A DNA stretch of 64,000 nucleotides from Pyrenophora tritici-repentis (lineage: Eukaryota > Ascomycota > Dothideomycetes > Pleosporales > Pleosporaceae), in assembly GCF_003171515.1 (NCBI RefSeq), contig NC_089393.1, positions 868,001 to 932,000 on the forward strand. The letters are read 5' to 3'. Numbering within the stretch: the stretch's first letter is position 1; each line of letters starts with the position of its first letter. A model generated the notes under the pieces. The model did not search any database, had not been told where the DNA came from, and was given only the letters and a program-made list of their open reading frames with translations. The position numbers were made by a program, and so were the translations under genes. Below, piece by piece: positions 1 to 64,000 of the stretch.

Positions 1-390
1 GATACTTTTCGTACTCGGGATCGTCTTCTTCTGGAATGAATTCGGCGAGGAGATTGGTGTAGAGAGTCTGGTTGCGCTGACACATGTCGCAAAAGATGTC
101 ATCGACGGGTGCTTGCAAGGCGGGCGTAGGAGAGCGAGAGCGCATGTACTGGAAGGATGTTGTCGGCGCGGTTGCGATTTCTTCTATGGGTGGATCGGTA
201 ATGTTCCCGCGCTGGCAGAAGATTAATTGGAAAGATCAACAGAGTTGGGTATCGGGGATTTATGTACCTGGTCAAAGTAATTCACTGCGTCGCAATGCGG
301 GCAGTGATATGTCTTGGGAATCTGCGACACACCGTCTCGTGACTGCACATTGCAGTAGTGGCAGCGCAATCTGCGCCGTAATAGCGCCAT
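1..390 (-). CDS. Ima1-like inner nuclear membrane protein, N-terminal part (runs off the window)
   Basis: Only the first two exons are present: 268-390 and 1-211, with a 56-nt GT-AG intron (212-267). The start ATG is at 388-390. The encoded N terminus has two CxxC pairs, CHYC near residue 10 and CPHC near residue 30, followed by DAVNYFDQ. This zinc-ribbon pattern is the signature of the Ima1 N-terminal domain, found in Ima1 (fission yeast) and the Samp1/NET5 proteins that sit in the inner nuclear membrane and couple the envelope to chromatin or cytoskeleton. A second Cys pair (CDMCQRN) follows in exon 2. The membrane segments expected further on lie outside the window. Family call is strong; the remaining domain structure cannot be seen. 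Confidence 0.85.
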
Positions 391-729
391 TGTAAAGGAA
401 AGGCCTGAGGTATGTTGAGATGGAGTTGCGGTTGCGTAGACGATGTCATGGGTACTTTGGTGTTTTGGCTAGGCAGAAAGTCACCGCCCGGGCACCGCCT
501 GCAGCCGCGCGAAATTTGGCTCGACTTCGACGCTGCTCGCCAATCCCGACAAACGACTGCCGACAGCGCATTGCGGAGGCACATATCGGCCCAAACGCTT
601 GCCGTGCATTCAACTGTATCGAAAAGCCCCGCCAATTCACCACTGCTGCCCCTCTTGGCCTGACATCCGATGGCTCGGTAGTCCGCAAACGCTCGCACAT
701 CCATCTCCATCGCGGTTATCCCGCCCACC
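391..729. promoter_or_regulatory. Divergent promoter between Ima1-like gene and uL24m
   Basis: This 339-bp gap separates two start codons on opposite strands, so it must hold both promoters. I see no clear TATA box or other recognised site in it. Confidence 0.5.
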
Positions 730-2315
730 ATGAGTCAATTAGTCGCCAGGCCCGGCCGCAACGCCGCTCGACAGGCAAAGAAACTAAAGGAGATTCAAAA
801 AGTCAAACATGCAATCCAATGGCACGAGCGGGAGCGCAAGAAGCGACAAGAGCTCAAACAGGCACACTGGGACTCTAAGCAAGCCGTCTTGCAGCGTATA
901 GCGTGGGAGCATCAACACATCAAGGGGGCTAGAAAGAGGGCTTTGGCCACTGTAAAGGAAGACTGGAAACTGGGCCCTCTGCGTCCCAATCGTGCCATTG
1001 GGCCAAACGCCGACAAATACGGAGCCCTTACCCCAGAATATATACAAAAACCCGAGATACCGCTCAAGACGCAAAAGAACAGGAATGAAGTCAAGGAAAA
1101 AAAGGGCTTGCCGCTGGAGTACCCACTGGTCGTGGATGAGAAAAGGTACTTTCCAATCGTAAAGGATGATCGCGTTGTCATTCTCAAGGGAAAAGATGCG
1201 GGTAAGATTGGCAAAGTGAAGAGCATTGTGGAACGAACCCATGAAATCATTGTCGACGGCCTGAACAAGGTATGCAGTGCGTTTGTTGTGTATAGGAAAC
1301 CGACTTTAACATACCGTAGCAATTCTTTGACTCGTCCGTCTTTGGTGCCAGCGCTGGACTTTTGGGCCCTAGGCAGGAGAACGAAGTGCCTCTACCTCTG
1401 GATGACGTGCGCTTGGTAATACCTGGAGAACTTGTCCGGGATGGCGTAAGACAGTACCAGGACGTCATTGTAGAGCGTATCCACATGGAGCGACATACTA
1501 GAGGCATTGATCCTTACACTGGCACCATGTACATTGACGAACCGATACCAGAGGATCATCAGTACGATCCTGAAACTGGCCTACCAATCTTCCACCGCTA
1601 CATCGCAGGCACAAAACAGCGGATCGAGTGGCCGTGGGAACATGAACAAGTTGAAGACACAGAGTCAGCAAAGAACCCAGCAAACAAAGGCAAGAAATCC
1701 CTGCCATGGACCAGTCTAGCCCGTTGGCGAAGCAAGAATAAGGAAGATGGCGCCTCAGAAGAGGCAACGAACAGTGTTCAACAGAACGCAAGCACCGTGG
1801 CCGAAAGACTTTCAAGGATTGAGCAAGAACAGCAGAAAAAATACTTGGCCGAAACTCCGACAAGCGATGATACGGAAAAACCCCAGAGTTGGGACGGAGA
1901 CACGAACCGCAACGTTGTCGAAGGCGTACAAAACATGTCCTACACCCTCGTCGCACCCCCCTTCCCTGATACCCTCGCCGACGAACTCCGCACCCACATC
2001 CACGATTTCTCCATCCAGGCCAGGAAGGATGCCAAGAAGGATCCCAACGCACCGCGTAAGATTAAGCTCAACAGAACCTCGGAGAAAGACGTACTCGCGC
2101 GGGAGGCGGTACAGATGCGACAGCGTGCCGCGGAGAAGATGAAGACGCCCATGCAGTTGAGGTGGGAGCTGGAGCAGAGGAAGAAGGCTGAGGCGGGCCC
2201 GCTTGTGGACGAGGAGAGTTTGTTGAATGCGCTGGGTAAGCACATGCTGGATGCTAAGAAGAAGCCGTATCGAGGGAAGAAGACATTTTCTGCGGAGACG
2301 AAGGAGCTGGATTGA
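730..2315 (+). CDS. Mitochondrial large-subunit ribosomal protein uL24m (MRPL40 type)
   Basis: Exon 1 (730-1269, 180 codons) encodes a basic N terminus and a KOW motif (KDDRVVILKGKDAGKIGKV, about residues 147-165), the rRNA-binding signature of L24-family proteins. Exon 2 continues through a family-like block (EVPLPLDDVRLV) into a long charged tail with PWE. Two phase-0 splice solutions exist. Acceptor 1319 gives a 50-nt intron with CTTTAAC about 10 nt upstream and is preferred. Acceptor 1376 would drop 19 codons. The protein is about 500 aa, far longer than bacterial L24, which is normal for fungal mitochondrial homologues with C-terminal extensions. It acts in mitochondrial translation. Confidence 0.88.
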
Positions 2316-2540
2316 GCAATTTCGTACTTCTTGGCTAGAGACGCATGCGCTCCACTGCGAATACGCCTGTCTATGAAGCGAGGATACTTGTAGCATACCC
2401 ATTGTATACATATCATGACCACCGAAGCAATCAAGCAAACTCATATCATGCTGCCTCTCGTCTGTGCAGGAACTCGGCATGTGGGTATCTTAAAGGAAAG
2501 AAACATAAGACCTGAATAAACCCGCCCCTTTCCCGAAGGA

Positions 2541-3469
2541 TTAAACCAGCATACCCAAATACTCTGCCCTCCCACCCCCAGCCCCCTTCAATTCCTCCCA
2601 CTGCACCAGAAACCGATCCACAACCCTCACCAACAACTTGCCACTCAAGCTCAACGTCTTGACCCGCGCAAAACTCTCCACATACAAAGTCTTACACTTG
2701 CCTCTACTATCCGCGCCTCGCACGTTGAAGAAGCGCAGTATCAGACTCGCTAACACCACAATGACAGCCGTGGCAGGGCCGTTTGTAACGATAAGGTCTG
2801 GGAGGTCGGCGGCGGCGGCTTCGTAAGGGTTGGTGGGACCTTGGCTTGGTAGGAGCGGAGGAGAGGAGAGGAGAGGTTTGACGGCGGAGAAGAGGGTGTA
2901 AAGGCATGTGAAGGGGGGCTGTGAGGAGGGGTTGGTGGATTTTGCGGGCGCGGGGGGAGGACGGTGATGTTGTAGTGGTCCGGGCCTATGCATGCTGGTC
3001 GCTCTGTGGTGGTAGTACCAGGAACATATTTTTCGAGATTGTGGGTTTTGCCCTCTGGGTTCGTGATTTGCATTGTTGGTGTCTGGGGTCTGACGTCTTC
3101 TTCTCCGACCTGTAGTCTCTCTTCCTTCAACTGGCGTACCCGGTCATTTTCGGCGTCCTCGAGTTCGCGCTCAAAGTTCGCGGCGCGCTGTGCGGAGAAG
3201 GCATCGCCGCTGCTCACGATGTACGTCCTATGCGTGAAGTTTCGTGTGTTGAGATTGTGGAGGAGGTAGAACATTTCGTGCGTGTGACCTCCGGATCCGA
3301 GCACGATGAGGACGCGTGTTGCGACGGGGCGCTTGCGGGGGAGTCTCTTTTTGGAGCGTGCGGCATTGGGGAGGATGGCGAGGAGACGGAACGTGGCCGC
3401 GACAAAAAGTGTAGCGAGGATTGCAATTAGAAACGAGAGCGTATAGAGTGATGACAGTGGGGGCGCCAT
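2541..3469 (-). CDS. ALG14: UDP-GlcNAc transferase subunit Alg14, read through two apparent frameshifts
   Basis: Alg14 anchors Alg13 at the ER membrane for the second step of dolichol-linked oligosaccharide synthesis. The start ATG (3469) is followed by an N-terminal membrane segment and VLIVLGSGGHTHEM, the family's glycine-rich loop. The C-terminal half in another frame carries LPDLIVTNGPATAV and ESFARVKTLSLSGKLL, also diagnostic, ending EYLGMLV at 2541. Between them the reading frame shifts twice, at two six-G runs on the plus strand (2952-2957 and 2913-2918). Each run is one base too long to keep the family sequence in frame, and the stretch between them matches Alg14 only in the third frame. 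No intron explains this. Assembly error is the likeliest cause; a real pseudogene of an essential gene is less likely. Confidence 0.85.
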
Positions 3470-4940
3470 GGTGGGGGGGAGGTGGGCGCTGGTGGTGCTC
3501 AGCGAAGAATTGGGGAGCTGGAAGTAGCAATGGGTGAGAATGAGAATAAGAGCGCGCTAGAAGCTGCGCGGGCTATGTGAAGGCAGCATTGGTGTGTGGG
3601 TGAGTTCAAGGTACGTGTAAGCGTTGGCCAATCGCGAAGATGACGCAACAGACACGAGATCATGTGACCGGGCTTGTACAACGTGATACTAGTTTACACA
3701 CTTTGAAGAGTCTTGAAATGATACTCTGACATGAGAATTGCGAAATTTTGCGTTGTTCCTGTTTGCACATAAAATTGCGTGGTAAACTTCAATCACATAT
3801 GTAAGAAGGCTTACACGGCCTGGATACACTTCAAAATGGGTAGTTATCTCCAGATCTCCAAAAAATTTAGAACATTACATCCTTCACCCTTGGCATAATG
3901 ACCACATCGTCCTTGCCGCAACACTTTCTCAAAACACTTAGAGAACATCCGCCCCTAAATTTTCGGTAACATGGACGATGTCGCTCTTGCTTTTAAGTCA
4001 GCCTACATCGAACACCTAGAAAACACTTGGACCAAACTTCAAGGAACATAGTAGATCATGCAAATGTCTTTAGATCGGCCTACATTAAGACTAGGCATGA
4101 AGTTTTTAAAAGGTGTAAGAGTACAGCCACACCTGCCGTTTCGAACATCCACGCACATCATTGTATTTTGCAGTTTATTTGTTTCAATATCGCTCGACAC
4201 CATCCCTTTAGAAAGCATCCAACGTAAATCATCCAGTTTTGAAAATCTTAATAATTGAAGGATAAAGAATGTGGAGAAGAATTCCCAGAACCAAGTCCCA
4301 GGGAGGTTATATACCCACTAGCTCCACGAGCTCACTCATTAGTAAAATGATCATTATTTTCAGCCCAACTTGGCTTAGCTCGGCGCAGAAACATGCGTAG
4401 CTTTGCGTTTTCATTTGAAAGGATTTACATCAGCTCTTGGGTAGACGAAATTTCCATAAAGCTCTTTTCGTGCTCTTTTCCTGCTCTTATTCGAGGTATC
4501 CACCCGGTTGTTATAAAACACTTGACATACCTGGTGTCGGCATACACACGGTGTGTCGCCTAATAAGGCCCAATGTACCGCCTCGATCCTACTTCGGCCC
4601 AACTCGGACCCAACGCTATGTATACCTTCGTAGCCCCCACATTCGTAGAATCATCATACACCAGAATACCAATACACAAGATTACCTTAGCTACTGTTAT
4701 TCACCGTACGATCGTACAAGGCCTTCCAACACCTGGTATACAAGGGCAATTGTAGTCGCTAGAAATGCCTAATAGGTGCTTACCCACACTGTAAAGTATC
4801 TTATGACACCTAGTTGAACCCTGAGGTATTTTGATTTGGAAAATAGACAGTAAATCTGATGGCAGCGACCACACTCTCTTAACTCATGTACTTATGTTGA
4901 GAATTATTAGAATAAGGTACCTCTAGTAGTATGACTACTG
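3470..4940. other. AT-rich intergenic block, no gene recognised
   Basis: Only short ORFs without domain features occur. The stretch near 4590-4632, read on the minus strand, shares GCTACGAAGGTATA and GGGCCGAAGT with 63030-63090, so part of it is a dispersed, decayed repeat. Confidence 0.5.
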
Positions 4941-5866
4941 TTGGTAGGGCTGTAGCACTAGTACTGAAAGGAAATAACGATAACTAGGAATGCATTCTGT
5001 TCGGTGATGGTTCTGATTGATTGTTTTGCGAAGGAGAACTATGGAAGAGCTAGACATAGGAGGTCTGGTCTGAGCGCTGCTCGGACGCCGCGATCAGTGC
5101 GCCTGCTCGCATGACCGAGATCAGTGCGGCCGATCGCATGGCTGAGATATCGTTGATATCTGTGATCCGACACTGGTTTAGTTTTTGAGTAAAGAGTGTA
5201 GATAAGGTAGAGAGAAAAGTTAGGGAGAACACATAAAACAGGGCAGCATAAGTTTAGATTTCTTTTTTTAGGAGGTGGTAAAGTGGGGTGTCGAGGAAAA
5301 GGGAGAGAAGAAGAGGAAGAGTCTAGATACAGAAACATCCAGAGTAACGAGTAGATTCTTGGCCTAAGTAAATGAGGTGGAAAGATAAAGGCAGGAGAAA
5401 CATGATGATTTATGCCATCGATTAAAATTTTATAGGTTTTTGAGGAAGTAAATTGGAATTTGGAGTTAAGGAAAGAAGAAAGAGAGCAAAGGTAAAGGAG
5501 TATTTATACCCAGACTCCCACTCGCCGGACGCCATGCGGTATCATCATGGGCATTTTAGCACACCAACAAATATAAGTCTACATAGTTGGAACTTTTACT
5601 CCGGCCGGAAACACCATGTAACAAGGCGTGGTGTCGGACCATAAGTATCGACAATATCTCAGCTACGCGATCAGGCGCACTAATCTCAGTCACGCGAACG
5701 AGCGCACTGATCGCAGCGTCCGAGCAGCGCTCAGACCAGAACCCCTGAGCCCTCCTTTCTGTAGTTCTCCTCTTTTGTACATTAATCAATTAGAACAATC
5801 ATCACACAGAATGCATTCCTAGTTATCGTTATTTTCCTTTACGCACTTAGTGCAAAGCCAACCAAC
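4941..5866. mobile_element. MITE-like element with about 200-bp terminal inverted repeats
   Basis: The left arm (about 4941-5175) and right arm (about 5632-5866) are inverted copies. Both contain GGAAATAACGATAACTAGGA or a near match, GCATTCTGT, TCTGAGCGCTGCTCGGACG and GTCCGACAC or ATCCGACAC. The arms differ mainly by C/T and G/A transitions, as expected after RIP. No transposase-like ORF lies between them (about 450 bp AT-rich core), so the element would be non-autonomous. A third arm of the family starts near 62937. I could not fix a target-site duplication, so the ends are approximate. Confidence 0.7.
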
Positions 5867-6524
5867 CCGTGGTATCTTTTAGAAGCAATGTCCCTCTCTC
5901 CATCGCATTTCCAGTGAGTTCTTTCTAATGGAAAAGCCCCCGCCGCAACGCTCAACCCACACCCTCCATGTCAGGAAGGAAGATTTTACTTTCTTAATTC
6001 TCAAGGCGAGGAAAGCATAGGAACATGTTCATCATTTATATAGGTTTTAGGTTTTATAAATATAACACTCAGGAAAGCAGAACACCCTATCATCCACTGC
6101 ACAGGGTATTCTTAGGAGTATGGAAAAGTTCCGAGAAGTGGGCAGACATAAGGTCATACTGCGGCAGTTTTTATTTGTTTATCCAAATAATGGAAGAAGG
6201 AGGGAAGAAAGACAGAACGCACATATTCATGTAGTAGGTCAGTTTTTGGAAGCACAACAGAAAAGCCCATATCTTCCATTATTGGCAACTCTAGAGAACA
6301 TGAAAATAAAGTGATGCTAAGAAAGAATAACTAGGGACAACGTAGCGGTATTTATGTGCCCAGAATCTGGGAGAACCCGCTAGGCTCTAAAAACTTAGCT
6401 TATAGAGGGGCCAAAAGGTGCAGGTGTTTAGAACAATGTCACGTGAACATATCTGTACAAACCCGAAATCTAAAACGCTATCTACAACGGTATGTAATAA
6501 AAACCCAAAAAGATATCAAACGCG
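5867..6524. other. AT-rich intergenic sequence, nothing recognised
   Basis: No coding or RNA feature could be supported between the inverted-repeat element and the NACHT gene's stop codon. Confidence 0.4.
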
Positions 6525-9518
6525 CTACCTCATCCCCTCATTCCAAGCGGGCCAATAAGTTTGCCCACCGCCTACGCCTTCCATCTGCCAAATCAAACTC
6601 GGATTCGTCCGCAACACGCCCTGCCACTCCCTCTTCAACGCTCCCAGCTTCTCACTTAGGACTCTAATTTCAGTTATCACCTGCCTGAGCAACCTGCCCT
6701 CGATTGTACTAGGTAGAATCTCGGCTTTGAGATCGGACAGCGGACCCACGAGGCGCGTTAATGTAGGTGGTAGGTTGTATCTGTATGACGCTTCGACCCA
6801 GGCTGTGACTGCGAAACGAGAGGCGAGGAAAGCGTTGAGAGATGGAAGGTATGCGAGCGTGGTTGCGGTAGAGGCGGAAGTGGGGTGGTGAGGGGACGGA
6901 GATGGGGTCAAAGTACGAGTAAGATGTATGGGCCAACAGAGAGCGGCGTAGCGGAGGAAGGGGAGGTGCGTATCGAAAGGTACAGTGCGTATACTGGTTG
7001 CTCTTGATGTGGAGTGTTGGATAGTTCCGGGTGGCGTCATGGGGTTGTTATCTCCATCTGAGGACGACAAGGACTTGTATCCGCTATCTGCTGAGGCGCT
7101 CGTATGTTGGCTCGCGCCGCTGCTTGTAGGCGTAGGTATCGTGGGTGGGCTGTGTTGGTATAAAGCTCCGAGAGGACGCTGTGGCACGTCATGTGCAAGG
7201 TAAGACAGGCAGCGCGCTGCGAGATGCGCGTGGACGCTACTTTCGTCGAAGAGACTGAATTCCGAGTTTTGAGAGGCGGGCGATTGGAGATAGGTGCGCA
7301 TGGAGGCATGGGAAAAGGCGACTGTGTCGTGGGAAACGGTTAGTAGACCGCAAGTGAGTTCAGGTAAAGCATGCATGATATCTGCTGCTTCTGTGATGTC
7401 CGAGACTTTTGAATCATGCGTGGAAAGAGCGGAAAGTAGCGCAGCTGAGCCGATGTGATGGATGGGAAATGTCAGCCATCTGAAGACGTCGACAATGATG
7501 CGCTTCTCGTGCGGCGAGTGACGTGCTTGCGCATTCAACATGACGTGATATAGCGACTCCAGGCCCTGCAATGTCTGTATGTTTTGGAGTATTGATAGTC
7601 GTTCTTCAGCTGAGAGTAAGGAAGATTGGAGGAACTTCAGCAACAAGCTAGTCCAGAGAAACTCTCCGTTCGCCGATTGTGCCACTTGCAATATGAAGTT
7701 ACGATCCATCGAGATGCCGAAAAAGCCTTGATCTGCCATCCGGTTCAGGTCTTGGACTACGCAATGATTTATGGCGGCAGCGTTGTCTTTGTTCACAAGT
7801 GGGAGAATGTGAGGAGCATCCGAAGCCCATTTCTGGTACTCGAGAGGTATTTTCATATCCGGTCTGCTGAACAGCAGTACCCTCGCATCGGACACACGAC
7901 ACAACTTTGCCAATGAAGAGAGTAATGATTCGGTGTCGCTACATTCGTCCGCGCCGTCAATGACAATGAAAGTAGGATGTTGATGGAGTAGAAGCGACAG
8001 AACGTCCAGCACCTCGTCGGCATTGGCGTGTTCCCGAAATGATGTTTTCCGGACCAACAAACATATGGCATCAAGTGTCTTGCGGTCATGTCGATGTGTT
8101 TGCAATAGTTGGCAGGCCATCGAGCAAAAGGCATCATCTGGGTGGGTACGCTCATGACCGAGGAGGCTGAAATGGAAGGAAGCAGTAGCTGGTGGTGCAT
8201 CACAAAGATCGGGGTCGTCCGCTTCTGCAACGAGATTTTCGACAACTGATTGTGAGATTGTAGTCTTGCCAAAGCCAGCTTTTGCTAGTCGTTCGTTAGT
8301 ATCGTGAGGTTCTAGAGGCATGAATCAAGATAGACCTACCCTGCACAAACAGTACTCGATACTGCCAGTTTCCCACTAAACTATCCGTGTCATTCGCTTC
8401 GGAGTGGTCAAAGGGCTTGTCCCTCCACCCGATATAGGCGTTTTTATGCAAGAACCAAGCTGTTGAGTTTGTATGCCTTTGTTGAATATTGTCACATACA
8501 TTAACCGTCCCAGAGCTAGACAGCCAACTCTGTACTTTTGTAACCCTTCGCAACCGCTTCGCGACTCTCTGATCTTCCTGATCCAAAAGACCATTAACCT
8601 TGGCTTCACTTTGGCGTTGTAGAAAATCAAGATACTCTTTGCGTTGCAATGAAACATCTGCATACTGTTGGACATGAGTTTCTGTCTCCTTCTGCAGCCA
8701 TCTCTTATGCTGACTAATACGGGCTTCTAGGCGCACGAGCCGCGAGTCAAGTGGTCGCCATGGCGTTGGTGGTGCCAGAAAATGCGTCTCAGAACCTGCA
8801 CTTGATCAGCACAGTCATTTTTAACATGATTGTTACAGGCTTAGAACCGAAGACATACCTTGAGCTCCTCTACAGAACACCCAGTACAGATCCAAGCACA
8901 ACTGAACAAGATCCGCATACACATAAGACATCAGTGCAGCCAGATGAAGACCTTCCGCGCCACCATTTGGATCGAACGTATTGCGCTTACAAACTTCGTA
9001 TATCTGCTGATAAGGAGGTATGATTTGCGCAACAGCTTCGAATATGTCGGCGATTTTCTCAAGGAAAACCGCATAGTCGCTGCTGATCTGTAGTTGTAGT
9101 TAGACGGGTGCCGCCTGACTAGCTTAGAGTGTTCTACCTTGAAGATCAGACGGATTACGCCCCAAAACCCACCAATCCATTCTGAACGAAGTTTTACGCA
9201 TGTGCTGAGGACGTCGAAGTACGGCGCGAAGGTGCGAATGAACAGTGCAAACTTTCTGCTAGACACGAATATACTTCGATCGCCTGAATTGTGCCCGGCA
9301 GATAAACGATGTAGTTCATCCAACAGCAGCGATGCAGTAGCATTTCGATGGAAATGATGGCGATGCTCTTGCAATATCGTATTGTGGATAGCACTTGTTA
9401 CTTCATCAAACAATGGGTGTTGCAGACTACGAAACTGTTAGCTTTGTTCGGAGAATTATGATTAGACTAACGTCGAATCCTCCATTGCTACGTCAATGGT
9501 TTGAGTTTGTGTCGACAT
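6525..9518 (-). CDS. DUF7708-NACHT STAND NTPase (NLR-like)
   Basis: Predicted exons (all minus) are 9472-9518, 9138-9426, 8859-9087, 8340-8795 and 6525-8284; phases agree and give 926 aa. The N-terminal third contains a DUF7708-like region (FAPYFDVLSTCV, then YVYADLVQLCLDLYWVF), the helical domain that often precedes NACHT in fungal NLR-like proteins. A coiled, charged linker follows. The P-loop spans an intron and reads VLFVQAKAGFGKTT; Walker B is FIVIDGADEC and a sensor-like LLFSRPD follows. The C terminus is Ser/Thr/Pro rich and has no ankyrin, WD40 or TPR repeats, so the ligand-sensing repeat domain typical of many fungal NLRs is missing or replaced. The family is linked to non-self recognition and programmed cell death; that role here is inference. 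Confidence 0.88.
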
Positions 9519-10145
9519 TCTCTCGTATCTGAATTCAAGCACAGTAGTATTCTCGATGACGAATGCATTGGCTCTAGATAGTTGGAATAGGATTTTGACC
9601 GTTTAGAGTGATGGCATTGTATGGACGAAGCACAGGGGAGCGGTTGGTAGGTGTAATTAACATTTGACAGGCTCATTTGTTTGACAGGGAAAAGACAGCA
9701 ATTACTGCGGTCCATGCAGCCACGGGAGAAGTAACAAACGCCGTGGGGCTCAAGTGCTACGGGAAGATAAGCGGGATGTGTAAGAGCATGGCAATTGAGT
9801 GCGTGCAAGCACCAATGTCATGCGGCGGACACAGAGGAATTGACGAGCGTGGGGGGCCGTGCGCAGAACGTGGACCTGACGACAGGTCCCTGCGATATGT
9901 CGCAACTGGTGCATCGGCACCCAGGGCCGAGCGGTGGGTAAAACCAGCCCACGTTGAGTAAAAGAAACTCCAAAGAGGCGTTATACGAGGTGAAGCGAGG
10001 TGCGCAAATGTGAACGAATAACATCTTGGGTATCTCCTCAACAAGCTACATAGCCAACTGCTCGGCGTAGTCAACGGGTCTATAGTACAAAGAGTATTAG
10101 AAGGCGGGTACTAGAGAGAATGCCACTAAAATGTGGCTAGCTGAA
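9519..10145. other. Intergenic, nothing recognised
   Basis: This region holds the promoter of the NACHT gene and the 3' end of the Nem1-like gene. No conserved ORF or RNA seen. Confidence 0.4.
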
Positions 10146-11653
10146 TTACGCGGATGCAGGCATGCCGGACCGAAGCGCAAGCAATGCACGTACGTCGGTG
10201 ACATATTGCAAGCCTTCAAGGAGCGGGATGAGGTGCAGCAGATCGTGGTCTGTTGGGTCGCTAATCCAGCCCTCGATGGGGATGGCGTTGTCTGGTGTTG
10301 CGGTCAGTATTTCGTAGCTGTCGGCATGTCCGGGCTGAAGCAAACTTACCAGGATGGAAGCCGTAGCTCAAGGGGCTGTTATCAAGAATCATGACCTTGC
10401 TAAGATCGGGTTCGACCTGGGCAAGGTCCTTGATGTAAGCCCCGTTGCGAACAGTGCAGTGCTGCCGGTAGTATCTCCCCGCAAAGTACTTGCGCTCCAC
10501 CTCCAGCCAGTCGATGACGGGATCGGCGTATTCTTGGACCGAAGCGGTGAATATGATCAAGTTGTACCACTTACTGACCTGGTTGCAACATTAGTAACAT
10601 GCTGGCGCTGGCGGGGCTCACTAGGCTCCTCACCTTCTTCAAAAAGTCATCACAATACGGCCGTTTGTGAACATAGTACAAGAGCGGGACCTGAGGGCCG
10701 ATGACTTGTCCACCCGCACCGACGGAAGCCTGCAGTTTTACCTCTACCATGTGGCCAGTCTGGAAGCGACCGCCATTGACTATGCTGTGGATCAAAGTTT
10801 CATCGAGGTCGATGATTAGTGTTTTCTGGTGTGGCCCGACGGCGGACGTGCCTTTTGCTGAGTATGACGGCTGGCGTCGTGGTACCAACGGGCGCGGGGG
10901 TTGGGGCGCTCGTGGGAATTTTGTCAATTGCTTCGAGGACGCGGTTGCCGGGCCAGTGGGGGACTTCAAGGAAGCTGCGGCCTGAGGTGAGACGGAATTA
11001 CTTTTGGACGATTGGGCCTTCTTCGCTGCCTTGCGCTGTCTCAGTGCGTCTTCATTGTGATGTAATGTGATGCGGATGGACCTCTTTGCCGGCGCGATCT
11101 CGTCTGCCCGCGACGGCACGCTTGATCTGGATCGCGTGTTCCGCGCAGGGCTGTCATAGTCGTAGTCACGCATGGGACCTCGCTCGCTCTCGGAATCCGA
11201 AGTCATTGCGGTAGATGTGGATGCGATGGATAGCGAGCGCCGTGAGTGTTGATGCATCTGTGGTTGCGTCACGCTCGAGCTGCGTCTCTTGCGCATTCCC
11301 TTTTCACTCTTTTCAGTCCGCGACGTGTACGCGCCGACCTTCTTCCGACGGCCGCGGGTGAATGTTCGCGAGATGTGATACACGGGTGCCAAAAAGGAAA
11401 AGCTGCCATCCTCGTCGTAATAGAAACAGGCAATCAGGCGCTGACCAGTGGAAATAAAGGGGCTCGCCAACATGCCCACGACGGCCACAATGCCATCAGA
11501 GATGCGCCGGGGATACAGCCATCGTCTTCGGCGTAGAATGTCTTCGTATGGCCCTTGCTGGCGTTGCTCGAGCAGCGGTGTTTTCTCGTCGTAGCCGGAT
11601 GCGACGGCTTCCGTGGTCGAGGAGCCGGCGCCGTCACTCCTGTCGGCGCCCAT
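10146..11653 (-). CDS. Nem1-like nuclear envelope phosphatase catalytic subunit (FCP1/SCP family)
   Basis: Exons are 10634-11653, 10350-10578 and 10146-10291 (464 aa), with 55- and 58-nt introns. The C-terminal catalytic domain begins KTLIIDLDETLIHS, the DxDx(T/V) motif of HAD/FCP1 phosphatases, and continues with YYVHKRPYCDDFL, WYNLIIFTASVQEYADPV, VMILDNSPLSYGFHP and AIPIEGW. This is the Nem1/CTDNEP1 pattern. Residues about 55-90 contain a hydrophobic stretch (ISDGIVAVVGMLASPFISTG) fitting the membrane anchor, then a long Ser/Arg-rich disordered region. With Spo7, Nem1 dephosphorylates the lipin Pah1 at the nuclear envelope/ER. The ATG at 11653 is the first in frame; the open frame extends further upstream without a Met, so an upstream exon cannot be excluded. 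Confidence 0.9.
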
Positions 11654-12254
11654 GATGCGCGTTTCGTTCTGTGCAGCTACTGCATTCGCATCGTCAGGAT
11701 GTGTCGAATGCGAGGGTCGAGGTTCGGGCGTGACAAAGGGACGACTGTGGGGTAGCGTCTGGTGTTTAGCTGGGGGCGCGGCTGTCTGTGTTTTGGCTGA
11801 CAGGTACTCGGCAGATATCAGGAAACGGTTGCGAGAGGGTACGAGGGTACGAATACGGCAAAGGCGCTCTTTAATTGTCCGCGTTGGCAACAAATAGGCC
11901 GAGGCGTAGGCGGCGATGTCTGGTGATGGCAATAGAAGGTTGGGGCTGCATGATGCCAATGACGAACAACTGGAGCAGCCGTGCCCAATCGGAACATCGA
12001 AAGCTCAATTTGGCGACGACTCATAGTTTGGCTTTGGAAAGTCGTGAACAAGCAATATTCCCCCACACAACGCGAATACGACAGTATAAGAGTGTCCGCA
12101 GTGCTTCGTCTTGACAAGTAGCCTACTAACTTGTCTACTACCATAATTTCACCCGCGCCGAGAGAGTCATAGCAGAAGAACCCCACCACCCCACATTCCT
12201 GCTATACGGGTCGAAATCTTGAAGAAGCTCACGTCGATTTTACAACGAGATAGC

Positions 12255-13823
12255 ATGCAGCGCGCGACGATACAGGCGCCAGGCCTGTCGACGTACCTCA
12301 AGTCGCTGAAGAGCACGCCGGTAGACGCCTCGGTTGAGCACTTCATTTCGTAAGCTACCTACTTGCAACACTCCCACCAGTGCCCAACCTGTCTGACCTG
12401 TATGTGCAAGACTCCTCAAGCGACGGCAGATCCGAAACTCCAGGCCATGTGCCATCGCGACCACGGCCTTGCTATTGCGCGTAGTGGGCGAGTTCAAGGG
12501 AAGAGATGCAGCGAGGCTCATTGAGCGCATAAAGCAGGTCGGCAGGCGGTTGACGTCGGCGCAACCACGAGAAGTCGTAGTAGGTAACATCGTAAGACGC
12601 GTATTGGCATTGGTGCGCGAGGTAGTAGAGGAACATGCAGACGGGACACCGAATGGGAGCGAGCGAGGCAATACGACACCACACGCCCACCATGATTCGC
12701 TACACAGACCAGCCCTCAACTCGAGCATATCCACCTTTAGTCCTCTGAGGCATGCTGTCGCCGAACCTATGCATACCGGTCCTTTTACAGACAACGCATC
12801 TGATGCCAGCGAGCCCTCAAGACGACCCCCGCTGCTCACTTCACACACTTCGTATGCGCCTACTTCCTCGGCTCCTCTCGTACATTCACTCTTCGGCCTC
12901 TTCTCCCAGCCCACGGACACACCCTCGGCCACGAGCACACCGACAGGGCAGGCATCACCAAATGGCAGGGGCACTCTCACGGCACTTAACCTGGAGCGCC
13001 TGGCCGATATCAACAGGAACCAGAACCTCGATCTCAAGGGCGAAGTCATGGAGGGCATAAGAGAACTGCAAGACGAGCTGGAGACATCCGACAAGCAGAT
13101 TGCCGAAGTTGCGCTTGAGCATATCCACGCCAACGAGATAATCCTTACACACACTGCGTCTACTACGGTGCAGAAGTTTCTATTGTTCGCCGCACGTAAA
13201 CGGAAGTTTACCGTCGTACATGCTGAGACATTTCCTCACGACCACACTGCCACTCATGGCATCTTACTCACCGGCAAGAAGCGAGAAGCAAACCCAGATG
13301 ACGATGAAGAGGACGACAAGTGGAAGCCGCTCACCGATGCTGGAATCCAAGTCTACGTCATCCCCGACTCCCATGTCTTTGCCATCATGTCGCGCGTCAA
13401 CAAAGTTATCCTAGCAACACACACCGTGCTGGCAAACGGTGGCCTCGTCGCAGCAGCTGGAGCGCACATGATTGCAAAAGCCGCAAAGGAACACCAGACA
13501 CCTGTTGTGGTTCTCAGTGGCGTCTACAAGCTCAGCCCCGTCTACCCATTCGACATTGACGAGTTGATCGAGTACGGTGACGCTGGAAGTGTGGTACCGT
13601 ACGACGACGGCGAGTTTGTGGACAAGATTGATGTTGTGAATCCGCTATTCGACTACGTTCCTGCGGATCTTGTTGATCTCTATATCACCAATCTGTAAGT
13701 CCTATTCTCGACTTGGGTTGGTAGGATGAACAGCTGACTGACTGTTCTAGTGGCGGACACGCGCCCTCGTATCTCTACCGCATTGTAGCCGACCACTACC
13801 GCTCCGAAGACATTACTTTGTAA
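12255..13823 (+). CDS. GCD7: Translation initiation factor eIF2B subunit beta (Gcd7)
   Basis: Exons are 12255-12349, 12411-13694 and 13751-13823 (483 aa). The N-terminal helical part includes SLLKRRQIRNSRPCAIATTAL. After a Ser/Pro-rich insert come the Rossmann-like motifs of the eIF2B alpha/beta/delta family: ALEHIHANEIILTH, KFTVVHAETFPHDH, VILATHTVLANGGLVAAAGA and VVVLSGVYKLSPVYPFD. The C terminus TNLGGHAPSYLYRIVADHY is spliced across the last intron and is typical for beta subunits. eIF2B is the guanine exchange factor for eIF2. The beta subunit is part of its regulatory core, which senses phosphorylated eIF2alpha. Confidence 0.95.
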
Positions 13824-14852
13824 TTTGTATGAGCGGATGAGTTATGTTAGCAGATGCACGATGTCAACAAATAACAGAAAAAGCTTGGCCGTAATGCTAA
13901 ATTCCGATGAATTGAACATGTAGCTCTGTACTACCAATACAAACCACCATGAGCCCTTTTCCTCTTCAAACCTGCCAACATGCGAATACGTGAACACAAA
14001 ATCAGAACCCCTACTACAGACCTCAATATCCAAACATTTCATCTTTTCGCAACCTAAACATTGTGCCCGCCCTCCGCCTACTCCCAAGTTCCAACACATC
14101 CCTCAACCCGATTGGCCGCCCTCGGCCGCGCCCTTCGGCGCCCTTCTGCAACACCCGCATCACTAATCCGCAAAGCCACCCGCTTCATTGGTGCGCCCGC
14201 CCCCTAGCAGCGTGCCCTTCGGCGCTGGGGAATCAATGGTTTTTGACAAAATTACTACGTTGGGTAGTTTGATGGTCCGTTGGCGTTGGGTGTGTGCGGA
14301 GGGCGCTGAGAGGGAAGAGGCACAGTGGCGGTACGTAACTAGGGGCGTAGGCGAGAGCTGCTTTGTCCTGTGGCCGGCTAACAACTTGTGCCTGAGGCAC
14401 GGGGGAAAAGGAAAGGGCCATGTGCGATGTCCTCAGTAGTGGAGTTTCGCAAATAATGCGCATGTACATATCTACAATTAACATGTCTCCTTCGCGCATT
14501 CCGCTTGTATTGCAACAAAACTTGAGCGGCACCGTTTGAACATGACGACCTTGTCGCCCATGTTTGCAGCGCCTTCTCTCTCCATCGCGCACTTTACGTG
14601 ACACGAACTTGTATCATATGGGCGCGGAGATAAATTGTGCCCCATTAGCCTTGTTTAGAAGTTGCAAAGGACTGATAACGTAAGGCTCGCTGGTCGCGCC
14701 CGCTGGGCTTATCGTCGTATAGGCGCTGGGAAGTCATTACGTATGCGGGGTGTGTGCGACGTCGATAGATTTTCGAAACACCTTCGGTTACTATTGTAAG
14801 TTGTTGTTTCAAAAGGAAAGAATAGCTGTGCTGTGTTTGTATGTGAGGTACA
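13824..14852. other. Intergenic, nothing recognised
   Basis: About 1 kb with GC-rich patches and no supported gene. It contains the 3' end of the eIF2B-beta gene and the promoter of the downstream fusion gene. Confidence 0.4.
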
Positions 14853-17007
14853 ATGTCCTTCTTAGAGCTTGAGGGTCTACATGTGTTTGTTACAGGTGCG
14901 GCGGGGGGTATAGGGAGCGCGATTGTGAACGAGTTCTTAGGTATGCGCATGGTTTTCTTTATGTTGGGGGAGGGGTAGGTTGGATGCTTGTTCTTCTAGT
15001 CGTATAGGCGTTTGGAAAGGAGCGTGTTGGTGCTCACGACAGGCGGGCGTCAACTTGGCCATGTCATTGAGACGAACGCTGGACACACGAACTTGCGATC
15101 ATCAACTATACTAACACAAAACAGCACAAGGGTGTAAAGTCACCGCTCATGATCTTCGACCAAACCCTCTGGTATCGACAAACCCCAGTCTCCACTGCAT
15201 ACAAGGGGACATCAGCTCCGAAGACTCCATCCAAGACTCCATCGCCCAGGCCACCGCACACTTCTCACAGCCCATTAACATCCTTTGCGCTAATGCTGGT
15301 ATCACGGACGAATCCTCTAGCTATCCCATCTGGGACATGCCCAGCTCCCTCTGGGACCGTACATATGCCGTCAACGTTCGTGGCACCTTCTTAACTATCA
15401 AGCACTTTCTCAAGTCTATCGAAACTGCTCAGTTGGCGACTGGCGAAGAGGTCAAGAATGTGAGTGTTGTGGTTACGGGGTCTGAGTGTGGAGTTTTTGG
15501 ACAAGCAGGACACGTAGAGTATGCGAGTGGGAAGGCGGGCCTACAGTATGGGCTCGTGAAGACGGTGAAGAATGAGATTGTCAGATTGAACAGAAAAGCG
15601 AGGATTAACGCTGTGGCACCTGGATGGGTAAATACAAAGTTGATTGAGGGGAGACTGGATGATCCTGGGGAAATGTGGAGGGAAGCTGAAGCTACGTACG
15701 TTACCTTACTCTGCAGCGAGATGTCATTTCGAGAGACTAAGATGTGCAGAGTTCCATTACGAAAAATTGCGCAGCCGACAGATGTCGCAAGAGTAGCGGC
15801 ATTTCTAGCAAGTCATCGAGCCGCAGGCCATATCTCAGGACAGTGCATCTCCGTCGATGGCGGCATGGAAGGCCGGATTGTTTGGTCTGAAGACGAAGTT
15901 CGAAAGACACAGAACACAGCTTTAGAACCCGAAAAACCGACCACAAACCCCACTGGCGAAATCTTCGGCACCGCGACAGAAGGAGTTTCCTTAGCGAGCA
16001 GAAACCCTTCCACTGTGGCCATACCCACCATCACCTCCCTCAGCGCTCCTCCACCCGTGTCAAAACCCAAGCCCAAGATCAAGATCCTCCTATCGGTCGA
16101 CTTCGACGCCGTGTCCGGCTGGCTAGGTACCAGCCAACACCCTGACAACAACCTCGCAGACTACAGTTCCGGCTTTTTCAGCGCCTACGTCGGCGTACCG
16201 CGACTTCTCAAGCTCTTTGCCAAACACCACATCGCCGACAAAGTAACCTGGTTCGTTCCTATGCACAGCGCCGAATCCTTCCCCAAAGAGTTTACCGCCA
16301 TCAAAGAAAGCGGCGCAGAAATCGGCCTCCATGGCTACTGCCACGAAGGCGCTCCCCAACTTACTCTGGTGCAGGAACGCGACGTCCTCGAACACTGCAT
16401 TAGTCTGTACCAAGAGCTACTCGGAAAGCGGCCGCTAGGTTATCGTGCGCCGCTGTATCAGCTTAGAGAAAGTACGGTGGAGTTGCTGGAAGAATACTCG
16501 TTCTTGTACGATTCTAGTCTCGCGCATCACGATAGCAAACCGTACTTCTTGCCCAACCTACCTCCCATCGACGTACCCACATACACCGACACTACCCCTG
16601 CAAAAAACTGGATGAGGCCACTACCTCAGCCTAACCCATCCACCTCCAAAACACTGGTCGAGATCCCAGCGAATTGGTACACGGAGGATATGACACCCCT
16701 GCAGTTTTGGCCAAATACACCCAATTCCCAGGGCTATGTTGATGTGCGCGTTGTGGAGAATATGTGGAGGGATAAACTTGAGTGGGTGAGGAATGAGATG
16801 GAAGATGAAGGGTTGGCCGAGGGCGAGATGTGTGTTTTTCCGCTGGTGTTGCATCCCGATACTAGTGGTATGGCTCATGTGATAGGGATGGTGGAGAGAG
16901 TAATTAGGTGGTTAAAGGAGTTGGAGGAAGAGGGCATTGTGGAGTGGTGTCAGTATGCGGATGTGGCGGGGGAGTGGAGGGAGAGGAATGCACAAGAGGC
17001 AGTGTAG
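14853..17007 (+). CDS. Fusion protein: short-chain dehydrogenase/reductase plus polysaccharide deacetylase
   Basis: Exons are 14853-14940, 15125-15695 and 15750-17007 (638 aa). The 54-nt second intron is in frame, so the sequence reads open even unspliced, but splicing restores ATVPLRKIAQP, typical of SDRs. Residues about 1-260 are a classical SDR: TGAAGGIGSAI cofactor loop, CANAGIT, Ser of VVVTGSE, catalytic YASGK, ending SGQCISVDGG. A Pro-rich linker follows. Residues about 320-638 are a NodB-type deacetylase of the HpPgdA-like group: LLSVDFDAVSGWLG (metal Asp), GLHGYCHEG, GYRAP, IPANWYTED and LVLHPDTSG. No signal peptide is visible, so the deacetylase probably acts in the cytosol on a small amide or sugar substrate. 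Substrates are unknown to me. Confidence 0.88.
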
Positions 17008-18109
17008 GAAGTCGGTGATATTCGTCATGCAGGTGACTAGCTTCATCTATATCATATTTCAAAGACCTTAATAGTTTCCCCCCTCCACACAGCGATTGAT
17101 AGCAGCACCTACCTATTCCGACAATGTTCAGAATATCATGTTGGAGACCTTTCGACGACATGCCCAAGGTAGTTTTGGTTCGGCACTGACATCATCAGGC
17201 CACCGTACCTTCCACCGATCATGCCACACACAAGTCTAAGCAGAGACAGCCGAGTCCTGTGGACTGACTGCACTGGGTCACCGCATCCTCCGCCAATCTT
17301 GCCACATTCAAGTACAGGCAGCAGAATCCACATTTCAAGGCATCGAAGTCGTTGACATACGTACCATGGTACTCGACACGGTTCTATCTAGCATATGCCG
17401 AATATGCTAACCAGCCGACCTTGATCATTTTTGAAAGGACAGTTTATGCCTGCATTGCATTAGGTGAGTCAAGCGTATTAGGTGACTGGGTTCTGGGTGT
17501 ATCATGAGAAATTCGACAACAAGAAACAAGTAGGATCGCTGCAAAGGAGATTAAGACCTGAGTCTGGACTTCCTAGGCAACTTGAATGAACGCTATCTCG
17601 GCTGTGTAGACAATTCAGATAGAGAATGAATATTGTGGATATCAGTGCGCGTGTTTTTGTCACAAGGTGAGAGTCAATGGGTTGTTGTTGTGATACACCC
17701 CGGCGCAACCAGTCTACACATAGGATCTAGTCTTTCCCAGTGATGGCAAATATGGCGAGTAAACACGTAGATGCTCTCCTTGCCAACCCGTAGCCTTGTA
17801 GACTACAGGCACACCCGTAAAGTCTACTATGCAGCTTAACGCATCTATGCAACAGACGCATAACCTCTCCTATCCAATATTACCAAAACACCTCGCTATC
17901 ATTTTCCTCAGAGTGCACGTAGTGGATCCTAGACTGCTTGTACGTCCCCAGCGCCCGCCCGCGCCCTTACCCAATCTCACCCACATGCTCACGCATTGTA
18001 CCACCCAAATTAATTCAACCCTACGTCACTGCCATTTTTCCTCGCCCTCCGTCGCACGTGATCGGCGCATCGGTCTCCGGGCCCACCCCACTAGCGCCAG
18101 CCCCAGCAA
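17008..18109. other. Intergenic with one diverged direct repeat
   Basis: No gene recognised. Two related units of about 62 bp lie at 17182-17243 and 17261-17321 (period about 78 bp). The end of the region is the U2 snRNA promoter. Confidence 0.4.
17182..17321 (-). repeat. Diverged tandem pair, about 78-bp period
   Basis: On the minus strand both units read close to CTGC(T/C)(T/G)..ACTTG..TGTGGCA.GAT.GG.GGA, then a GGTG/GCGGTGACC-like segment and a .GTCAGT. end. By eye they are roughly three-quarters identical. They are open in one frame over both units (CGKIGGGCG, CGMIGGRYGG), but no start or signal peptide is convincing. Confidence 0.4.
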
Positions 18110-18117
18110 TATATAAA
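18110..18117 (+). promoter_or_regulatory. TATA box of the U2 snRNA gene
   Basis: TATATAAA lies about 34-41 bp upstream of the inferred U2 5' end, followed by a CT-rich tract, as expected for a fungal pol II start. Confidence 0.7.
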
Positions 18118-18150
18118 GCCCGCTGCCTCCCTCCCTCTCTTCTCTTCCCC

Positions 18151-18340
18151 AGCTCTCTTTGCCTTTTGGCTTAGATCAAGTGTAGTATCTGTTCTTATAA
18201 GTTTAACCGCTTATATGCCGCTACGGCGGTGTTTCGATTATACTCATTTTTGATCCGCGTCTGATGAGTCCCTGGGCTTGCTCACACTCATCGGTCACTG
18301 TGTCGCTTCTATTCGCACTATCTGAAGCTGACGCGACTTT
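18151..18340 (+). ncRNA. U2 spliceosomal snRNA
   Basis: The sequence from 18151 contains the near-invariant U2 5' end: stem I (TTTGCCTTTTGGCTTAGATC), the branch-site recognition region with GTAGTA at 18182-18187 and the following TCTGTTCTTATAAGTTTAA. A Sm-like site CATTTTTGATC lies near 18244. Stem III reads CTGATGAG...GGGCTTGCTC...CTCATCGG, matching the GGAGCTTGCTC loop of other U2 RNAs, and a last hairpin pairs GTCGCTTC with GAAGC/GCGAC up to about 18337. Length near 190 nt fits fungal U2. The 5' end is inferred from homology and the 3' end from the terminal hairpin. U2 base-pairs with intron branch sites. Confidence 0.92.
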
Positions 18341-18623
18341 TTCATTGAGACCTTTGGCTGGTGCCTAGGCTTGAGGAAGAAGTGGTGCTGTGTTTGAGCT
18401 GAGGTTTCTGAACATCTGAACGCGTGTGGTGAGCGCGTCGAGGGAGCGTGTCGAGGTGACGCGTCGAGCGACTTGTTTGTGGGTGTGCATGTGAGGGCGC
18501 GTACAGTGAGCAATGTTCACGACATTCACGTCTTGGGAACAAGTACGATAAGAAGTAATTGCAATTTCTTTGCGCTGCATACCGCAAGCGTCAGAGAAGA
18601 GAAGCACCCCAATACAACAAGAG

Positions 18624-19615
18624 CTATCCAATGTGATGTCCCTCGCCCTTGCTGTGGTCAGCATTATGATCAAAAAACTCCGCTTCCCTCCACACATCCT
18701 TAAACTCCTCCGACATTTTCAACGCCGGGCCAAAGCTCTCCGGCCTCCTCAACTTGTAAAACTCATCCAGCCCAGCGCTATTCCGCTGCTGCCAGTCCAA
18801 TATCGCATCAAAGTTCTTACACTGATGATTGATCTGAAAGTCCGGAAAAGGATTAAGCACAGTATCCGTCCACACGTGCGTATACACATCAACGTTCGCC
18901 TGACACATGATGTTCTGCAACAAATAGTAAACGCAATGCGACAGATGCGTCTTGTGCAGTTTAGTCGTCGAGTTGAAGTCGGCGTACTTGTTGCCGTAGT
19001 AGTGATCGAAATAGGCCTCGCGGCGCAGAGCGTCCAGGCAGTGCAGTTGATGAAATACGTCGATGCGGGCGGCGTAGGCTTCGCCGAGACCGTAGCTTTC
19101 GGGGTATCGAACGGATTTGTTGGGGTCTTTGCCTAGGGCTATGACTTCTTCGCGGGAGATGGCGATGGGGCGCTCGTCAGAGATGCGGCGCCATGCCGCA
19201 TCTACTTCTGGGCCAGGCTCGTTTCTGAAGATCTCGTCGGTTAAGGAGGGGAGGAGGGTGGCGTTCATCTTTTTGGTGACTAGATCGATGTTTAGACGGT
19301 CGAAGATTGGCGCTGGGATTGTTATCTAATGCTCTTTGGTTGTTTGATAGACTTTTGATGCTTACATGGACCTGAACACCTTTTCAAGAGACTTGTGGTA
19401 TCTTGGGATATCTGTGCGTGATATTGGAGAGTCGATGTTGTAAGCGTGAGTAGTGAGAATACGAAGAACCCGATATTGAGATAGAAAAATGGCAGCGGGT
19501 TTGATGTTATCGTGTTTGGTAATCTCTGGAAAAGCCCCGGTCTTTGCGCACTCTTTTCGACATGTTCGTACACATAATTCTCTCGTATGAATCTTGGCAA
19601 ATGTTGTTTCAACAT
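18624..19615 (-). CDS. UstYa-family (DUF3328) oxidase, copy 1
   Basis: Exons are 19366-19615 and 18624-19312 (312 aa), with a 53-nt intron. An N-terminal single membrane segment (PLPFFYLNIGFFVFSLLTL, about residues 39-57) is followed by SPIFDRLN. The two HxxHC copper/iron-type motifs that define the family are present: HQLHCLDALRR and HLSHCVYYLLQNIMCQ. NFDAILDWQQRN follows. UstYa-family proteins perform oxidative cyclisation or hydroxylation of ribosomal peptide cores (ustiloxins, phomopsins, asperipin, cyclochlorotine) and usually work as pairs. Its stop faces the U2 gene. With the second UstYa gene and the repeat precursor to its right, it makes a RiPP locus likely. The ATG at 19615 is the first in frame. 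Confidence 0.92.
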
Positions 19616-20303
19616 TTTCCCGTTACCTGGCAAGGAGGTATGTCCAGTGAAGTGGAAGGACGCCGGGGCGGTCCGGCTCCAGCGAAGAATACCTGGGTGT
19701 AGTATTCCCGTTCCCGTCTAGGTGCCTTGGGGTATTGGAGACAGCGCTATGCGGGGTCCTTATCATTTCCAATATCGAATATACGAATTGTAGCGCGTAC
19801 CCCTCTTTTCGTGGCAATCAAAAGCATCCTTTTAAGGTATAGCACTCAATCGCCCTCAAGACTCACTATAGGTTTCCGCAATACTCACTAGGGAGATCAG
19901 CGTTTTGGAGATAACCTTAAAAACTGCCTAACCAAGGGAGCTTAGGCTCTTGGTAAAGCTTAGCCGTTCTATGGTACGCTGATGTGGCGTGACCTGCTGG
20001 ATCTGGCAGTTCGGGGCTACTTAGGTAGTACGCGGAAGAAATTATTCCGAGCTCAATTTTCTGAATCGTGCATTCCTGGGGTGTGAGGACTCTTGCGATC
20101 GCGAAATTGGAGCGTCGCTGTAAATGGTTAAAGGTGGTTAAGGAGCGATAGTTTCGGATCGCCAGGTTAACTGTACCATAGTACCAGTCATATATTCAAA
20201 TTCATTATTCGTAGAGGGGCTTACTTTACTACAACTAGCAAGGAACGACAATGCGATACCGAATTTAACGGCAAAAACTGGGCATTGCATATTCCACCAG
20301 GCT
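19616..20303. other. Intergenic between the two UstYa genes
   Basis: This region holds the promoter of UstYa copy 1 and the 3' end of copy 2. No ORF or RNA supported. Confidence 0.4.
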
Positions 20304-21434
20304 TTACGTAGACCCCACGGACTTTTGCTCCTCCATAGGATGATCTCGCCAATGTTTGAAATACTTGTTTCCTGGGAACATCCAGTAAAGCCCCTCCATG
20401 TTCTCTTCTGGAGAGTGATCGAAGCCAGATTCATCCATGATTTGCTGTAGCTTCTCCGGGTCAGAAATCATAAACTCAAACTTTGGCGCTCTGTGTTCCT
20501 TTGCCCATTCTTGAACTTTGCTAAAGTTCCGACAGGTATGTGTTGTCGCTAATCGTGGGAATATGCCCCGGTTGAAAGGAATGTTGACGTGGAACGACAC
20601 AGGTGCAACGTCCGATTGACACATTAGAGTTTGGCGGAGGGCGTCAACGCAATGATCTACAAGGATAGTAAGCGAACGGGTCTTGTACGAAGAAAGGAGA
20701 AAGAAATATACCCCAGTGACGGAAATTGAATGAGTTGCGATCAATGGTGCCGTTCTTAGTCATCAATCTTTCCAGCATCTGGAATCGCTCTGGGTAAAGA
20801 AGCTTCCTCAAATCGTTGAGGCAGTGAAGCGAGTGCCAAACATCTAGCTCAACTAAGTAATCCTTGGTTCCTGGGATAGGTATTGTCGGGTTGGGGAGTT
20901 TCTTTGCCTCTTCTTCCGAGATGACGGATATACCAACTGATATTGATTAGTAGCTGTCAATTACCTGTAGTTGCAGCAACTTACAATCGTAAAGATCAGA
21001 CCAACGTTTATCGATCTCGTCATCTGGAAATCCCATATATTCTGTACCATTTGCCAAAGCTGCTACGAAATGTTCTTCGTGATACTCGACTGCATTGTTG
21101 GCAGGCGCTGCACCGGTCTCAGTAAGGTAATTTGAGCAATGATTATAGAAGCCTTACACCAAACACTCAATGACGGATCCTTGCAGTCACCGACAGAATA
21201 GAGCCTGGCACCCAAGATGACAGATATTAAAAGCAGTACGAGATTGCTGGCACAGAGACCTATTACGACCGAGCTTGATTGCCATCTATGTGCGAGCTTG
21301 ATGGCTGAATTTGATTTCGCAATCGACCCGAGCTCCGTTGAGTTTTCCAACAAGCTGTCTCTGCTGTCGTACGACTCAGTGTAGTCTTTTTCGTCGTGAT
21401 CCTCTGAACGCCGTGCTATCACAGGGACCCCCAT
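20304..21434 (-). CDS. UstYa-family (DUF3328) oxidase, copy 2
   Basis: Exons are 21158-21434, 20985-21107, 20712-20936 and 20304-20656 (325 aa); all phases agree. A cytosolic acidic N terminus precedes one membrane segment (SSVVIGLCASNLVLLLISVI, about residues 51-70). The lumenal part starts SPANNAVEYHEEHF and carries both HxxHC motifs: HSLHCLNDLRK and HWDHCVDALRQTLMCQ, the second formed by splicing at 20656/20712. HTCRNFSKVQEWAKEH follows. The architecture matches UstYa/UstYb proteins of fungal RiPP clusters. It differs clearly from copy 1 in intron positions, so the pair is old, as with UstYa and UstYb. It is divergent from the precursor gene, with about 950 bp between starts. Confidence 0.92.
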
Positions 21435-21684
21435 GTTGAATTTGGAATTACAAAGAAATGTGATACGCAATGATGGATAATAAGACCTGTTCAGAGAGCG
21501 ATGTTTGAAATGTGAATGTTGAACAACGCCAAAGTATCTAAGAACACGATAGTATGGTGGAGTCGCCGTAGTCGTTTGATATCGTTCGGAGGCTTGATAG
21601 AATCCCGCTACCGCGGAGAATTATAGATCGCGCGACTCATAATTAGGCCGTACATCAAATCGTAGGTGTACACGATAGAAGATC

Positions 21685-21702
21685 TCCGATATCGATATCG
21701 GA
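21685..21702. promoter_or_regulatory. 18-bp perfect palindrome, CCG-N10-CGG
   Basis: TCCGATATCGATATCGGA equals its own reverse complement. Paired CGG triplets are the classic layout for Zn2Cys6 regulators. The half GATATCGGA recurs at 22249-22257, right at the precursor's TATA box. Confidence 0.5.
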
Positions 21703-21715
21703 TGTGAAGCGTATC

Positions 21716-21732
21716 TGTATCGGTCCGATACA
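21716..21732. promoter_or_regulatory. 17-bp inverted repeat, CGG-T-CCG core
   Basis: TGTATCGGTCCGATACA is a perfect 8-1-8 inverted repeat, 13 bp downstream of the CCG-N10-CGG palindrome. It is a second candidate site for a Zn2Cys6 protein. Confidence 0.45.
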
Positions 21733-22256
21733 TGATACGAGAACCCCTCCCTGCTCAAGCTGAAGAATCCTTGCTTAGATAAGAAGGTGAACGATACAGT
21801 GCGGATTGCGAAAGAATCGCGGAAATAGTCATCATCATATCGCAGTCCATTCATGGCTATGCTTTGAGCAGCGAAAAGTGGGTTTGATGACAAAACGACG
21901 TGAATGGTCTGTTTGGATTATACCCAGCTCTCTGTTGTTACAATTCGAAAACCTTCCATTATTGGAAAGCCAAAATAAACCACTCAGTAATAATAGGCCC
22001 TTCATGACGCGTTGTGCATGATCGGTTCGAGCGCATTAGCCTGGGGTGAAGGTGAAGATAGCAAAAGACTTTACCCAGAGAAGAAGGTGAACAAATTAAC
22101 GGAGACTCTATCTACCGAGAGGAGACGGTGAGCGTGGTAATGGAGAAGAAGACAATCGGGACAGCGGAAGAGAAAGTGAGCCGAACGACGAGGAGGAAGT
22201 TGGGGTAGCAACGGAGAACTTACTTGCATGCATCGGAGACTTTGCCTGGATATCGG

Positions 22257-22263
22257 ATATAAA
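22257..22263 (+). promoter_or_regulatory. TATA box of the RiPP precursor gene
   Basis: The sequence CGGATATAAAGG lies about 120 bp upstream of the precursor ATG and directly abuts the GATATCGGA half-site at 22249. Confidence 0.55.
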
Positions 22264-22381
22264 GGCGTATGAAGTGAGTTCCTATCGCCTTCATTGCGAG
22301 CAAGATCTCTCGATAACAGTAACCAGTTCACCTCTAAGCAACTATCTTCGTTCGCATTCTACCTACCTAGTCCACAACAAG

Positions 22382-22825
22382 ATGAAGTCAATTCAGATTC
22401 TTCTAGCGCTCGCCACTGCTGTGGTTATATCTGCCCACCCAACCGGCGATGTCGCTAAGTAGGAACTATGGAACCGCTGTAAAAATTCCTGTCTGACTAG
22501 GGTCTGTAGGAGAGCGCCTGGCGTTGATGAAATCTCGGCAGGTCTGTATGGTGGCTGGGCAAGAGCTGAGCCTGAAGCCAAGTAAGAATCATGGAACTAC
22601 TCTGCTGAATATCTCTCTAATTACTTCCAGGAGAGAGGCTGGCGTAGATGAGATCTCAGCAGGCCTCTATGGGGGCTGGGGAAAGGCCAAGCCCGAAGCG
22701 AAGTAAGAACCATGGAACTACACTGTAGGTATCTCTCTGATCACTGCCAGGAGAGAGACCGGCGTAGATGAAATCTCAGCAGGCCTCTATGGGGGCTGGG
22801 GAAAGGCTAAGCCTGAAGCCAAGTG
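22382..22825 (+). CDS. Secreted, Kex2-processed repeat precursor (putative UstYa-type RiPP precursor)
   Basis: Predicted exons are 22382-22458, 22510-22581, 22631-22702 and 22751-22825 (about 97 aa). Exon 1 encodes a signal peptide (MKSIQILLALATAVVISA) and ends in AA of a Lys codon. Each following exon starts G-AGA, so every intron splits the Lys codon of a Lys-Arg site. The three repeat exons are 72 nt each and encode 24-residue units sharing GVDEISAGLYGGW, then a charged tail ending PEAK(R). Kex2 cleavage would release three 22-residue peptides with one Tyr and one Trp each. The last unit meets TGA directly after Lys, whether or not the next intron is removed. Two UstYa genes next door support a ribosomal cyclic peptide. 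An alpha-factor-like pheromone has similar layout, but the core lacks the usual WC...CW pattern. Confidence 0.82.
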
Positions 22826-22936
22826 AGAATCCTAGAGCTGTATTACAAAGAGTGTCTCTAATTAGAAATCGCAGGTGAGAGGTGAGTGTTGAGGAGATCT
22901 CGGCAGGCCTCCATGGAGGATGGCCAAGGGCTGAGT
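22510..22936 (+). repeat. Tandem exon-intron repeat, about 121-bp unit, four copies
   Basis: Units begin at 22510, 22631, 22751 and 22875. The introns are also related (GTAAGAATCATGGAACTAC and GTAAGAACCATGGAACTAC), so exon plus intron were duplicated together. The fourth unit keeps ATCTCGGCAGGCCT but has TGA in place of AGA and His in place of the core Tyr. Confidence 0.85.
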
Positions 22937-23303
22937 AGACACTGTCTGATGGACTTGCCTACCGTCGTACGAAATCGAGATTGCGGTTACGGTAGGAAGA
23001 GACACTAAGTACATAGAACTATGTATCGATACAACCTTGAGGTGTCAATCTTTCTTTGAATCCGTTCAATGGTCCCCAGATCTGTGAAGACGCCATCCTA
23101 CGTGTTGAGAGGTTGAGGATACATCAGCACGATTCCATAATCTAGTTAATAGGAAGCATTGATGGGATTGTAGAAGCGCGTTGTTTGTAGCCGAGGTGCC
23201 CAGGCGGGAACTAAGTGCAAAGCCAAGGCTTAGTATTATCACGTGATGCTTGACATCGATAAGATCTAGAAGCTGACACAACCAATGAGATCTATCACCA
23301 GGC
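22826..23303. other. Intergenic after the precursor, includes decayed fourth repeat
   Basis: The fourth repeat unit (22875-22936) lies here. Beyond it I see only 3' flanking sequence shared by the convergent precursor and sulfotransferase-like genes. Confidence 0.5.
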
Positions 23304-24253
23304 CTATGCCAACGTCTGCCTGAGAATGCTCAACGTCGCGGCCCATTGCGAACGGGATTTGCTTCTCCATATAGCCAAGCCCACGATTCCAGCACCCAGG
23401 GCGTAAGGTATCGATTTCTTGGCAAAATTCCCTGCAACATGCTTGAAGAACATATTCTGCTTCTGCCTCACCCGCTGCAGGTGCTCCCCCCTCTTATTCT
23501 TGACAGGAAACGGTACTTCAGGTACTTCTTTACCTAGAAACTCACATAAAGGCTTCCAGCCATCCTCCAAGTGAAAGTTGAGCAAGCGCTCCTCTGGCAC
23601 CGCCGCCCGAATCTCAGCATAGTGTTGCCTGTACCGATCCTTGGCAACCCGCCGCATCTCGTTCACGTTCCGCACGCCGTAATAACCCAGCATGATCTTG
23701 CGAATCGTCTTCCCGCCAGTGAGCCCGTAAAGCGGCCCCAGCACATCGATCACGAGATCTGCACGCAGTCCCCACGTTGTGCTAAAGATGGCCTCCTCCA
23801 TGCTCTCGTACCACTCATCCACGTCGCGCTCCACCAAGATAATCTTCGCCTCGGGGTATGCGTTTATCAACTGTTTCGCGAAGAAAGAGCCCATATCGGT
23901 GACGGCCTCATAAGGACCGAAGACTGCGTCGAAGTCGGCGCGTGTGAAGGGCTCGCCCGTGTAGGTTGGGAGCACAGGAAAGAAGGCATCGCAGGCCTTG
24001 CTGAAGAGCTCCCACTCGAGCGGCGAGCTGAGACCTTTTATACCGTGGTGCACGCCTTGATATCCCAATATTTCGAGAGCTTGAGTTATTGAAGCCGACC
24101 CTATTGTAGGTTTGCTCTGGTTAGCCTCCTGCAGCAACTATATACAATATCAAGAGTCTTGAGATCTTGGAACTCACCAGTACGTGTCATTCCTAGTGAG
24201 AGCACCTTGAGCTCTCGCTTGGGGCGGTCTGCGATAGAGGCTGGTGTCGCCAT
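23304..24253 (-). CDS. Sulfotransferase-family protein (Sulfotransfer_4 type) with C-terminal membrane anchor
   Basis: Exons are 24178-24253 and 23304-24100 (290 aa), with a 77-nt intron. The N terminus LKVLSLGMTRTGSASITQAL is the P-loop-like 5'-phosphosulfate binding segment. ALEILGYQGVHHG, YPEAKIILVERDVDEWYES (3'-phosphate contact with Arg and Ser) and LLNFHLEDGWKPLCEFLGKEVP follow, all typical for this fungal family. A C-terminal hydrophobic segment (IPYALGAGIVGLAIW) suggests membrane tethering. Family members are often called NAD-dependent epimerases or P-loop NTPases in databases, and biochemical roles are poorly known. It is convergent with the precursor gene and could belong to the RiPP locus, to the P450/PKS cluster on its other side, or to neither. 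Confidence 0.82.
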
Positions 24254-24847
24254 GGTTCAGACAGAAGTTGGTCTCAGTCGCGCAGATAGTCCAACGAGCG
24301 AATATGAGCGGTAGTGAGGCCACACTACAGACTATTCACCACTCATAAATTCCTCGGTATCGCAACCCCGACTCTCCTGCATTCTGCTGTGGACTATGGA
24401 AGATAGCTTCCAGCAACGTATTTGCGAGAGCGTCAAGCACGTGGCCCACGTGGTCAAAGGAGTGGCAGCTGGCTATCAGCAATTTCGACTTGAGTTCAAT
24501 TGCCGAAAAGCACCCGTTTGAATCGCTACGAGCTCCCGGTCGATCCATTTTGGTCTCAATATGCTCGGCCCGAAGTGCAACGGTCCGAGTAAAGTGCGCT
24601 TGCAAATGCATAGGGAACGATCGGCGATGACTTCAAACACGCAGCAAGCCATACGCAATCACTATCTAGCTCGGTCAAACTATTTTCAGCGAAACCACCT
24701 CTACAGTTGAAAACAGCCACGAATAGGATCGACGTTGAAGCTTGGACACTGCTAGCAGCGTTTTTGAAAAACAATAGAATGAGCCACCACAAGATGAGAA
24801 TGCACGACGATGCTACAAAAGCTAGCCCTGGTCTACCCGGGTGTAGG
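24254..24847. other. Intergenic, nothing recognised
   Basis: Promoter of the sulfotransferase-like gene and 3' end of the first P450. Two CACGTG hexamers occur near 24438-24455. Confidence 0.4.
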
Positions 24848-26510
24848 CTACTGCCTAGACTTCAACGTAACCATGAGGGGCTTCTTCTCCCAAACCAAAT
24901 AAGACTTTTGCGTGATCCACCAGTCCTCGCACTTGGCCTCCAATGAGATGTCGAAGTTCCAGAAGACCTTGGCCAGTGCCAGTCTTATCTCGTTCATTGC
25001 CATACTACAGAGTATCAAGTCAGCAGTTACTCAGTGGTAAGAGCGGAGAATTCAAAAAGCTTACTTCTGCCCGATACAATCATGTCTGCCATAGGAGAAA
25101 GGGCGAGATGCGCCCCGATCGTCGCAAGCAAACTCCCCTTCTTTTGTCTGCAACCACCTCTCGGGGATAAATTCAAGCGGTCGATGCCAGTTCCAGGGAG
25201 CGTGACATACTGCCAGATTGTGCACGCCTACTGCCATCTTTGTCGTGCTAGTCAGTGGAAGTTCACCACGACACCAATAGCTGAGAGAACACGTACCCCT
25301 CCCGGTATCCATTTACCTTCTATCTCTTCTCCGCCCTGTGGAACCCATCGTGGTAATGTTGATGGGTTGGGAGGTGATATGCGCAATGTCTCGTCGATAC
25401 ACGCCCTCAAGTACAACAGCTCACCAGCAGCAACTATCGTGATCTCATCCTCGCTCGAGAACTTGCTTCGCACCTCGTCATTGAGTTTTGAACGAATTTC
25501 TGGATTCCGACAAGTAAAAAAGACTAATGCACTCATGGTATACGCAGCCGTATTGCTACCTGCCACGATCAACGCACTCGCCATACCAAACAAGTCAACG
25601 TTGCTCAGATTCTCAATTTCATTACCAAGGATATAGCTCATGAAATCCCTCCTCTTCCCCTGGCGCTTGTCGCTGCGCTCCTCGTCGATGCGCCGCTGTA
25701 GCTTCTGAAAAGTCAACGCTTGATGCCGCTTCCGCGCCTCCATGGACGCCTTGGGCGCCGTCCATCTAAGAATCCATTCAATGTGGTAGTGCGCAGCGAG
25801 CTGGTACCAAACAATAGACTTGATACGCGCCCCCATAACGTCCAGCCAGGGCTGGTCGGCACGGTCCAGACAGCCAGCCGGTTCACCAAACGCTAGGTCA
25901 CTTACAATGTCGAAACTCAGTAGACTGAACCAGCGTGCCATATTCTGCTTGCTAGTACCATACTTTGGGCTCCGCAACTGTACAATTAGCTTGTTGGTGT
26001 GATCCCTGAAGTAGTCTTCCTGGTCGCGCAACGCGCGCTCACTGAAAGCCGGTTGAATCGCGCGGCGGAGGATGGCGTGCCGTTCGGGCGTCTCAGTGAC
26101 GATGCTCCGGCACCCGTTGGCAACTGCAGGTGCAATGCCACGGCCGTCAAGACATTTAAGAAACTCGCGCGGCGGAGCAGAGCCATAAATCTTCTTCCAG
26201 GCAGTGCCAGTGGTATACGATAGCTCATCGGGAGCGACACGAACCACAGGGCTATTGTATTGTACATGCATGTCACGAATGCGCCATGCCAGATCGCCTT
26301 GCAGGTTGACATAATTCCATGGAATGCGCGAAATAGCCCAGAGTTTTGGGCCTGGAAAGGCGGATAGCGGATGGAAAAAGATGCAGTAGATGGAGCGAAT
26401 GACGAAATACACGAGGGGCTATTCTCAATCAGAATCTCAAGGCCTTGTTGACATTGCAAGAAGTGCAGACTTACAACGACCAAGACAAGAAAGGCTATAA
26501 TAGACCACAT
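24848..26510 (-). CDS. Cytochrome P450, cluster member 1
   Basis: Exons are 26475-26510, 25297-26418, 25065-25237 and 24848-25004 (495 aa). The N-terminal membrane anchor starts MWSIIAFLVLVV and leads to FFHPLSAFPGPKLWA. The I-helix is LIVAGSNTAAYTMS, where the usual acidic residue before Thr is Asn. ExxR is ETLR, and the heme loop FSYGRHDCIGQN carries the Cys ligand. The third exon must start at ATG after CAAAG to give PGGMAVGVHN, parallel to PGGYAVGVNQ in the P450 at 29.5-31.2 kb. The two are clear paralogues (shared DELSYTTG/S-AWKKIYG, GRGIAPA, AFDIVSDLAFGEP). It probably oxidises the polyketide made by the PKS at 35-43 kb. Confidence 0.93.
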
Positions 26511-27461
26511 GGTGGTGTCAAGCTTGGTAGTCTTGGCTGTGGGGTTGGGTCGCCTTGACTTCTCTTCCGAATAGTCAAACAACGGGCTTCACGATTGCGG
26601 GTTGAGGGCAGTGGTACCTCAAGATAAGTCACCTGCCCAAACTATATCGAGCCAATTGAAGCTTTCAGATATCCACGTGGCTGACCGACCTATCCAAAGC
26701 CTCTTGGATTAGGTATGGCTCCAGTCTCAGCACTTTCGATGACAAATTCAAGGAAAGCGAAGATGATCCGTGCCTTGCGTCCTGCACGATATCCAGTGAT
26801 GATACGGGTGTGGTCGCACTAGCTATGCTTGCGTAGCCATCTGTTCACCGGCTGGGGCTTCTAGAGCGCGACGGTAAAGTATACCGAGACACTACGAGGC
26901 CCCGAATATCCTGTAAGTGTCGTGCCTGCAATCCTGGAGCGCGGGCTCTCGGCGATACTCCACGTACTTATATTCCGTATTCGGTCCGGTCTGCCTAGTT
27001 GGGGTTGGTCACCGTTAGTCATTACCATGCCCCGACATGGGCAGTAACAGGATGGTGGTATCGATCGAGAACAGTAAGAGTTATGGATAGATTCTATCCC
27101 GGGCTATCTTTTGGTAGAAGCATGGTTAGTCGCCATGCTAACACCTAAGCCAATATCGAAGGGCCGATCCATATTTGAAGTAACTGGAAACCCACACCAA
27201 TAGCGACATAGATACAGCACCACGTGTTGAGATAACCTGATGGCTTCTTTCTGGACTCACTGATGTCCTTGAAGCTGCGTATAACGGCTCCAGAACAGAG
27301 AATGAGTAACTCGGTTCAACAATGAACGAAGGTCCGCTAAACTACCAAAGTAGGGTGTCTTGTTTATGGAGTCACATGGAACTGCCAAGTTGCACGATAT
27401 GAGATACCTAGAAACATATAGCTATGATTATATTGTGGCTTGCGTGGATTGACATCAAAAC
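26511..27461. promoter_or_regulatory. P450-1 promoter region
   Basis: This 951-bp region has no ORF of note. CACGTG motifs sit at 26674-26679 (in CCACGTGG, about 165 bp upstream of the P450-1 start) and at 27221-27226 (within ACCACGTGTTGA). Confidence 0.5.
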
Positions 27462-29069
27462 CTATTCGAGAGCTACCCTCAATCGACACATGACTGCTGC
27501 GTCTCTCGCCATTGGGCTACCGGGACTGCACACGATAGTAAAATTATGCCAGTCGCGCTCTGTATCAATGTCCAGCCCCTCAATGACATCGTATCGCTGG
27601 ATCATTCGTACCAGTACGTACCCAGCTTCTGTAAGCGCAAACTGCTGCCCAATACAGATGCGTGGCCCGCCATTGAAAGGAACATACTGCCAAGCCATCC
27701 CCGGCCTCTTCCGCTCCCACCGCTCGGGCACAAACTCGTCGGCGTCCTCGCCCCACAAATCTTTTCGCCTGTGAAGCACATGCGTGCTGAAATTGACTTC
27801 AGTACCTTTGGACACGAAGACAGGCATAGTACCGTCCGGCCCTCCGCCGACGGGAAGTGTGGTGTCTCGTACAGCGCAACGGGAATTGAAAGGGACAACC
27901 GAATGCAGTCGCAGTGTCTCGCTCATGACATGTTGGAGATATGTGCAGCCCTTGAGCTTCTCGAAGGTTATGCTTTTCCCAACGGTAGTCGAATAAGGGC
28001 CAAAGGTCTGAAGAATGATCTCGTGTAGCTTCTTGTATGCTTTCGGATGCCGTACTAGACAATAGAAGACCCAGGCTGTAAGCGACGCCGTCGTGTCCCT
28101 GCCCGCTGCCAAAAGACCCAAAACTTGCTCACGTACTTCGGCGCGGTCGGAACAACGCTTTCGTAGGGACTCGAGGAAGTCGTAGCGAATTTGAGAAGAG
28201 CCTTGTTGTCTTGCTTGATCTGCGGCGTCGATGGCACTGTCGACAAAAGCGTGGAGTGTCTTTATGCACTTGTTCAGCTCCTTGTTCCCATACAGCCAGT
28301 ACAGACTTCGCAGCCGCATTCTTGTTCCTAGGATGGCCAGCATGCGCTCAAAAGCGTGGTCGAAGCTGTCTGCGTCATACTGATCGTTGCAGTTCTTCTG
28401 CTGCTGTTTGGCAAGGAGAGTTCTGAGAGAATTTGTACTCTGTCCCAGGAACAGCTCGGTTGCCGAATCCATAGTCAAACAGGGCAACAGTGTAGCCAAG
28501 CTTACAGATGCTGACCACGCTCGACCCTCGTCATCGGTCGTCAGCCCCTGTTCTCTCGTCTCGATGATCTGTATCATGGTCTGCACATGTTCCTCGAGCA
28601 GTTCAAGCCTGGAGACATTTTCCCTACTGAAGATCGGCCGCATTGTCTCTCGGGCGCGATGCCACGCCTTGCCATCCACGGCGAAGATACTTCGCCCAAG
28701 AGCTGTCTTCAGGTTCGTTCTTCTTGCCGTTCCCATGATGAAATCGTCAAACTGCGTCGCGAGCAATGCCTGCACGTTACGAGGTTCAGCCGTGATAAAG
28801 TTAGATGTACCTAGCACTGATATCCCCCATGTGTATCGTCCCATGGCCTCGAAGCGCGCGGTCACGAAGTCAGGCGTTCGTTGCTCTCTGTCGGCTCGCA
28901 AGCCACGGCGTATGATGTCGATCCCCAGAGGCCATCGAGTTGGCTCGAAGGGTACGGGACCACATCTGAGACGTCGAATTTTGAGAAGATTACGCAGGGG
29001 ATTGATGAGGACGATATCCGTAATGCGTATGAGAAGCAGCAACCCCGCCGCTAGGATGAGGACGTTCAT
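27462..29069 (-). CDS. Cytochrome P450, CYP52/CYP63-like, cluster member 2
   Basis: This is a single-exon gene of 535 aa starting MNVLILAAGLLLLIRI (membrane anchor). Motifs are the I-helix LLAAGRDTTASLTAW, ExxR in ETLRLHSVVP, and the heme loop FNGGPRICIGQQFAL. FSTHVLHRRKDLWGEDADEF and FVPERWE are typical of the alkane/fatty-acid omega-hydroxylase group (CYP52 and relatives). It is unrelated in detail to the two flanking paralogous P450s and has no introns, so its origin differs. Within the cluster it is a good candidate for terminal oxidation of a long alkyl chain, an inference from the family only. Confidence 0.93.
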   Translation of the reverse strand: MNVLILAAGLLLLIRITDIVLINPLRNLLKIRRLRCGPVPFEPTRWPLGIDIIRRGLRADREQRTPDFVTARFEAMGRYTWGISVLGTSNFITAEPRNVQALLATQFDDFIMGTARRTNLKTALGRSIFAVDGKAWHRARETMRPIFSRENVSRLELLEEHVQTMIQIIETREQGLTTDDEGRAWSASVSLATLLPCLTMDSATELFLGQSTNSLRTLLAKQQQKNCNDQYDADSFDHAFERMLAILGTRMRLRSLYWLYGNKELNKCIKTLHAFVDSAIDAADQARQQGSSQIRYDFLESLRKRCSDRAEVREQVLGLLAAGRDTTASLTAWVFYCLVRHPKAYKKLHEIILQTFGPYSTTVGKSITFEKLKGCTYLQHVMSETLRLHSVVPFNSRCAVRDTTLPVGGGPDGTMPVFVSKGTEVNFSTHVLHRRKDLWGEDADEFVPERWERKRPGMAWQYVPFNGGPRICIGQQFALTEAGYVLVRMIQRYDVIEGLDIDTERDWHNFTIVCSPGSPMARDAAVMCRLRVALE

Positions 29070-29492
29070 CTGTATTTTCAGTGTCGTGATATCAGCGTCC
29101 GCAAGTGTGTTGAAGTTGTACCTGGAGAAGCTGAGTAGCGCGTCACTGTTAGCTTAAATATTATACAAGCCGTTCTTCCTGGGGAGGTGTTTAAAATCCA
29201 CGTGCACAGCGCTAGACAGGGGACTGATGATCGCTCAAAATCTTAGTGTGCCAGCTGTGAGCCTACTTACTGGCCTTTTACAGTCACTCAAAATGCTGGG
29301 TTAGCTTGTTCATTCGGGATGCTCGAATCTGATTGTATTACAGCTGAGTTCACAAGAACTCGCCATCAACGTGACAGCATAAGAAACATGTTCCCCATGT
29401 GTATGTATATGGATCTATTCAGTTCTGGAGCTCAAGCATCAGGAGGAGGTTGGCAGATACGCCATGGGAAGATTGAGCCCAGACTATTACTA
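29070..29492. promoter_or_regulatory. P450-2 promoter region
   Basis: This region lies between the P450-2 start and the P450-3 stop. CACGTG at 29199-29204 is about 130 bp upstream of the P450-2 start codon. Confidence 0.45.
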
Positions 29493-31203
29493 CTATTCGT
29501 TCGCATCAAATACAGGCTTCAACTTCACAAGCAGAGGTAACTTCTCCCACACCAAGTAGGTACCTTGCTTGTTCCACCAGTCGTTGTCGGGATCGTGGAG
29601 CTCCCAATCGAAATACCGTACAAGCTTTGCCATGGTGAGTGACATCTCGGCATAAGCCATAGATCGTCCAATACAAGCCCTCTGACCGTACGAGAACGGT
29701 TGAACAGCAGAACGGTCATCATCTTTGAACTCCGAGTTTGGTTCATCAAGCCAGCGCTCGGGGTGAAACTCACGCGCTCGCTTGAAGTTGCGCTCTGAGT
29801 GCCCGGCTGCCAGCTGGTTGACACCAACAGCATAACCGCCTGGGACCCATCCGCCCTCGATCATTTCGCCTTTTCCAGGAACGAATCGAGGCAGCGAGCC
29901 CGGAGTCGGTGGGTACAGACGCATACCCTCATTGAGGCAGGCGCGCAAATACTTGCAGCTGGTCACTGCCTGGACGGTCATATCTGCGCGATTCTTGAAG
30001 AGGCCGCGTATCTCCTGCTTGAGCTTTTCCAATTTATCGGGGTTGCAGAGGAGCAAATACGTCAAGCCGGACATGCCGCCAGCAGATGTACCGCTGCCTG
30101 CCACGATGAAATTGGAAGAAAGCATCACTAGTTCGAGGTGGTTGAGTTTCTCGTCGTTCTCGAGGATGTATGACCTATTGAACCATGGAGTTAGCGGTCT
30201 GATTTGTAACGGGAATAACGCATCCAGCATACATAAAGTCTTTTCCGGGATTCTTGGCTTCAACCCTCGCCTTTAGTTTGGCCTCAGTCATTGCGATGTG
30301 CTTCTTTCTCGACTCAGTGACATATTTTGGCGTCAACCAATTGAGCAATCCCATCGCCCCATACTGCACAGCAAGCTGGAACCAGACGATAGCTTTGGCG
30401 CGAGCCAGGATGGCTTGTATCCACGGTTGATCTGGGTTGTTAACACAACCCGAGGGCTCACCAAAAGCCAGATCAGAGACAATATCGAACGCGACGAGGT
30501 TGTACCATGTCGTCATATCGAGAGGTCCGTTTTCACACCGCTCCTTCAGCTTCTGGACGAGATTATCCGAGTGATCTTGAAAGTAGTTCTCTTGTTCGCG
30601 ACTAGCATGATCCAAAACATCAGTATGGCCGTGCCATGTCGAAGATTGATATATGCAGATGAAACTCACAGTGCTCTCTGGCTAAAAGCCGGATCTATAG
30701 CTCTCCTCAACCTCAGATGTCTATCCTGATGCTCAGTCATCAAGCTACGCTGGCCACCTATACTCGCGGGCGCGATACCCCTTCCATCAAGGGCTTTGAC
30801 GAACTCGGGGTTCCGCTGTCCGTATATCTTCTTCCACGCGCCTGATGTCGTATACGAGAGCTCATCGGGGGCGATGCGCACAACTGGGCCATATTTATCG
30901 TGAAGCTCGCGGATCTTCCAACTGATGCGACCCTTCATGTTGGCCCGATTCCATGGTAAGCGAGAAATGGCCCAGAGCTTTGGGCCCGGATAGCCAGCCA
31001 GAGGGCTCAGGTAGACGTTGTAAACTACCTTACAAAAAACATAGAGTATAATCTGAACCCCATCATCAGCTTGTAGATGAACGATTCTGGAGTCCGTATA
31101 GACTTACAAGCACGGAGACACCAGTGAAGATATTTAGGAGTGTCAATGGCGGCACTCGAACGAGCTGATCCCTCAGGCTATCTTGTATGAAAGAAGTTGT
31201 CAT
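29493..31203 (-). CDS. Cytochrome P450, cluster member 3
   Basis: Exons are 31108-31203, 30670-31028, 30233-30601 and 29493-30174 (501 aa). The N-terminal anchor continues into YNVYLSPLAGYPGPKLWAI. The I-helix is FIVAGSGTSAGGMSG, ExxR is in NEGMRLYPPTPG, and the heme loop is FSYGQRACIGRSMA. It closely parallels P450-1 and resembles fungal isotrichodermin C-15 hydroxylase-type P450s. Intron positions differ from P450-1 in part (30602-30669 has no P450-1 equivalent), so the duplication is not recent. It is divergent from the FAD gene, with 960 bp between starts. A role in tailoring the PKS product is inferred from clustering. Confidence 0.93.
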
Positions 31204-32163
31204 GATGCCTCTGAGTGACAAATATCAAGCAGATGGACGGCTAGGTTTTCTTCAGCCCAGCACTCTAGAAAAAGCTGAAAGTGACTATGGAAACCACCGC
31301 GACGTGTCTGCAGAGTACCCGCATTGGGCAACGGGCTTCATCGTCGCTTCCTATTCCCAAGCCTCGCATACATCGACTAATGGAACTGACCAGTGCACGA
31401 CAGAAGTCACCAATCAAGTCACCCCTTCATCGCACGCTGTCGCAAATACGTAGTCTAGGGAACTCGAAGCTTGTGCAGTGAAAGATAGATGCAGATGGCT
31501 GGTACTATCAATTCGGCCCTTGCTGGTCGGGCCGATCTACTCGCAGATATGCACATAGAGAGTCAGTGATGTTGCGGCATCAACGGCCGAGAACAAGGGT
31601 CTATGCAAGACAGTTTAGAAGCAGCGGCGAACACGTGGGAGCTGAAGCTTGGATCGACTATCGAATGATATGTGAGGCTTGACCACGTGTTGAAGGAACA
31701 AAGCCTCCCGAGGTCAGTTTCAACACTTCCATAACGCGTCCCACCGCGGGGTTGATTGGGTTACAATTGAAGGTTTCGCGGATGAATTGAGACCTCCGAA
31801 AGAACAACCCATGCTTGCTGCAGCTAAGTGCAATATGCAGCGCTGTCTTTTTAAACGGATTTGTAATTCCGTCGATATCTCCCCGCGTAGATTTCAGCAC
31901 ACGGTATTCCAGATAGTTAGTCCACCGGCGTGCATGTGGTCCTCATAAACCACATTTCGAGCTATTGATATGCTATCACTAGTCATTCTACCGAATCATG
32001 GCTGTTATGCTTCCGTTCGATAACTGCTGTAATATCCGACGCTTGCGACTGGTTTTAGCTGATTGTCAGATAGTCACAAGCAGATTCATATTCTGGCCTT
32101 AATTTTCTATCATCGCCAATTGCTGTCGTCTACATTCAGAGACTTTCAATACAATACCTGAAC
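31204..32163. promoter_or_regulatory. Divergent promoter region, P450-3 and FAD oxidoreductase
   Basis: No gene recognised. Two CACGTG motifs occur at 31633-31638 and 31685-31690. The second is in ACCACGTGTTGA, the same 12-mer as at 27219-27230. Confidence 0.5.
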
Positions 32164-33805
32164 ATGGGTGATCAAAACAGCGCCGATACTCTTGCCCTTT
32201 TAGGAAAAACAATCCGCGTCGAGCTCCAGCAGAAGCTGTCAAGTAAGGCGCGTGTCCACTTGCCGTCCGATGAGAACAGAACAGAATTCGACAAAGCCAA
32301 TCTGCGTTTCACTCAGTATGAGCGTCCAACGTATCTCGCCGTGGTCGATCCAAGCTGTGAGGATGATGTTATTGCAGTCGTCAAGTATGCCCGTGAGAAG
32401 GGCATCCCATTCACACCTCGCGGTGGCCATCATGCAGTCACAAGTACAATGAGGCATTTTCGAAATGGAATATGCATCAATATGCGCCCGCTCAACCAAA
32501 TGCGATGGAATGTCGAGAAGCGGCAAGTTACTACAGGTGGAGGAGCAATAACGGACGAGTTTGTGCGCTTTGTGCATAGCTTAGGCATGGAAGTCAGTAA
32601 GTCTTAGAGGTTCTTTCCATATATTGTGAGTACTAACGAGTATCAAGACGTGGGATCGTGTCCTACGACTGGTATCATAGGTGTAGCGTTTGGCGCGGGC
32701 CTAGGACGCTTGCAGGGCAAATACGGCTTTTTGAACGACAACATGGTTTCCTGCAAACTCGTACTCGCCGACGGAAGTGTGGTAATTGCTTGCAAAGACT
32801 CAAATCCGGACTTATTCTGGGGTATCCGGGGAGCAGGTCACAATTTCGGCATTGCACTTGAAGCCACTTTTCAGGTCTACCCGCAGGCACACGGAGGCAT
32901 CCATCATACTTGGGACTTGGAGTACACTCTAGACCAGTGCGATGAAGTTTTCAAGACGCTTAATAGCGTCTATGATACTATGCCTGCTGAATTGGCAATC
33001 TTCGTTCTATGGATGCGTCAGAGTAGCGGCCGTAAGGTAGGCAGTCCTATCGATGCAGATAACAAGACCACTAACATATTCCAGCACATCATCCTCGTCA
33101 ACCTGGTCTGGTCTGGTTCAGTCGCGAAAGCAGACCCATACGTGCAGCGCTTCGAGTCTTTAAACCCAGTCTTGAACAGCGGACGAAAGTCAGTGCCATG
33201 GCCAGAACTACCTTTCTCAACGTACAAAGAGATGAACAAGCTTTTCTGCAAGCCTGAAGTCTGGCTACGGGGCCCCTATAAGATGATGGGCGCCGCTTGC
33301 GTTGATACCTTTGACCTCAAGACGACGCGCGAGTTCTTCGAGAGTGTCAAAGCCATGAGTGAGGAATGGGAGGATTGCGGCTGGTTCAGCGCCATGTTTG
33401 AATGCCTGCCTGACCAGCGCGTGCGCGAGATTCCCAATGACGCGACGGCGTTCCCATGGCGTGGAGGATCAAATCACTTCTTGTAAGTCGACTCCTCTAG
33501 TTTTCTTTCGCAAGCAGCTATTAACATAGGTGCTCAGGATGCTTAATGCTACACCAAAGCGGATGGAGGATCGCAAGGTCTTCGAGGACCATCTAGACTA
33601 CTGGAAGCAACGCTTCATTGAGACGTCTGGGTACGGTCGTTTGCAGCAGTACGTGAGCTATGGTAACGGCACGTCATCTATGAAAGATCCTCTCGAAGCA
33701 CTGTATGGCTATGAGCCGTGGAGGCTGGAAAAGCTACGGGGTCTCAAACAGAAGTACGATCCTGACAATGCATTTCGATGGTACCAGCCAATCATTGAGC
33801 CATAA
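32164..33805 (+). CDS. FAD-linked oxidoreductase (berberine-bridge-enzyme type)
   Basis: Exons are 32164-32596, 32648-33482 and 33538-33805 (511 aa). The FAD_binding_4 fold shows FTPRGGHHAVTSTMR, where a His in GGHH is the likely 8-alpha-histidyl FAD link. VTTGGGAITDEF, the loop VGSCPTTGIIGVAFGAGLGRLQGKYG (cited here only as positions near residues 147-172) and WGIRGAGHNFGIA follow. The C terminus holds the BBE domain, ending YDPDNAFRWYQPI. No signal peptide is seen, so a cytosolic enzyme is likely. A single FAD enzyme next to three P450s and a reducing PKS repeats the content of the alternapyrone cluster. Oxidation of the polyketide is inferred. Confidence 0.93.
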
Positions 33806-35006
33806 GTTGTTAGATATTAGATATCGAGTAGTTGCTAGCACTCCTGTAGACCACTGAAGTATGATATTCGGGACAGTGTTGAACTCTTGAGCCACCTGAT
33901 AGTTCAGGTAGCCCGACATCCAACCACAACTCCAGTGAACAGTGACAGACCGTCCGCGTACATGTCAGCACGAAAAAAAAACGCCGCGGGTGTTACATCC
34001 CTGGTGCATCACGACCCAAGCCTAGTCTACCAAGCGCCCATATACCTCTTTCCGCTAGTCTCGAGTTGGACCGCATAAACAAGAGTATGCCTAGATCCGG
34101 GGCAATACGATCAAGCCCACGCTAAGTATTCTTCGAAACGCGCCTTTAGTGGGTCCGCGCGGCGATTTCAGCCTCGTCTTACCTGTCTCTTTTGTCTCCT
34201 GAGATCACGCTTGACAGCACCCGCTAGTATAGTTTGTCACCCGTTTACGACCATACTCCGTATGATCCTTCCGCTAATACGCTAGGTATCGTGCACGTGT
34301 AGAAACACGTGTTTGCATACATCCATACCCGGGCAAATCTAAAAATTGGTCGAAGTGGCGGAGAAATAAGCAGTATGTTGGTTTTTGTGAGTGGATTTCC
34401 ATAAGCAAATCCCACTTGCTCACAGTATAAAGAAATAAAAACATATGTGACTGCAGGAGCTACGCATAACTACAGATTCGGACCTCAGGTTTGAAGGCAG
34501 TACTCGAAGAACGACAACTGTAGACGAATGGTCAATCCCACGAGTCAAGATCGGTTAAATTACGCGAGCGGCAGGAAGCGTAACAGCTCTGGGTCCATCT
34601 TCCGAAGAACCCACTCTGTAATTCCTACGAACGTGGGATAGGCACTCTCGGCAACTGCATGCCCGAAGTATAGCCATCACAGCGTGCTCAAACCATGAAG
34701 TGGTATTGGGCACCATATTCCCATGCGCTTGCAGACACTCACATTACTCCTGCCTAATGTACGTATGAGTGTTCGAGTTGGGAGGATGAATATTGGATAG
34801 CCGCGCCGCGCACCTGCAGCTCTGGTAAATACATCTGCATATCCAAGATTTGACAATGATATGTACCTGTTAAAACCCACATAAAGTCGCGGCAGTTTAT
34901 TCTTCTCATAAATACTACCATACCGCATCTAAGCTGTCTACACACAACTACGAACTGCTCCCCTTTGTATTGACCTGCAATTTTGCTTCTTGCAACGAAA
35001 CCAGCA
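33806..35006. promoter_or_regulatory. PKS promoter region
   Basis: No ORF is supported in these 1.2 kb. Two CACGTG motifs lie 12 bp apart at 34294-34299 and 34306-34311, about 700 bp upstream of the PKS start. Confidence 0.45.
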
Positions 35007-38000
35007 ATGAGCAAACCAATCGCCATCATCGGTATTGCCTTTAGGGGTCCTGGCGATGCTCGGGATCCCGAGGCGTTTTACCGTATGCTCGTTGAGGGCC
35101 GTAGTGCTCGCACTGAGGTACCCAAGGATCGATACAATGTCGATGCTTTCTATCACCCTGATCCAGAGCGGCTAGGTAGCATTCAACAAAGGTAGTTCTA
35201 ATACCACTCTTTGTTCAAGCTCTTAGCTGTGCTGACTTCCAACGTGAAAGACACGCACACTTTCTAGACCAAGACTTCAAAGTGTTCGATGCGCCCTTCT
35301 TCAGCGTCACACCCAAGGAAGCCAAGGCCATGGACCCCACACACCGCATGCTCCTAGAAGCTGCATACGAAGGCTTCGAAAACGGTATGACATGCCCCTC
35401 CCGCCCAGATCAATTGACAAACTGACCTGACCGTTGCAAAAAAGCCGGCTTAAGTTTAGACCGTTTATCGGGAACACAAACATCATGTTACATCGGGACC
35501 TTCACAGCTGACTTCCCCAATATGCAAGCCCGTGACAATGAAGGCCCTTCGATATACCGTAAGTCCCGTGCTATTCTCATCCTCAGGTTGGGATGAAGAT
35601 GAGCTAACTTGTCCTCCTTCCAGACGCAACAGGAATGTCATCATCACTGGCTTCCAACCGATTATCCTGGTTCTACAACCTCAGGGGTCCTTCCCTTACA
35701 GTCGACACAGCTTGCTCGTCCAGTCTGACAGCATTCCATCTAGCATGTCAGAGCATCCGAACAGGAGAGGCTGAGATGAGCGTGGTCGGGGGTGCCAATT
35801 TGATGTTTGGACCTGATATGTCTATCTTGCTGGGCGCGGCAAAGATTCTCTCGGCAGACGGGAAAAGCAAGATGTGGGATGCGAATGCCAATGGATTTGC
35901 TCGTGGGGAAGGGTTTGGTGTCACAATTCTGAAGGTTTGTACTTTTGCGGTTCTGTTGCTATTTTTGTGTGAGGAATTTGACTGACGGGGTGCGAATTGT
36001 AGCCTCTAGATGCGGCATTACGCGATGGCGATACTGTTCGAGCAGTCGTGCTGGCCACGGCTACTAATGAGGATGGTCGCACACCTGGCATCTCGCTGCC
36101 AAACAGTGAAGCGCAGGCAGAGTTGATTCGGGGGGCATACCGGATGGCTGGCGTGGATCCCGCAGAGACTTCGTACGTCGAGGCACATGGAACGGGAACG
36201 CAGGCTGGTAGGTGACAATTAATTGCCCTGCATATGATACAGGCAGACGACCTCTGACCAAAGACGTTCAGGCGATCCACTGGAAGCTAGAGCCATTTTG
36301 AAAACTGTCGGGTCAGTCGAGAACCGCAAGTCAGATCTCTACGTCGGATCCGTCAAAACGAACATCGGCCATCTCGAGGGCGCAGCCGGTGTAGCCGGTG
36401 TTATCAAAGCTGCGCTTGCCGTTGAGCGAGGTCTGATACCACAGAATCTCTGGTTCGAAAAGCTCAATCCCGATATCCATCTACCAGAAAACGTCAAGGT
36501 ACCCACCAAACTGACCCCATGGCCACACAACGGACCTCGCCGTGCAAGTATCAACAGCTTTGGTTTCGGAGGTGCAAATGCACACGTCATTCTCGAGGAC
36601 ACGGCATCTTTCCTGGCACGTCATGGTTTGAAAGGTCGACATGCGACGGCACCGCTCCTTCCCAGCTTGGCCACTGTACGCGATGGCTACGTCAGCGACA
36701 GTCCTAGCAGCTCTGGAAGCACTGTCGCTGAAGAGCCATCCAGCGGCGAATCCAGCGACACCGCAAGTGATATGTCGAGTGAGGTCCTACGCGACCTTCA
36801 CCCCACATCAAAGTTGTTCGTCCTGTCTTCCAACGATCAAGAGGGCGTCAAACGCAATGTCGAGCGCCTACAAGATTATCTCGCCTCTAAGGTCTCCAGC
36901 GGACCCTCTTTCCTCAGCGACCTGGCATTCACGCTGAGCTCCAAAAGAACCGCGCTGCCATGGAAGTCATACGCAGTTTCCTCGAACCTCAGCGGCCTAC
37001 GAGAGAAAATATCAAGCCCTGCGCCAGTGGTTCGCTCGTCCACTTCCGTGATACCTAGAGTCGCTTATGTGTTCACAGGCCAGGGTGCACAGTGGCACGC
37101 AATGGGTAAAGGTCTCTCTGCGTATGCGACGTTTGCGGAAAGCATGCAGAGATCCGAGGCTTTTCTCAAGTCGTTCGGTTGCCCATGGAGCCTTACTGAG
37201 GAGCTCAATCGCACTGAAACTGAATGCAAGCTACGCGAGACCGACTACAGCCAGCCAGCCTGTACCGCCATCCAAGTTGCTCTCGTAGACCTCTTGAGCA
37301 TCTTTGGTGTGAGCCCTGTCGCTGTTCTTGGCCACTCTAGCGGCGAGGTTGCAGCTGCGTATGCCGCCGGCTTCATTGACCAAGAGGCTGCAGTCAGGAT
37401 CGCTTGGCTGAGAGGACAAGTCAGCAAGACTGTGTCCAAGAACGGTGGCATGTTGGCTGTATCCGCCAGCGCGGACAGTATACAACATCATCTCGATGGC
37501 TTGAAGGACGGCAGGGCAGTCGTGGGTTGCTTCAACTCCACCAAGGCATGCACCATCACTGGAGACGCTTCTGCCATCAGTGAGCTACAAGTAGTGCTGA
37601 AAGGCGCGCAGGTAGCATGTACCAGGCTCCCCATGGATGTCGCATACCATTCCTTCCACATGGAGTCAACCCGTGAGAAGTACGAAAGGGCTTTGAAGGA
37701 CATCCCGCATGGCTCGATGTCCACTATCCCTATGTTCTCCTCCGTGACGGGCACGCTGGTTGCCCCCACGCAGATGAAGCCATCCTACTGGGTCGACAAC
37801 CTGGTATCTCCTGTAAACTTCGTCGCAGCTGTCCGCTCCCTTCTGAACCACCCCCAGGAGAGCAAAACGCGCAAAGCCTTCGCCAACCTGTTCGTCGAGA
37901 TCGGCCCCCATTCAGCACTCCGCAGCTATCTCCTAGATATCTTCAGCAGTGAGAACCGTGCCGCAGATTCAACATACACCACCATCCTGCGCCGCAATTT

Positions 38001-41000
38001 TGATGGTGCTGCTACAGCATTGGAAGCCATGGGCCATCTCTGGACACATGGATGCACAATTGATATGAATAAAGTCAACAACATGTCTCCTGACAGCGCT
38101 AACACCCTGATTGATCTTCCTCCATATGCTTGGAACCACAAACCGTACTGGGATGAGTCAGCCCTAAGTCGACAGTACCGGCTCCGCAAAACTCCACGTA
38201 CAGACCTCATAGGCTATCGCCTCCCCGGAACGCCCGAACACACATGGCGTAACTTTTTGCGGTGCGACGAGAATCCATGGATCCGTGAGCACAAGGTCCA
38301 AGGCGATATTCTCTATCCGGGCGCAGGTATGCTGGTCATGGCCATCGAAGCGGCGAATCAACTAGCCCAGGAGATCAGTGCCGATGACATTCATGGCTTC
38401 GATTTGCGTGATGTCAGCATCGATACCGCACTTCGTATACCTGATACCGAAAAGGGTATTGAGGTCATGACACAGCTGCATAACCGTCGCACTGGGACAC
38501 GAGCAGCGCCGTCGGATACACTGTATGAGTTTACGGTTTCTTCGTGGAGTGAAGAGTTGAACTCTTGGACTGCTCATGCCCGCGGTCTCATCTCTGTTAC
38601 TTTCAAGAGGTTTTCACCGTCTATGAAGAGTGAGCTGGCGTTTAGCAATGAGCGCTACATGTCTTCGCTTGCTGAGGCTAAAAAGGTGTGCCAAAAGCCC
38701 GCGCGGAGCTTCCTGTATGACACGGTCGAGGCGATTGGCATGAACTACGGACCAACCTTTCGCAACATGTCTGAGCTATTTGCAGGGCCTAATTCGAGTT
38801 ATGGAGTTATCAGGGTGCCAGATACCAAGGCAGTTATGCCCAAGGGCTTCGAGTTCACCCATATCGTTCACCCTGCCACTCTTGACTCAGTCCTCCATCT
38901 CGTCTTTCCCAGCATCTCTGGCGAAGACCAGGCACTCGATGAAGCAGTTGTTCCTAGGTCGTTTGATCGCATTTTCGTCTCGGCTAGGATACCAAAGACG
39001 GCTGGCACGGAGCTACACGGCTGCTCTACGGCGAAGAAGCTGAGCTACACGACATGGACTTCCAACATCACCATGTCGGAGGCGGCGATGACTGAGCCCG
39101 TCGTCGTTATGGAGGGCGTCGTACTGGCTTCCGTTGGTGCGACAGAAAATGCATCAAAGCAGCTAGAGACACGCGCATCGTGCTTCGCACAGAACTGGTA
39201 CTTGGACGCTGACTTGTTGTCTCCATCTCAGATCAAGGAAATCATCTATAAGCGTACGTTGAAGAGCAAGGACGACGAATCGGTGCTTGATCTACTTGAG
39301 CTCGTTTGCTTGGTGTACATCTACCGTGTTCTGGACTGGTTCCAGACTGAAGAAGGCAAGGCACATTTGCCGCAGGATGGCTTCTGGAAGTCGTACGTCG
39401 AGTGGATGCACGACACCATCAAGCAGTTCCCCCCGCTGCCCGCAGATGTCGAGACCGAGATGCAGGAAGCCCGACAACGCATCATCCTTTCGGAGAGTGG
39501 CGATATCACAGTGCAAATGGTGGACCGCATCGGGCAAAACCTATCTCGCATCTTCACACACGAAGTCGAAGCTCTACAATGCATGACTGAGGGCGATCTT
39601 CTCTATTCCTTCTACCGTGGAGCTTTTGGTACGAGCTTCAACACAAACGTGGCTGAGTATGTTGGCCTGATTGCTGACAAGCAGCCCGGAGTGCGCATTT
39701 TGGAAATCGGCGCAGGAACGGGCGGTACCACATACCATGTCTTGGAGCGCTTGCGTAATCCCGATGGAAGCTCCAAGGCAGCCCAGTATTACTTCACCGA
39801 CATCTCTCCTGGGTTTCTTGCCAAGGCCGCCGACCGGTTCAACAAGGATGCGTCTATTATGCAGTTCGCCACGCTCAACATTGAAAACTCACCTACTGAA
39901 CAAGGATTTAGCCCAGAGTCCTTTGACCTCATCGTATGTGCCAACGTCCTGCACGCTACGAAGAGCATCCAGGAGACCCTGGCGCATTGCAAGTTGCTGC
40001 TGAAACCCAGTGGCCGTCTCGTCTTATCCGAAGTGACAATCAAACGTATCTTCTCTGGTTTCATTATGGGTCCCTTGCCTGGTTGGTGGTTAGGTGAAGC
40101 AGATGGTAGGATGGGAGGTCCGCTCTTGGACGCTGAAGAGTGGAATGTTGCATTGAAGACTGCTGGCTTCTCGGGCGTTGATGTCGATATCCGTGGCGAC
40201 AGGGACACATCGAAAGAGCCTGTTTCGTTGATCATTTCAACGAAGCCCGAGCAAACAGCACCTAGCCTGCCCTCTTGCCTTGTTGTCGCCACTGGCACCG
40301 AAGCTTCGAACAAGCTTGCCCATACGATACAACAGACATTTGCATCTGCTGGCTACGAGATCAGCATCGTTCAGTGGCGTGACATCACCAAGGCGCACGT
40401 GGACGGCAAGTACTGCCTCTGCCTTGCCGAATGGGAGGATCCTGTCATCGCGGATCTCACCGACGACAATTGGGGCAGATTGCGCGATGTTGTCCTCTCG
40501 TCCGCAGGCGCTCTGTGGATCACTGGTGGTGGTGCCCTTGACACGCCTGATCCTGTGAAGAGTCTGATGGTCGGACTCGCAAGAGCCATTCGCAATGAAG
40601 ACGCTGGTGTCCGCCTCGCCTGTCTTGACATAGATGCACCCTCAACTGTTGACTTTGAAAAAGCGTCCCAGACCACACTCAAGGTTGCACAAGCACACAT
40701 CCGCGGCGACGGCACGGAGGGCGAGTTCGCTGCGCGTGGAGAAATGGTATACTTACCCCGCGTCGAACGGACACTGGAAGTTGATGCATCGTTGCGCAAG
40801 TACGAGGCCAAGGGTGATCCAGAAATGATCTCGTTCAAGGGCTGCGGGCGTCCCCTCAAACTCACCATCAAGACACCTGGTCTGCTCGACACATTCCGGT
40901 GGGAAGAGGATGAGACGTACCACACGCCCCTGCCCGAGGATTGGATCGAGATTGAGGTCAAGGCTGTTGGTCTCAATTTCAAAGACGTGTTGGTTGCGCT

Positions 41001-42978
41001 CGGTAACTTGGCTGAGAATAAGCTCGGCGTTGATGGCTCGGGTATCATCACTCGTATTGGATCTGCTGTTACGGATTTCAAGATCGGTGACAGGGTAATG
41101 ACTGCGTCTTGTGACACCTTCGCCACCTACGTCCGATTCCCGGCCAAGGGTGCCATACCCATTCCATCCGGTATGAGTTTCGAGGAAGCCGCATCAATGC
41201 CGCTCATCTTCCTCACAGCTTACTACTCCCTGGTCACTGCTGGCGGTATCCTTTCTGGTGAGAAGATCTTGATCCATGCTGCTGCTGGTGGTGTTGGACA
41301 AGCTGCGATCATGATCGCGCAAGCCAAAGGTGCTGAGATCTTCGCCACGGTCGGTGCAGATGCCAAGAAACAACTTCTCATAGAGCAATATGGAATCCCC
41401 GAAGACCACATCTTCAGCAGTCGTGATACCAGCTTCGTTAAGGGGGTTCTACGTGCTACGGGCGGTCAAGGTGTGGATTTGGTGCTGAACTCGCTGGCTG
41501 GTGAGGCATTGCGTCTCTCTTGGACTGACTGTCTCGCCAAGTTCGGTCGATTCTTGGAAATTGGAAAGACTGATCTGTTCGCCAACACTGGTCTTGATAT
41601 GAAGCCCCTGTTGGACAACAAGAGCTACATCGGTGTCAACCTGCTTGACTTTGAGAACAACCCAACACCTCGGGCCGTAGCGCTGTGGCACGATACGGCG
41701 AAGATGATACACGAGGGGGCAATCAAGCCTATCGCACCGCTCCAGATCTTCACCATGGCTGAGGTCGAGAAGGCCTTCCGCCACATGCAGACAGGAAAGC
41801 ACATGGGTAAGGTGGTTGTCCGCGTTGACGATGAAGACGTTGTCCGTGCCGTACCTCGAATTCCCCGCGTTCGCATCCATCACGATGCTACGTACATAAT
41901 CGCCGGATTGGGTGGTATCACTCGTGAGATTGCACGCTGGTTGGCAGAAAAGGGCGCAAAATACCTGGTGTTTCTCTCTCGATCAGCAGCCAGTGGCACA
42001 GAAAACAAAGCCTTCGCCTCACAACTGCAGAAGACGTATGATGTCACGCCACTGGCATACGACTGCAATATTGGCGACAAAGCTGCTCTGCAAGCAGTCC
42101 TTGACGACTTGAAGGCCAAGAGTGTACCACCCATCAAGGGGTGTGCGACTGGTGCCATGGTCCTACACGACACACTCTTCGACAAGATGACCGCCGACCA
42201 CGTGCGCACAACGGTCGGCCCCAAGGTCCACGGCACCTTGAACCTGCACGAGCTTCTGCCACCTGACATGGATTTCTTCGTCATGCTCTCGTCGCTAGCC
42301 GGTGTCATGGGCCATCGCGGACAGGGCAACTACGGGTGCGGTAACAACTTCCAAGACGAGTTTGCTTCATTCCGACGCGGTCAGGGTCTGCCCGCGCTGA
42401 CCATCGACATTGGTTATCTCTTGTCGGTTGGGTTTGTGGCTGAACACGACGAGTATGTCGACCACGTCAAGGCTATGGGTCTCAAGGTTATGCATACGTC
42501 GGACCTGCATGGTCTGCTCGCAACCGCCATCGAAGGCCCCTCGCACCACCCAGGCCAAGTCATGTGCGGTTTGCCCTTCAACGAGCACGATGATAACTGG
42601 TATTGGATGGCTGATGCTCGATTTGCTGCCCTACGCAACCTCGCTGCCGGATCTTCGGCTAATGCCGGGCAGGCCATCTCACTGCGCGAAGAGTTGACAA
42701 GATGTGGAAGTGTCAGCGAAGAGGCCGTGCAGCTCATTACAGCAGCCATTGTGCAGCGACTTGCGAGCCTGATGATGACGCCTGAAGCTGATATCGATGC
42801 TGGCAGGCCGCTGAGCGCCTATGGTGTTGATAGTCTGGTGGCTGTCGAGGTGAGGAATTGGATTGCTCGCGAGATGGCAGTCGAGTGCTCCGTGTTTGAT
42901 GTCATGCAAAATGTCCCAATGACGCAGCTGGCGCAGAACTTGGCGGAAAAGAGTAAGCTACTTCTTGGACAGGCTTGA
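35007..42978 (+). CDS. Highly reducing iterative polyketide synthase, KS-AT-DH-cMT-ER-KR-ACP
   Basis: Six exons (35007-35191, 35251-35384, 35445-35558, 35624-35934, 36003-36207, 36272-42978) give 2551 aa; five introns of 59-68 nt all lie in the KS region. Active sites: KS Cys175 (DTACSSS), His310 (EAHGTGT) and His350 (KTNIGH); AT Ser672 (GHSSGE); DH His990 and Asp1188 (HPATLDS); cMT loop near 1461-1467 ([11 protein letters not shown]); ER NADPH loop near 1985 ([12 protein letters not shown]); KR near 2190 (IIAGLGGI) with a YxxxN site; ACP phosphopantetheine Ser2504 (GVDSL). No thioesterase or reductase follows, so release is by cyclisation or another enzyme. All sites look intact, including the methyltransferase, which fits a methyl-branched reduced chain such as an alpha-pyrone. 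The PKS, FAD gene and three P450s match alt1-alt5 of Alternaria solani; that equivalence is from architecture, not a search. Confidence 0.96.
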
Positions 42979-45900
42979 GGACATGTGCTGTTGGGTGTGT
43001 GAGTATTTGTTGTGGAAGGAATTTTTATGTTAGTCATTTGCATAATCAACTGTTGTATCATAGATTCGGCTGTAGGATTTTTCTGAGAGCTGAACGTTGC
43101 AAAGTCTTTCCATTGTGTATGATTTGGAATCACGGTTGAAGAGAGGAAAGCGTGTTATCATAATGGTGTGCTAAGAAGATGAAAGCCCAAGTCGGAGTAT
43201 GAAGCCTGCGCGTGATCCGGTGTAGATGTTGGCTTTTCTATCGGAACGGTGCTATTTGTATGGATGCTAAGGTTGACGTAGAGCGAAAGAGTTGGTAGTA
43301 GCTGGCAATGAAAAAGTCAATTGGGAACCAGATAGAGATGAGTGGGCTCGTGTTATCTGTATGTATCCGCTTCCGTCGCTCGATATTGAAAGAAACCCGA
43401 TTTTCTTACTACCATACTGGAGAGAGTATACACAATTACCGAGAGCGAGTAATACGCGATACTAGCCTCGTATGAGACAATGTCACAACTCTAGAATGCG
43501 AAGAGGCTATGCATAGCACAAAAACACGACATCTGCTCGTATATGAGAAAAGCTTGCTTCTCAACAAATGCATAACGTATCAGACGCTGCTCCAACAAGC
43601 GACGGATAAGGAGAGGATCCACCGAAGAAGAGCAACCATGTATGTGTATACTGGCTCATTGCTTGTAGTCTACTTACATACGTCAGCCTGTTTCGTGAAA
43701 CGTACAGTATATTATGCATATCGGAGACTTGTATAGGTAGGCTCACAGTCCCGCATATGCGTTGTAGTAGGGCTGTACCTTGCCGATGACATCACTGTTT
43801 AATACCTCTCCAGACTCGGTTTCGACTAGAGATCACAGGATAACAACTTGTATAATCTCTAACGCGGGGTAACACTTTGTAAGTGTATTTCAGGTTCTCA
43901 TGAGGGGTCGATGACGTTCAGTGTACCACAATGAGCCAGTAGGAGAGCGAGTGCCATCAACAAGAAGCCTGGAAAGTAAGAGCATCGTGGATACCCTCTA
44001 CCTGAACAAATTTCACATGCTTGGAAAATCATGCATTGCAACGCCGTTGCGGTCTTGGCTCAAATCCACCAGCCGAGGCCCATGCCACAGATATATCGGG
44101 GTGGAAGTTGGGATAACCTGGGATGGTGTCGTTTCGTTTCAACCGAAGCCATTGTTTCGACAGCGGCGCGTTCCGCTGCAGCAAGTAGATGGACATGTCA
44201 GAAGTTTGATAAGAGGGGAGATGTCGGTATCAACGTTTGATGCAGGTGATGGATAGTGAGCCAGACTGGCGGACATGATGTGCCGCGATGTGGGGGTTGG
44301 AAGGTGTAAAAGCAAGAGAGGGACGTTTCAAGAAGACTACGCGGCTGGGTGGAAAAGCGCAGCCGCATAGGGCTGGCTATAGGTGAGATCCAATCAGAGA
44401 GCTGAGACGACGGAAATATTGTATTGGAGGATGGAAGTGCTTTCCACATGCCTTCCACACTTGCACATTCCGTGTCATTCTTGTTTTGGCAGGTGCAGGT
44501 GAGCGGGGGGTACCTGGGCAACCCTGACGGGCTCGCACCATAGCTGCTTGTCCTGTAAGCAACACGTCGTGGTAATCACGCCTTACGAGCTCAGCTCAGG
44601 CGATGGTGCACAATCCACACGTGCTCGTTATACCACAGCCGGCATTATTTGCTTTCTATTTTCTGCGCGTCTAAAATCGCCTACCCGCTTCTTCTGCAAT
44701 ATTGCCTCATTTACTTCCCGGCAGATGACAAGCTTTATCGACAGACGGCCAGAGAGCCCCGGCGTCGAAGCGAGGGAAAAGAGAACGACAGACGATCTAA
44801 GAATAATTGGCCGATCGACCTCATTTCCGAGTGAGGATCTGACAGAAGTTCGTCAAGAGTCGAGAACATGGTGAGGCACTACGTTATGGCGAGGCGACGA
44901 GGATGAAGCGGGGCGCTCATCTACAGCCGACTGCGACGCTGCGAAGCAAAGCAGCAAGTTGAAACATAACAGAGGATTGAAGCACTGTGCTATACTTAGC
45001 CTGTCCATGTACTGGGAGCATGGCAGTTCAGAGGGTGAGACGGATGACCTGACATTTAACTCCGACGACGTGGTGTGGCTGTGTATGTATTATGCGGAAA
45101 GACCCTTGACAGCAACGAGGCCGTGTCTCAAGCGCGCATGGCAGGCCCCGTCGCTGGCCTCAGGCACTGTGGAAGTACAAGGGGCTAGACGGTTAGCTGA
45201 GAGCTGAGCGTCTGATGATGATCAGAAAGAGACGTCGGGACCCCTAATAGCATCCAGCCAACGAGGCTAGAGGATGTGGCACAGTGGCGCCCGTTCGGCG
45301 GACCGTTGGATGTGCACAAAAACAAATTTCACAAAAGGCCGGCCATGGCAAGTCGACTAGAAGATCGAACATGAGCCTTGAGCCATAGTCGGCATGCGCA
45401 TTGCCCGGCGGCGATGAAGTCAGTTTGGGCGAAGCAGCGCTCTACCGAGTCCTTTTTGTCGTCGTTGTGCAAGGTGCGAGGCGGCAGAGACGTCGCACCA
45501 TGCCGACGCTTAGACGTAGCCGGCCAGGACTTGATTCGCCGCCCACCGCTTTCCATATGCTATGTATGTACACACCTACTTTTACGCCTATCGACAACGA
45601 CTCCGCAATCACGAGTGACATAGACAATGGATAACGGGGCCCCCCAACACGAGCTGCTGTTTCCCGTGGAACAGTAATCCCGTAATCCCGTATCTCCCCT
45701 TTCTTCCCTTGTCGCGCCGGCCACTGAGCTGGCAGTGGCGGCGGGCGGATCCACTCGAAAAGAGCGTCCATTCTCGTCTCGGCCGCCAGCAGCATCGCAT
45801 GCGCTGACTCTCGGCGCGGTTGTGCATGCTCACCGACACGCGCATCTGCCAGGTACCCGCTCTTGACGATGACCTAGCAAGGAGGATCTACGCCAGCCTG

Positions 45901-46601
45901 CTGTCTATTTTGGCCAAGCGCCTTGAAACACACAAATCACTGGGGGGCCATCGGCAAACAGAGAGACGTACTCACGAATGCAGGCGAGGGCCGCCCCAGC
46001 GCCTACAATGGCGAGCACAAACATGACAAAGCGGCACAAAAGAGACCAACCCTCATGGCCTTTGTTCGGCGGCTCTGCTGTGAGCGCTTCCCTGTCTGCA
46101 GACAATGACAGCGTCGGCACTCTCCTCTCAGCGCACGCAGCCTGCTACCGCCGTATTCACCAGCGGCTGGCACGCCGAGACCTGGCTGTCTACTCCTCCT
46201 CAGTGGATAGCTTCATGCATCCCCCTGAAAGCCCCTCCGGTCTAGCTGCGCCGCTGACTGGCCCCGGCTGCCGGTTGTTCCTGAACGAAATTAACCCCCG
46301 CCAGGGGTCGACCAACTGGGACCAGTCCGTGCTGCCATTGCGTCCATGGCCCGCGTCCTGCCACTGTCAGCCTGAGCATTCATATAACGCCTCCCATCCG
46401 CCCACTGTCATTTTTTTCTTCACCGCAAGGCAACTTTCCTTCCCACACTCGCTTCCAATTGTCTTCGGACAACCACGTTCATTGTACAAACTCCAGTCAC
46501 TCTTTCCTGGACTTGTCAACGTAATTGCTTCGAACCGACTCCGGATTTTTTCGCCACACCACACATTCAACGTTTAAAGAGCAAGGACATTTTAATACAC
46601 C
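42979..46601. other. Gene-poor 3.6-kb intergenic region
   Basis: Short ORFs occur on both strands, but none shows a domain, a coding-like composition run or a consistent splice model. The last few hundred bases, with CATATAAC near 46381 and a CT-rich leader, probably serve as the promoter of the wall-protein gene. Confidence 0.45.
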
Positions 46602-49130
46602 ATGATGAAGCTTACTGTTGCCTTTTTGGCCGCTCTCGCTGCCGCGGATGCCGCCGAGGCCCGCAACCACCGCATGGCTCGCCGCCAATACGGAGGCTAC
46701 GGTTCAGGCTACGGCGCTGAGCTCCCCTCTTCCTCTTCCGCCCCCGGTACTTCACCTACCCCCACCCCCGACCTCCCTGCCGGTGCAGTCTCTACACCCC
46801 CCGCTGGTGGCTACGGAGGTGGATACGGTGGTGACATGCCCTCTTCCTCTTCCGCCCCTGGCACTTCACCCACACCTACCCCCGACATCCCTGCCGGTGA
46901 AGTCTCTACTCCTCCAGCTGGCGGATACGGAGGTGGCTACGGTGGTGACAAGCCGCCCAGCAGCTCTTCCGCCCCCGGTACTTCGCCGACACCCACTCCC
47001 GACATCCCTGCCGGTGCTGTATCTACACCTCCCGCTGGCGCCGTCTCTACTCCCCCAGCTGGTGGATATGGTGGCGGATACGGCGGTGACGTTCCTGGTG
47101 TCAGCATGAGCTCCGCTGTCCCCTCCGGCGCTGTCTCTTCTCCTCCTGCTGGTGGATACGGCGGTGGCTACGGCTCGCCCTCGCCCTCATCCAGCCCATC
47201 TCCCTCCACTCCCGCTGGTGCCGTTTCCACTCCTCCAGCTGGCGGATATGGTGGCGGATACGGCGGTAACGTCCCTGGTGTCAGCATGAGCTCCGTTGTT
47301 CCTTCTGGAGCTTCATCTACTCCCGCTATTCCCGCTGCCACCACCTCCACCCCCGCTGGTGCTGTCTCCACTTCTTCAGCTGGCGGATACGGTGGCGGAT
47401 ACGGCGGTAACGTCCCTGGTGTCAGCATGAGCTCCGTTGTTCCTTCCGGAGCTTCCTCTGGCAGCCCGTCTGCCTCCACTCCCGCTGGCGCTGTCTCCAC
47501 TCCTCCAGCTGGCGGATATGGTGGCGGATACGGCGGTAACGTCCCTGGTGTCAGCATGAGCTCCGTTGTTCCTTCCGGAGCTTCGTCCACTCCCGCTATT
47601 CCCGCTGCCACCACCTCCACCCCTGCTGGTGGTAACGGCGGCTACGGCAGCCCCTCCAGCACCCCCGGCAAGCCTGTTACCCCCGACGCCGCTACCTCTA
47701 CTGGCATGTCCGGCACTGGCTACGCTCCCAAGCCCACTGGAACTGGCTCTTACCCCGGTTCTTCCACCCCAGTCAGCGACATGGTCACCAGCACCATCTA
47801 CAGCACCCAGATCTTCACTGTTTCTGCTTGCCCTCCCAGTGTCACTAACTGCCCGGCTCAAGCCACTTCCATGATCACCAGCGTTGTTCCCGTTGGCACC
47901 ACCGTCTGCACCGCCGAGACTGGCAAGCCCACCACTACCCCTGGTGTCGTCACTGAGTCAGTCCCCGTCAGTGAGATCGTCAAGACCAGCACTCAGACTC
48001 TCACCTACACCGTTGGTATTGGCTCCACTGCTCACCCAGTGACCACCGAGATCACGTCCACTCAGACCTCGACCCAGTACTCCACTGTAGTTGTCACCAT
48101 GAGCAAGCCCAAGCCCACTGGCTCTGTCCCCAACCAGACCACTGGCGGAAGCGGCTACCCCACTGGCCCTGCTGGCGAGCACCCTCCCAGCCCAGATGTC
48201 ACCAGCACCATCAAGTCTACCTCGACCTCCACCAAGTTCGTCACCGTCAAGCCTACCCCCACCGGTCCTTCAGGCAGCTACCCCCCTGGTCCCCCAGCTG
48301 GCGAGAAGGGACATCCATCTCCTTCTTCCCCAGCCGGCAGCTACCCTCCTGGTCCCCCAGCTGGCGAGCAGGGACACCCAACTCCCTCTTCCCCAGCCGG
48401 CAGCTACCCTCCTGGTCCCCCAGCTGGCGAGCAGGGACACCCAACTCCCTCTTCCCCGGCCGGCAGCTACCCTCCTGGCCCCCCAGCTGGCGAGCAGGGA
48501 CACCCAACTCCTTCTTCCCCGGCCGGCAGCTACCCTCCTGGTCCTCCTGCCAATGAGCAGGGCCACCCCCCTGCTGGTGAGGAGTGCCCTCCTCCTACCA
48601 CTGTCACCGTCACCTCCAAGGAGACTGTCTACGTCACTGTCGGTGTCCCCACTGCTACCAACTCCGCCGGCACTCCCGTCACCCCTGAGGCTGCTGTCAG
48701 CACTGCTTCCCCTACTCCTGCTGTCCCCACTGGCATGTACCCCGTCCCCGGTAACGGCACCATGAGCCACCCCGGCGCCACTGGCTTCAAGACCTCCACC
48801 AAGCCTTCCCTGCCCGTCAGCACTGGCACTTCTTCTCTCCCCACCTTCAGCGTAGTCACCCCCGGCGCTGCCTCTTCCACCCCTGCTGTCCCCGCTGCTT
48901 CGACCTCTGCTCCTGCTAACGGTGGTGGATACGGCTCTCCATCCTCCTCCTCCACCCCCGCTGTCCCCGCTGCTTCTGCCTCTACCCCCGCTAACGGCGG
49001 TGGATACGGTGGTGGATACGGCGCCGCTACCCCTGCTGCCGCTACCTCCAGCAAGCCTGCCACCACCGGCACCCCATCCAACGGTGGCGGTTACGGCTCT
49101 GGTTACGGTTCCGGCTATGGCCGTAAGTAA
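46602..49130 (+). CDS. Secreted low-complexity Gly/Tyr- and Pro/Ser/Thr-rich wall-type protein
   Basis: This intronless 842-aa ORF starts with a signal peptide (MMKLTVAFLAALAAADAAEA) and a dibasic MARR-Q site that could be cut by Kex2. Residues about 28-360 are irregular repeats around AGGYGGGYGG, joined by PSSSSAPGTSPTPTPD or NVPGVSMSSVVPSGASS. A central Ser/Thr region with SACPPSVTNCPAQ resembles the fungal wall motif seen in many GPI-type proteins. A second array, GSYPPGPPAGEQGHPTPSSP, repeats five times (63-bp units), then Thr-rich and further GGGYG segments end YGSGYGRK. No GPI signal is present, so it is probably secreted or wall-trapped. Function unknown; structural wall or adhesive role is a guess. 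Confidence 0.88.
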   Translation: MMKLTVAFLAALAAADAAEARNHRMARRQYGGYGSGYGAELPSSSSAPGTSPTPTPDLPAGAVSTPPAGGYGGGYGGDMPSSSSAPGTSPTPTPDIPAGEVSTPPAGGYGGGYGGDKPPSSSSAPGTSPTPTPDIPAGAVSTPPAGAVSTPPAGGYGGGYGGDVPGVSMSSAVPSGAVSSPPAGGYGGGYGSPSPSSSPSPSTPAGAVSTPPAGGYGGGYGGNVPGVSMSSVVPSGASSTPAIPAATTSTPAGAVSTSSAGGYGGGYGGNVPGVSMSSVVPSGASSGSPSASTPAGAVSTPPAGGYGGGYGGNVPGVSMSSVVPSGASSTPAIPAATTSTPAGGNGGYGSPSSTPGKPVTPDAATSTGMSGTGYAPKPTGTGSYPGSSTPVSDMVTSTIYSTQIFTVSACPPSVTNCPAQATSMITSVVPVGTTVCTAETGKPTTTPGVVTESVPVSEIVKTSTQTLTYTVGIGSTAHPVTTEITSTQTSTQYSTVVVTMSKPKPTGSVPNQTTGGSGYPTGPAGEHPPSPDVTSTIKSTSTSTKFVTVKPTPTGPSGSYPPGPPAGEKGHPSPSSPAGSYPPGPPAGEQGHPTPSSPAGSYPPGPPAGEQGHPTPSSPAGSYPPGPPAGEQGHPTPSSPAGSYPPGPPANEQGHPPAGEECPPPTTVTVTSKETVYVTVGVPTATNSAGTPVTPEAAVSTASPTPAVPTGMYPVPGNGTMSHPGATGFKTSTKPSLPVSTGTSSLPTFSVVTPGAASSTPAVPAASTSAPANGGGYGSPSSSSTPAVPAASASTPANGGGYGGGYGAATPAAATSSKPATTGTPSNGGGYGSGYGSGYGRK
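48270..48570 (+). repeat. In-frame 63-bp tandem repeat, five units
   Basis: The units encode GSYPPGPPAGE(K/Q)GHP(S/T)PSSPA. Three middle units are nearly identical in DNA; the last is diverged (PPANEQGHPP). Confidence 0.85.
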
Positions 49131-52100
49131 GCGTTCGGCTTCGTCGCCTGTAGATGAACTTTGCGCTTTTCCTATGTGCTGCTGGTAGGATCGCTTGATC
49201 CACTTTCTTGCGAGTTGTCTGTCTCCTGTCTCAAGGTCTCCTTGAGCAGCATAGTGACAGAGCGTTGGTTGTGGTTTTCCTTTGTGGTGGAATTACAAAC
49301 GATAAAACTGAAAAATTCGGGTTCTTCAGACAGTTTCTGGTCATGTACATTCGACAATTATTATTGACCGTCTATTTACCCAACCACCACCTTATTTTTA
49401 CGCTCTACAAACGTGTTGTTCGGACCACTCTTGTGTGGCAGACGCTGACGAGGCTTCGCTATGTCTCATGACTGTAACTACCCATTTTGTTCCCTCTAGA
49501 CTCTTTTTCCTTTGTACATGTTTTGGGTCTGCTTCGAGATAGTTAAGATCGAGCACTGGGCGTTTTTGTTTTATTGTATCTATCCGTCTGTAGCATTTTG
49601 CGAATTCCATTCTGTCTGAAATATTCTCGTGTTTGTTCGTATCCTGGTGACTTGATCGTGATGTCCCGCTGCCACTGTCGTCGATCACAGTTCTCTTCCA
49701 CGCAAGCCTTTAATCTTCTTCACCTCCCTGCCGCATAACCATGTGAGCAAGGGTCACACCGGGCTTCTACTTTGGGCTACGCTGCCGTGTATCTCCAGAT
49801 AGTCAAGTACATTACGTCAAATCGTACGTTCTTCACTCCCGATCTTCTCTACTATTGAAACACATGCTATCATCCAAAAACTGTCTACCATCTTACATTC
49901 TAGAGAAACATAGTATTATATAGGTAGATGTGTGAACTATCAGTCATGACCGCCTGGGGGCTTGGGTTGTATAGCATTTTGCTATCGATATTCATCTCTC
50001 GCGCTTTGTTATACCATACATTACCGTATCGACGCACTCCGTCACCTGTAAGACCGACGTAGCTGCAGCACCACTGACTTTTGATCGGTACTTGACCAAG
50101 TCAGCAGCAGCAGCCATACTACACCTGCCTTCATTCCTTCCCTACACAATCCCCGGCCCTACAACCGTAGACAACCCAGACACCATACTTAGAAAGACCT
50201 TCAACGCACTCATCTCCCCACGCAAGCTCTCATGCTCTCGGTCTTTCTCCCGCCCCTCTTCTCCGAGAAAACAGCCGCGCTTCTCCCCGGTACCTGCATA
50301 ATGCACGTAATACCTCCGTTGCACAACATGACCACCAAAACACATCCACACCCGCCTTACTTACTCAGCCGCCACAGACTAGTCCTAACCTGTGATGCAC
50401 CCGATATTCGCCACCACATATATGGTAGCCACGCACGCAAGCGACGCAACCTAACAATAAAACACCTCACGGCTCACGCACACGCCGCATACGCACGTTC
50501 CGTTCATCTTCGCATTTGCGTCGCAAGCGACTTGCCTGCTCCTCCATCGCCTTGCGTTGCCCTGCCGCGTTCTGCCGTGCTCTGCCTTTTCTCGCCCAGG
50601 CTCGGCCCCATGCCTCCGACCAACGAACAGAGACCCGAGTTGGGTAGGTGGTAGTTTAGTCACCACAACACTCGCGCCGTCAGCGTCAAAACGTCGCAAG
50701 TGCAACTGATTTTCAGGATGTGCGCGCTAATCTGCATGTCAATCTGTCAATCTGCTGATCTGCTCATTTGGATTGATCAGATGGGATCGACGTGCGCTTG
50801 CGTTTACGCCTTGTTAAGGAAGGTTTTAGAGTGTTGGGTTTTGTTGATCTGCCACATCAGCAATGGTGTCAGCAGTAGGTAAGTAAGACTAAGGTAAGTA
50901 AGATAAGCTACCCAGGTACAAGATGCCAGCAAATCGGTCGTTTACGCACGCCGGGGCAACTAATCTCCCCGTGGGCGGTTTGCACATCTTTTACCGTATC
51001 TAGAGGGTAGGGGGTGGACCCTGGGGGTGAACCTAGGTGGATGGGTGGGTGTTCGTGATGGTGAAATGAGGATGCCCGTCTGTTTTTTGTGGCGTTGAGT
51101 TACTTTTTTGGGGGAAAGACTGGAAGGTTGACGCGTGGTAAGAGTGGGAGGGTGATGGCTCCCTTCCTCCTTCCCTCGCGCTCTGCTTCCTCAGACTGTT
51201 CAATTTCAATCCCGACAGCTGGAGCACGTGACACGCACTCGTTTCCGTTCCCAGCATAAAAAATCACCAACAACCAATTGCGGCTCCTCAACCACGAATC
51301 AATCCCCGCGAACACCTCAGAATATTGAGCGTTGAGAACGAGCCCGGACCGACCTCGCGCGCGAGGGGCTAGACCCGGGACCCCGTATACGGAGATTTCC
51401 TCTGTCGTGCCCTACCCGTGGAAAGGGAATTGATTCATCGTTCATTTTCTTTCCGGGTCAGGGTCAGAGGCTGAGGGGGTTTGCGCTTGTAGTTTCTTTT
51501 TCGAGCTGGGCAGGGTAGGAGAAGGGGATGAGGAGTGCGCGCATAAGTACGCAATGGTCTGGTTGCTGTAATACACTTGCATGATTGCGTGCACAGGGTG
51601 AACGACGGGAAAGGCAGATAAGAGTGCTTTCTTCACGTCCGCTTAAGCGTGGGCATGAGCTTGAGCTTGAGCTTAAGGGATGGGCGTCGTTGTGCCGATC
51701 AGAGGGTACACAGGACCCTGGTGCAGGTACCTATCATGGACTTGTTGAGTTAAGATTGAGGCTGAGTGTCTAGACCGCACACATGCACATACAGCGGACC
51801 GTCTTGATACCGCATCGTCTTGCCGTGCTGAGTGCTTGGAAGGTCTTGGACAGGCTTGGTGTAAGATATTAGACGTCTCTTGGGAGGGAGTTGGTGGCGA
51901 TACTTGCTGACTGGTATAATGATATCGATAATTCTGTTCTTCGGGGCAGGCTGGGATGCTCCATGTATTGGCTAGGTATATTGGAGAGATGATAGTGCTG
52001 GGAAGCCTGTGTTGTGTTTGTGATTGAATGACTGCTATCAGGTAAGCAGAGAGATGAAGAAAGCTCTCCGTGTTCTTGAATGTGTAAAGTTTATATGTGC

Positions 52101-52334
52101 ATGGTGCAGGCAGCGAACTTCCGAGAGCGTAGGCTTCTGGTAGGTATACTAATATGCTGATGGCTTATTGTCATGGATTGTCACGGTGGGTGGCACGCGG
52201 TTATGTGGCTTACAGAATGATACTGGTATCAACGAGCTGAAATTGAATATTGTAAAAACACACAACACGCCGTCAAGTCCGCCTCCCTATGGCTTGCGCC
52301 TGCTATCACCGGGTATCAATGTACTAAACACCAA
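49131..52334. other. Gene-poor 3.2-kb intergenic region
   Basis: No convincing gene or RNA. It contains G/T-rich and short simple-repeat patches (for example near 50880 and 51655). Confidence 0.45.
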
Positions 52335-52349
52335 ATAACATGTTTTATA

Positions 52350-54456
52350 ACGTGTCCGTGCGCGTGATGCGCGGATTCGCGTGATGCGCGGGGAACACCA
52401 AAACACGTCAAACCCCTTCACCTTCAACACACGTTAACTCCACCAATATGGACCCAATTCAAGCTGCGATTGAAGATATTGAAAATCTAGAGCCAGGAGA
52501 ACAGTTCTCGTATACTAAAATTGCTGCTAAGCATGGTGTTGTGAGATCTACGTTGACCCGAAGGCACCAGGGCCAGACAAGCTCAGAAAGAGACAAGAAC
52601 TTCAACCAGCAGAAACTCAACCCACAACAAGAGCTAGAGCTTGTGAGATATATCGAAAAGCTCACAAAGCGAGGCATTCCTCCTACACGAGAGATGATCA
52701 GGAATTTCTCATCAGAAGTAGCCCATCAGCAGCTCAGCGAGAGCTGGGTTACTCGCTTCATCAACCGACACGAGATCCATCTCATCTCAAAGTGGACCAG
52801 CGCCATGGATCGTACGCGCCACCTGGCTGATTCTGAGTCAAAGTATAGACTCTACTTCGAGCTGCTGCATCGAAAGATCACCGAATATCACCTAGAGGCT
52901 CGAGATATATACAATATGGATGAGAAGGGCTTCTTAATTGGCTTGATAGGCAGAAGTAAGAGGATATTCAGCAGGCGTCAATGGGAGAAGAAGGAGGTTC
53001 GAGCATCTCTCCAGGATGGATCACGCGAGTTTCTGACAGTCCTGGCCTGCTGCTGCGCTGATGGGAGCTCGCTGCCTCCAGCCCTTATCTACGCAGCTAA
53101 AAATGGAGCTATACGATCGAGTTAGGTAGAAGATATCAAGGCAGGAGAACATGAGGTCTTTGTCTCATCATCTCCAACAGGCTGGTCAAATGATAACGTA
53201 GGCCTAGCTTGGCTGGAGCAGGTGTTTGATCGCTCTACAAAGCAACGATCAGGTAGATGGAGATTGCTCATCCTTGATGGCCATGGATCTCACCTCACGA
53301 TGGAGTTTATTAAGTACTGCGATCGCCATAGGATCCTCCTCATGATCCTTCCTCCCCATTCGACCCATACGCTCCAGCCGCTAGATGTAGTGCTGTTCAA
53401 GCCACTCTCTCAAGCCTACTCTAACGAGCTCACTAACCATCTCCATAAGGCTCAAGGCCTTATTCCAATCAAGAAAGGGGACTTCTTCCCGCTCTTCTGG
53501 AGCGCCTGGATATCCTCCTTCACAGAGAGCCTCATATTGAAGGCCTTCGAAGCCACTGGGATCTGGCCGATGGATGCCAACGTTATCCTTCGTAGATTTG
53601 CTAGCACGCCAGAAGCTGAGAGAAGCTCATCGTCAGGGCTCTCTGATCATGACTGGAGAAAGCTCGATCGGCTAGTACGAGCTGCTGTTAATGATAGCCA
53701 TCAGTATGAGGCAAGAAAGCTGCGCTCAAGCGTTCACCATCTCTCTGTGCAGTATGAGCTTTTAAAGCATGAGAACGAGGGCTTAAAGGAGGCTCTTCAA
53801 CATAAAAAGAAGCACAGGAAGAAGGGCAAAGCTCTTGACCTTCAACAGCGCCAGGAGTATCACGGTGGCTCTGTCTTCTGGTCTCCTCGCAAGCTGCGTG
53901 AGGCTCGAGCTAGAGAAGCAGTACGGGAGCGAGATGAGACGGAGGAGAAACTCCAAAAAGCACGGTCCAAGAAGCAGCGCGAGGAGGCTCGACTGCAGCG
54001 TCAAGATGAGCTCGAGGAGAGGCGTGTGGAGAGGCAGAGACTCAAGGAGATGAGGGAGCTTGAGCGAGCTGAGAAAGCAGCTGAACGCGCGCGCCAGAAG
54101 GAGGAGAGAGACGCTGCTAAAGCTATACAACTACCCCAAAAGGGAAAGAGGAGAGCTTCAGCAGCTACCTCATCGAACAACAAGCGTCAAAAACGCGTTG
54201 AGGCTGCTCGCGCTGGTGCTCAAGTTCAAGAAGAGCCTCCAGCTCCTCCATCAAAGCTCACATCACGTGGCCGCAACGTCAACCTCCCATCAAAATATAG
54301 ATAGTACAAGTTGATCGCAAGCATCTAATTACTCCCCCTCTATAAATTCGTATAATAACAGCTTATATACGTGGCTTAATAGCTTCATTTTTGAAGTAGT
54401 GGATATGGTGTTCCCCGCGCATCACGCGAATCCGCGCATCACGCGCACGGACACGT
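52350..54456 (+). mobile_element. Pogo/Fot1-type DNA transposon A (2107 bp)
   Basis: Perfect 51-bp terminal inverted repeats lie at 52350-52400 and 54406-54456 (ACGTGTCCGTGCGCG...), containing a repeated CGTGATGCGCGG-like sub-motif. TA target duplications flank it (52348-52349 and 54457-54458). It encodes a transposase with one internal stop. Confidence 0.95.
52448..54304 (+). pseudogene. Pogo/Fot1-like transposase with a single in-frame TAG
   Basis: One frame runs 618 codons, interrupted only at 53123 (TAG). The N terminus has a psq-type helix-turn-helix (FSYTKIAAKHGVVRSTLTRR) and a CENP-B-type DNA-binding region (ESWVTRFINRHEIHL). The DDE core has Asp158 (YNMDEKGF), Asp277 (LILDGHGSH) and Asp313 (LQPLDVV), with 35 residues between the last two as in pogo relatives. 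The C terminus is a long Glu/Arg-rich coiled coil. All three catalytic Asp are present. The stop could come from CAG or TGG by one RIP-type change. Identical terminal repeats and an otherwise open frame suggest fairly recent insertion. Confidence 0.93.
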
Positions 54457-54458
54457 TA

Positions 54459-56288
54459 AGCGAGTCGTCAATACAAGCGAGTCGTCAGCCCCACCAACTT
54501 CAATCACCTACTCTATCTTAACACGCAATGCCTCCACGCCGCGCTCCTCAAGTATCTTCAAACGAAGCTGATATCCAGCTTGCTATTAGCTCTATTAAAG
54601 CAGGGCAGATTCAGTCTGAAAGCAGCGCTGCTTCAATCTATAGTGTCCCTCGTATGACAATGCGCGACCGACGCGCTGGTCGACCTGCCCGACGCGATTG
54701 CCAGCCCAACTCAAAGAAGCTTACTAAGAGAGAAGAGGAGGTGATTATTAGCTATATACTTCACCTAGATTAGCGTGGATTTCCGCCTACCTACGCAGCT
54801 GTACGGGATATGGCTGATAAGCTGCTGGCTGCGCGCGGCGCTGGCCAGGTCGGCGTCCACTGGCCGCGCAACTTTGTTCAGCGTACAGACAGTCTTAAGA
54901 CGTGTTTTAACCGAGCGTACGATAGGCAGAGAGCTCTCTGTGAGAATCTAGCCCTTATCCGAAGCTGGTTTGAGCTTATAGAGGAGACAAAGGCGAAGTA
55001 CGGCATCTGCAATAAGGACGTCTACAACTTTAATAAAGCTAGCTTTATAATAGGCAAGATTACAACTCAGCTTGTTGTAACAGCGTTAGAAGGGAGAGGC
55101 AGGCCAAAGGCTATCTAGCCAGGCAATCGTAAGTGGGTAACGTTGATCGCTGCGATCAACGCAGCCGGCTGGTCAGTCCCACCGTTCCTCATCTTCGCTG
55201 GCCAGTACCACCTATTAGCCTGGTACGAGGAAGCTAAGATCCCACGCGACTAGGCGATCGCAGTCAGCGACAATGGCTAGACGAATAATAAGCTTGGAGT
55301 TAAGTGGTTAAAGCACTTCAACGCTCACACGCAGGCTCGTAGTATAGGCGCGCGTCGCCTGCTTATTATTGATGGCCATAAGAGCCACTAATCTCTAGAG
55401 TTCTAGGAGCTCTGCAAGGAGAACAATATCCATACGCTCTGTATGCCTCCTCACTTATCTCACCTACTCCAGCCACTTAATGTTGGCTGCTTCTCGCCAT
55501 TGAAGCGCGCGTACAGCCGTGAGGTGGAGAGCCTCATGCGCAACCACATCAACCACATCACTAAGCTAGAGTTTCTGCTAGCATTCAAGATAGCGTTTAA
55601 CAGAGCATTCACACCAGCCAACATCTGCTCAGCATTCCGCGGCTCAGGCCTTTTTCCTCTACAACTAGAGGCTGTTCTATCAAAGCTAGATATACAGCTG
55701 CGTACACCTACTCCTCCAGCAGCTCTGCCAGAGGCTCCCTGGGTAGCTCAAACGCCGAGCAACGCGCGTGAGCTTGAGGCTCAGTCAAGCCTTATACGTG
55801 AGCGCGTGCGCCAGCACAAGAGCTCATCACCAGCATTAATTATTGAGGCGATTGACCAGCTAAAGAAGGGCGCTAAGGTAATGATGCTCTCTGCTAAGCT
55901 GATGCGCGATCGGATCTCCAGTCTTGAGAGAGCCAACAGCGCAGCCTCAGCGCGTAGGCGGCGCTCTAAAAGGCGTATACAGAAGCATGGAGTACTCACA
56001 AAGGGAGCTGGAGAGGATATACTGGCTCAAAATGAGGCTAACCAGCAGATTGCTCATAAAGAGCGTTAAGGAGGAGCGCGATCAGGCCTCAGCCAGCGGG
56101 CTCAAAGGCGCTGCACTAGGTGCAAGGAGACTGGGCACAACTCGCGCACATGCAAGACTGATACTATTGATATAGAGTAATCTACTGTATCAATATCTAG
56201 CAATAATATTATCGCGTTGTTGAGATGCGTCGCTTTAAAGTTGTAAAAGTTGGTGGGGCTGACGACTCGCTTGTATTGACGACTCGCT
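54459..56288 (+). mobile_element. Pogo/Fot1-type DNA transposon B (1830 bp), RIP-mutated
   Basis: Perfect 42-bp terminal inverted repeats lie at 54459-54500 and 56247-56288, each with the sub-motif AGCGAGTCGTCA twice. Flanking TA occurs at 54457-54458 and 56289-56290. The left TA is shared with the right end of transposon A. Confidence 0.95.
54528..56069 (+). pseudogene. Inactive pogo/Fot1-like transposase with six stops and lost catalytic Asp
   Basis: A single frame of 514 codons contains stops at 54771, 55116, 55251, 55278, 55389 and 55404, all TAG or TAA where CAG, CAA or TGG would be expected. The first catalytic Asp is Asn (55032, in YNFNKASF) and the third is Asn in LQPLNVG, while IIDGHKSH keeps the second. 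All these are C-to-T or G-to-A changes in CpA/TpG context, the RIP pattern. Family: DDE_1 with an N-terminal psq-like helix-turn-helix (ASIYSVPRMTMRDRRAG). It cannot make active transposase, so it would depend on another copy. Confidence 0.93.
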
Positions 56289-56347
56289 TATAAAACATGT
56301 TATAATTTCCCCCAAATAGATTGAACGAGATTGAAGACTGTCAAGAC

Positions 56348-57349
56348 TTAGTAGTAATTGTCATAATCGTAGCCACCCCTCCTCAGACCCCCATATCCCC
56401 GCTGCCGGACCCAGGGTTGGTGATATGTTGAATAGTCTCTGTGACCAGACAAGCCCAATTGACCAGCAACATTGACATATCCATCTTCATTCCTCCGTAA
56501 ACCCTTTGTAACTAGATCGCCCAGATTGCCTTCCAACCCAGTATCTGCTTCCCACTTGGCACGACAGTACGGACATGTTCCTTTGCCGCTCGATGCCGCC
56601 ATCCAGTTCTGCATACAGGCCTTGTGTATATTGTTTCCGCAGCTGGCCTTGCAGTAGACGGTATCTTCCTTACTACCAAGCTCGTCGTAGCAGATGGGGC
56701 ATTCGCCCTCGATGGACTTCCGGTTTCCATCTTCTCCTGCCTTCTCCGTGCCGTCCTTTCCGTCTGTCTCAACACCTGGGATAGGTGGCGCGTTCTTGAT
56801 AACCTCGCGCAGCTCGGAGCTGAGGAGTGCTAGCTGGTAGGCGATATTCTCCCGCGCCTTTAGCACGCGCAATATGACATAAACAATGTGCTTGCACTGA
56901 TTGCCCTTCCTCGCATGTGGGCAGTCGCAACTTGGCACAAGACCAATTGAGACGGTATAGACGTTGCCGGTCGAGCCGGCTATGATGACCTTCTCCTCAG
57001 GCACGGTATCGCTTCCGCATCGTTCGCGCGAGAGTACCGTGAGACGCTGGGTGAACGCTCTTTCCCTTACAGCCAAGTAGCTCTCCGTCGCGCGCTTGCG
57101 AAACACTCTAGTTCGTTTCTCTTCGACGGGTGCGTCAGTGTCGCGCTTGCCCCTCTTTTTGGGTGGAGCCCTTTGAGGAGAGGGAGAATCTCCAGTGAGA
57201 TCAATTACCTCAGGGTTGCTCTTGCGCTTCTTAGAACTCCTTGGTGGGGTTTGGGGTCGCTGGGTCGCATCGTAATCGCCGTCTTCGTCTATATGGGCTC
57301 TGCGCTTGCCGCTCGCTCGTTTGGGTGGATAGCGCAACTCGGGATCCAT
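56348..57349 (-). CDS. SWIM- and RING-finger protein (putative E3 ubiquitin ligase)
   Basis: This single-exon gene encodes 333 aa; ATG at 57349 starts MDPELRYPPKRA, and the open frame extends upstream without a Met. After a basic, disordered N terminus with VIDLTGD (a SUMO-interacting-like motif), residues about 135-165 form a SWIM zinc finger, VPSCDCPHARKGNQCKHIVY (CxC...CxH). Residues about 225-275 form a RING-type finger: CPICYDEL, then CGNNIHKACMQNW and CPYCRAKW. The SWIM-RING pairing is found in ZSWIM2/MEX-type ubiquitin ligases. The C terminus is Gly/Tyr rich. Its 3' end lies only 44 bp from the palindrome at the transposon junction. Confidence 0.88.
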   Translation of the reverse strand: MDPELRYPPKRASGKRRAHIDEDGDYDATQRPQTPPRSSKKRKSNPEVIDLTGDSPSPQRAPPKKRGKRDTDAPVEEKRTRVFRKRATESYLAVRERAFTQRLTVLSRERCGSDTVPEEKVIIAGSTGNVYTVSIGLVPSCDCPHARKGNQCKHIVYVILRVLKARENIAYQLALLSSELREVIKNAPPIPGVETDGKDGTEKAGEDGNRKSIEGECPICYDELGSKEDTVYCKASCGNNIHKACMQNWMAASSGKGTCPYCRAKWEADTGLEGNLGDLVTKGLRRNEDGYVNVAGQLGLSGHRDYSTYHQPWVRQRGYGGLRRGGYDYDNYY

Positions 57350-58275
57350 AATTTCTGGTAATGCGCTGGTGTATCGCAATTTGATGGGAGCAAACTATTG
57401 CAGTGATCGCGTGGTATTTATGTGCAGGTGTTGCTGAGTTGTGGAATTGGACGGATGGTGATGAAACATGGAGCGCGATATCGATAGCGATATTTCGCGA
57501 TTGCCGCGCGAATGCACGTGATGACGTAGATAGATTCGAGCAAAGACACTTTTTGTCCCACCTCTTCTCCCGGTTTCTATAAATCGCTCGTAATTGTGAT
57601 CGTATCTAAGGCATTCTTTATGGCTTACAGAACTTCTAGGGCTTCGCCACAGTACCGAATATATGACACCGTAGTCGCATGTTGGCAGCAGCGGGGCTTC
57701 TCTTGCATGTTTCTTTGTTCCCTCCACGACTAGCGCAGTTATTCTAGTAAGACACTGCATTGTTTTTCTTAGCGCTCTGAAAAGATCCAAGGTGTTTCGA
57801 GGAACATGATCCAAATTTCATTGGCAGTGTTCACGACCACCGACGAGTATGCAGCTTTCATTACCCCTTGCCTAACTTCAAAAGCATACGTCTCGCTTTT
57901 CATAGCTATCTTATCTCAATATTCCCGGTTGAGACCCCGCTCGAGTTTCTGTTCTTTCCCCGCTCTCTATGTTCATTATTCTTTAGCTTTCCACGGTACG
58001 CTTAGATCCCTAACCAAATCTGGCATCGTATTTTAGCTTTTTGAAGATCTCTTTGGCCAGTTGAGCTTTTAAACTTTGGGTCAACGTCATCATGGCATTC
58101 TCCATTGCCTTCGTTTCTGGGGTAAACAATATGGTGCCATGGTAGTATGTTATCGGCTAAGATTACTGCACTATTGCTGCCATCTCTCCACCATCTTCCA
58201 AGTACAAGTACAAACCACCTGTTTGATACAAATATCCTCCAAGCACTGTCCAGAAGTGCGCTTGCGAGATTAAAG
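57350..58275. other. Divergent intergenic region, nothing recognised
   Basis: Separates the SWIM/RING gene (minus) from the amino-acid transporter (plus). No extra gene supported. Confidence 0.4.
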
Positions 58276-60025
58276 ATGGCTGCCTTCAGAGGGACGACTA
58301 ATGATAATTCTTCAACGACGCTTGATTCGACGGCGGCCCCGGGCACGGAGAAGACCACAATTATTGGTGAAGACCCCCTAAATCGGCAAGCGACGCAATT
58401 GGGAGAGCTCGAAGCGCAAGCCATACCACTTGAAAACGATGCGTTTGGTAACGAGGAAGGCGCTGAGGTCCAATACAAAACGTGTAATTGGTGGTAAGTA
58501 TTGATCATAAGTACATGCCTCTATCAATATCGTGCTGATGTCGGCCTACCAGGAATACTGGCATCCTGATGCTTGCCGAAAATGTCTCTCTCGGCGTACT
58601 TGCCCTTCCTCAAGCACTTGCGATTCTCGGTCTCGTTCCAGGTCTTCTCTGTATATGTCTGTTAGGTATCATCGCCACATATACGGGCTATCTGATCGGC
58701 GAGTTCAAACTGGCACATCCATCCATACAATCGTACGCCGATTGCGGCACACTCCTCAGTGGGCCTATTCTCCACGAATTGCTCGCTGTTGGCCAAGTGG
58801 TGGTATTGATATTCATCATGGGCGCGCATATCTTGACATTTGGGGTCGCGATGAACGCCATGACTGATCATGGGACCTGCACTATCATCTTCACTGTCAT
58901 TGGATTGGTTCTTTCACTCGTGCTGGGGCTTCCAAGGACATTCAAGAATATCAGCTATATTAGCTTCTTCTGTAAGTTGGGTGCAATATCAAGGCTAATA
59001 ATGCGTGCTAACAGTCATGTAGCCTGTGCATCTGTCATTGTAGGTGTCACTATCACGATAATCGCTATCGGTATCCAGAAGCCGAATATGGGCAACATTG
59101 TTGCGGTGCGACCCGACGTACCACTGGTCTTGGGACTAGCTCCTGTCATGAACATCGTTTTAGCATACAGTACGTACTAGAGCCTTCGACATGGGTTGCG
59201 GTACATGTATAAACGCGACTAACCACACTAGGCGGCCATGTGGCATTCTTCTCCTTTGCGTCGGAGCTCCAAAACCCTCGCGATTTTCGCAAAGCCCTCT
59301 TCTTCGAGCAGGGAGTGGCTGTGGGATTTTACATGCTCATCTCCGTGGTCATTTACTACTACGCCGGACCGGATGTCGCCTCGCCTGCCTTGGGCTCCGC
59401 ATCGCCGCTCGTCAGCAAGATATGCTTTGGTATCGCTCTACCCACAATCATCGTCGCTGGTGTTGTCAATGGCTCAGTGGCGACCAAATACGTATATCTG
59501 CGTATATGGAAGGGGACGAATGTCGTACACACCAACAGCTGGAAGGCCCTGGGCAGTTGGTGGGCAATCTGCACCGTAGCATGGCTCGCAAGTTGGATCC
59601 TGGCCGAAGCGGTGCCTAACTTCAATCTGCTGCTGGGCTTGATCGGTGCGCTGTTCGGAAGTTGGTTCAGCTGTAAGTCATGGCCATGTCTTTTCTTCGT
59701 GTCGCCAGAGCTTGGTCAACTGACTGACTCGTGCAGATGCCTTCCCTCCTCTCCTCTGGTTATGGCACAACAACAAGAATGGCAGGTCATTCGCCACAAA
59801 ACGGCAGACGATACTTAGCATCTTCAACGGCTTGCTTGTGGTGCTTGGGATGGCCGTTGTAAGTTTATCTTCCCCAGGTTTCAGAGAGGATCGAGGGGCT
59901 GACTCGTACTACAGTTCGGGTTGGGCATGTGGTCGTCTGGCTGGGCACTCCACAATGGGTCTGGCGGCAAGGTCTTTTCCTGCGAGAACAACTGGCATGC
60001 CGTTAGTTGGGTGGCGGGGGAGTAG
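58276..60025 (+). CDS. Amino acid transporter, Aa_trans (AVT/AAAP) family
   Basis: Six exons (58276-58493, 58553-58971, 59023-59169, 59232-59672, 59737-59858, 59915-60025) give 485 aa. After a hydrophilic N terminus of about 70 residues, the family start WWNTGILMLAENVSLGVLALP is formed across the first intron (quoted by position, about residues 73-92). Many hydrophobic segments follow, including LVPGLLCICLLGIIATYTGY, FIMGAHILTFGVAMN, VPLVLGLAPVMNIVLAYSGH and FYMLISVVIYYYAG. The WLASWILAEAVPNFNLLLGL segment near the end is typical. The family moves neutral or aromatic amino acids with protons at the plasma or vacuolar membrane; substrate cannot be told here. The C-terminal tail is short. Confidence 0.92.
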
Positions 60026-60770
60026 ATGGCACTGGAAGCCATGATGGTGGAAAAATCGCGGAGAAATGTGTCTTCCCAGCAGTTCAGTCCACCCAAAGGG
60101 TCGTCGACGTAGAAGACCAGGCCTTGTATTTTGTATATTTAATCCGCGCACACAGACGTGATATCCAAAGTCAGTTCTAATGCACGCTGAACGGGTGGAG
60201 AGTGGGTGGAACGGGAGCTATGACGAAAGGCCGGGACGGTAACAACCGGTGCAGCGTACAGCGCATTCGGGGCGCATCTCACGACTCCTCACCTCAGTCA
60301 GCCAATAACATGGCCGGTTCCTACCCCAGCGCGTCCGAAATAAGCTGGTTCACGGAGGTCCCAAACAAAAGACGCAGGCTCAGGTAATCTAGCTAATATT
60401 AAAATGGACAGAAGACCGCCAAGTGAGGAGGCTGGCCCCCAGGCCCATCCGCGCGCACGCGCTGCTCTCCTGCTTCCCCGTTTGACCTGCTTTAATCACA
60501 CTTGAGATACTCGGCTAGCTTGGTGTGAGGACATCGTACCGCGAACGACCGTGTGATTCCCGATATTGCGACTGTAGTACTGCAGGCGTGTTAGTTTTGT
60601 ACACAAGCCGTCCTACCTCTTCTATTCTCCACGGGTTCAAACACACAGAGCTGCCCAACCCCCCAACCTCGCCCAGTGCCCAATTTCGCCATCTGATAGA
60701 GGTCCCTACCACATCGTTCGCGACACCAACGCGACTTTCGCGCCTCACCCTCGCGTCTTTGACCGCAGCC
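60026..60770. other. Intergenic, nothing recognised
   Basis: 3' end of the transporter and promoter of the peroxiredoxin gene; no further feature supported. Confidence 0.4.
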
Positions 60771-61589
60771 ATGCCCGTGGAACTCCGTAAGCGCAAGGAA
60801 GCGCCCCCAGCTCCCGTGCGCCCAGCGAAGAAGAAGGCACCGGCCAAGGCCAAGAAGGCTGAGGACGAGAAGACGGTCGTCGAGAAGGTCCAGGAGACTG
60901 TTGCTGAGAAGGTCGAGGCTGTCAAGGAAGCTGTTGTCGGCAAGAGCAACGGCGCCTCTGCAGCCAAGGCTGGCGCGCCCAAAGTCGGTGATACAATTGA
61001 CCTTGCTTCCTTTGGCGGTGAGATTGAGACAAACGATGGGGAGAAGACGACACTCGCGAAGCTTGTAGAGGAAAGCAAGGGCGGTGTCGTGCTATTCACG
61101 TACCCCAAGGCCTCGACGCCTGGATGTAAGCTCCACGCCCCCTGACTGCATATGTAGCCCCCATTTACTGACGCGTTAATAGGCACAACACAAGTCTGCC
61201 TCTTCCGCGACTCCTACACCCCCCTCACCGCAACCGGCTATTCCATCTACGGTCTCTCCTCCGACAGCCCCAAGGCAAACACCACCTTCAAGACTAAGCA
61301 GAAGCTGCCGTACACCCTCCTTTGTGATCCCGCGCAGAGCCTCATCTCGGCTATCGGCTTCAAGAAAGCTCCCAAGGGCACCACGCGCGGTGTCTTTGTT
61401 GTGAACAAGGAGGGTAAGGTCTTGGCGGCTGAGCCTGGTGGCCCGGCTGCGACGGTCGAAGTGGTGAAGAAGCTGGTGGGCAACAAGGAGGAGGTGCCGA
61501 GTAAGAAGCAGGTTGAGGACCAGGAGATGGCCGAGACGGCAGATGAGGTCGCCGATACCGCGGCCAAGGTTGACAGCAAGGAAGCTTAG
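60771..61589 (+). CDS. Nuclear-type peroxiredoxin Q/BCP (Dot5-like)
   Basis: Exons are 60771-61125 and 61183-61589 (253 aa), with a 57-nt intron that splits the peroxidatic Cys codon. The N-terminal 70 residues are Lys/Ala/Glu rich (KKKAPAKAKKAEDEK), similar to the nuclear-targeting tail of yeast Dot5. The PrxQ core has VGDTIDLASF, VVLFTYPKASTPGCTTQVC (peroxidatic Cys in PGCT, resolving Cys five residues later), LFRDSY, GLSSDSPKANTTF, LPYTLLCDP and RGVFVVNKEGKV. The C terminus is acidic and Ala-rich. The enzyme reduces alkyl hydroperoxides using thioredoxin. Confidence 0.94.
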
Positions 61590-62936
61590 TGTGGACGCCT
61601 TTGCTGAGGGTGTGTGTTATTTGACCGTGTCTGTGCTTGTGTCTGTGCTTGTGTCTGTGTCGTTATCACTGTGAATGGATTTGGATTGGGCTTTGGTAAA
61701 AAGGGCTGGGCTAGTAGCACATATATATCATGTATCCAGATTTTGCTTCTTCTTGGTGCCGTTGAGTGATGAAGTGTACAAAGTGGCAAAACACTGTGGC
61801 GTTGGCGCCATGGTCTCCGCTTTTCTAAAAAATATCCACCGGAGAGGTTGCATGCGGAGAGTTGGGTGTGGGTGCTTTTTGCACTGGAAATTGGAGTAGT
61901 AGTTTAAAATGAGTTGTCTGGTCGTTCACCGGAAAGCTTTAGATACATTCTCCACGTTTGTAAAAGAAGCGACGGGCAAGTCTTACGTGGAGGTTTCACT
62001 CTGAGTGCTTTCACTAAAACACCTGTCCAGCATTACAATGCTTTTTCTGTCCATTCAGTAAGCATATTTGGCATACACCCTCCGCTTGTAAAAAAGAAAT
62101 GGTAGAAGACTGCATCTGGGGAGCTGAGTCTAGGTGCTTTTCACTAAAAATCGCAAGCCAGGAAAGCATGCCTCGCCTTTCTGTTCGCGGAGCCTAAAAA
62201 CTTACCCGAGACATGCTGATGTCCTGTGGGCATGACCACTTTTGAGATGCCGGGTATAAAACAACAATAATAGATATTCATGGTTCTTCTGGGTTTGAAA
62301 GTTGGGACCTCGTTGAAAAATTTATAAATGCGTAGGCATAAAATACCTCTATTGACTATCTTCCTTCTTGCCGCAGAAACTTCTTGAGGGTTTCTATTTT
62401 ACCAAAAATGCCGGGTAGCCTTGGATGCTTCCAAAATCATCATAAAAACATTCTCATGACTTTTCTCGTCTTTCAAGTCTGTAAGCCGCTTGCTGGCTTC
62501 CTCCTATGCATATGTAAAGTACCTCATTCCCTCGCCTTCTTTCGTGAATCCTTTCAAACACTATAGCTCATTCCTCTGTTACAAACTCTCTCGATAACCA
62601 TATAATGGAGGCTTTCGAACTACTTCGCAGACATAAAAGTGAGTTTGCTAGTTCTTATACTTTTTAACTGTGTATATTAAGCTCCCCCTTCGCTTCTCTT
62701 CTTTCTTCTTAGAAAATCCTTGGTGTCTTCTTTTTTAGCAAAAAATGGCTGGATACAAGCCATGTCCCCGAAAACTTCAGACATCAGGGCTTATAATCCT
62801 CTGGTCTGGAGAAGCTCCTGGGCCGTTGTTTACAACCTAAATACGATGTCTAGAGATCTTTATAGGGGACTCTAAAAGGGAGGACTCCTTCTGACATCTA
62901 TTGCTTTACTGAAAATTTTGTGATATTCTAGAACTG
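61590..62936. other. AT-rich intergenic block
   Basis: No gene supported. It includes a diverged tandem repeat at 61815-62210. Confidence 0.45.
61815..62210. repeat. Degenerate tandem repeat, about 130-bp period, three units
   Basis: Units start at CTCCGCTTTTCTAAAAAA (61815), CTCCACGTTTGTAAAAG (61950) and CTCCGCTTGTAAAAAAG (62080). Each is followed about 50 bp later by a GTGCTTTT/GTGCTTTC..CACT core. Identity is low. Confidence 0.4.
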
Positions 62937-63130
62937 TTGGTTGGCTTTGCACTAAGTGCGTAAAGGGAAATAACGATAACTAGGAATGCATTCTGTTCGG
63001 TGGTTCTAATTGATATCTACGAACATAGGTGCTACGAAGGTATACCTAAGCTCTTGCGCAAGGTGGGCCGAAGTCGGGCCGAAGTGTCCAGCAGCCGACG
63101 TCTCTACCGATACTCACGATCCGACACTAT
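62937..63130. mobile_element. Third arm of the inverted-repeat MITE family
   Basis: TTGGTTGGCTTTGCACTAAG, GGAAATAACGATAACTAGGA, GCATTCTGTTCGGTG and GATCCGACAC match the arms of the 4.9-5.9 kb element in the same order. No matching opposite arm is found before the window ends, so this copy is truncated, rearranged or longer than the first. Confidence 0.7.
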
Positions 63131-64000
63131 ACGTATATAAATCTTGCTTTACCCGCGAAATCATCCTCTAACATTCTATCAATTAAACTTTCTCTCTTGA
63201 AAACGACGATATATACTTTTTAGACCTCTCTGCCTCTTTTGTTTTGCAAAATATATCTTGAAGCGCACCATGCTTTAGCTTTGCCCCTGGAATAATCTGC
63301 TCTCCTACGTCTGAGTTGGCTACCCCAGCGATTCTAATGTTCCGCTGTCCGAAAAAGTAGTGTATATCACCTAAATATCTCTTTCTATTCTTTTCTAATA
63401 TTTTTTCCAGCAGTCTGATGGAAACTCTCCTAGGTCTTCGACGAGACCACATATGTTGGTAAGCATCACATTTTGGTAGTTTTGTCGAAACCAGGACATA
63501 ATAACCTAAGTCATCCTCTTTAGATAAAACTAGAACCGCGCAGTAAGTCGCATATAGGGAGAGGCACAGCGTATGATTTTGCGTCTATTGAATGGTCGTT
63601 TCACTTAGTCTCATTGTGCCCCTTGAGTACTATAGTACTCTCCCACAGGCGACTCAAAATTTCCGCTCTTGAACGAACCCCCCCCCATTACAGTTACAAC
63701 TCGATCCTTATCCGAGATTGAACGCCTCCGCCACACTTAAATATCTGTTACCTGTATCTGTTACCTGCGGCGTTTGTCGAAAATAGTGAGTGAAGTGGCA
63801 AACGACATATCTATGAGGTCCGGGGGTCGAATGCGGACTGGATATTAGTCTTTCTTGATTGATTTTGGGACATCTTTTCCAGGACTGCTTAGTTGTTTCG
63901 TGAGCTTCCTGTGCGGCCTATAAAAAGCGCCCGGGCAGTTTGAATCAACAGCTGCAACGCCAACGCCGAATATTGGGGTCTCACAACTGTGTTATGGTTA
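63131..64000. other. AT-rich sequence to the window end
   Basis: No supported gene. A minus-strand ORF (63183-63452) could be the decayed interior of a transposable element, but no domain is recognisable. Confidence 0.4.

Follow-up and report, generated by a model that had tools for sequence, protein, structure and literature searches.

Dikaritins such as ustiloxin, phomopsin, asperipin-2a and victorin derive from precursors that contain a signal peptide and kexin-cut core repeats with an aromatic core residue, and that are encoded next to UstYa/DUF3328 genes. A catalogue of 1758 KEP genes near DUF3328 genes is available (PMC7329392, partial text), and when 187 Pleosporaceae genomes were mined, RiPP clusters were confined to Alternaria, Curvularia and Bipolaris (PMC12278603, partial text). 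The epichloecyclins of Epichloe also come from a secreted repeat precursor with kexin sites, GigA, and these cyclic peptides have a Tyr-Ile link (PMC9233826, partial text). In plants, the BURP-domain copper cyclases of the burpitides likewise crosslink side chains of ribosomal peptides, and UstY enzymes form crosslinks of this type at a dicopper site (PMC12186524, partial text). Ascomycete alpha-pheromone precursors show the same KEP layout.

In a window of 64,000 nucleotides, the whole stretch of DNA that was analysed, a precursor gene and two UstYa oxidase genes were identified which, judging from their sequences, most probably constitute a dikaritin-type RiPP locus. The locus has the dikaritin features listed above and would be a credible new member added to a known type of peptide natural product. 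Its motif VDEISAGLYxxW differs from the cores YVIG/YAIG and YVIP given in the available parts of the sources. Unlike the ustiloxin and phomopsin subgroup, which has a tyrosinase in the cluster and an EDYxI-type core, the core here is VDEISAGLYGGW, and at least 25 tyrosinase matches were found in the genome, none of them, among the matches listed, on this contig. The remaining dikaritin cores are, to our knowledge, also unlike VDEISAGLYxxW. Epichloecyclins are, in the available part of the source, cyclic nonapeptides from imperfect repeats, whereas here there are three identical cores of 13 residues. Alpha-pheromone precursors resemble this one in that two of its three units have XP or XA after Lys-Arg, and differ from it in that it lacks PYGxPxG and Cys and has UstYa neighbours. 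The likeness to burpitides, which involve another enzyme family and another kingdom, is functional only. Finally, each repeat of the locus occupies one exon and every Kex2 Lys codon is split by an intron, which may set it apart from the dikaritins; the literature searched, in part and excluding supplements, contained no statement either way on introns between the repeats of known fungal RiPP precursors.

The precursor gene (22382-22826, forward strand), whose splicing was modelled from the sequence, has four exons (22382-22458, 22510-22581, 22631-22702 and 22751-22826), and the spliced product has 98 residues with Lys as the last one, followed by TGA. The first exon encodes a signal-like start with a hydrophobic stretch at residues 6-16 (mean hydropathy of 3.05 over 11 residues, hydropathy being the sole basis of this prediction). 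Each of the three repeat exons (22510-22581, 22631-22702 and 22751-22822; 72 nt each, phase 2) encodes one unit of 24 residues with Lys-Arg junctions, namely KR APGVDEISAGLYGGWARAEPEA, KR EAGVDEISAGLYGGWGKAKPEA and KR ETGVDEISAGLYGGWGKAKPEA, and the residues after Lys-Arg are AP, EA and ET in units 1, 2 and 3, respectively. The signal-like start and the three 24-residue Lys-Arg repeats described in an earlier note on this DNA are present in the spliced model. The introns measure 51, 49 and 48 nt, and the repeats require the removal of all three. As they interrupt every Lys codon of the Lys-Arg sites, the dibasic sites arise only upon splicing, and retention of any intron places a stop directly after the Lys of the kexin site. 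A possible alternative acceptor of intron 1 after 22500 is in frame and would yield VCRR in place of KR. Beyond the stop codon, a diverged fourth unit (22875-22937, forward strand) is untranslated in all splice forms modelled and has 3 amino-acid changes in 13 core codons with respect to each of units 1-3. As the repeats show, their number changes when a unit of about 120 nt, made up of one exon and one intron, is duplicated. Elsewhere in the genome, two genes have the appearance of arrays of single-codon exons.

Both UstYa genes lie on the reverse strand. UstYa1 (18624-19615; exons 19366-19615 and 18624-19312, separated by an intron of 53 nt; 312 aa) matched PF11807 with an E value of 8.9e-59 (profile 15-220 of 220), and contains the motifs HQLHC (19052-19038) and HLSHC (18947-18933) as well as a hydrophobic stretch at residues 41-59. 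UstYa2 (20304-21434; exons 21158-21434, 20985-21107, 20712-20936 and 20304-20656; 325 aa) matched the same profile with an E value of 4.1e-54 (9-220 of 220), with a hydrophobic stretch at residues 56-74 and the motifs HSLHC (20835-20821) and HWDHC, the latter interrupted by intron 3 (20718-20649). In both motifs, His and Cys were at least 90% conserved across the 47 aligned sequences of 63 UstYa2 relatives. A relative from Pyrenophora teres f. teres was 89% identical to UstYa2, and two others (P0013 and P0041) are automatically annotated as cyclochlorotine protein O; the tree of this protein comprised 32 of the 63 relatives plus the window sequence, with the other 31 left out. These data bear out the two UstYa-family genes with paired HxxHC motifs described earlier, and the combination of a KEP-type precursor with two adjacent, near-complete UstYa genes corresponds to the dikaritin layout that had been claimed. 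UstYa2 and the precursor gene are divergent, and we infer from this orientation that the 947 bp between them (21435-22381) are a shared promoter region. Elsewhere in the genome, 13 stretches of 9.9 kb covering 20 UstYa matches outside the window were scanned, and repeat pairs were absent from 10 of them, while L046, L050 and L056 had 43, 2 and 144, respectively. No Lys-Arg repeat precursor appeared in the parts of L050 and L056 that were read. A separate KR-based scan recovered the pheromone control (L034) but is ill suited to genes with intron-split Lys codons.

Three database proteins keep VDEISAGLYxxW: P0001 (E value of 3.1e-5), P0002 (8e-3) and P0003 (0.8, not significant by itself). P0001, from Boeremia exigua, contains two VDEISAGLYIDW repeats with KR, and in this fungus P0001 and the UstYa2 orthologue P0007 are each on a contig of 1,442,626 bases, which does not imply adjacency. 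P0002 and P0003 come from ENA contigs of 2593 bases, and their odd ORFs resemble the window's own shifted ORF across exon, intron and next exon, from which we infer that their sources share the intron-between-repeats layout. Between Tyr and Trp lie two residues that differ by source (GG, ID and EE), and VDEISAG is constant, so that this stretch may serve as recognition sequence within the repeat. No longer precursor was obtained at E <= 10 when 8000 candidates were scored with the joined query of 211 residues. The encoded motif was not found in the viral contigs searched and matched once in the prokaryote genomes; this match was antisense to an ORF whose translation is like valyl-tRNA synthetase and was judged a chance match. 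In addition, the string EISAGLY had no match in the literature searched.

According to the proposed pathway, the precursor would enter the secretory pathway through its hydrophobic signal peptide, and kexin would cut the Lys-Arg sites of the spliced model to release three peptides of 22 residues. A kexin gene, with Peptidase_S8 and P_proprotein in a single open frame, is present in the genome (G000:C8). Each UstYa oxidase has a single N-terminal hydrophobic anchor, and its HxxHC pair should face the lumen. As expected from their family, the oxidases would then introduce an oxidative crosslink at the conserved LYxxW end of the core, with the phenol of Tyr or the ring of Trp as the most likely site, and the AP/EA/ET flanks and the PEA tail would be trimmed by dipeptidyl and carboxypeptidases. 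The computed [M+H]+ values are 1323.6215 for GVDEISAGLYGGW (1321.6059 minus 2H), 2205.0822 for EAGVDEISAGLYGGWGKAKPEA (2203.0665 minus 2H) and 2005.0025 for GVDEISAGLYGGWGKAKPEA (2002.9868 minus 2H), with sulfated forms at +79.957.

Other explanations were also considered. One is that there is no gene, the locus being a tandem repeat of 120 bp that arose by chance and contains stretches resembling introns; in favor of this, the locus is small and intron-rich, its splicing is modelled and a diverged unit lies at its end. However, the 13-residue cores are identical across units 1-3, with only synonymous core changes among them; between units 1 and 2 the 13 core codons have 6 synonymous and 0 amino-acid changes, the corresponding numbers being 4 and 5 in the flanks. 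The core codons are under purifying selection. GT-AG ends, with GTAGG, GTAAG or GTGAG as donors, occur at 4/4 intron positions, the exons show phase-2 symmetry, and there are three relatives in other sources. A six-frame scan of the window gave 65 pairs of repeated 13-residue stretches, the 40 listed being all in the precursor gene or in a repetitive region at 46.7-48.6 kb, and no pairs were found in five windows whose sequence had been shuffled in three-base blocks. The genome holds the four core units of this locus and one further weak match (E value of 0.21), taken as chance. The synonymous-only core changes and the absence of pairs in shuffled windows led us to discard a chance repeat, which is extremely unlikely. 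A further explanation is that the gene encodes a linear secreted signalling KEP, freed by kexin and a STE13-type dipeptidyl peptidase like the alpha-pheromones, while the UstYa proteins act elsewhere. Units 1 and 2 open with AP and EA after Lys-Arg, that is, with the XP/XA STE13 signature tied to alpha-pheromones (PMC6339444, partial text), but unit 3 opens with ET. Moreover, the Pleosporales pheromone motif PYGxPxG had 7 matches in the genome versus 2 in the reversed-pattern control, and five PYGMPVG units cluster at G000:C2:2603833-2604128 with pheromone-like KREAEA spacers, two single matches lying elsewhere. The mating pheromone gene is therefore located at another genome site and the precursor gene has no PYG[L/M]P[I/V]G repeat, so that pheromone identity, a case which the earlier note had considered fatal to its proposal, was rejected. 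In a survey of 7878 KEPs, DUF3328 neighbours were lacking for all putative yeast-type factors and for 98.6% of putative fungal pheromones (PMC7329392, partial text). A linear signalling peptide is, on the whole, improbable.

The adjoining polyketide cluster at about 25-43 kb, with P450s, an FAD/BBE oxidase and a highly reducing PKS that starts near 35 kb, must also be taken into account, as the UstYa and sulfotransferase genes could belong to it and the peptide gene be unrelated. The sulfotransferase gene is separated from a P450 gene by no more than about 1 kb, and the UstYa family also includes proteins that modify non-ribosomal products; in the cyclochlorotine cluster, UstYa-type proteins are responsible for chlorination and hydroxylation (PMC12048977, partial text). 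Nevertheless, the precursor gene is head-to-head with UstYa2, between the UstYa and the sulfotransferase genes, and the Boeremia exigua precursor and UstYa2 orthologue are each on a contig of the size given above, which makes this assignment quite improbable. The sulfotransferase-like gene itself (23304-24253, reverse strand; intron 24101-24177; 290 aa; PF17784 E value of 1.6e-64) is convergent with the precursor gene, position being its only tie to the pathway. As an addition to the dikaritin-type reading rather than an alternative to it, a sulfated crosslinked peptide could be made with this enzyme. In favor of this, the genome search gave two PF17784 matches and one of them is at this locus, the protein resembles solved sulfotransferases (best E value of 5.7e-21), and it contains a P-loop-like GMTRTGS and an R...S spacing which we take to be typical of PAPS enzymes. 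However, a signal peptide is not apparent in this protein, whose one hydrophobic stretch is C-terminal, so its catalytic part is probably cytosolic and on the wrong membrane side for the precursor, which, like the UstYa domains, is expected in the lumen of the secretory pathway. The sulfotransferase-like gene previously proposed stands, and a sulfated product is doubtful.

Returning to the dikaritin-type locus, VDEISAGLYxxW might mark a separate dikaritin class in which the oxidases join Tyr and Trp across Y-x-x-W, VDEISAG acts in recognition and splicing sets the core number. Under such a scheme, intron retention would give clean precursors with 0, 1, 2 or 3 cores. This reading is tentative and rather unlikely; the clean stops may be a by-product, since any phase-2 intron with a GTAAG, GTAGG or GTGAG donor gives such a stop.

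Taken as a dikaritin-type locus, this region would be a RiPP locus that is compact and amenable to testing, in a pleosporalean-type fungus, and its core recurs in Boeremia exigua. The locus further hints at why genes of this kind get missed: their kexin sites need the splicing of small exons, and as these sites appear only afterwards, relatives surface as odd ORFs.

Splicing of the precursor gene (22382-22826, +; G000:C4:868001-932000 holds the window in this genome of 40.9 Mb and 41 contigs, whose gene content is fungal) was modelled from position 22382. Taking out three introns of 51, 49 and 48 nt, which carry splice signals, gave a predicted product of 98 residues, in which the N-terminal part before the first KR is MKSIQILLALATAVVISAHPTGDVA and the repeat units are KR-APGVDEISAGLYGGWARAEPEA, KR-EAGVDEISAGLYGGWGKAKPEA and KR-ETGVDEISAGLYGGWGKAKPEA, followed by a terminal Lys. 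Of what the earlier note had described, a signal-like start and the three 24-residue repeats bounded by Lys-Arg were borne out in this spliced model. Each unit is a single 72-nt exon flanked by phase-2 introns and, because an intron divides the Lys codon of each Lys-Arg, it takes splicing to make the KR sites whole. Exon and intron repeat jointly, with periods of 121 and 120 nt, and a fourth, diverged unit is spaced 124 nt; whether the intron before it is removed or kept, the stop comes immediately after Lys. Intron 1 also has a second possible acceptor, which keeps the frame and produces a dibasic RR.

In the 13 core codons, units 1 and 2 differ by six synonymous and no amino-acid changes, and their flanks by four and five, respectively. 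The core likewise shows five synonymous changes between units 1 and 3 and one between units 2 and 3, with no amino-acid change in either pair, while that of the fourth unit has three amino-acid changes with respect to every one of the others. At the codon level, this core was shown to be under selection. A six-frame scan of the window found 65 pairs of repeated 13-residue stretches and, among the 40 pairs listed, positions were in the precursor gene or in a repetitive region at 46.7-48.6 kb and nowhere else; no such pair arose in five shuffles of the window by three-base blocks. The core motif pattern, searched in the whole genome, matched only the four units of the precursor locus.

Three relatives of the precursor were retrieved from 5.8 billion proteins (E <= 10). 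P0001, of 88 residues, from Boeremia exigua (E 3.1e-5), has a signal-like start and two units bounded by KR, carrying SVDEISAGLYIDW. P0002 (E 8e-3) and P0003 (E 0.8, which by itself is not significant), each from an ENA contig of 2593 bases, resemble ORFs that read a repeat exon out of frame, cross an intron-like stretch and enter the following repeat in its correct frame. An ORF of this type is also present in the window, at 22524-22706, and the source of P0002 and P0003 would also have introns between repeats. Among seven in-frame units (three from the window, two from P0001 and one each from P0002 and P0003), VDEISAGLY and Trp are constant in all, and the two residues separating Tyr and Trp differ (GG, ID or EE).

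The two adjoining UstYa genes with paired HxxHC motifs previously proposed were confirmed by near-complete PF11807 matches: UstYa1 (18624-19615, -; 8.9e-59, profile positions 15-220 of 220) and UstYa2 (20304-21434, -; 4.1e-54, positions 9-220 of 220). Each has a single N-terminal hydrophobic stretch and two HxxHC motifs. Of 63 UstYa2 relatives found, 47 were aligned and 32 placed in a tree, where the window sequence pairs with Pyrenophora teres (100/99); the next branch, with an ENA sequence, Boeremia, Alternaria panax and Macrophomina (86/93), and then Discula (94/85) are not firm. No solved structure was a convincing relative of the model predicted for the P. teres orthologue (pLDDT 73.9). 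A second UstYa group, whose five matching stretches fall inside 3.5 kb and include both strands, was located at G000:C9:1014837-1018241 (L045), and no repeat pairs were detected in the 9.9 kb scanned around it.

Kexin, which is encoded in the genome, cleaves precursors of this kind, and crosslinks of side chains, for example of Tyr, are formed by UstY oxidases at a dicopper site (PMC9769878, PMC12186524). Most likely, kexin would cut the precursor at Lys-Arg, the AP/EA/ET and PEA ends of the units would be trimmed away, and UstYa1 and UstYa2 would act on the core, with Tyr or Trp of LYxxW taking part in a crosslink. The precursor could instead be a pheromone-type gene. However, five PYGMPVG units, of the Pleosporales pheromone motif (PMC6339444), are grouped at G000:C2:2603833-2604128 with KREAEA-type spacers, so that an alpha-pheromone-like gene is sited elsewhere, which also suggests a Pleosporales origin; two further single matches at other places mean little, because a reversed-pattern control also gave two. 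The UstYa genes could also belong to the polyketide cluster that adjoins the peptide locus at about 24880-42975, with three cytochrome P450 genes, an FAD/BBE oxidase and a highly reducing PKS with methyltransferase. This is opposed, though not decisively, by gene order and by co-occurrence in Boeremia, where P0001 and the UstYa2 orthologue P0007 are on contigs of identical size (1,442,626 bases) and therefore very likely on the same one.

Regarding the sulfated product suggested in the earlier note, a sulfotransferase-like gene is present (23304-24253, -), being one of two PF17784 matches found in the genome and similar in sequence to solved sulfotransferases. Nevertheless, since its protein has a C-terminal hydrophobic stretch and no apparent signal peptide, the catalytic part is probably cytosolic, which speaks against a lumenal peptide being sulfated directly. 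Elsewhere in the window, a single open frame at 15115-17004 (+) fuses short-chain dehydrogenase and polysaccharide deacetylase domains; another at 46596-49127 (+), of 844 residues, starts in a signal-like manner, contains tandem repeats 63 to 129 nt long and had no Pfam match; and downstream of the clusters, at 52385-56066 (+), there are Tc5-type HTH and DDE_1 transposase pieces of a pogo-like element.

This kind of locus is already known, since a survey by Umemura counted 7878 KEPs, 1758 of them with DUF3328 neighbours (PMC7329392), and nine dikaritin clusters are reported in Venturia inaequalis (PMC9632046). The core string had no match in the literature searched, and may have been catalogued earlier, in supplementary tables.

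Stranger than the peptide locus is a paralogous pair of genes close to the end of contig C2, met while checking other UstYa genes, which are candidate arrays of single-codon exons. The first (L056 763-2338 = G000:C2:4982262-4983837, -) has 16 tandem units and the second (L063 504-2331 = C2:5010803-5012630, +) has 19; searching by their first exon found only these two. A signal-peptide-like exon and two more 3-nt exons precede the units, each of exactly 84 nt: a near-identical 81-nt intron, bounded by GT and AG, plus 3 nt. The shared last exon is GCTGCTCTCGATTCTTAG and its opening triplet comes from the last unit, which leaves 15 and 18 single-codon exons in the arrays, provided that splicing follows this model. 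Across the 35 units, the 3-nt columns are the most divergent (mean pairwise difference 0.56, 0.69 and 0.63, vs 0.053 in intron columns), and in the first array a single intron position, located six bases ahead of the triplet, comes close to the variability of a triplet column (1.27 vs 1.30 bits). Stop codons are absent from the 35 triplets, which by chance has a probability of 0.49 and so is little proof alone. An exon or fragment that matches UstYa (L056 5003-5212, +) over profile positions 164-218, with a second-type HxxHC, lies some 2.7 kb away from the first of these genes and is followed by ORFs that, read by eye, resemble pogo-type and copia-type transposon proteins. Titles and abstract openings of the literature on 3-nt exons included none on fungi. 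If spliced in this manner, the arrays would possibly be a way of diversifying a small secreted peptide.
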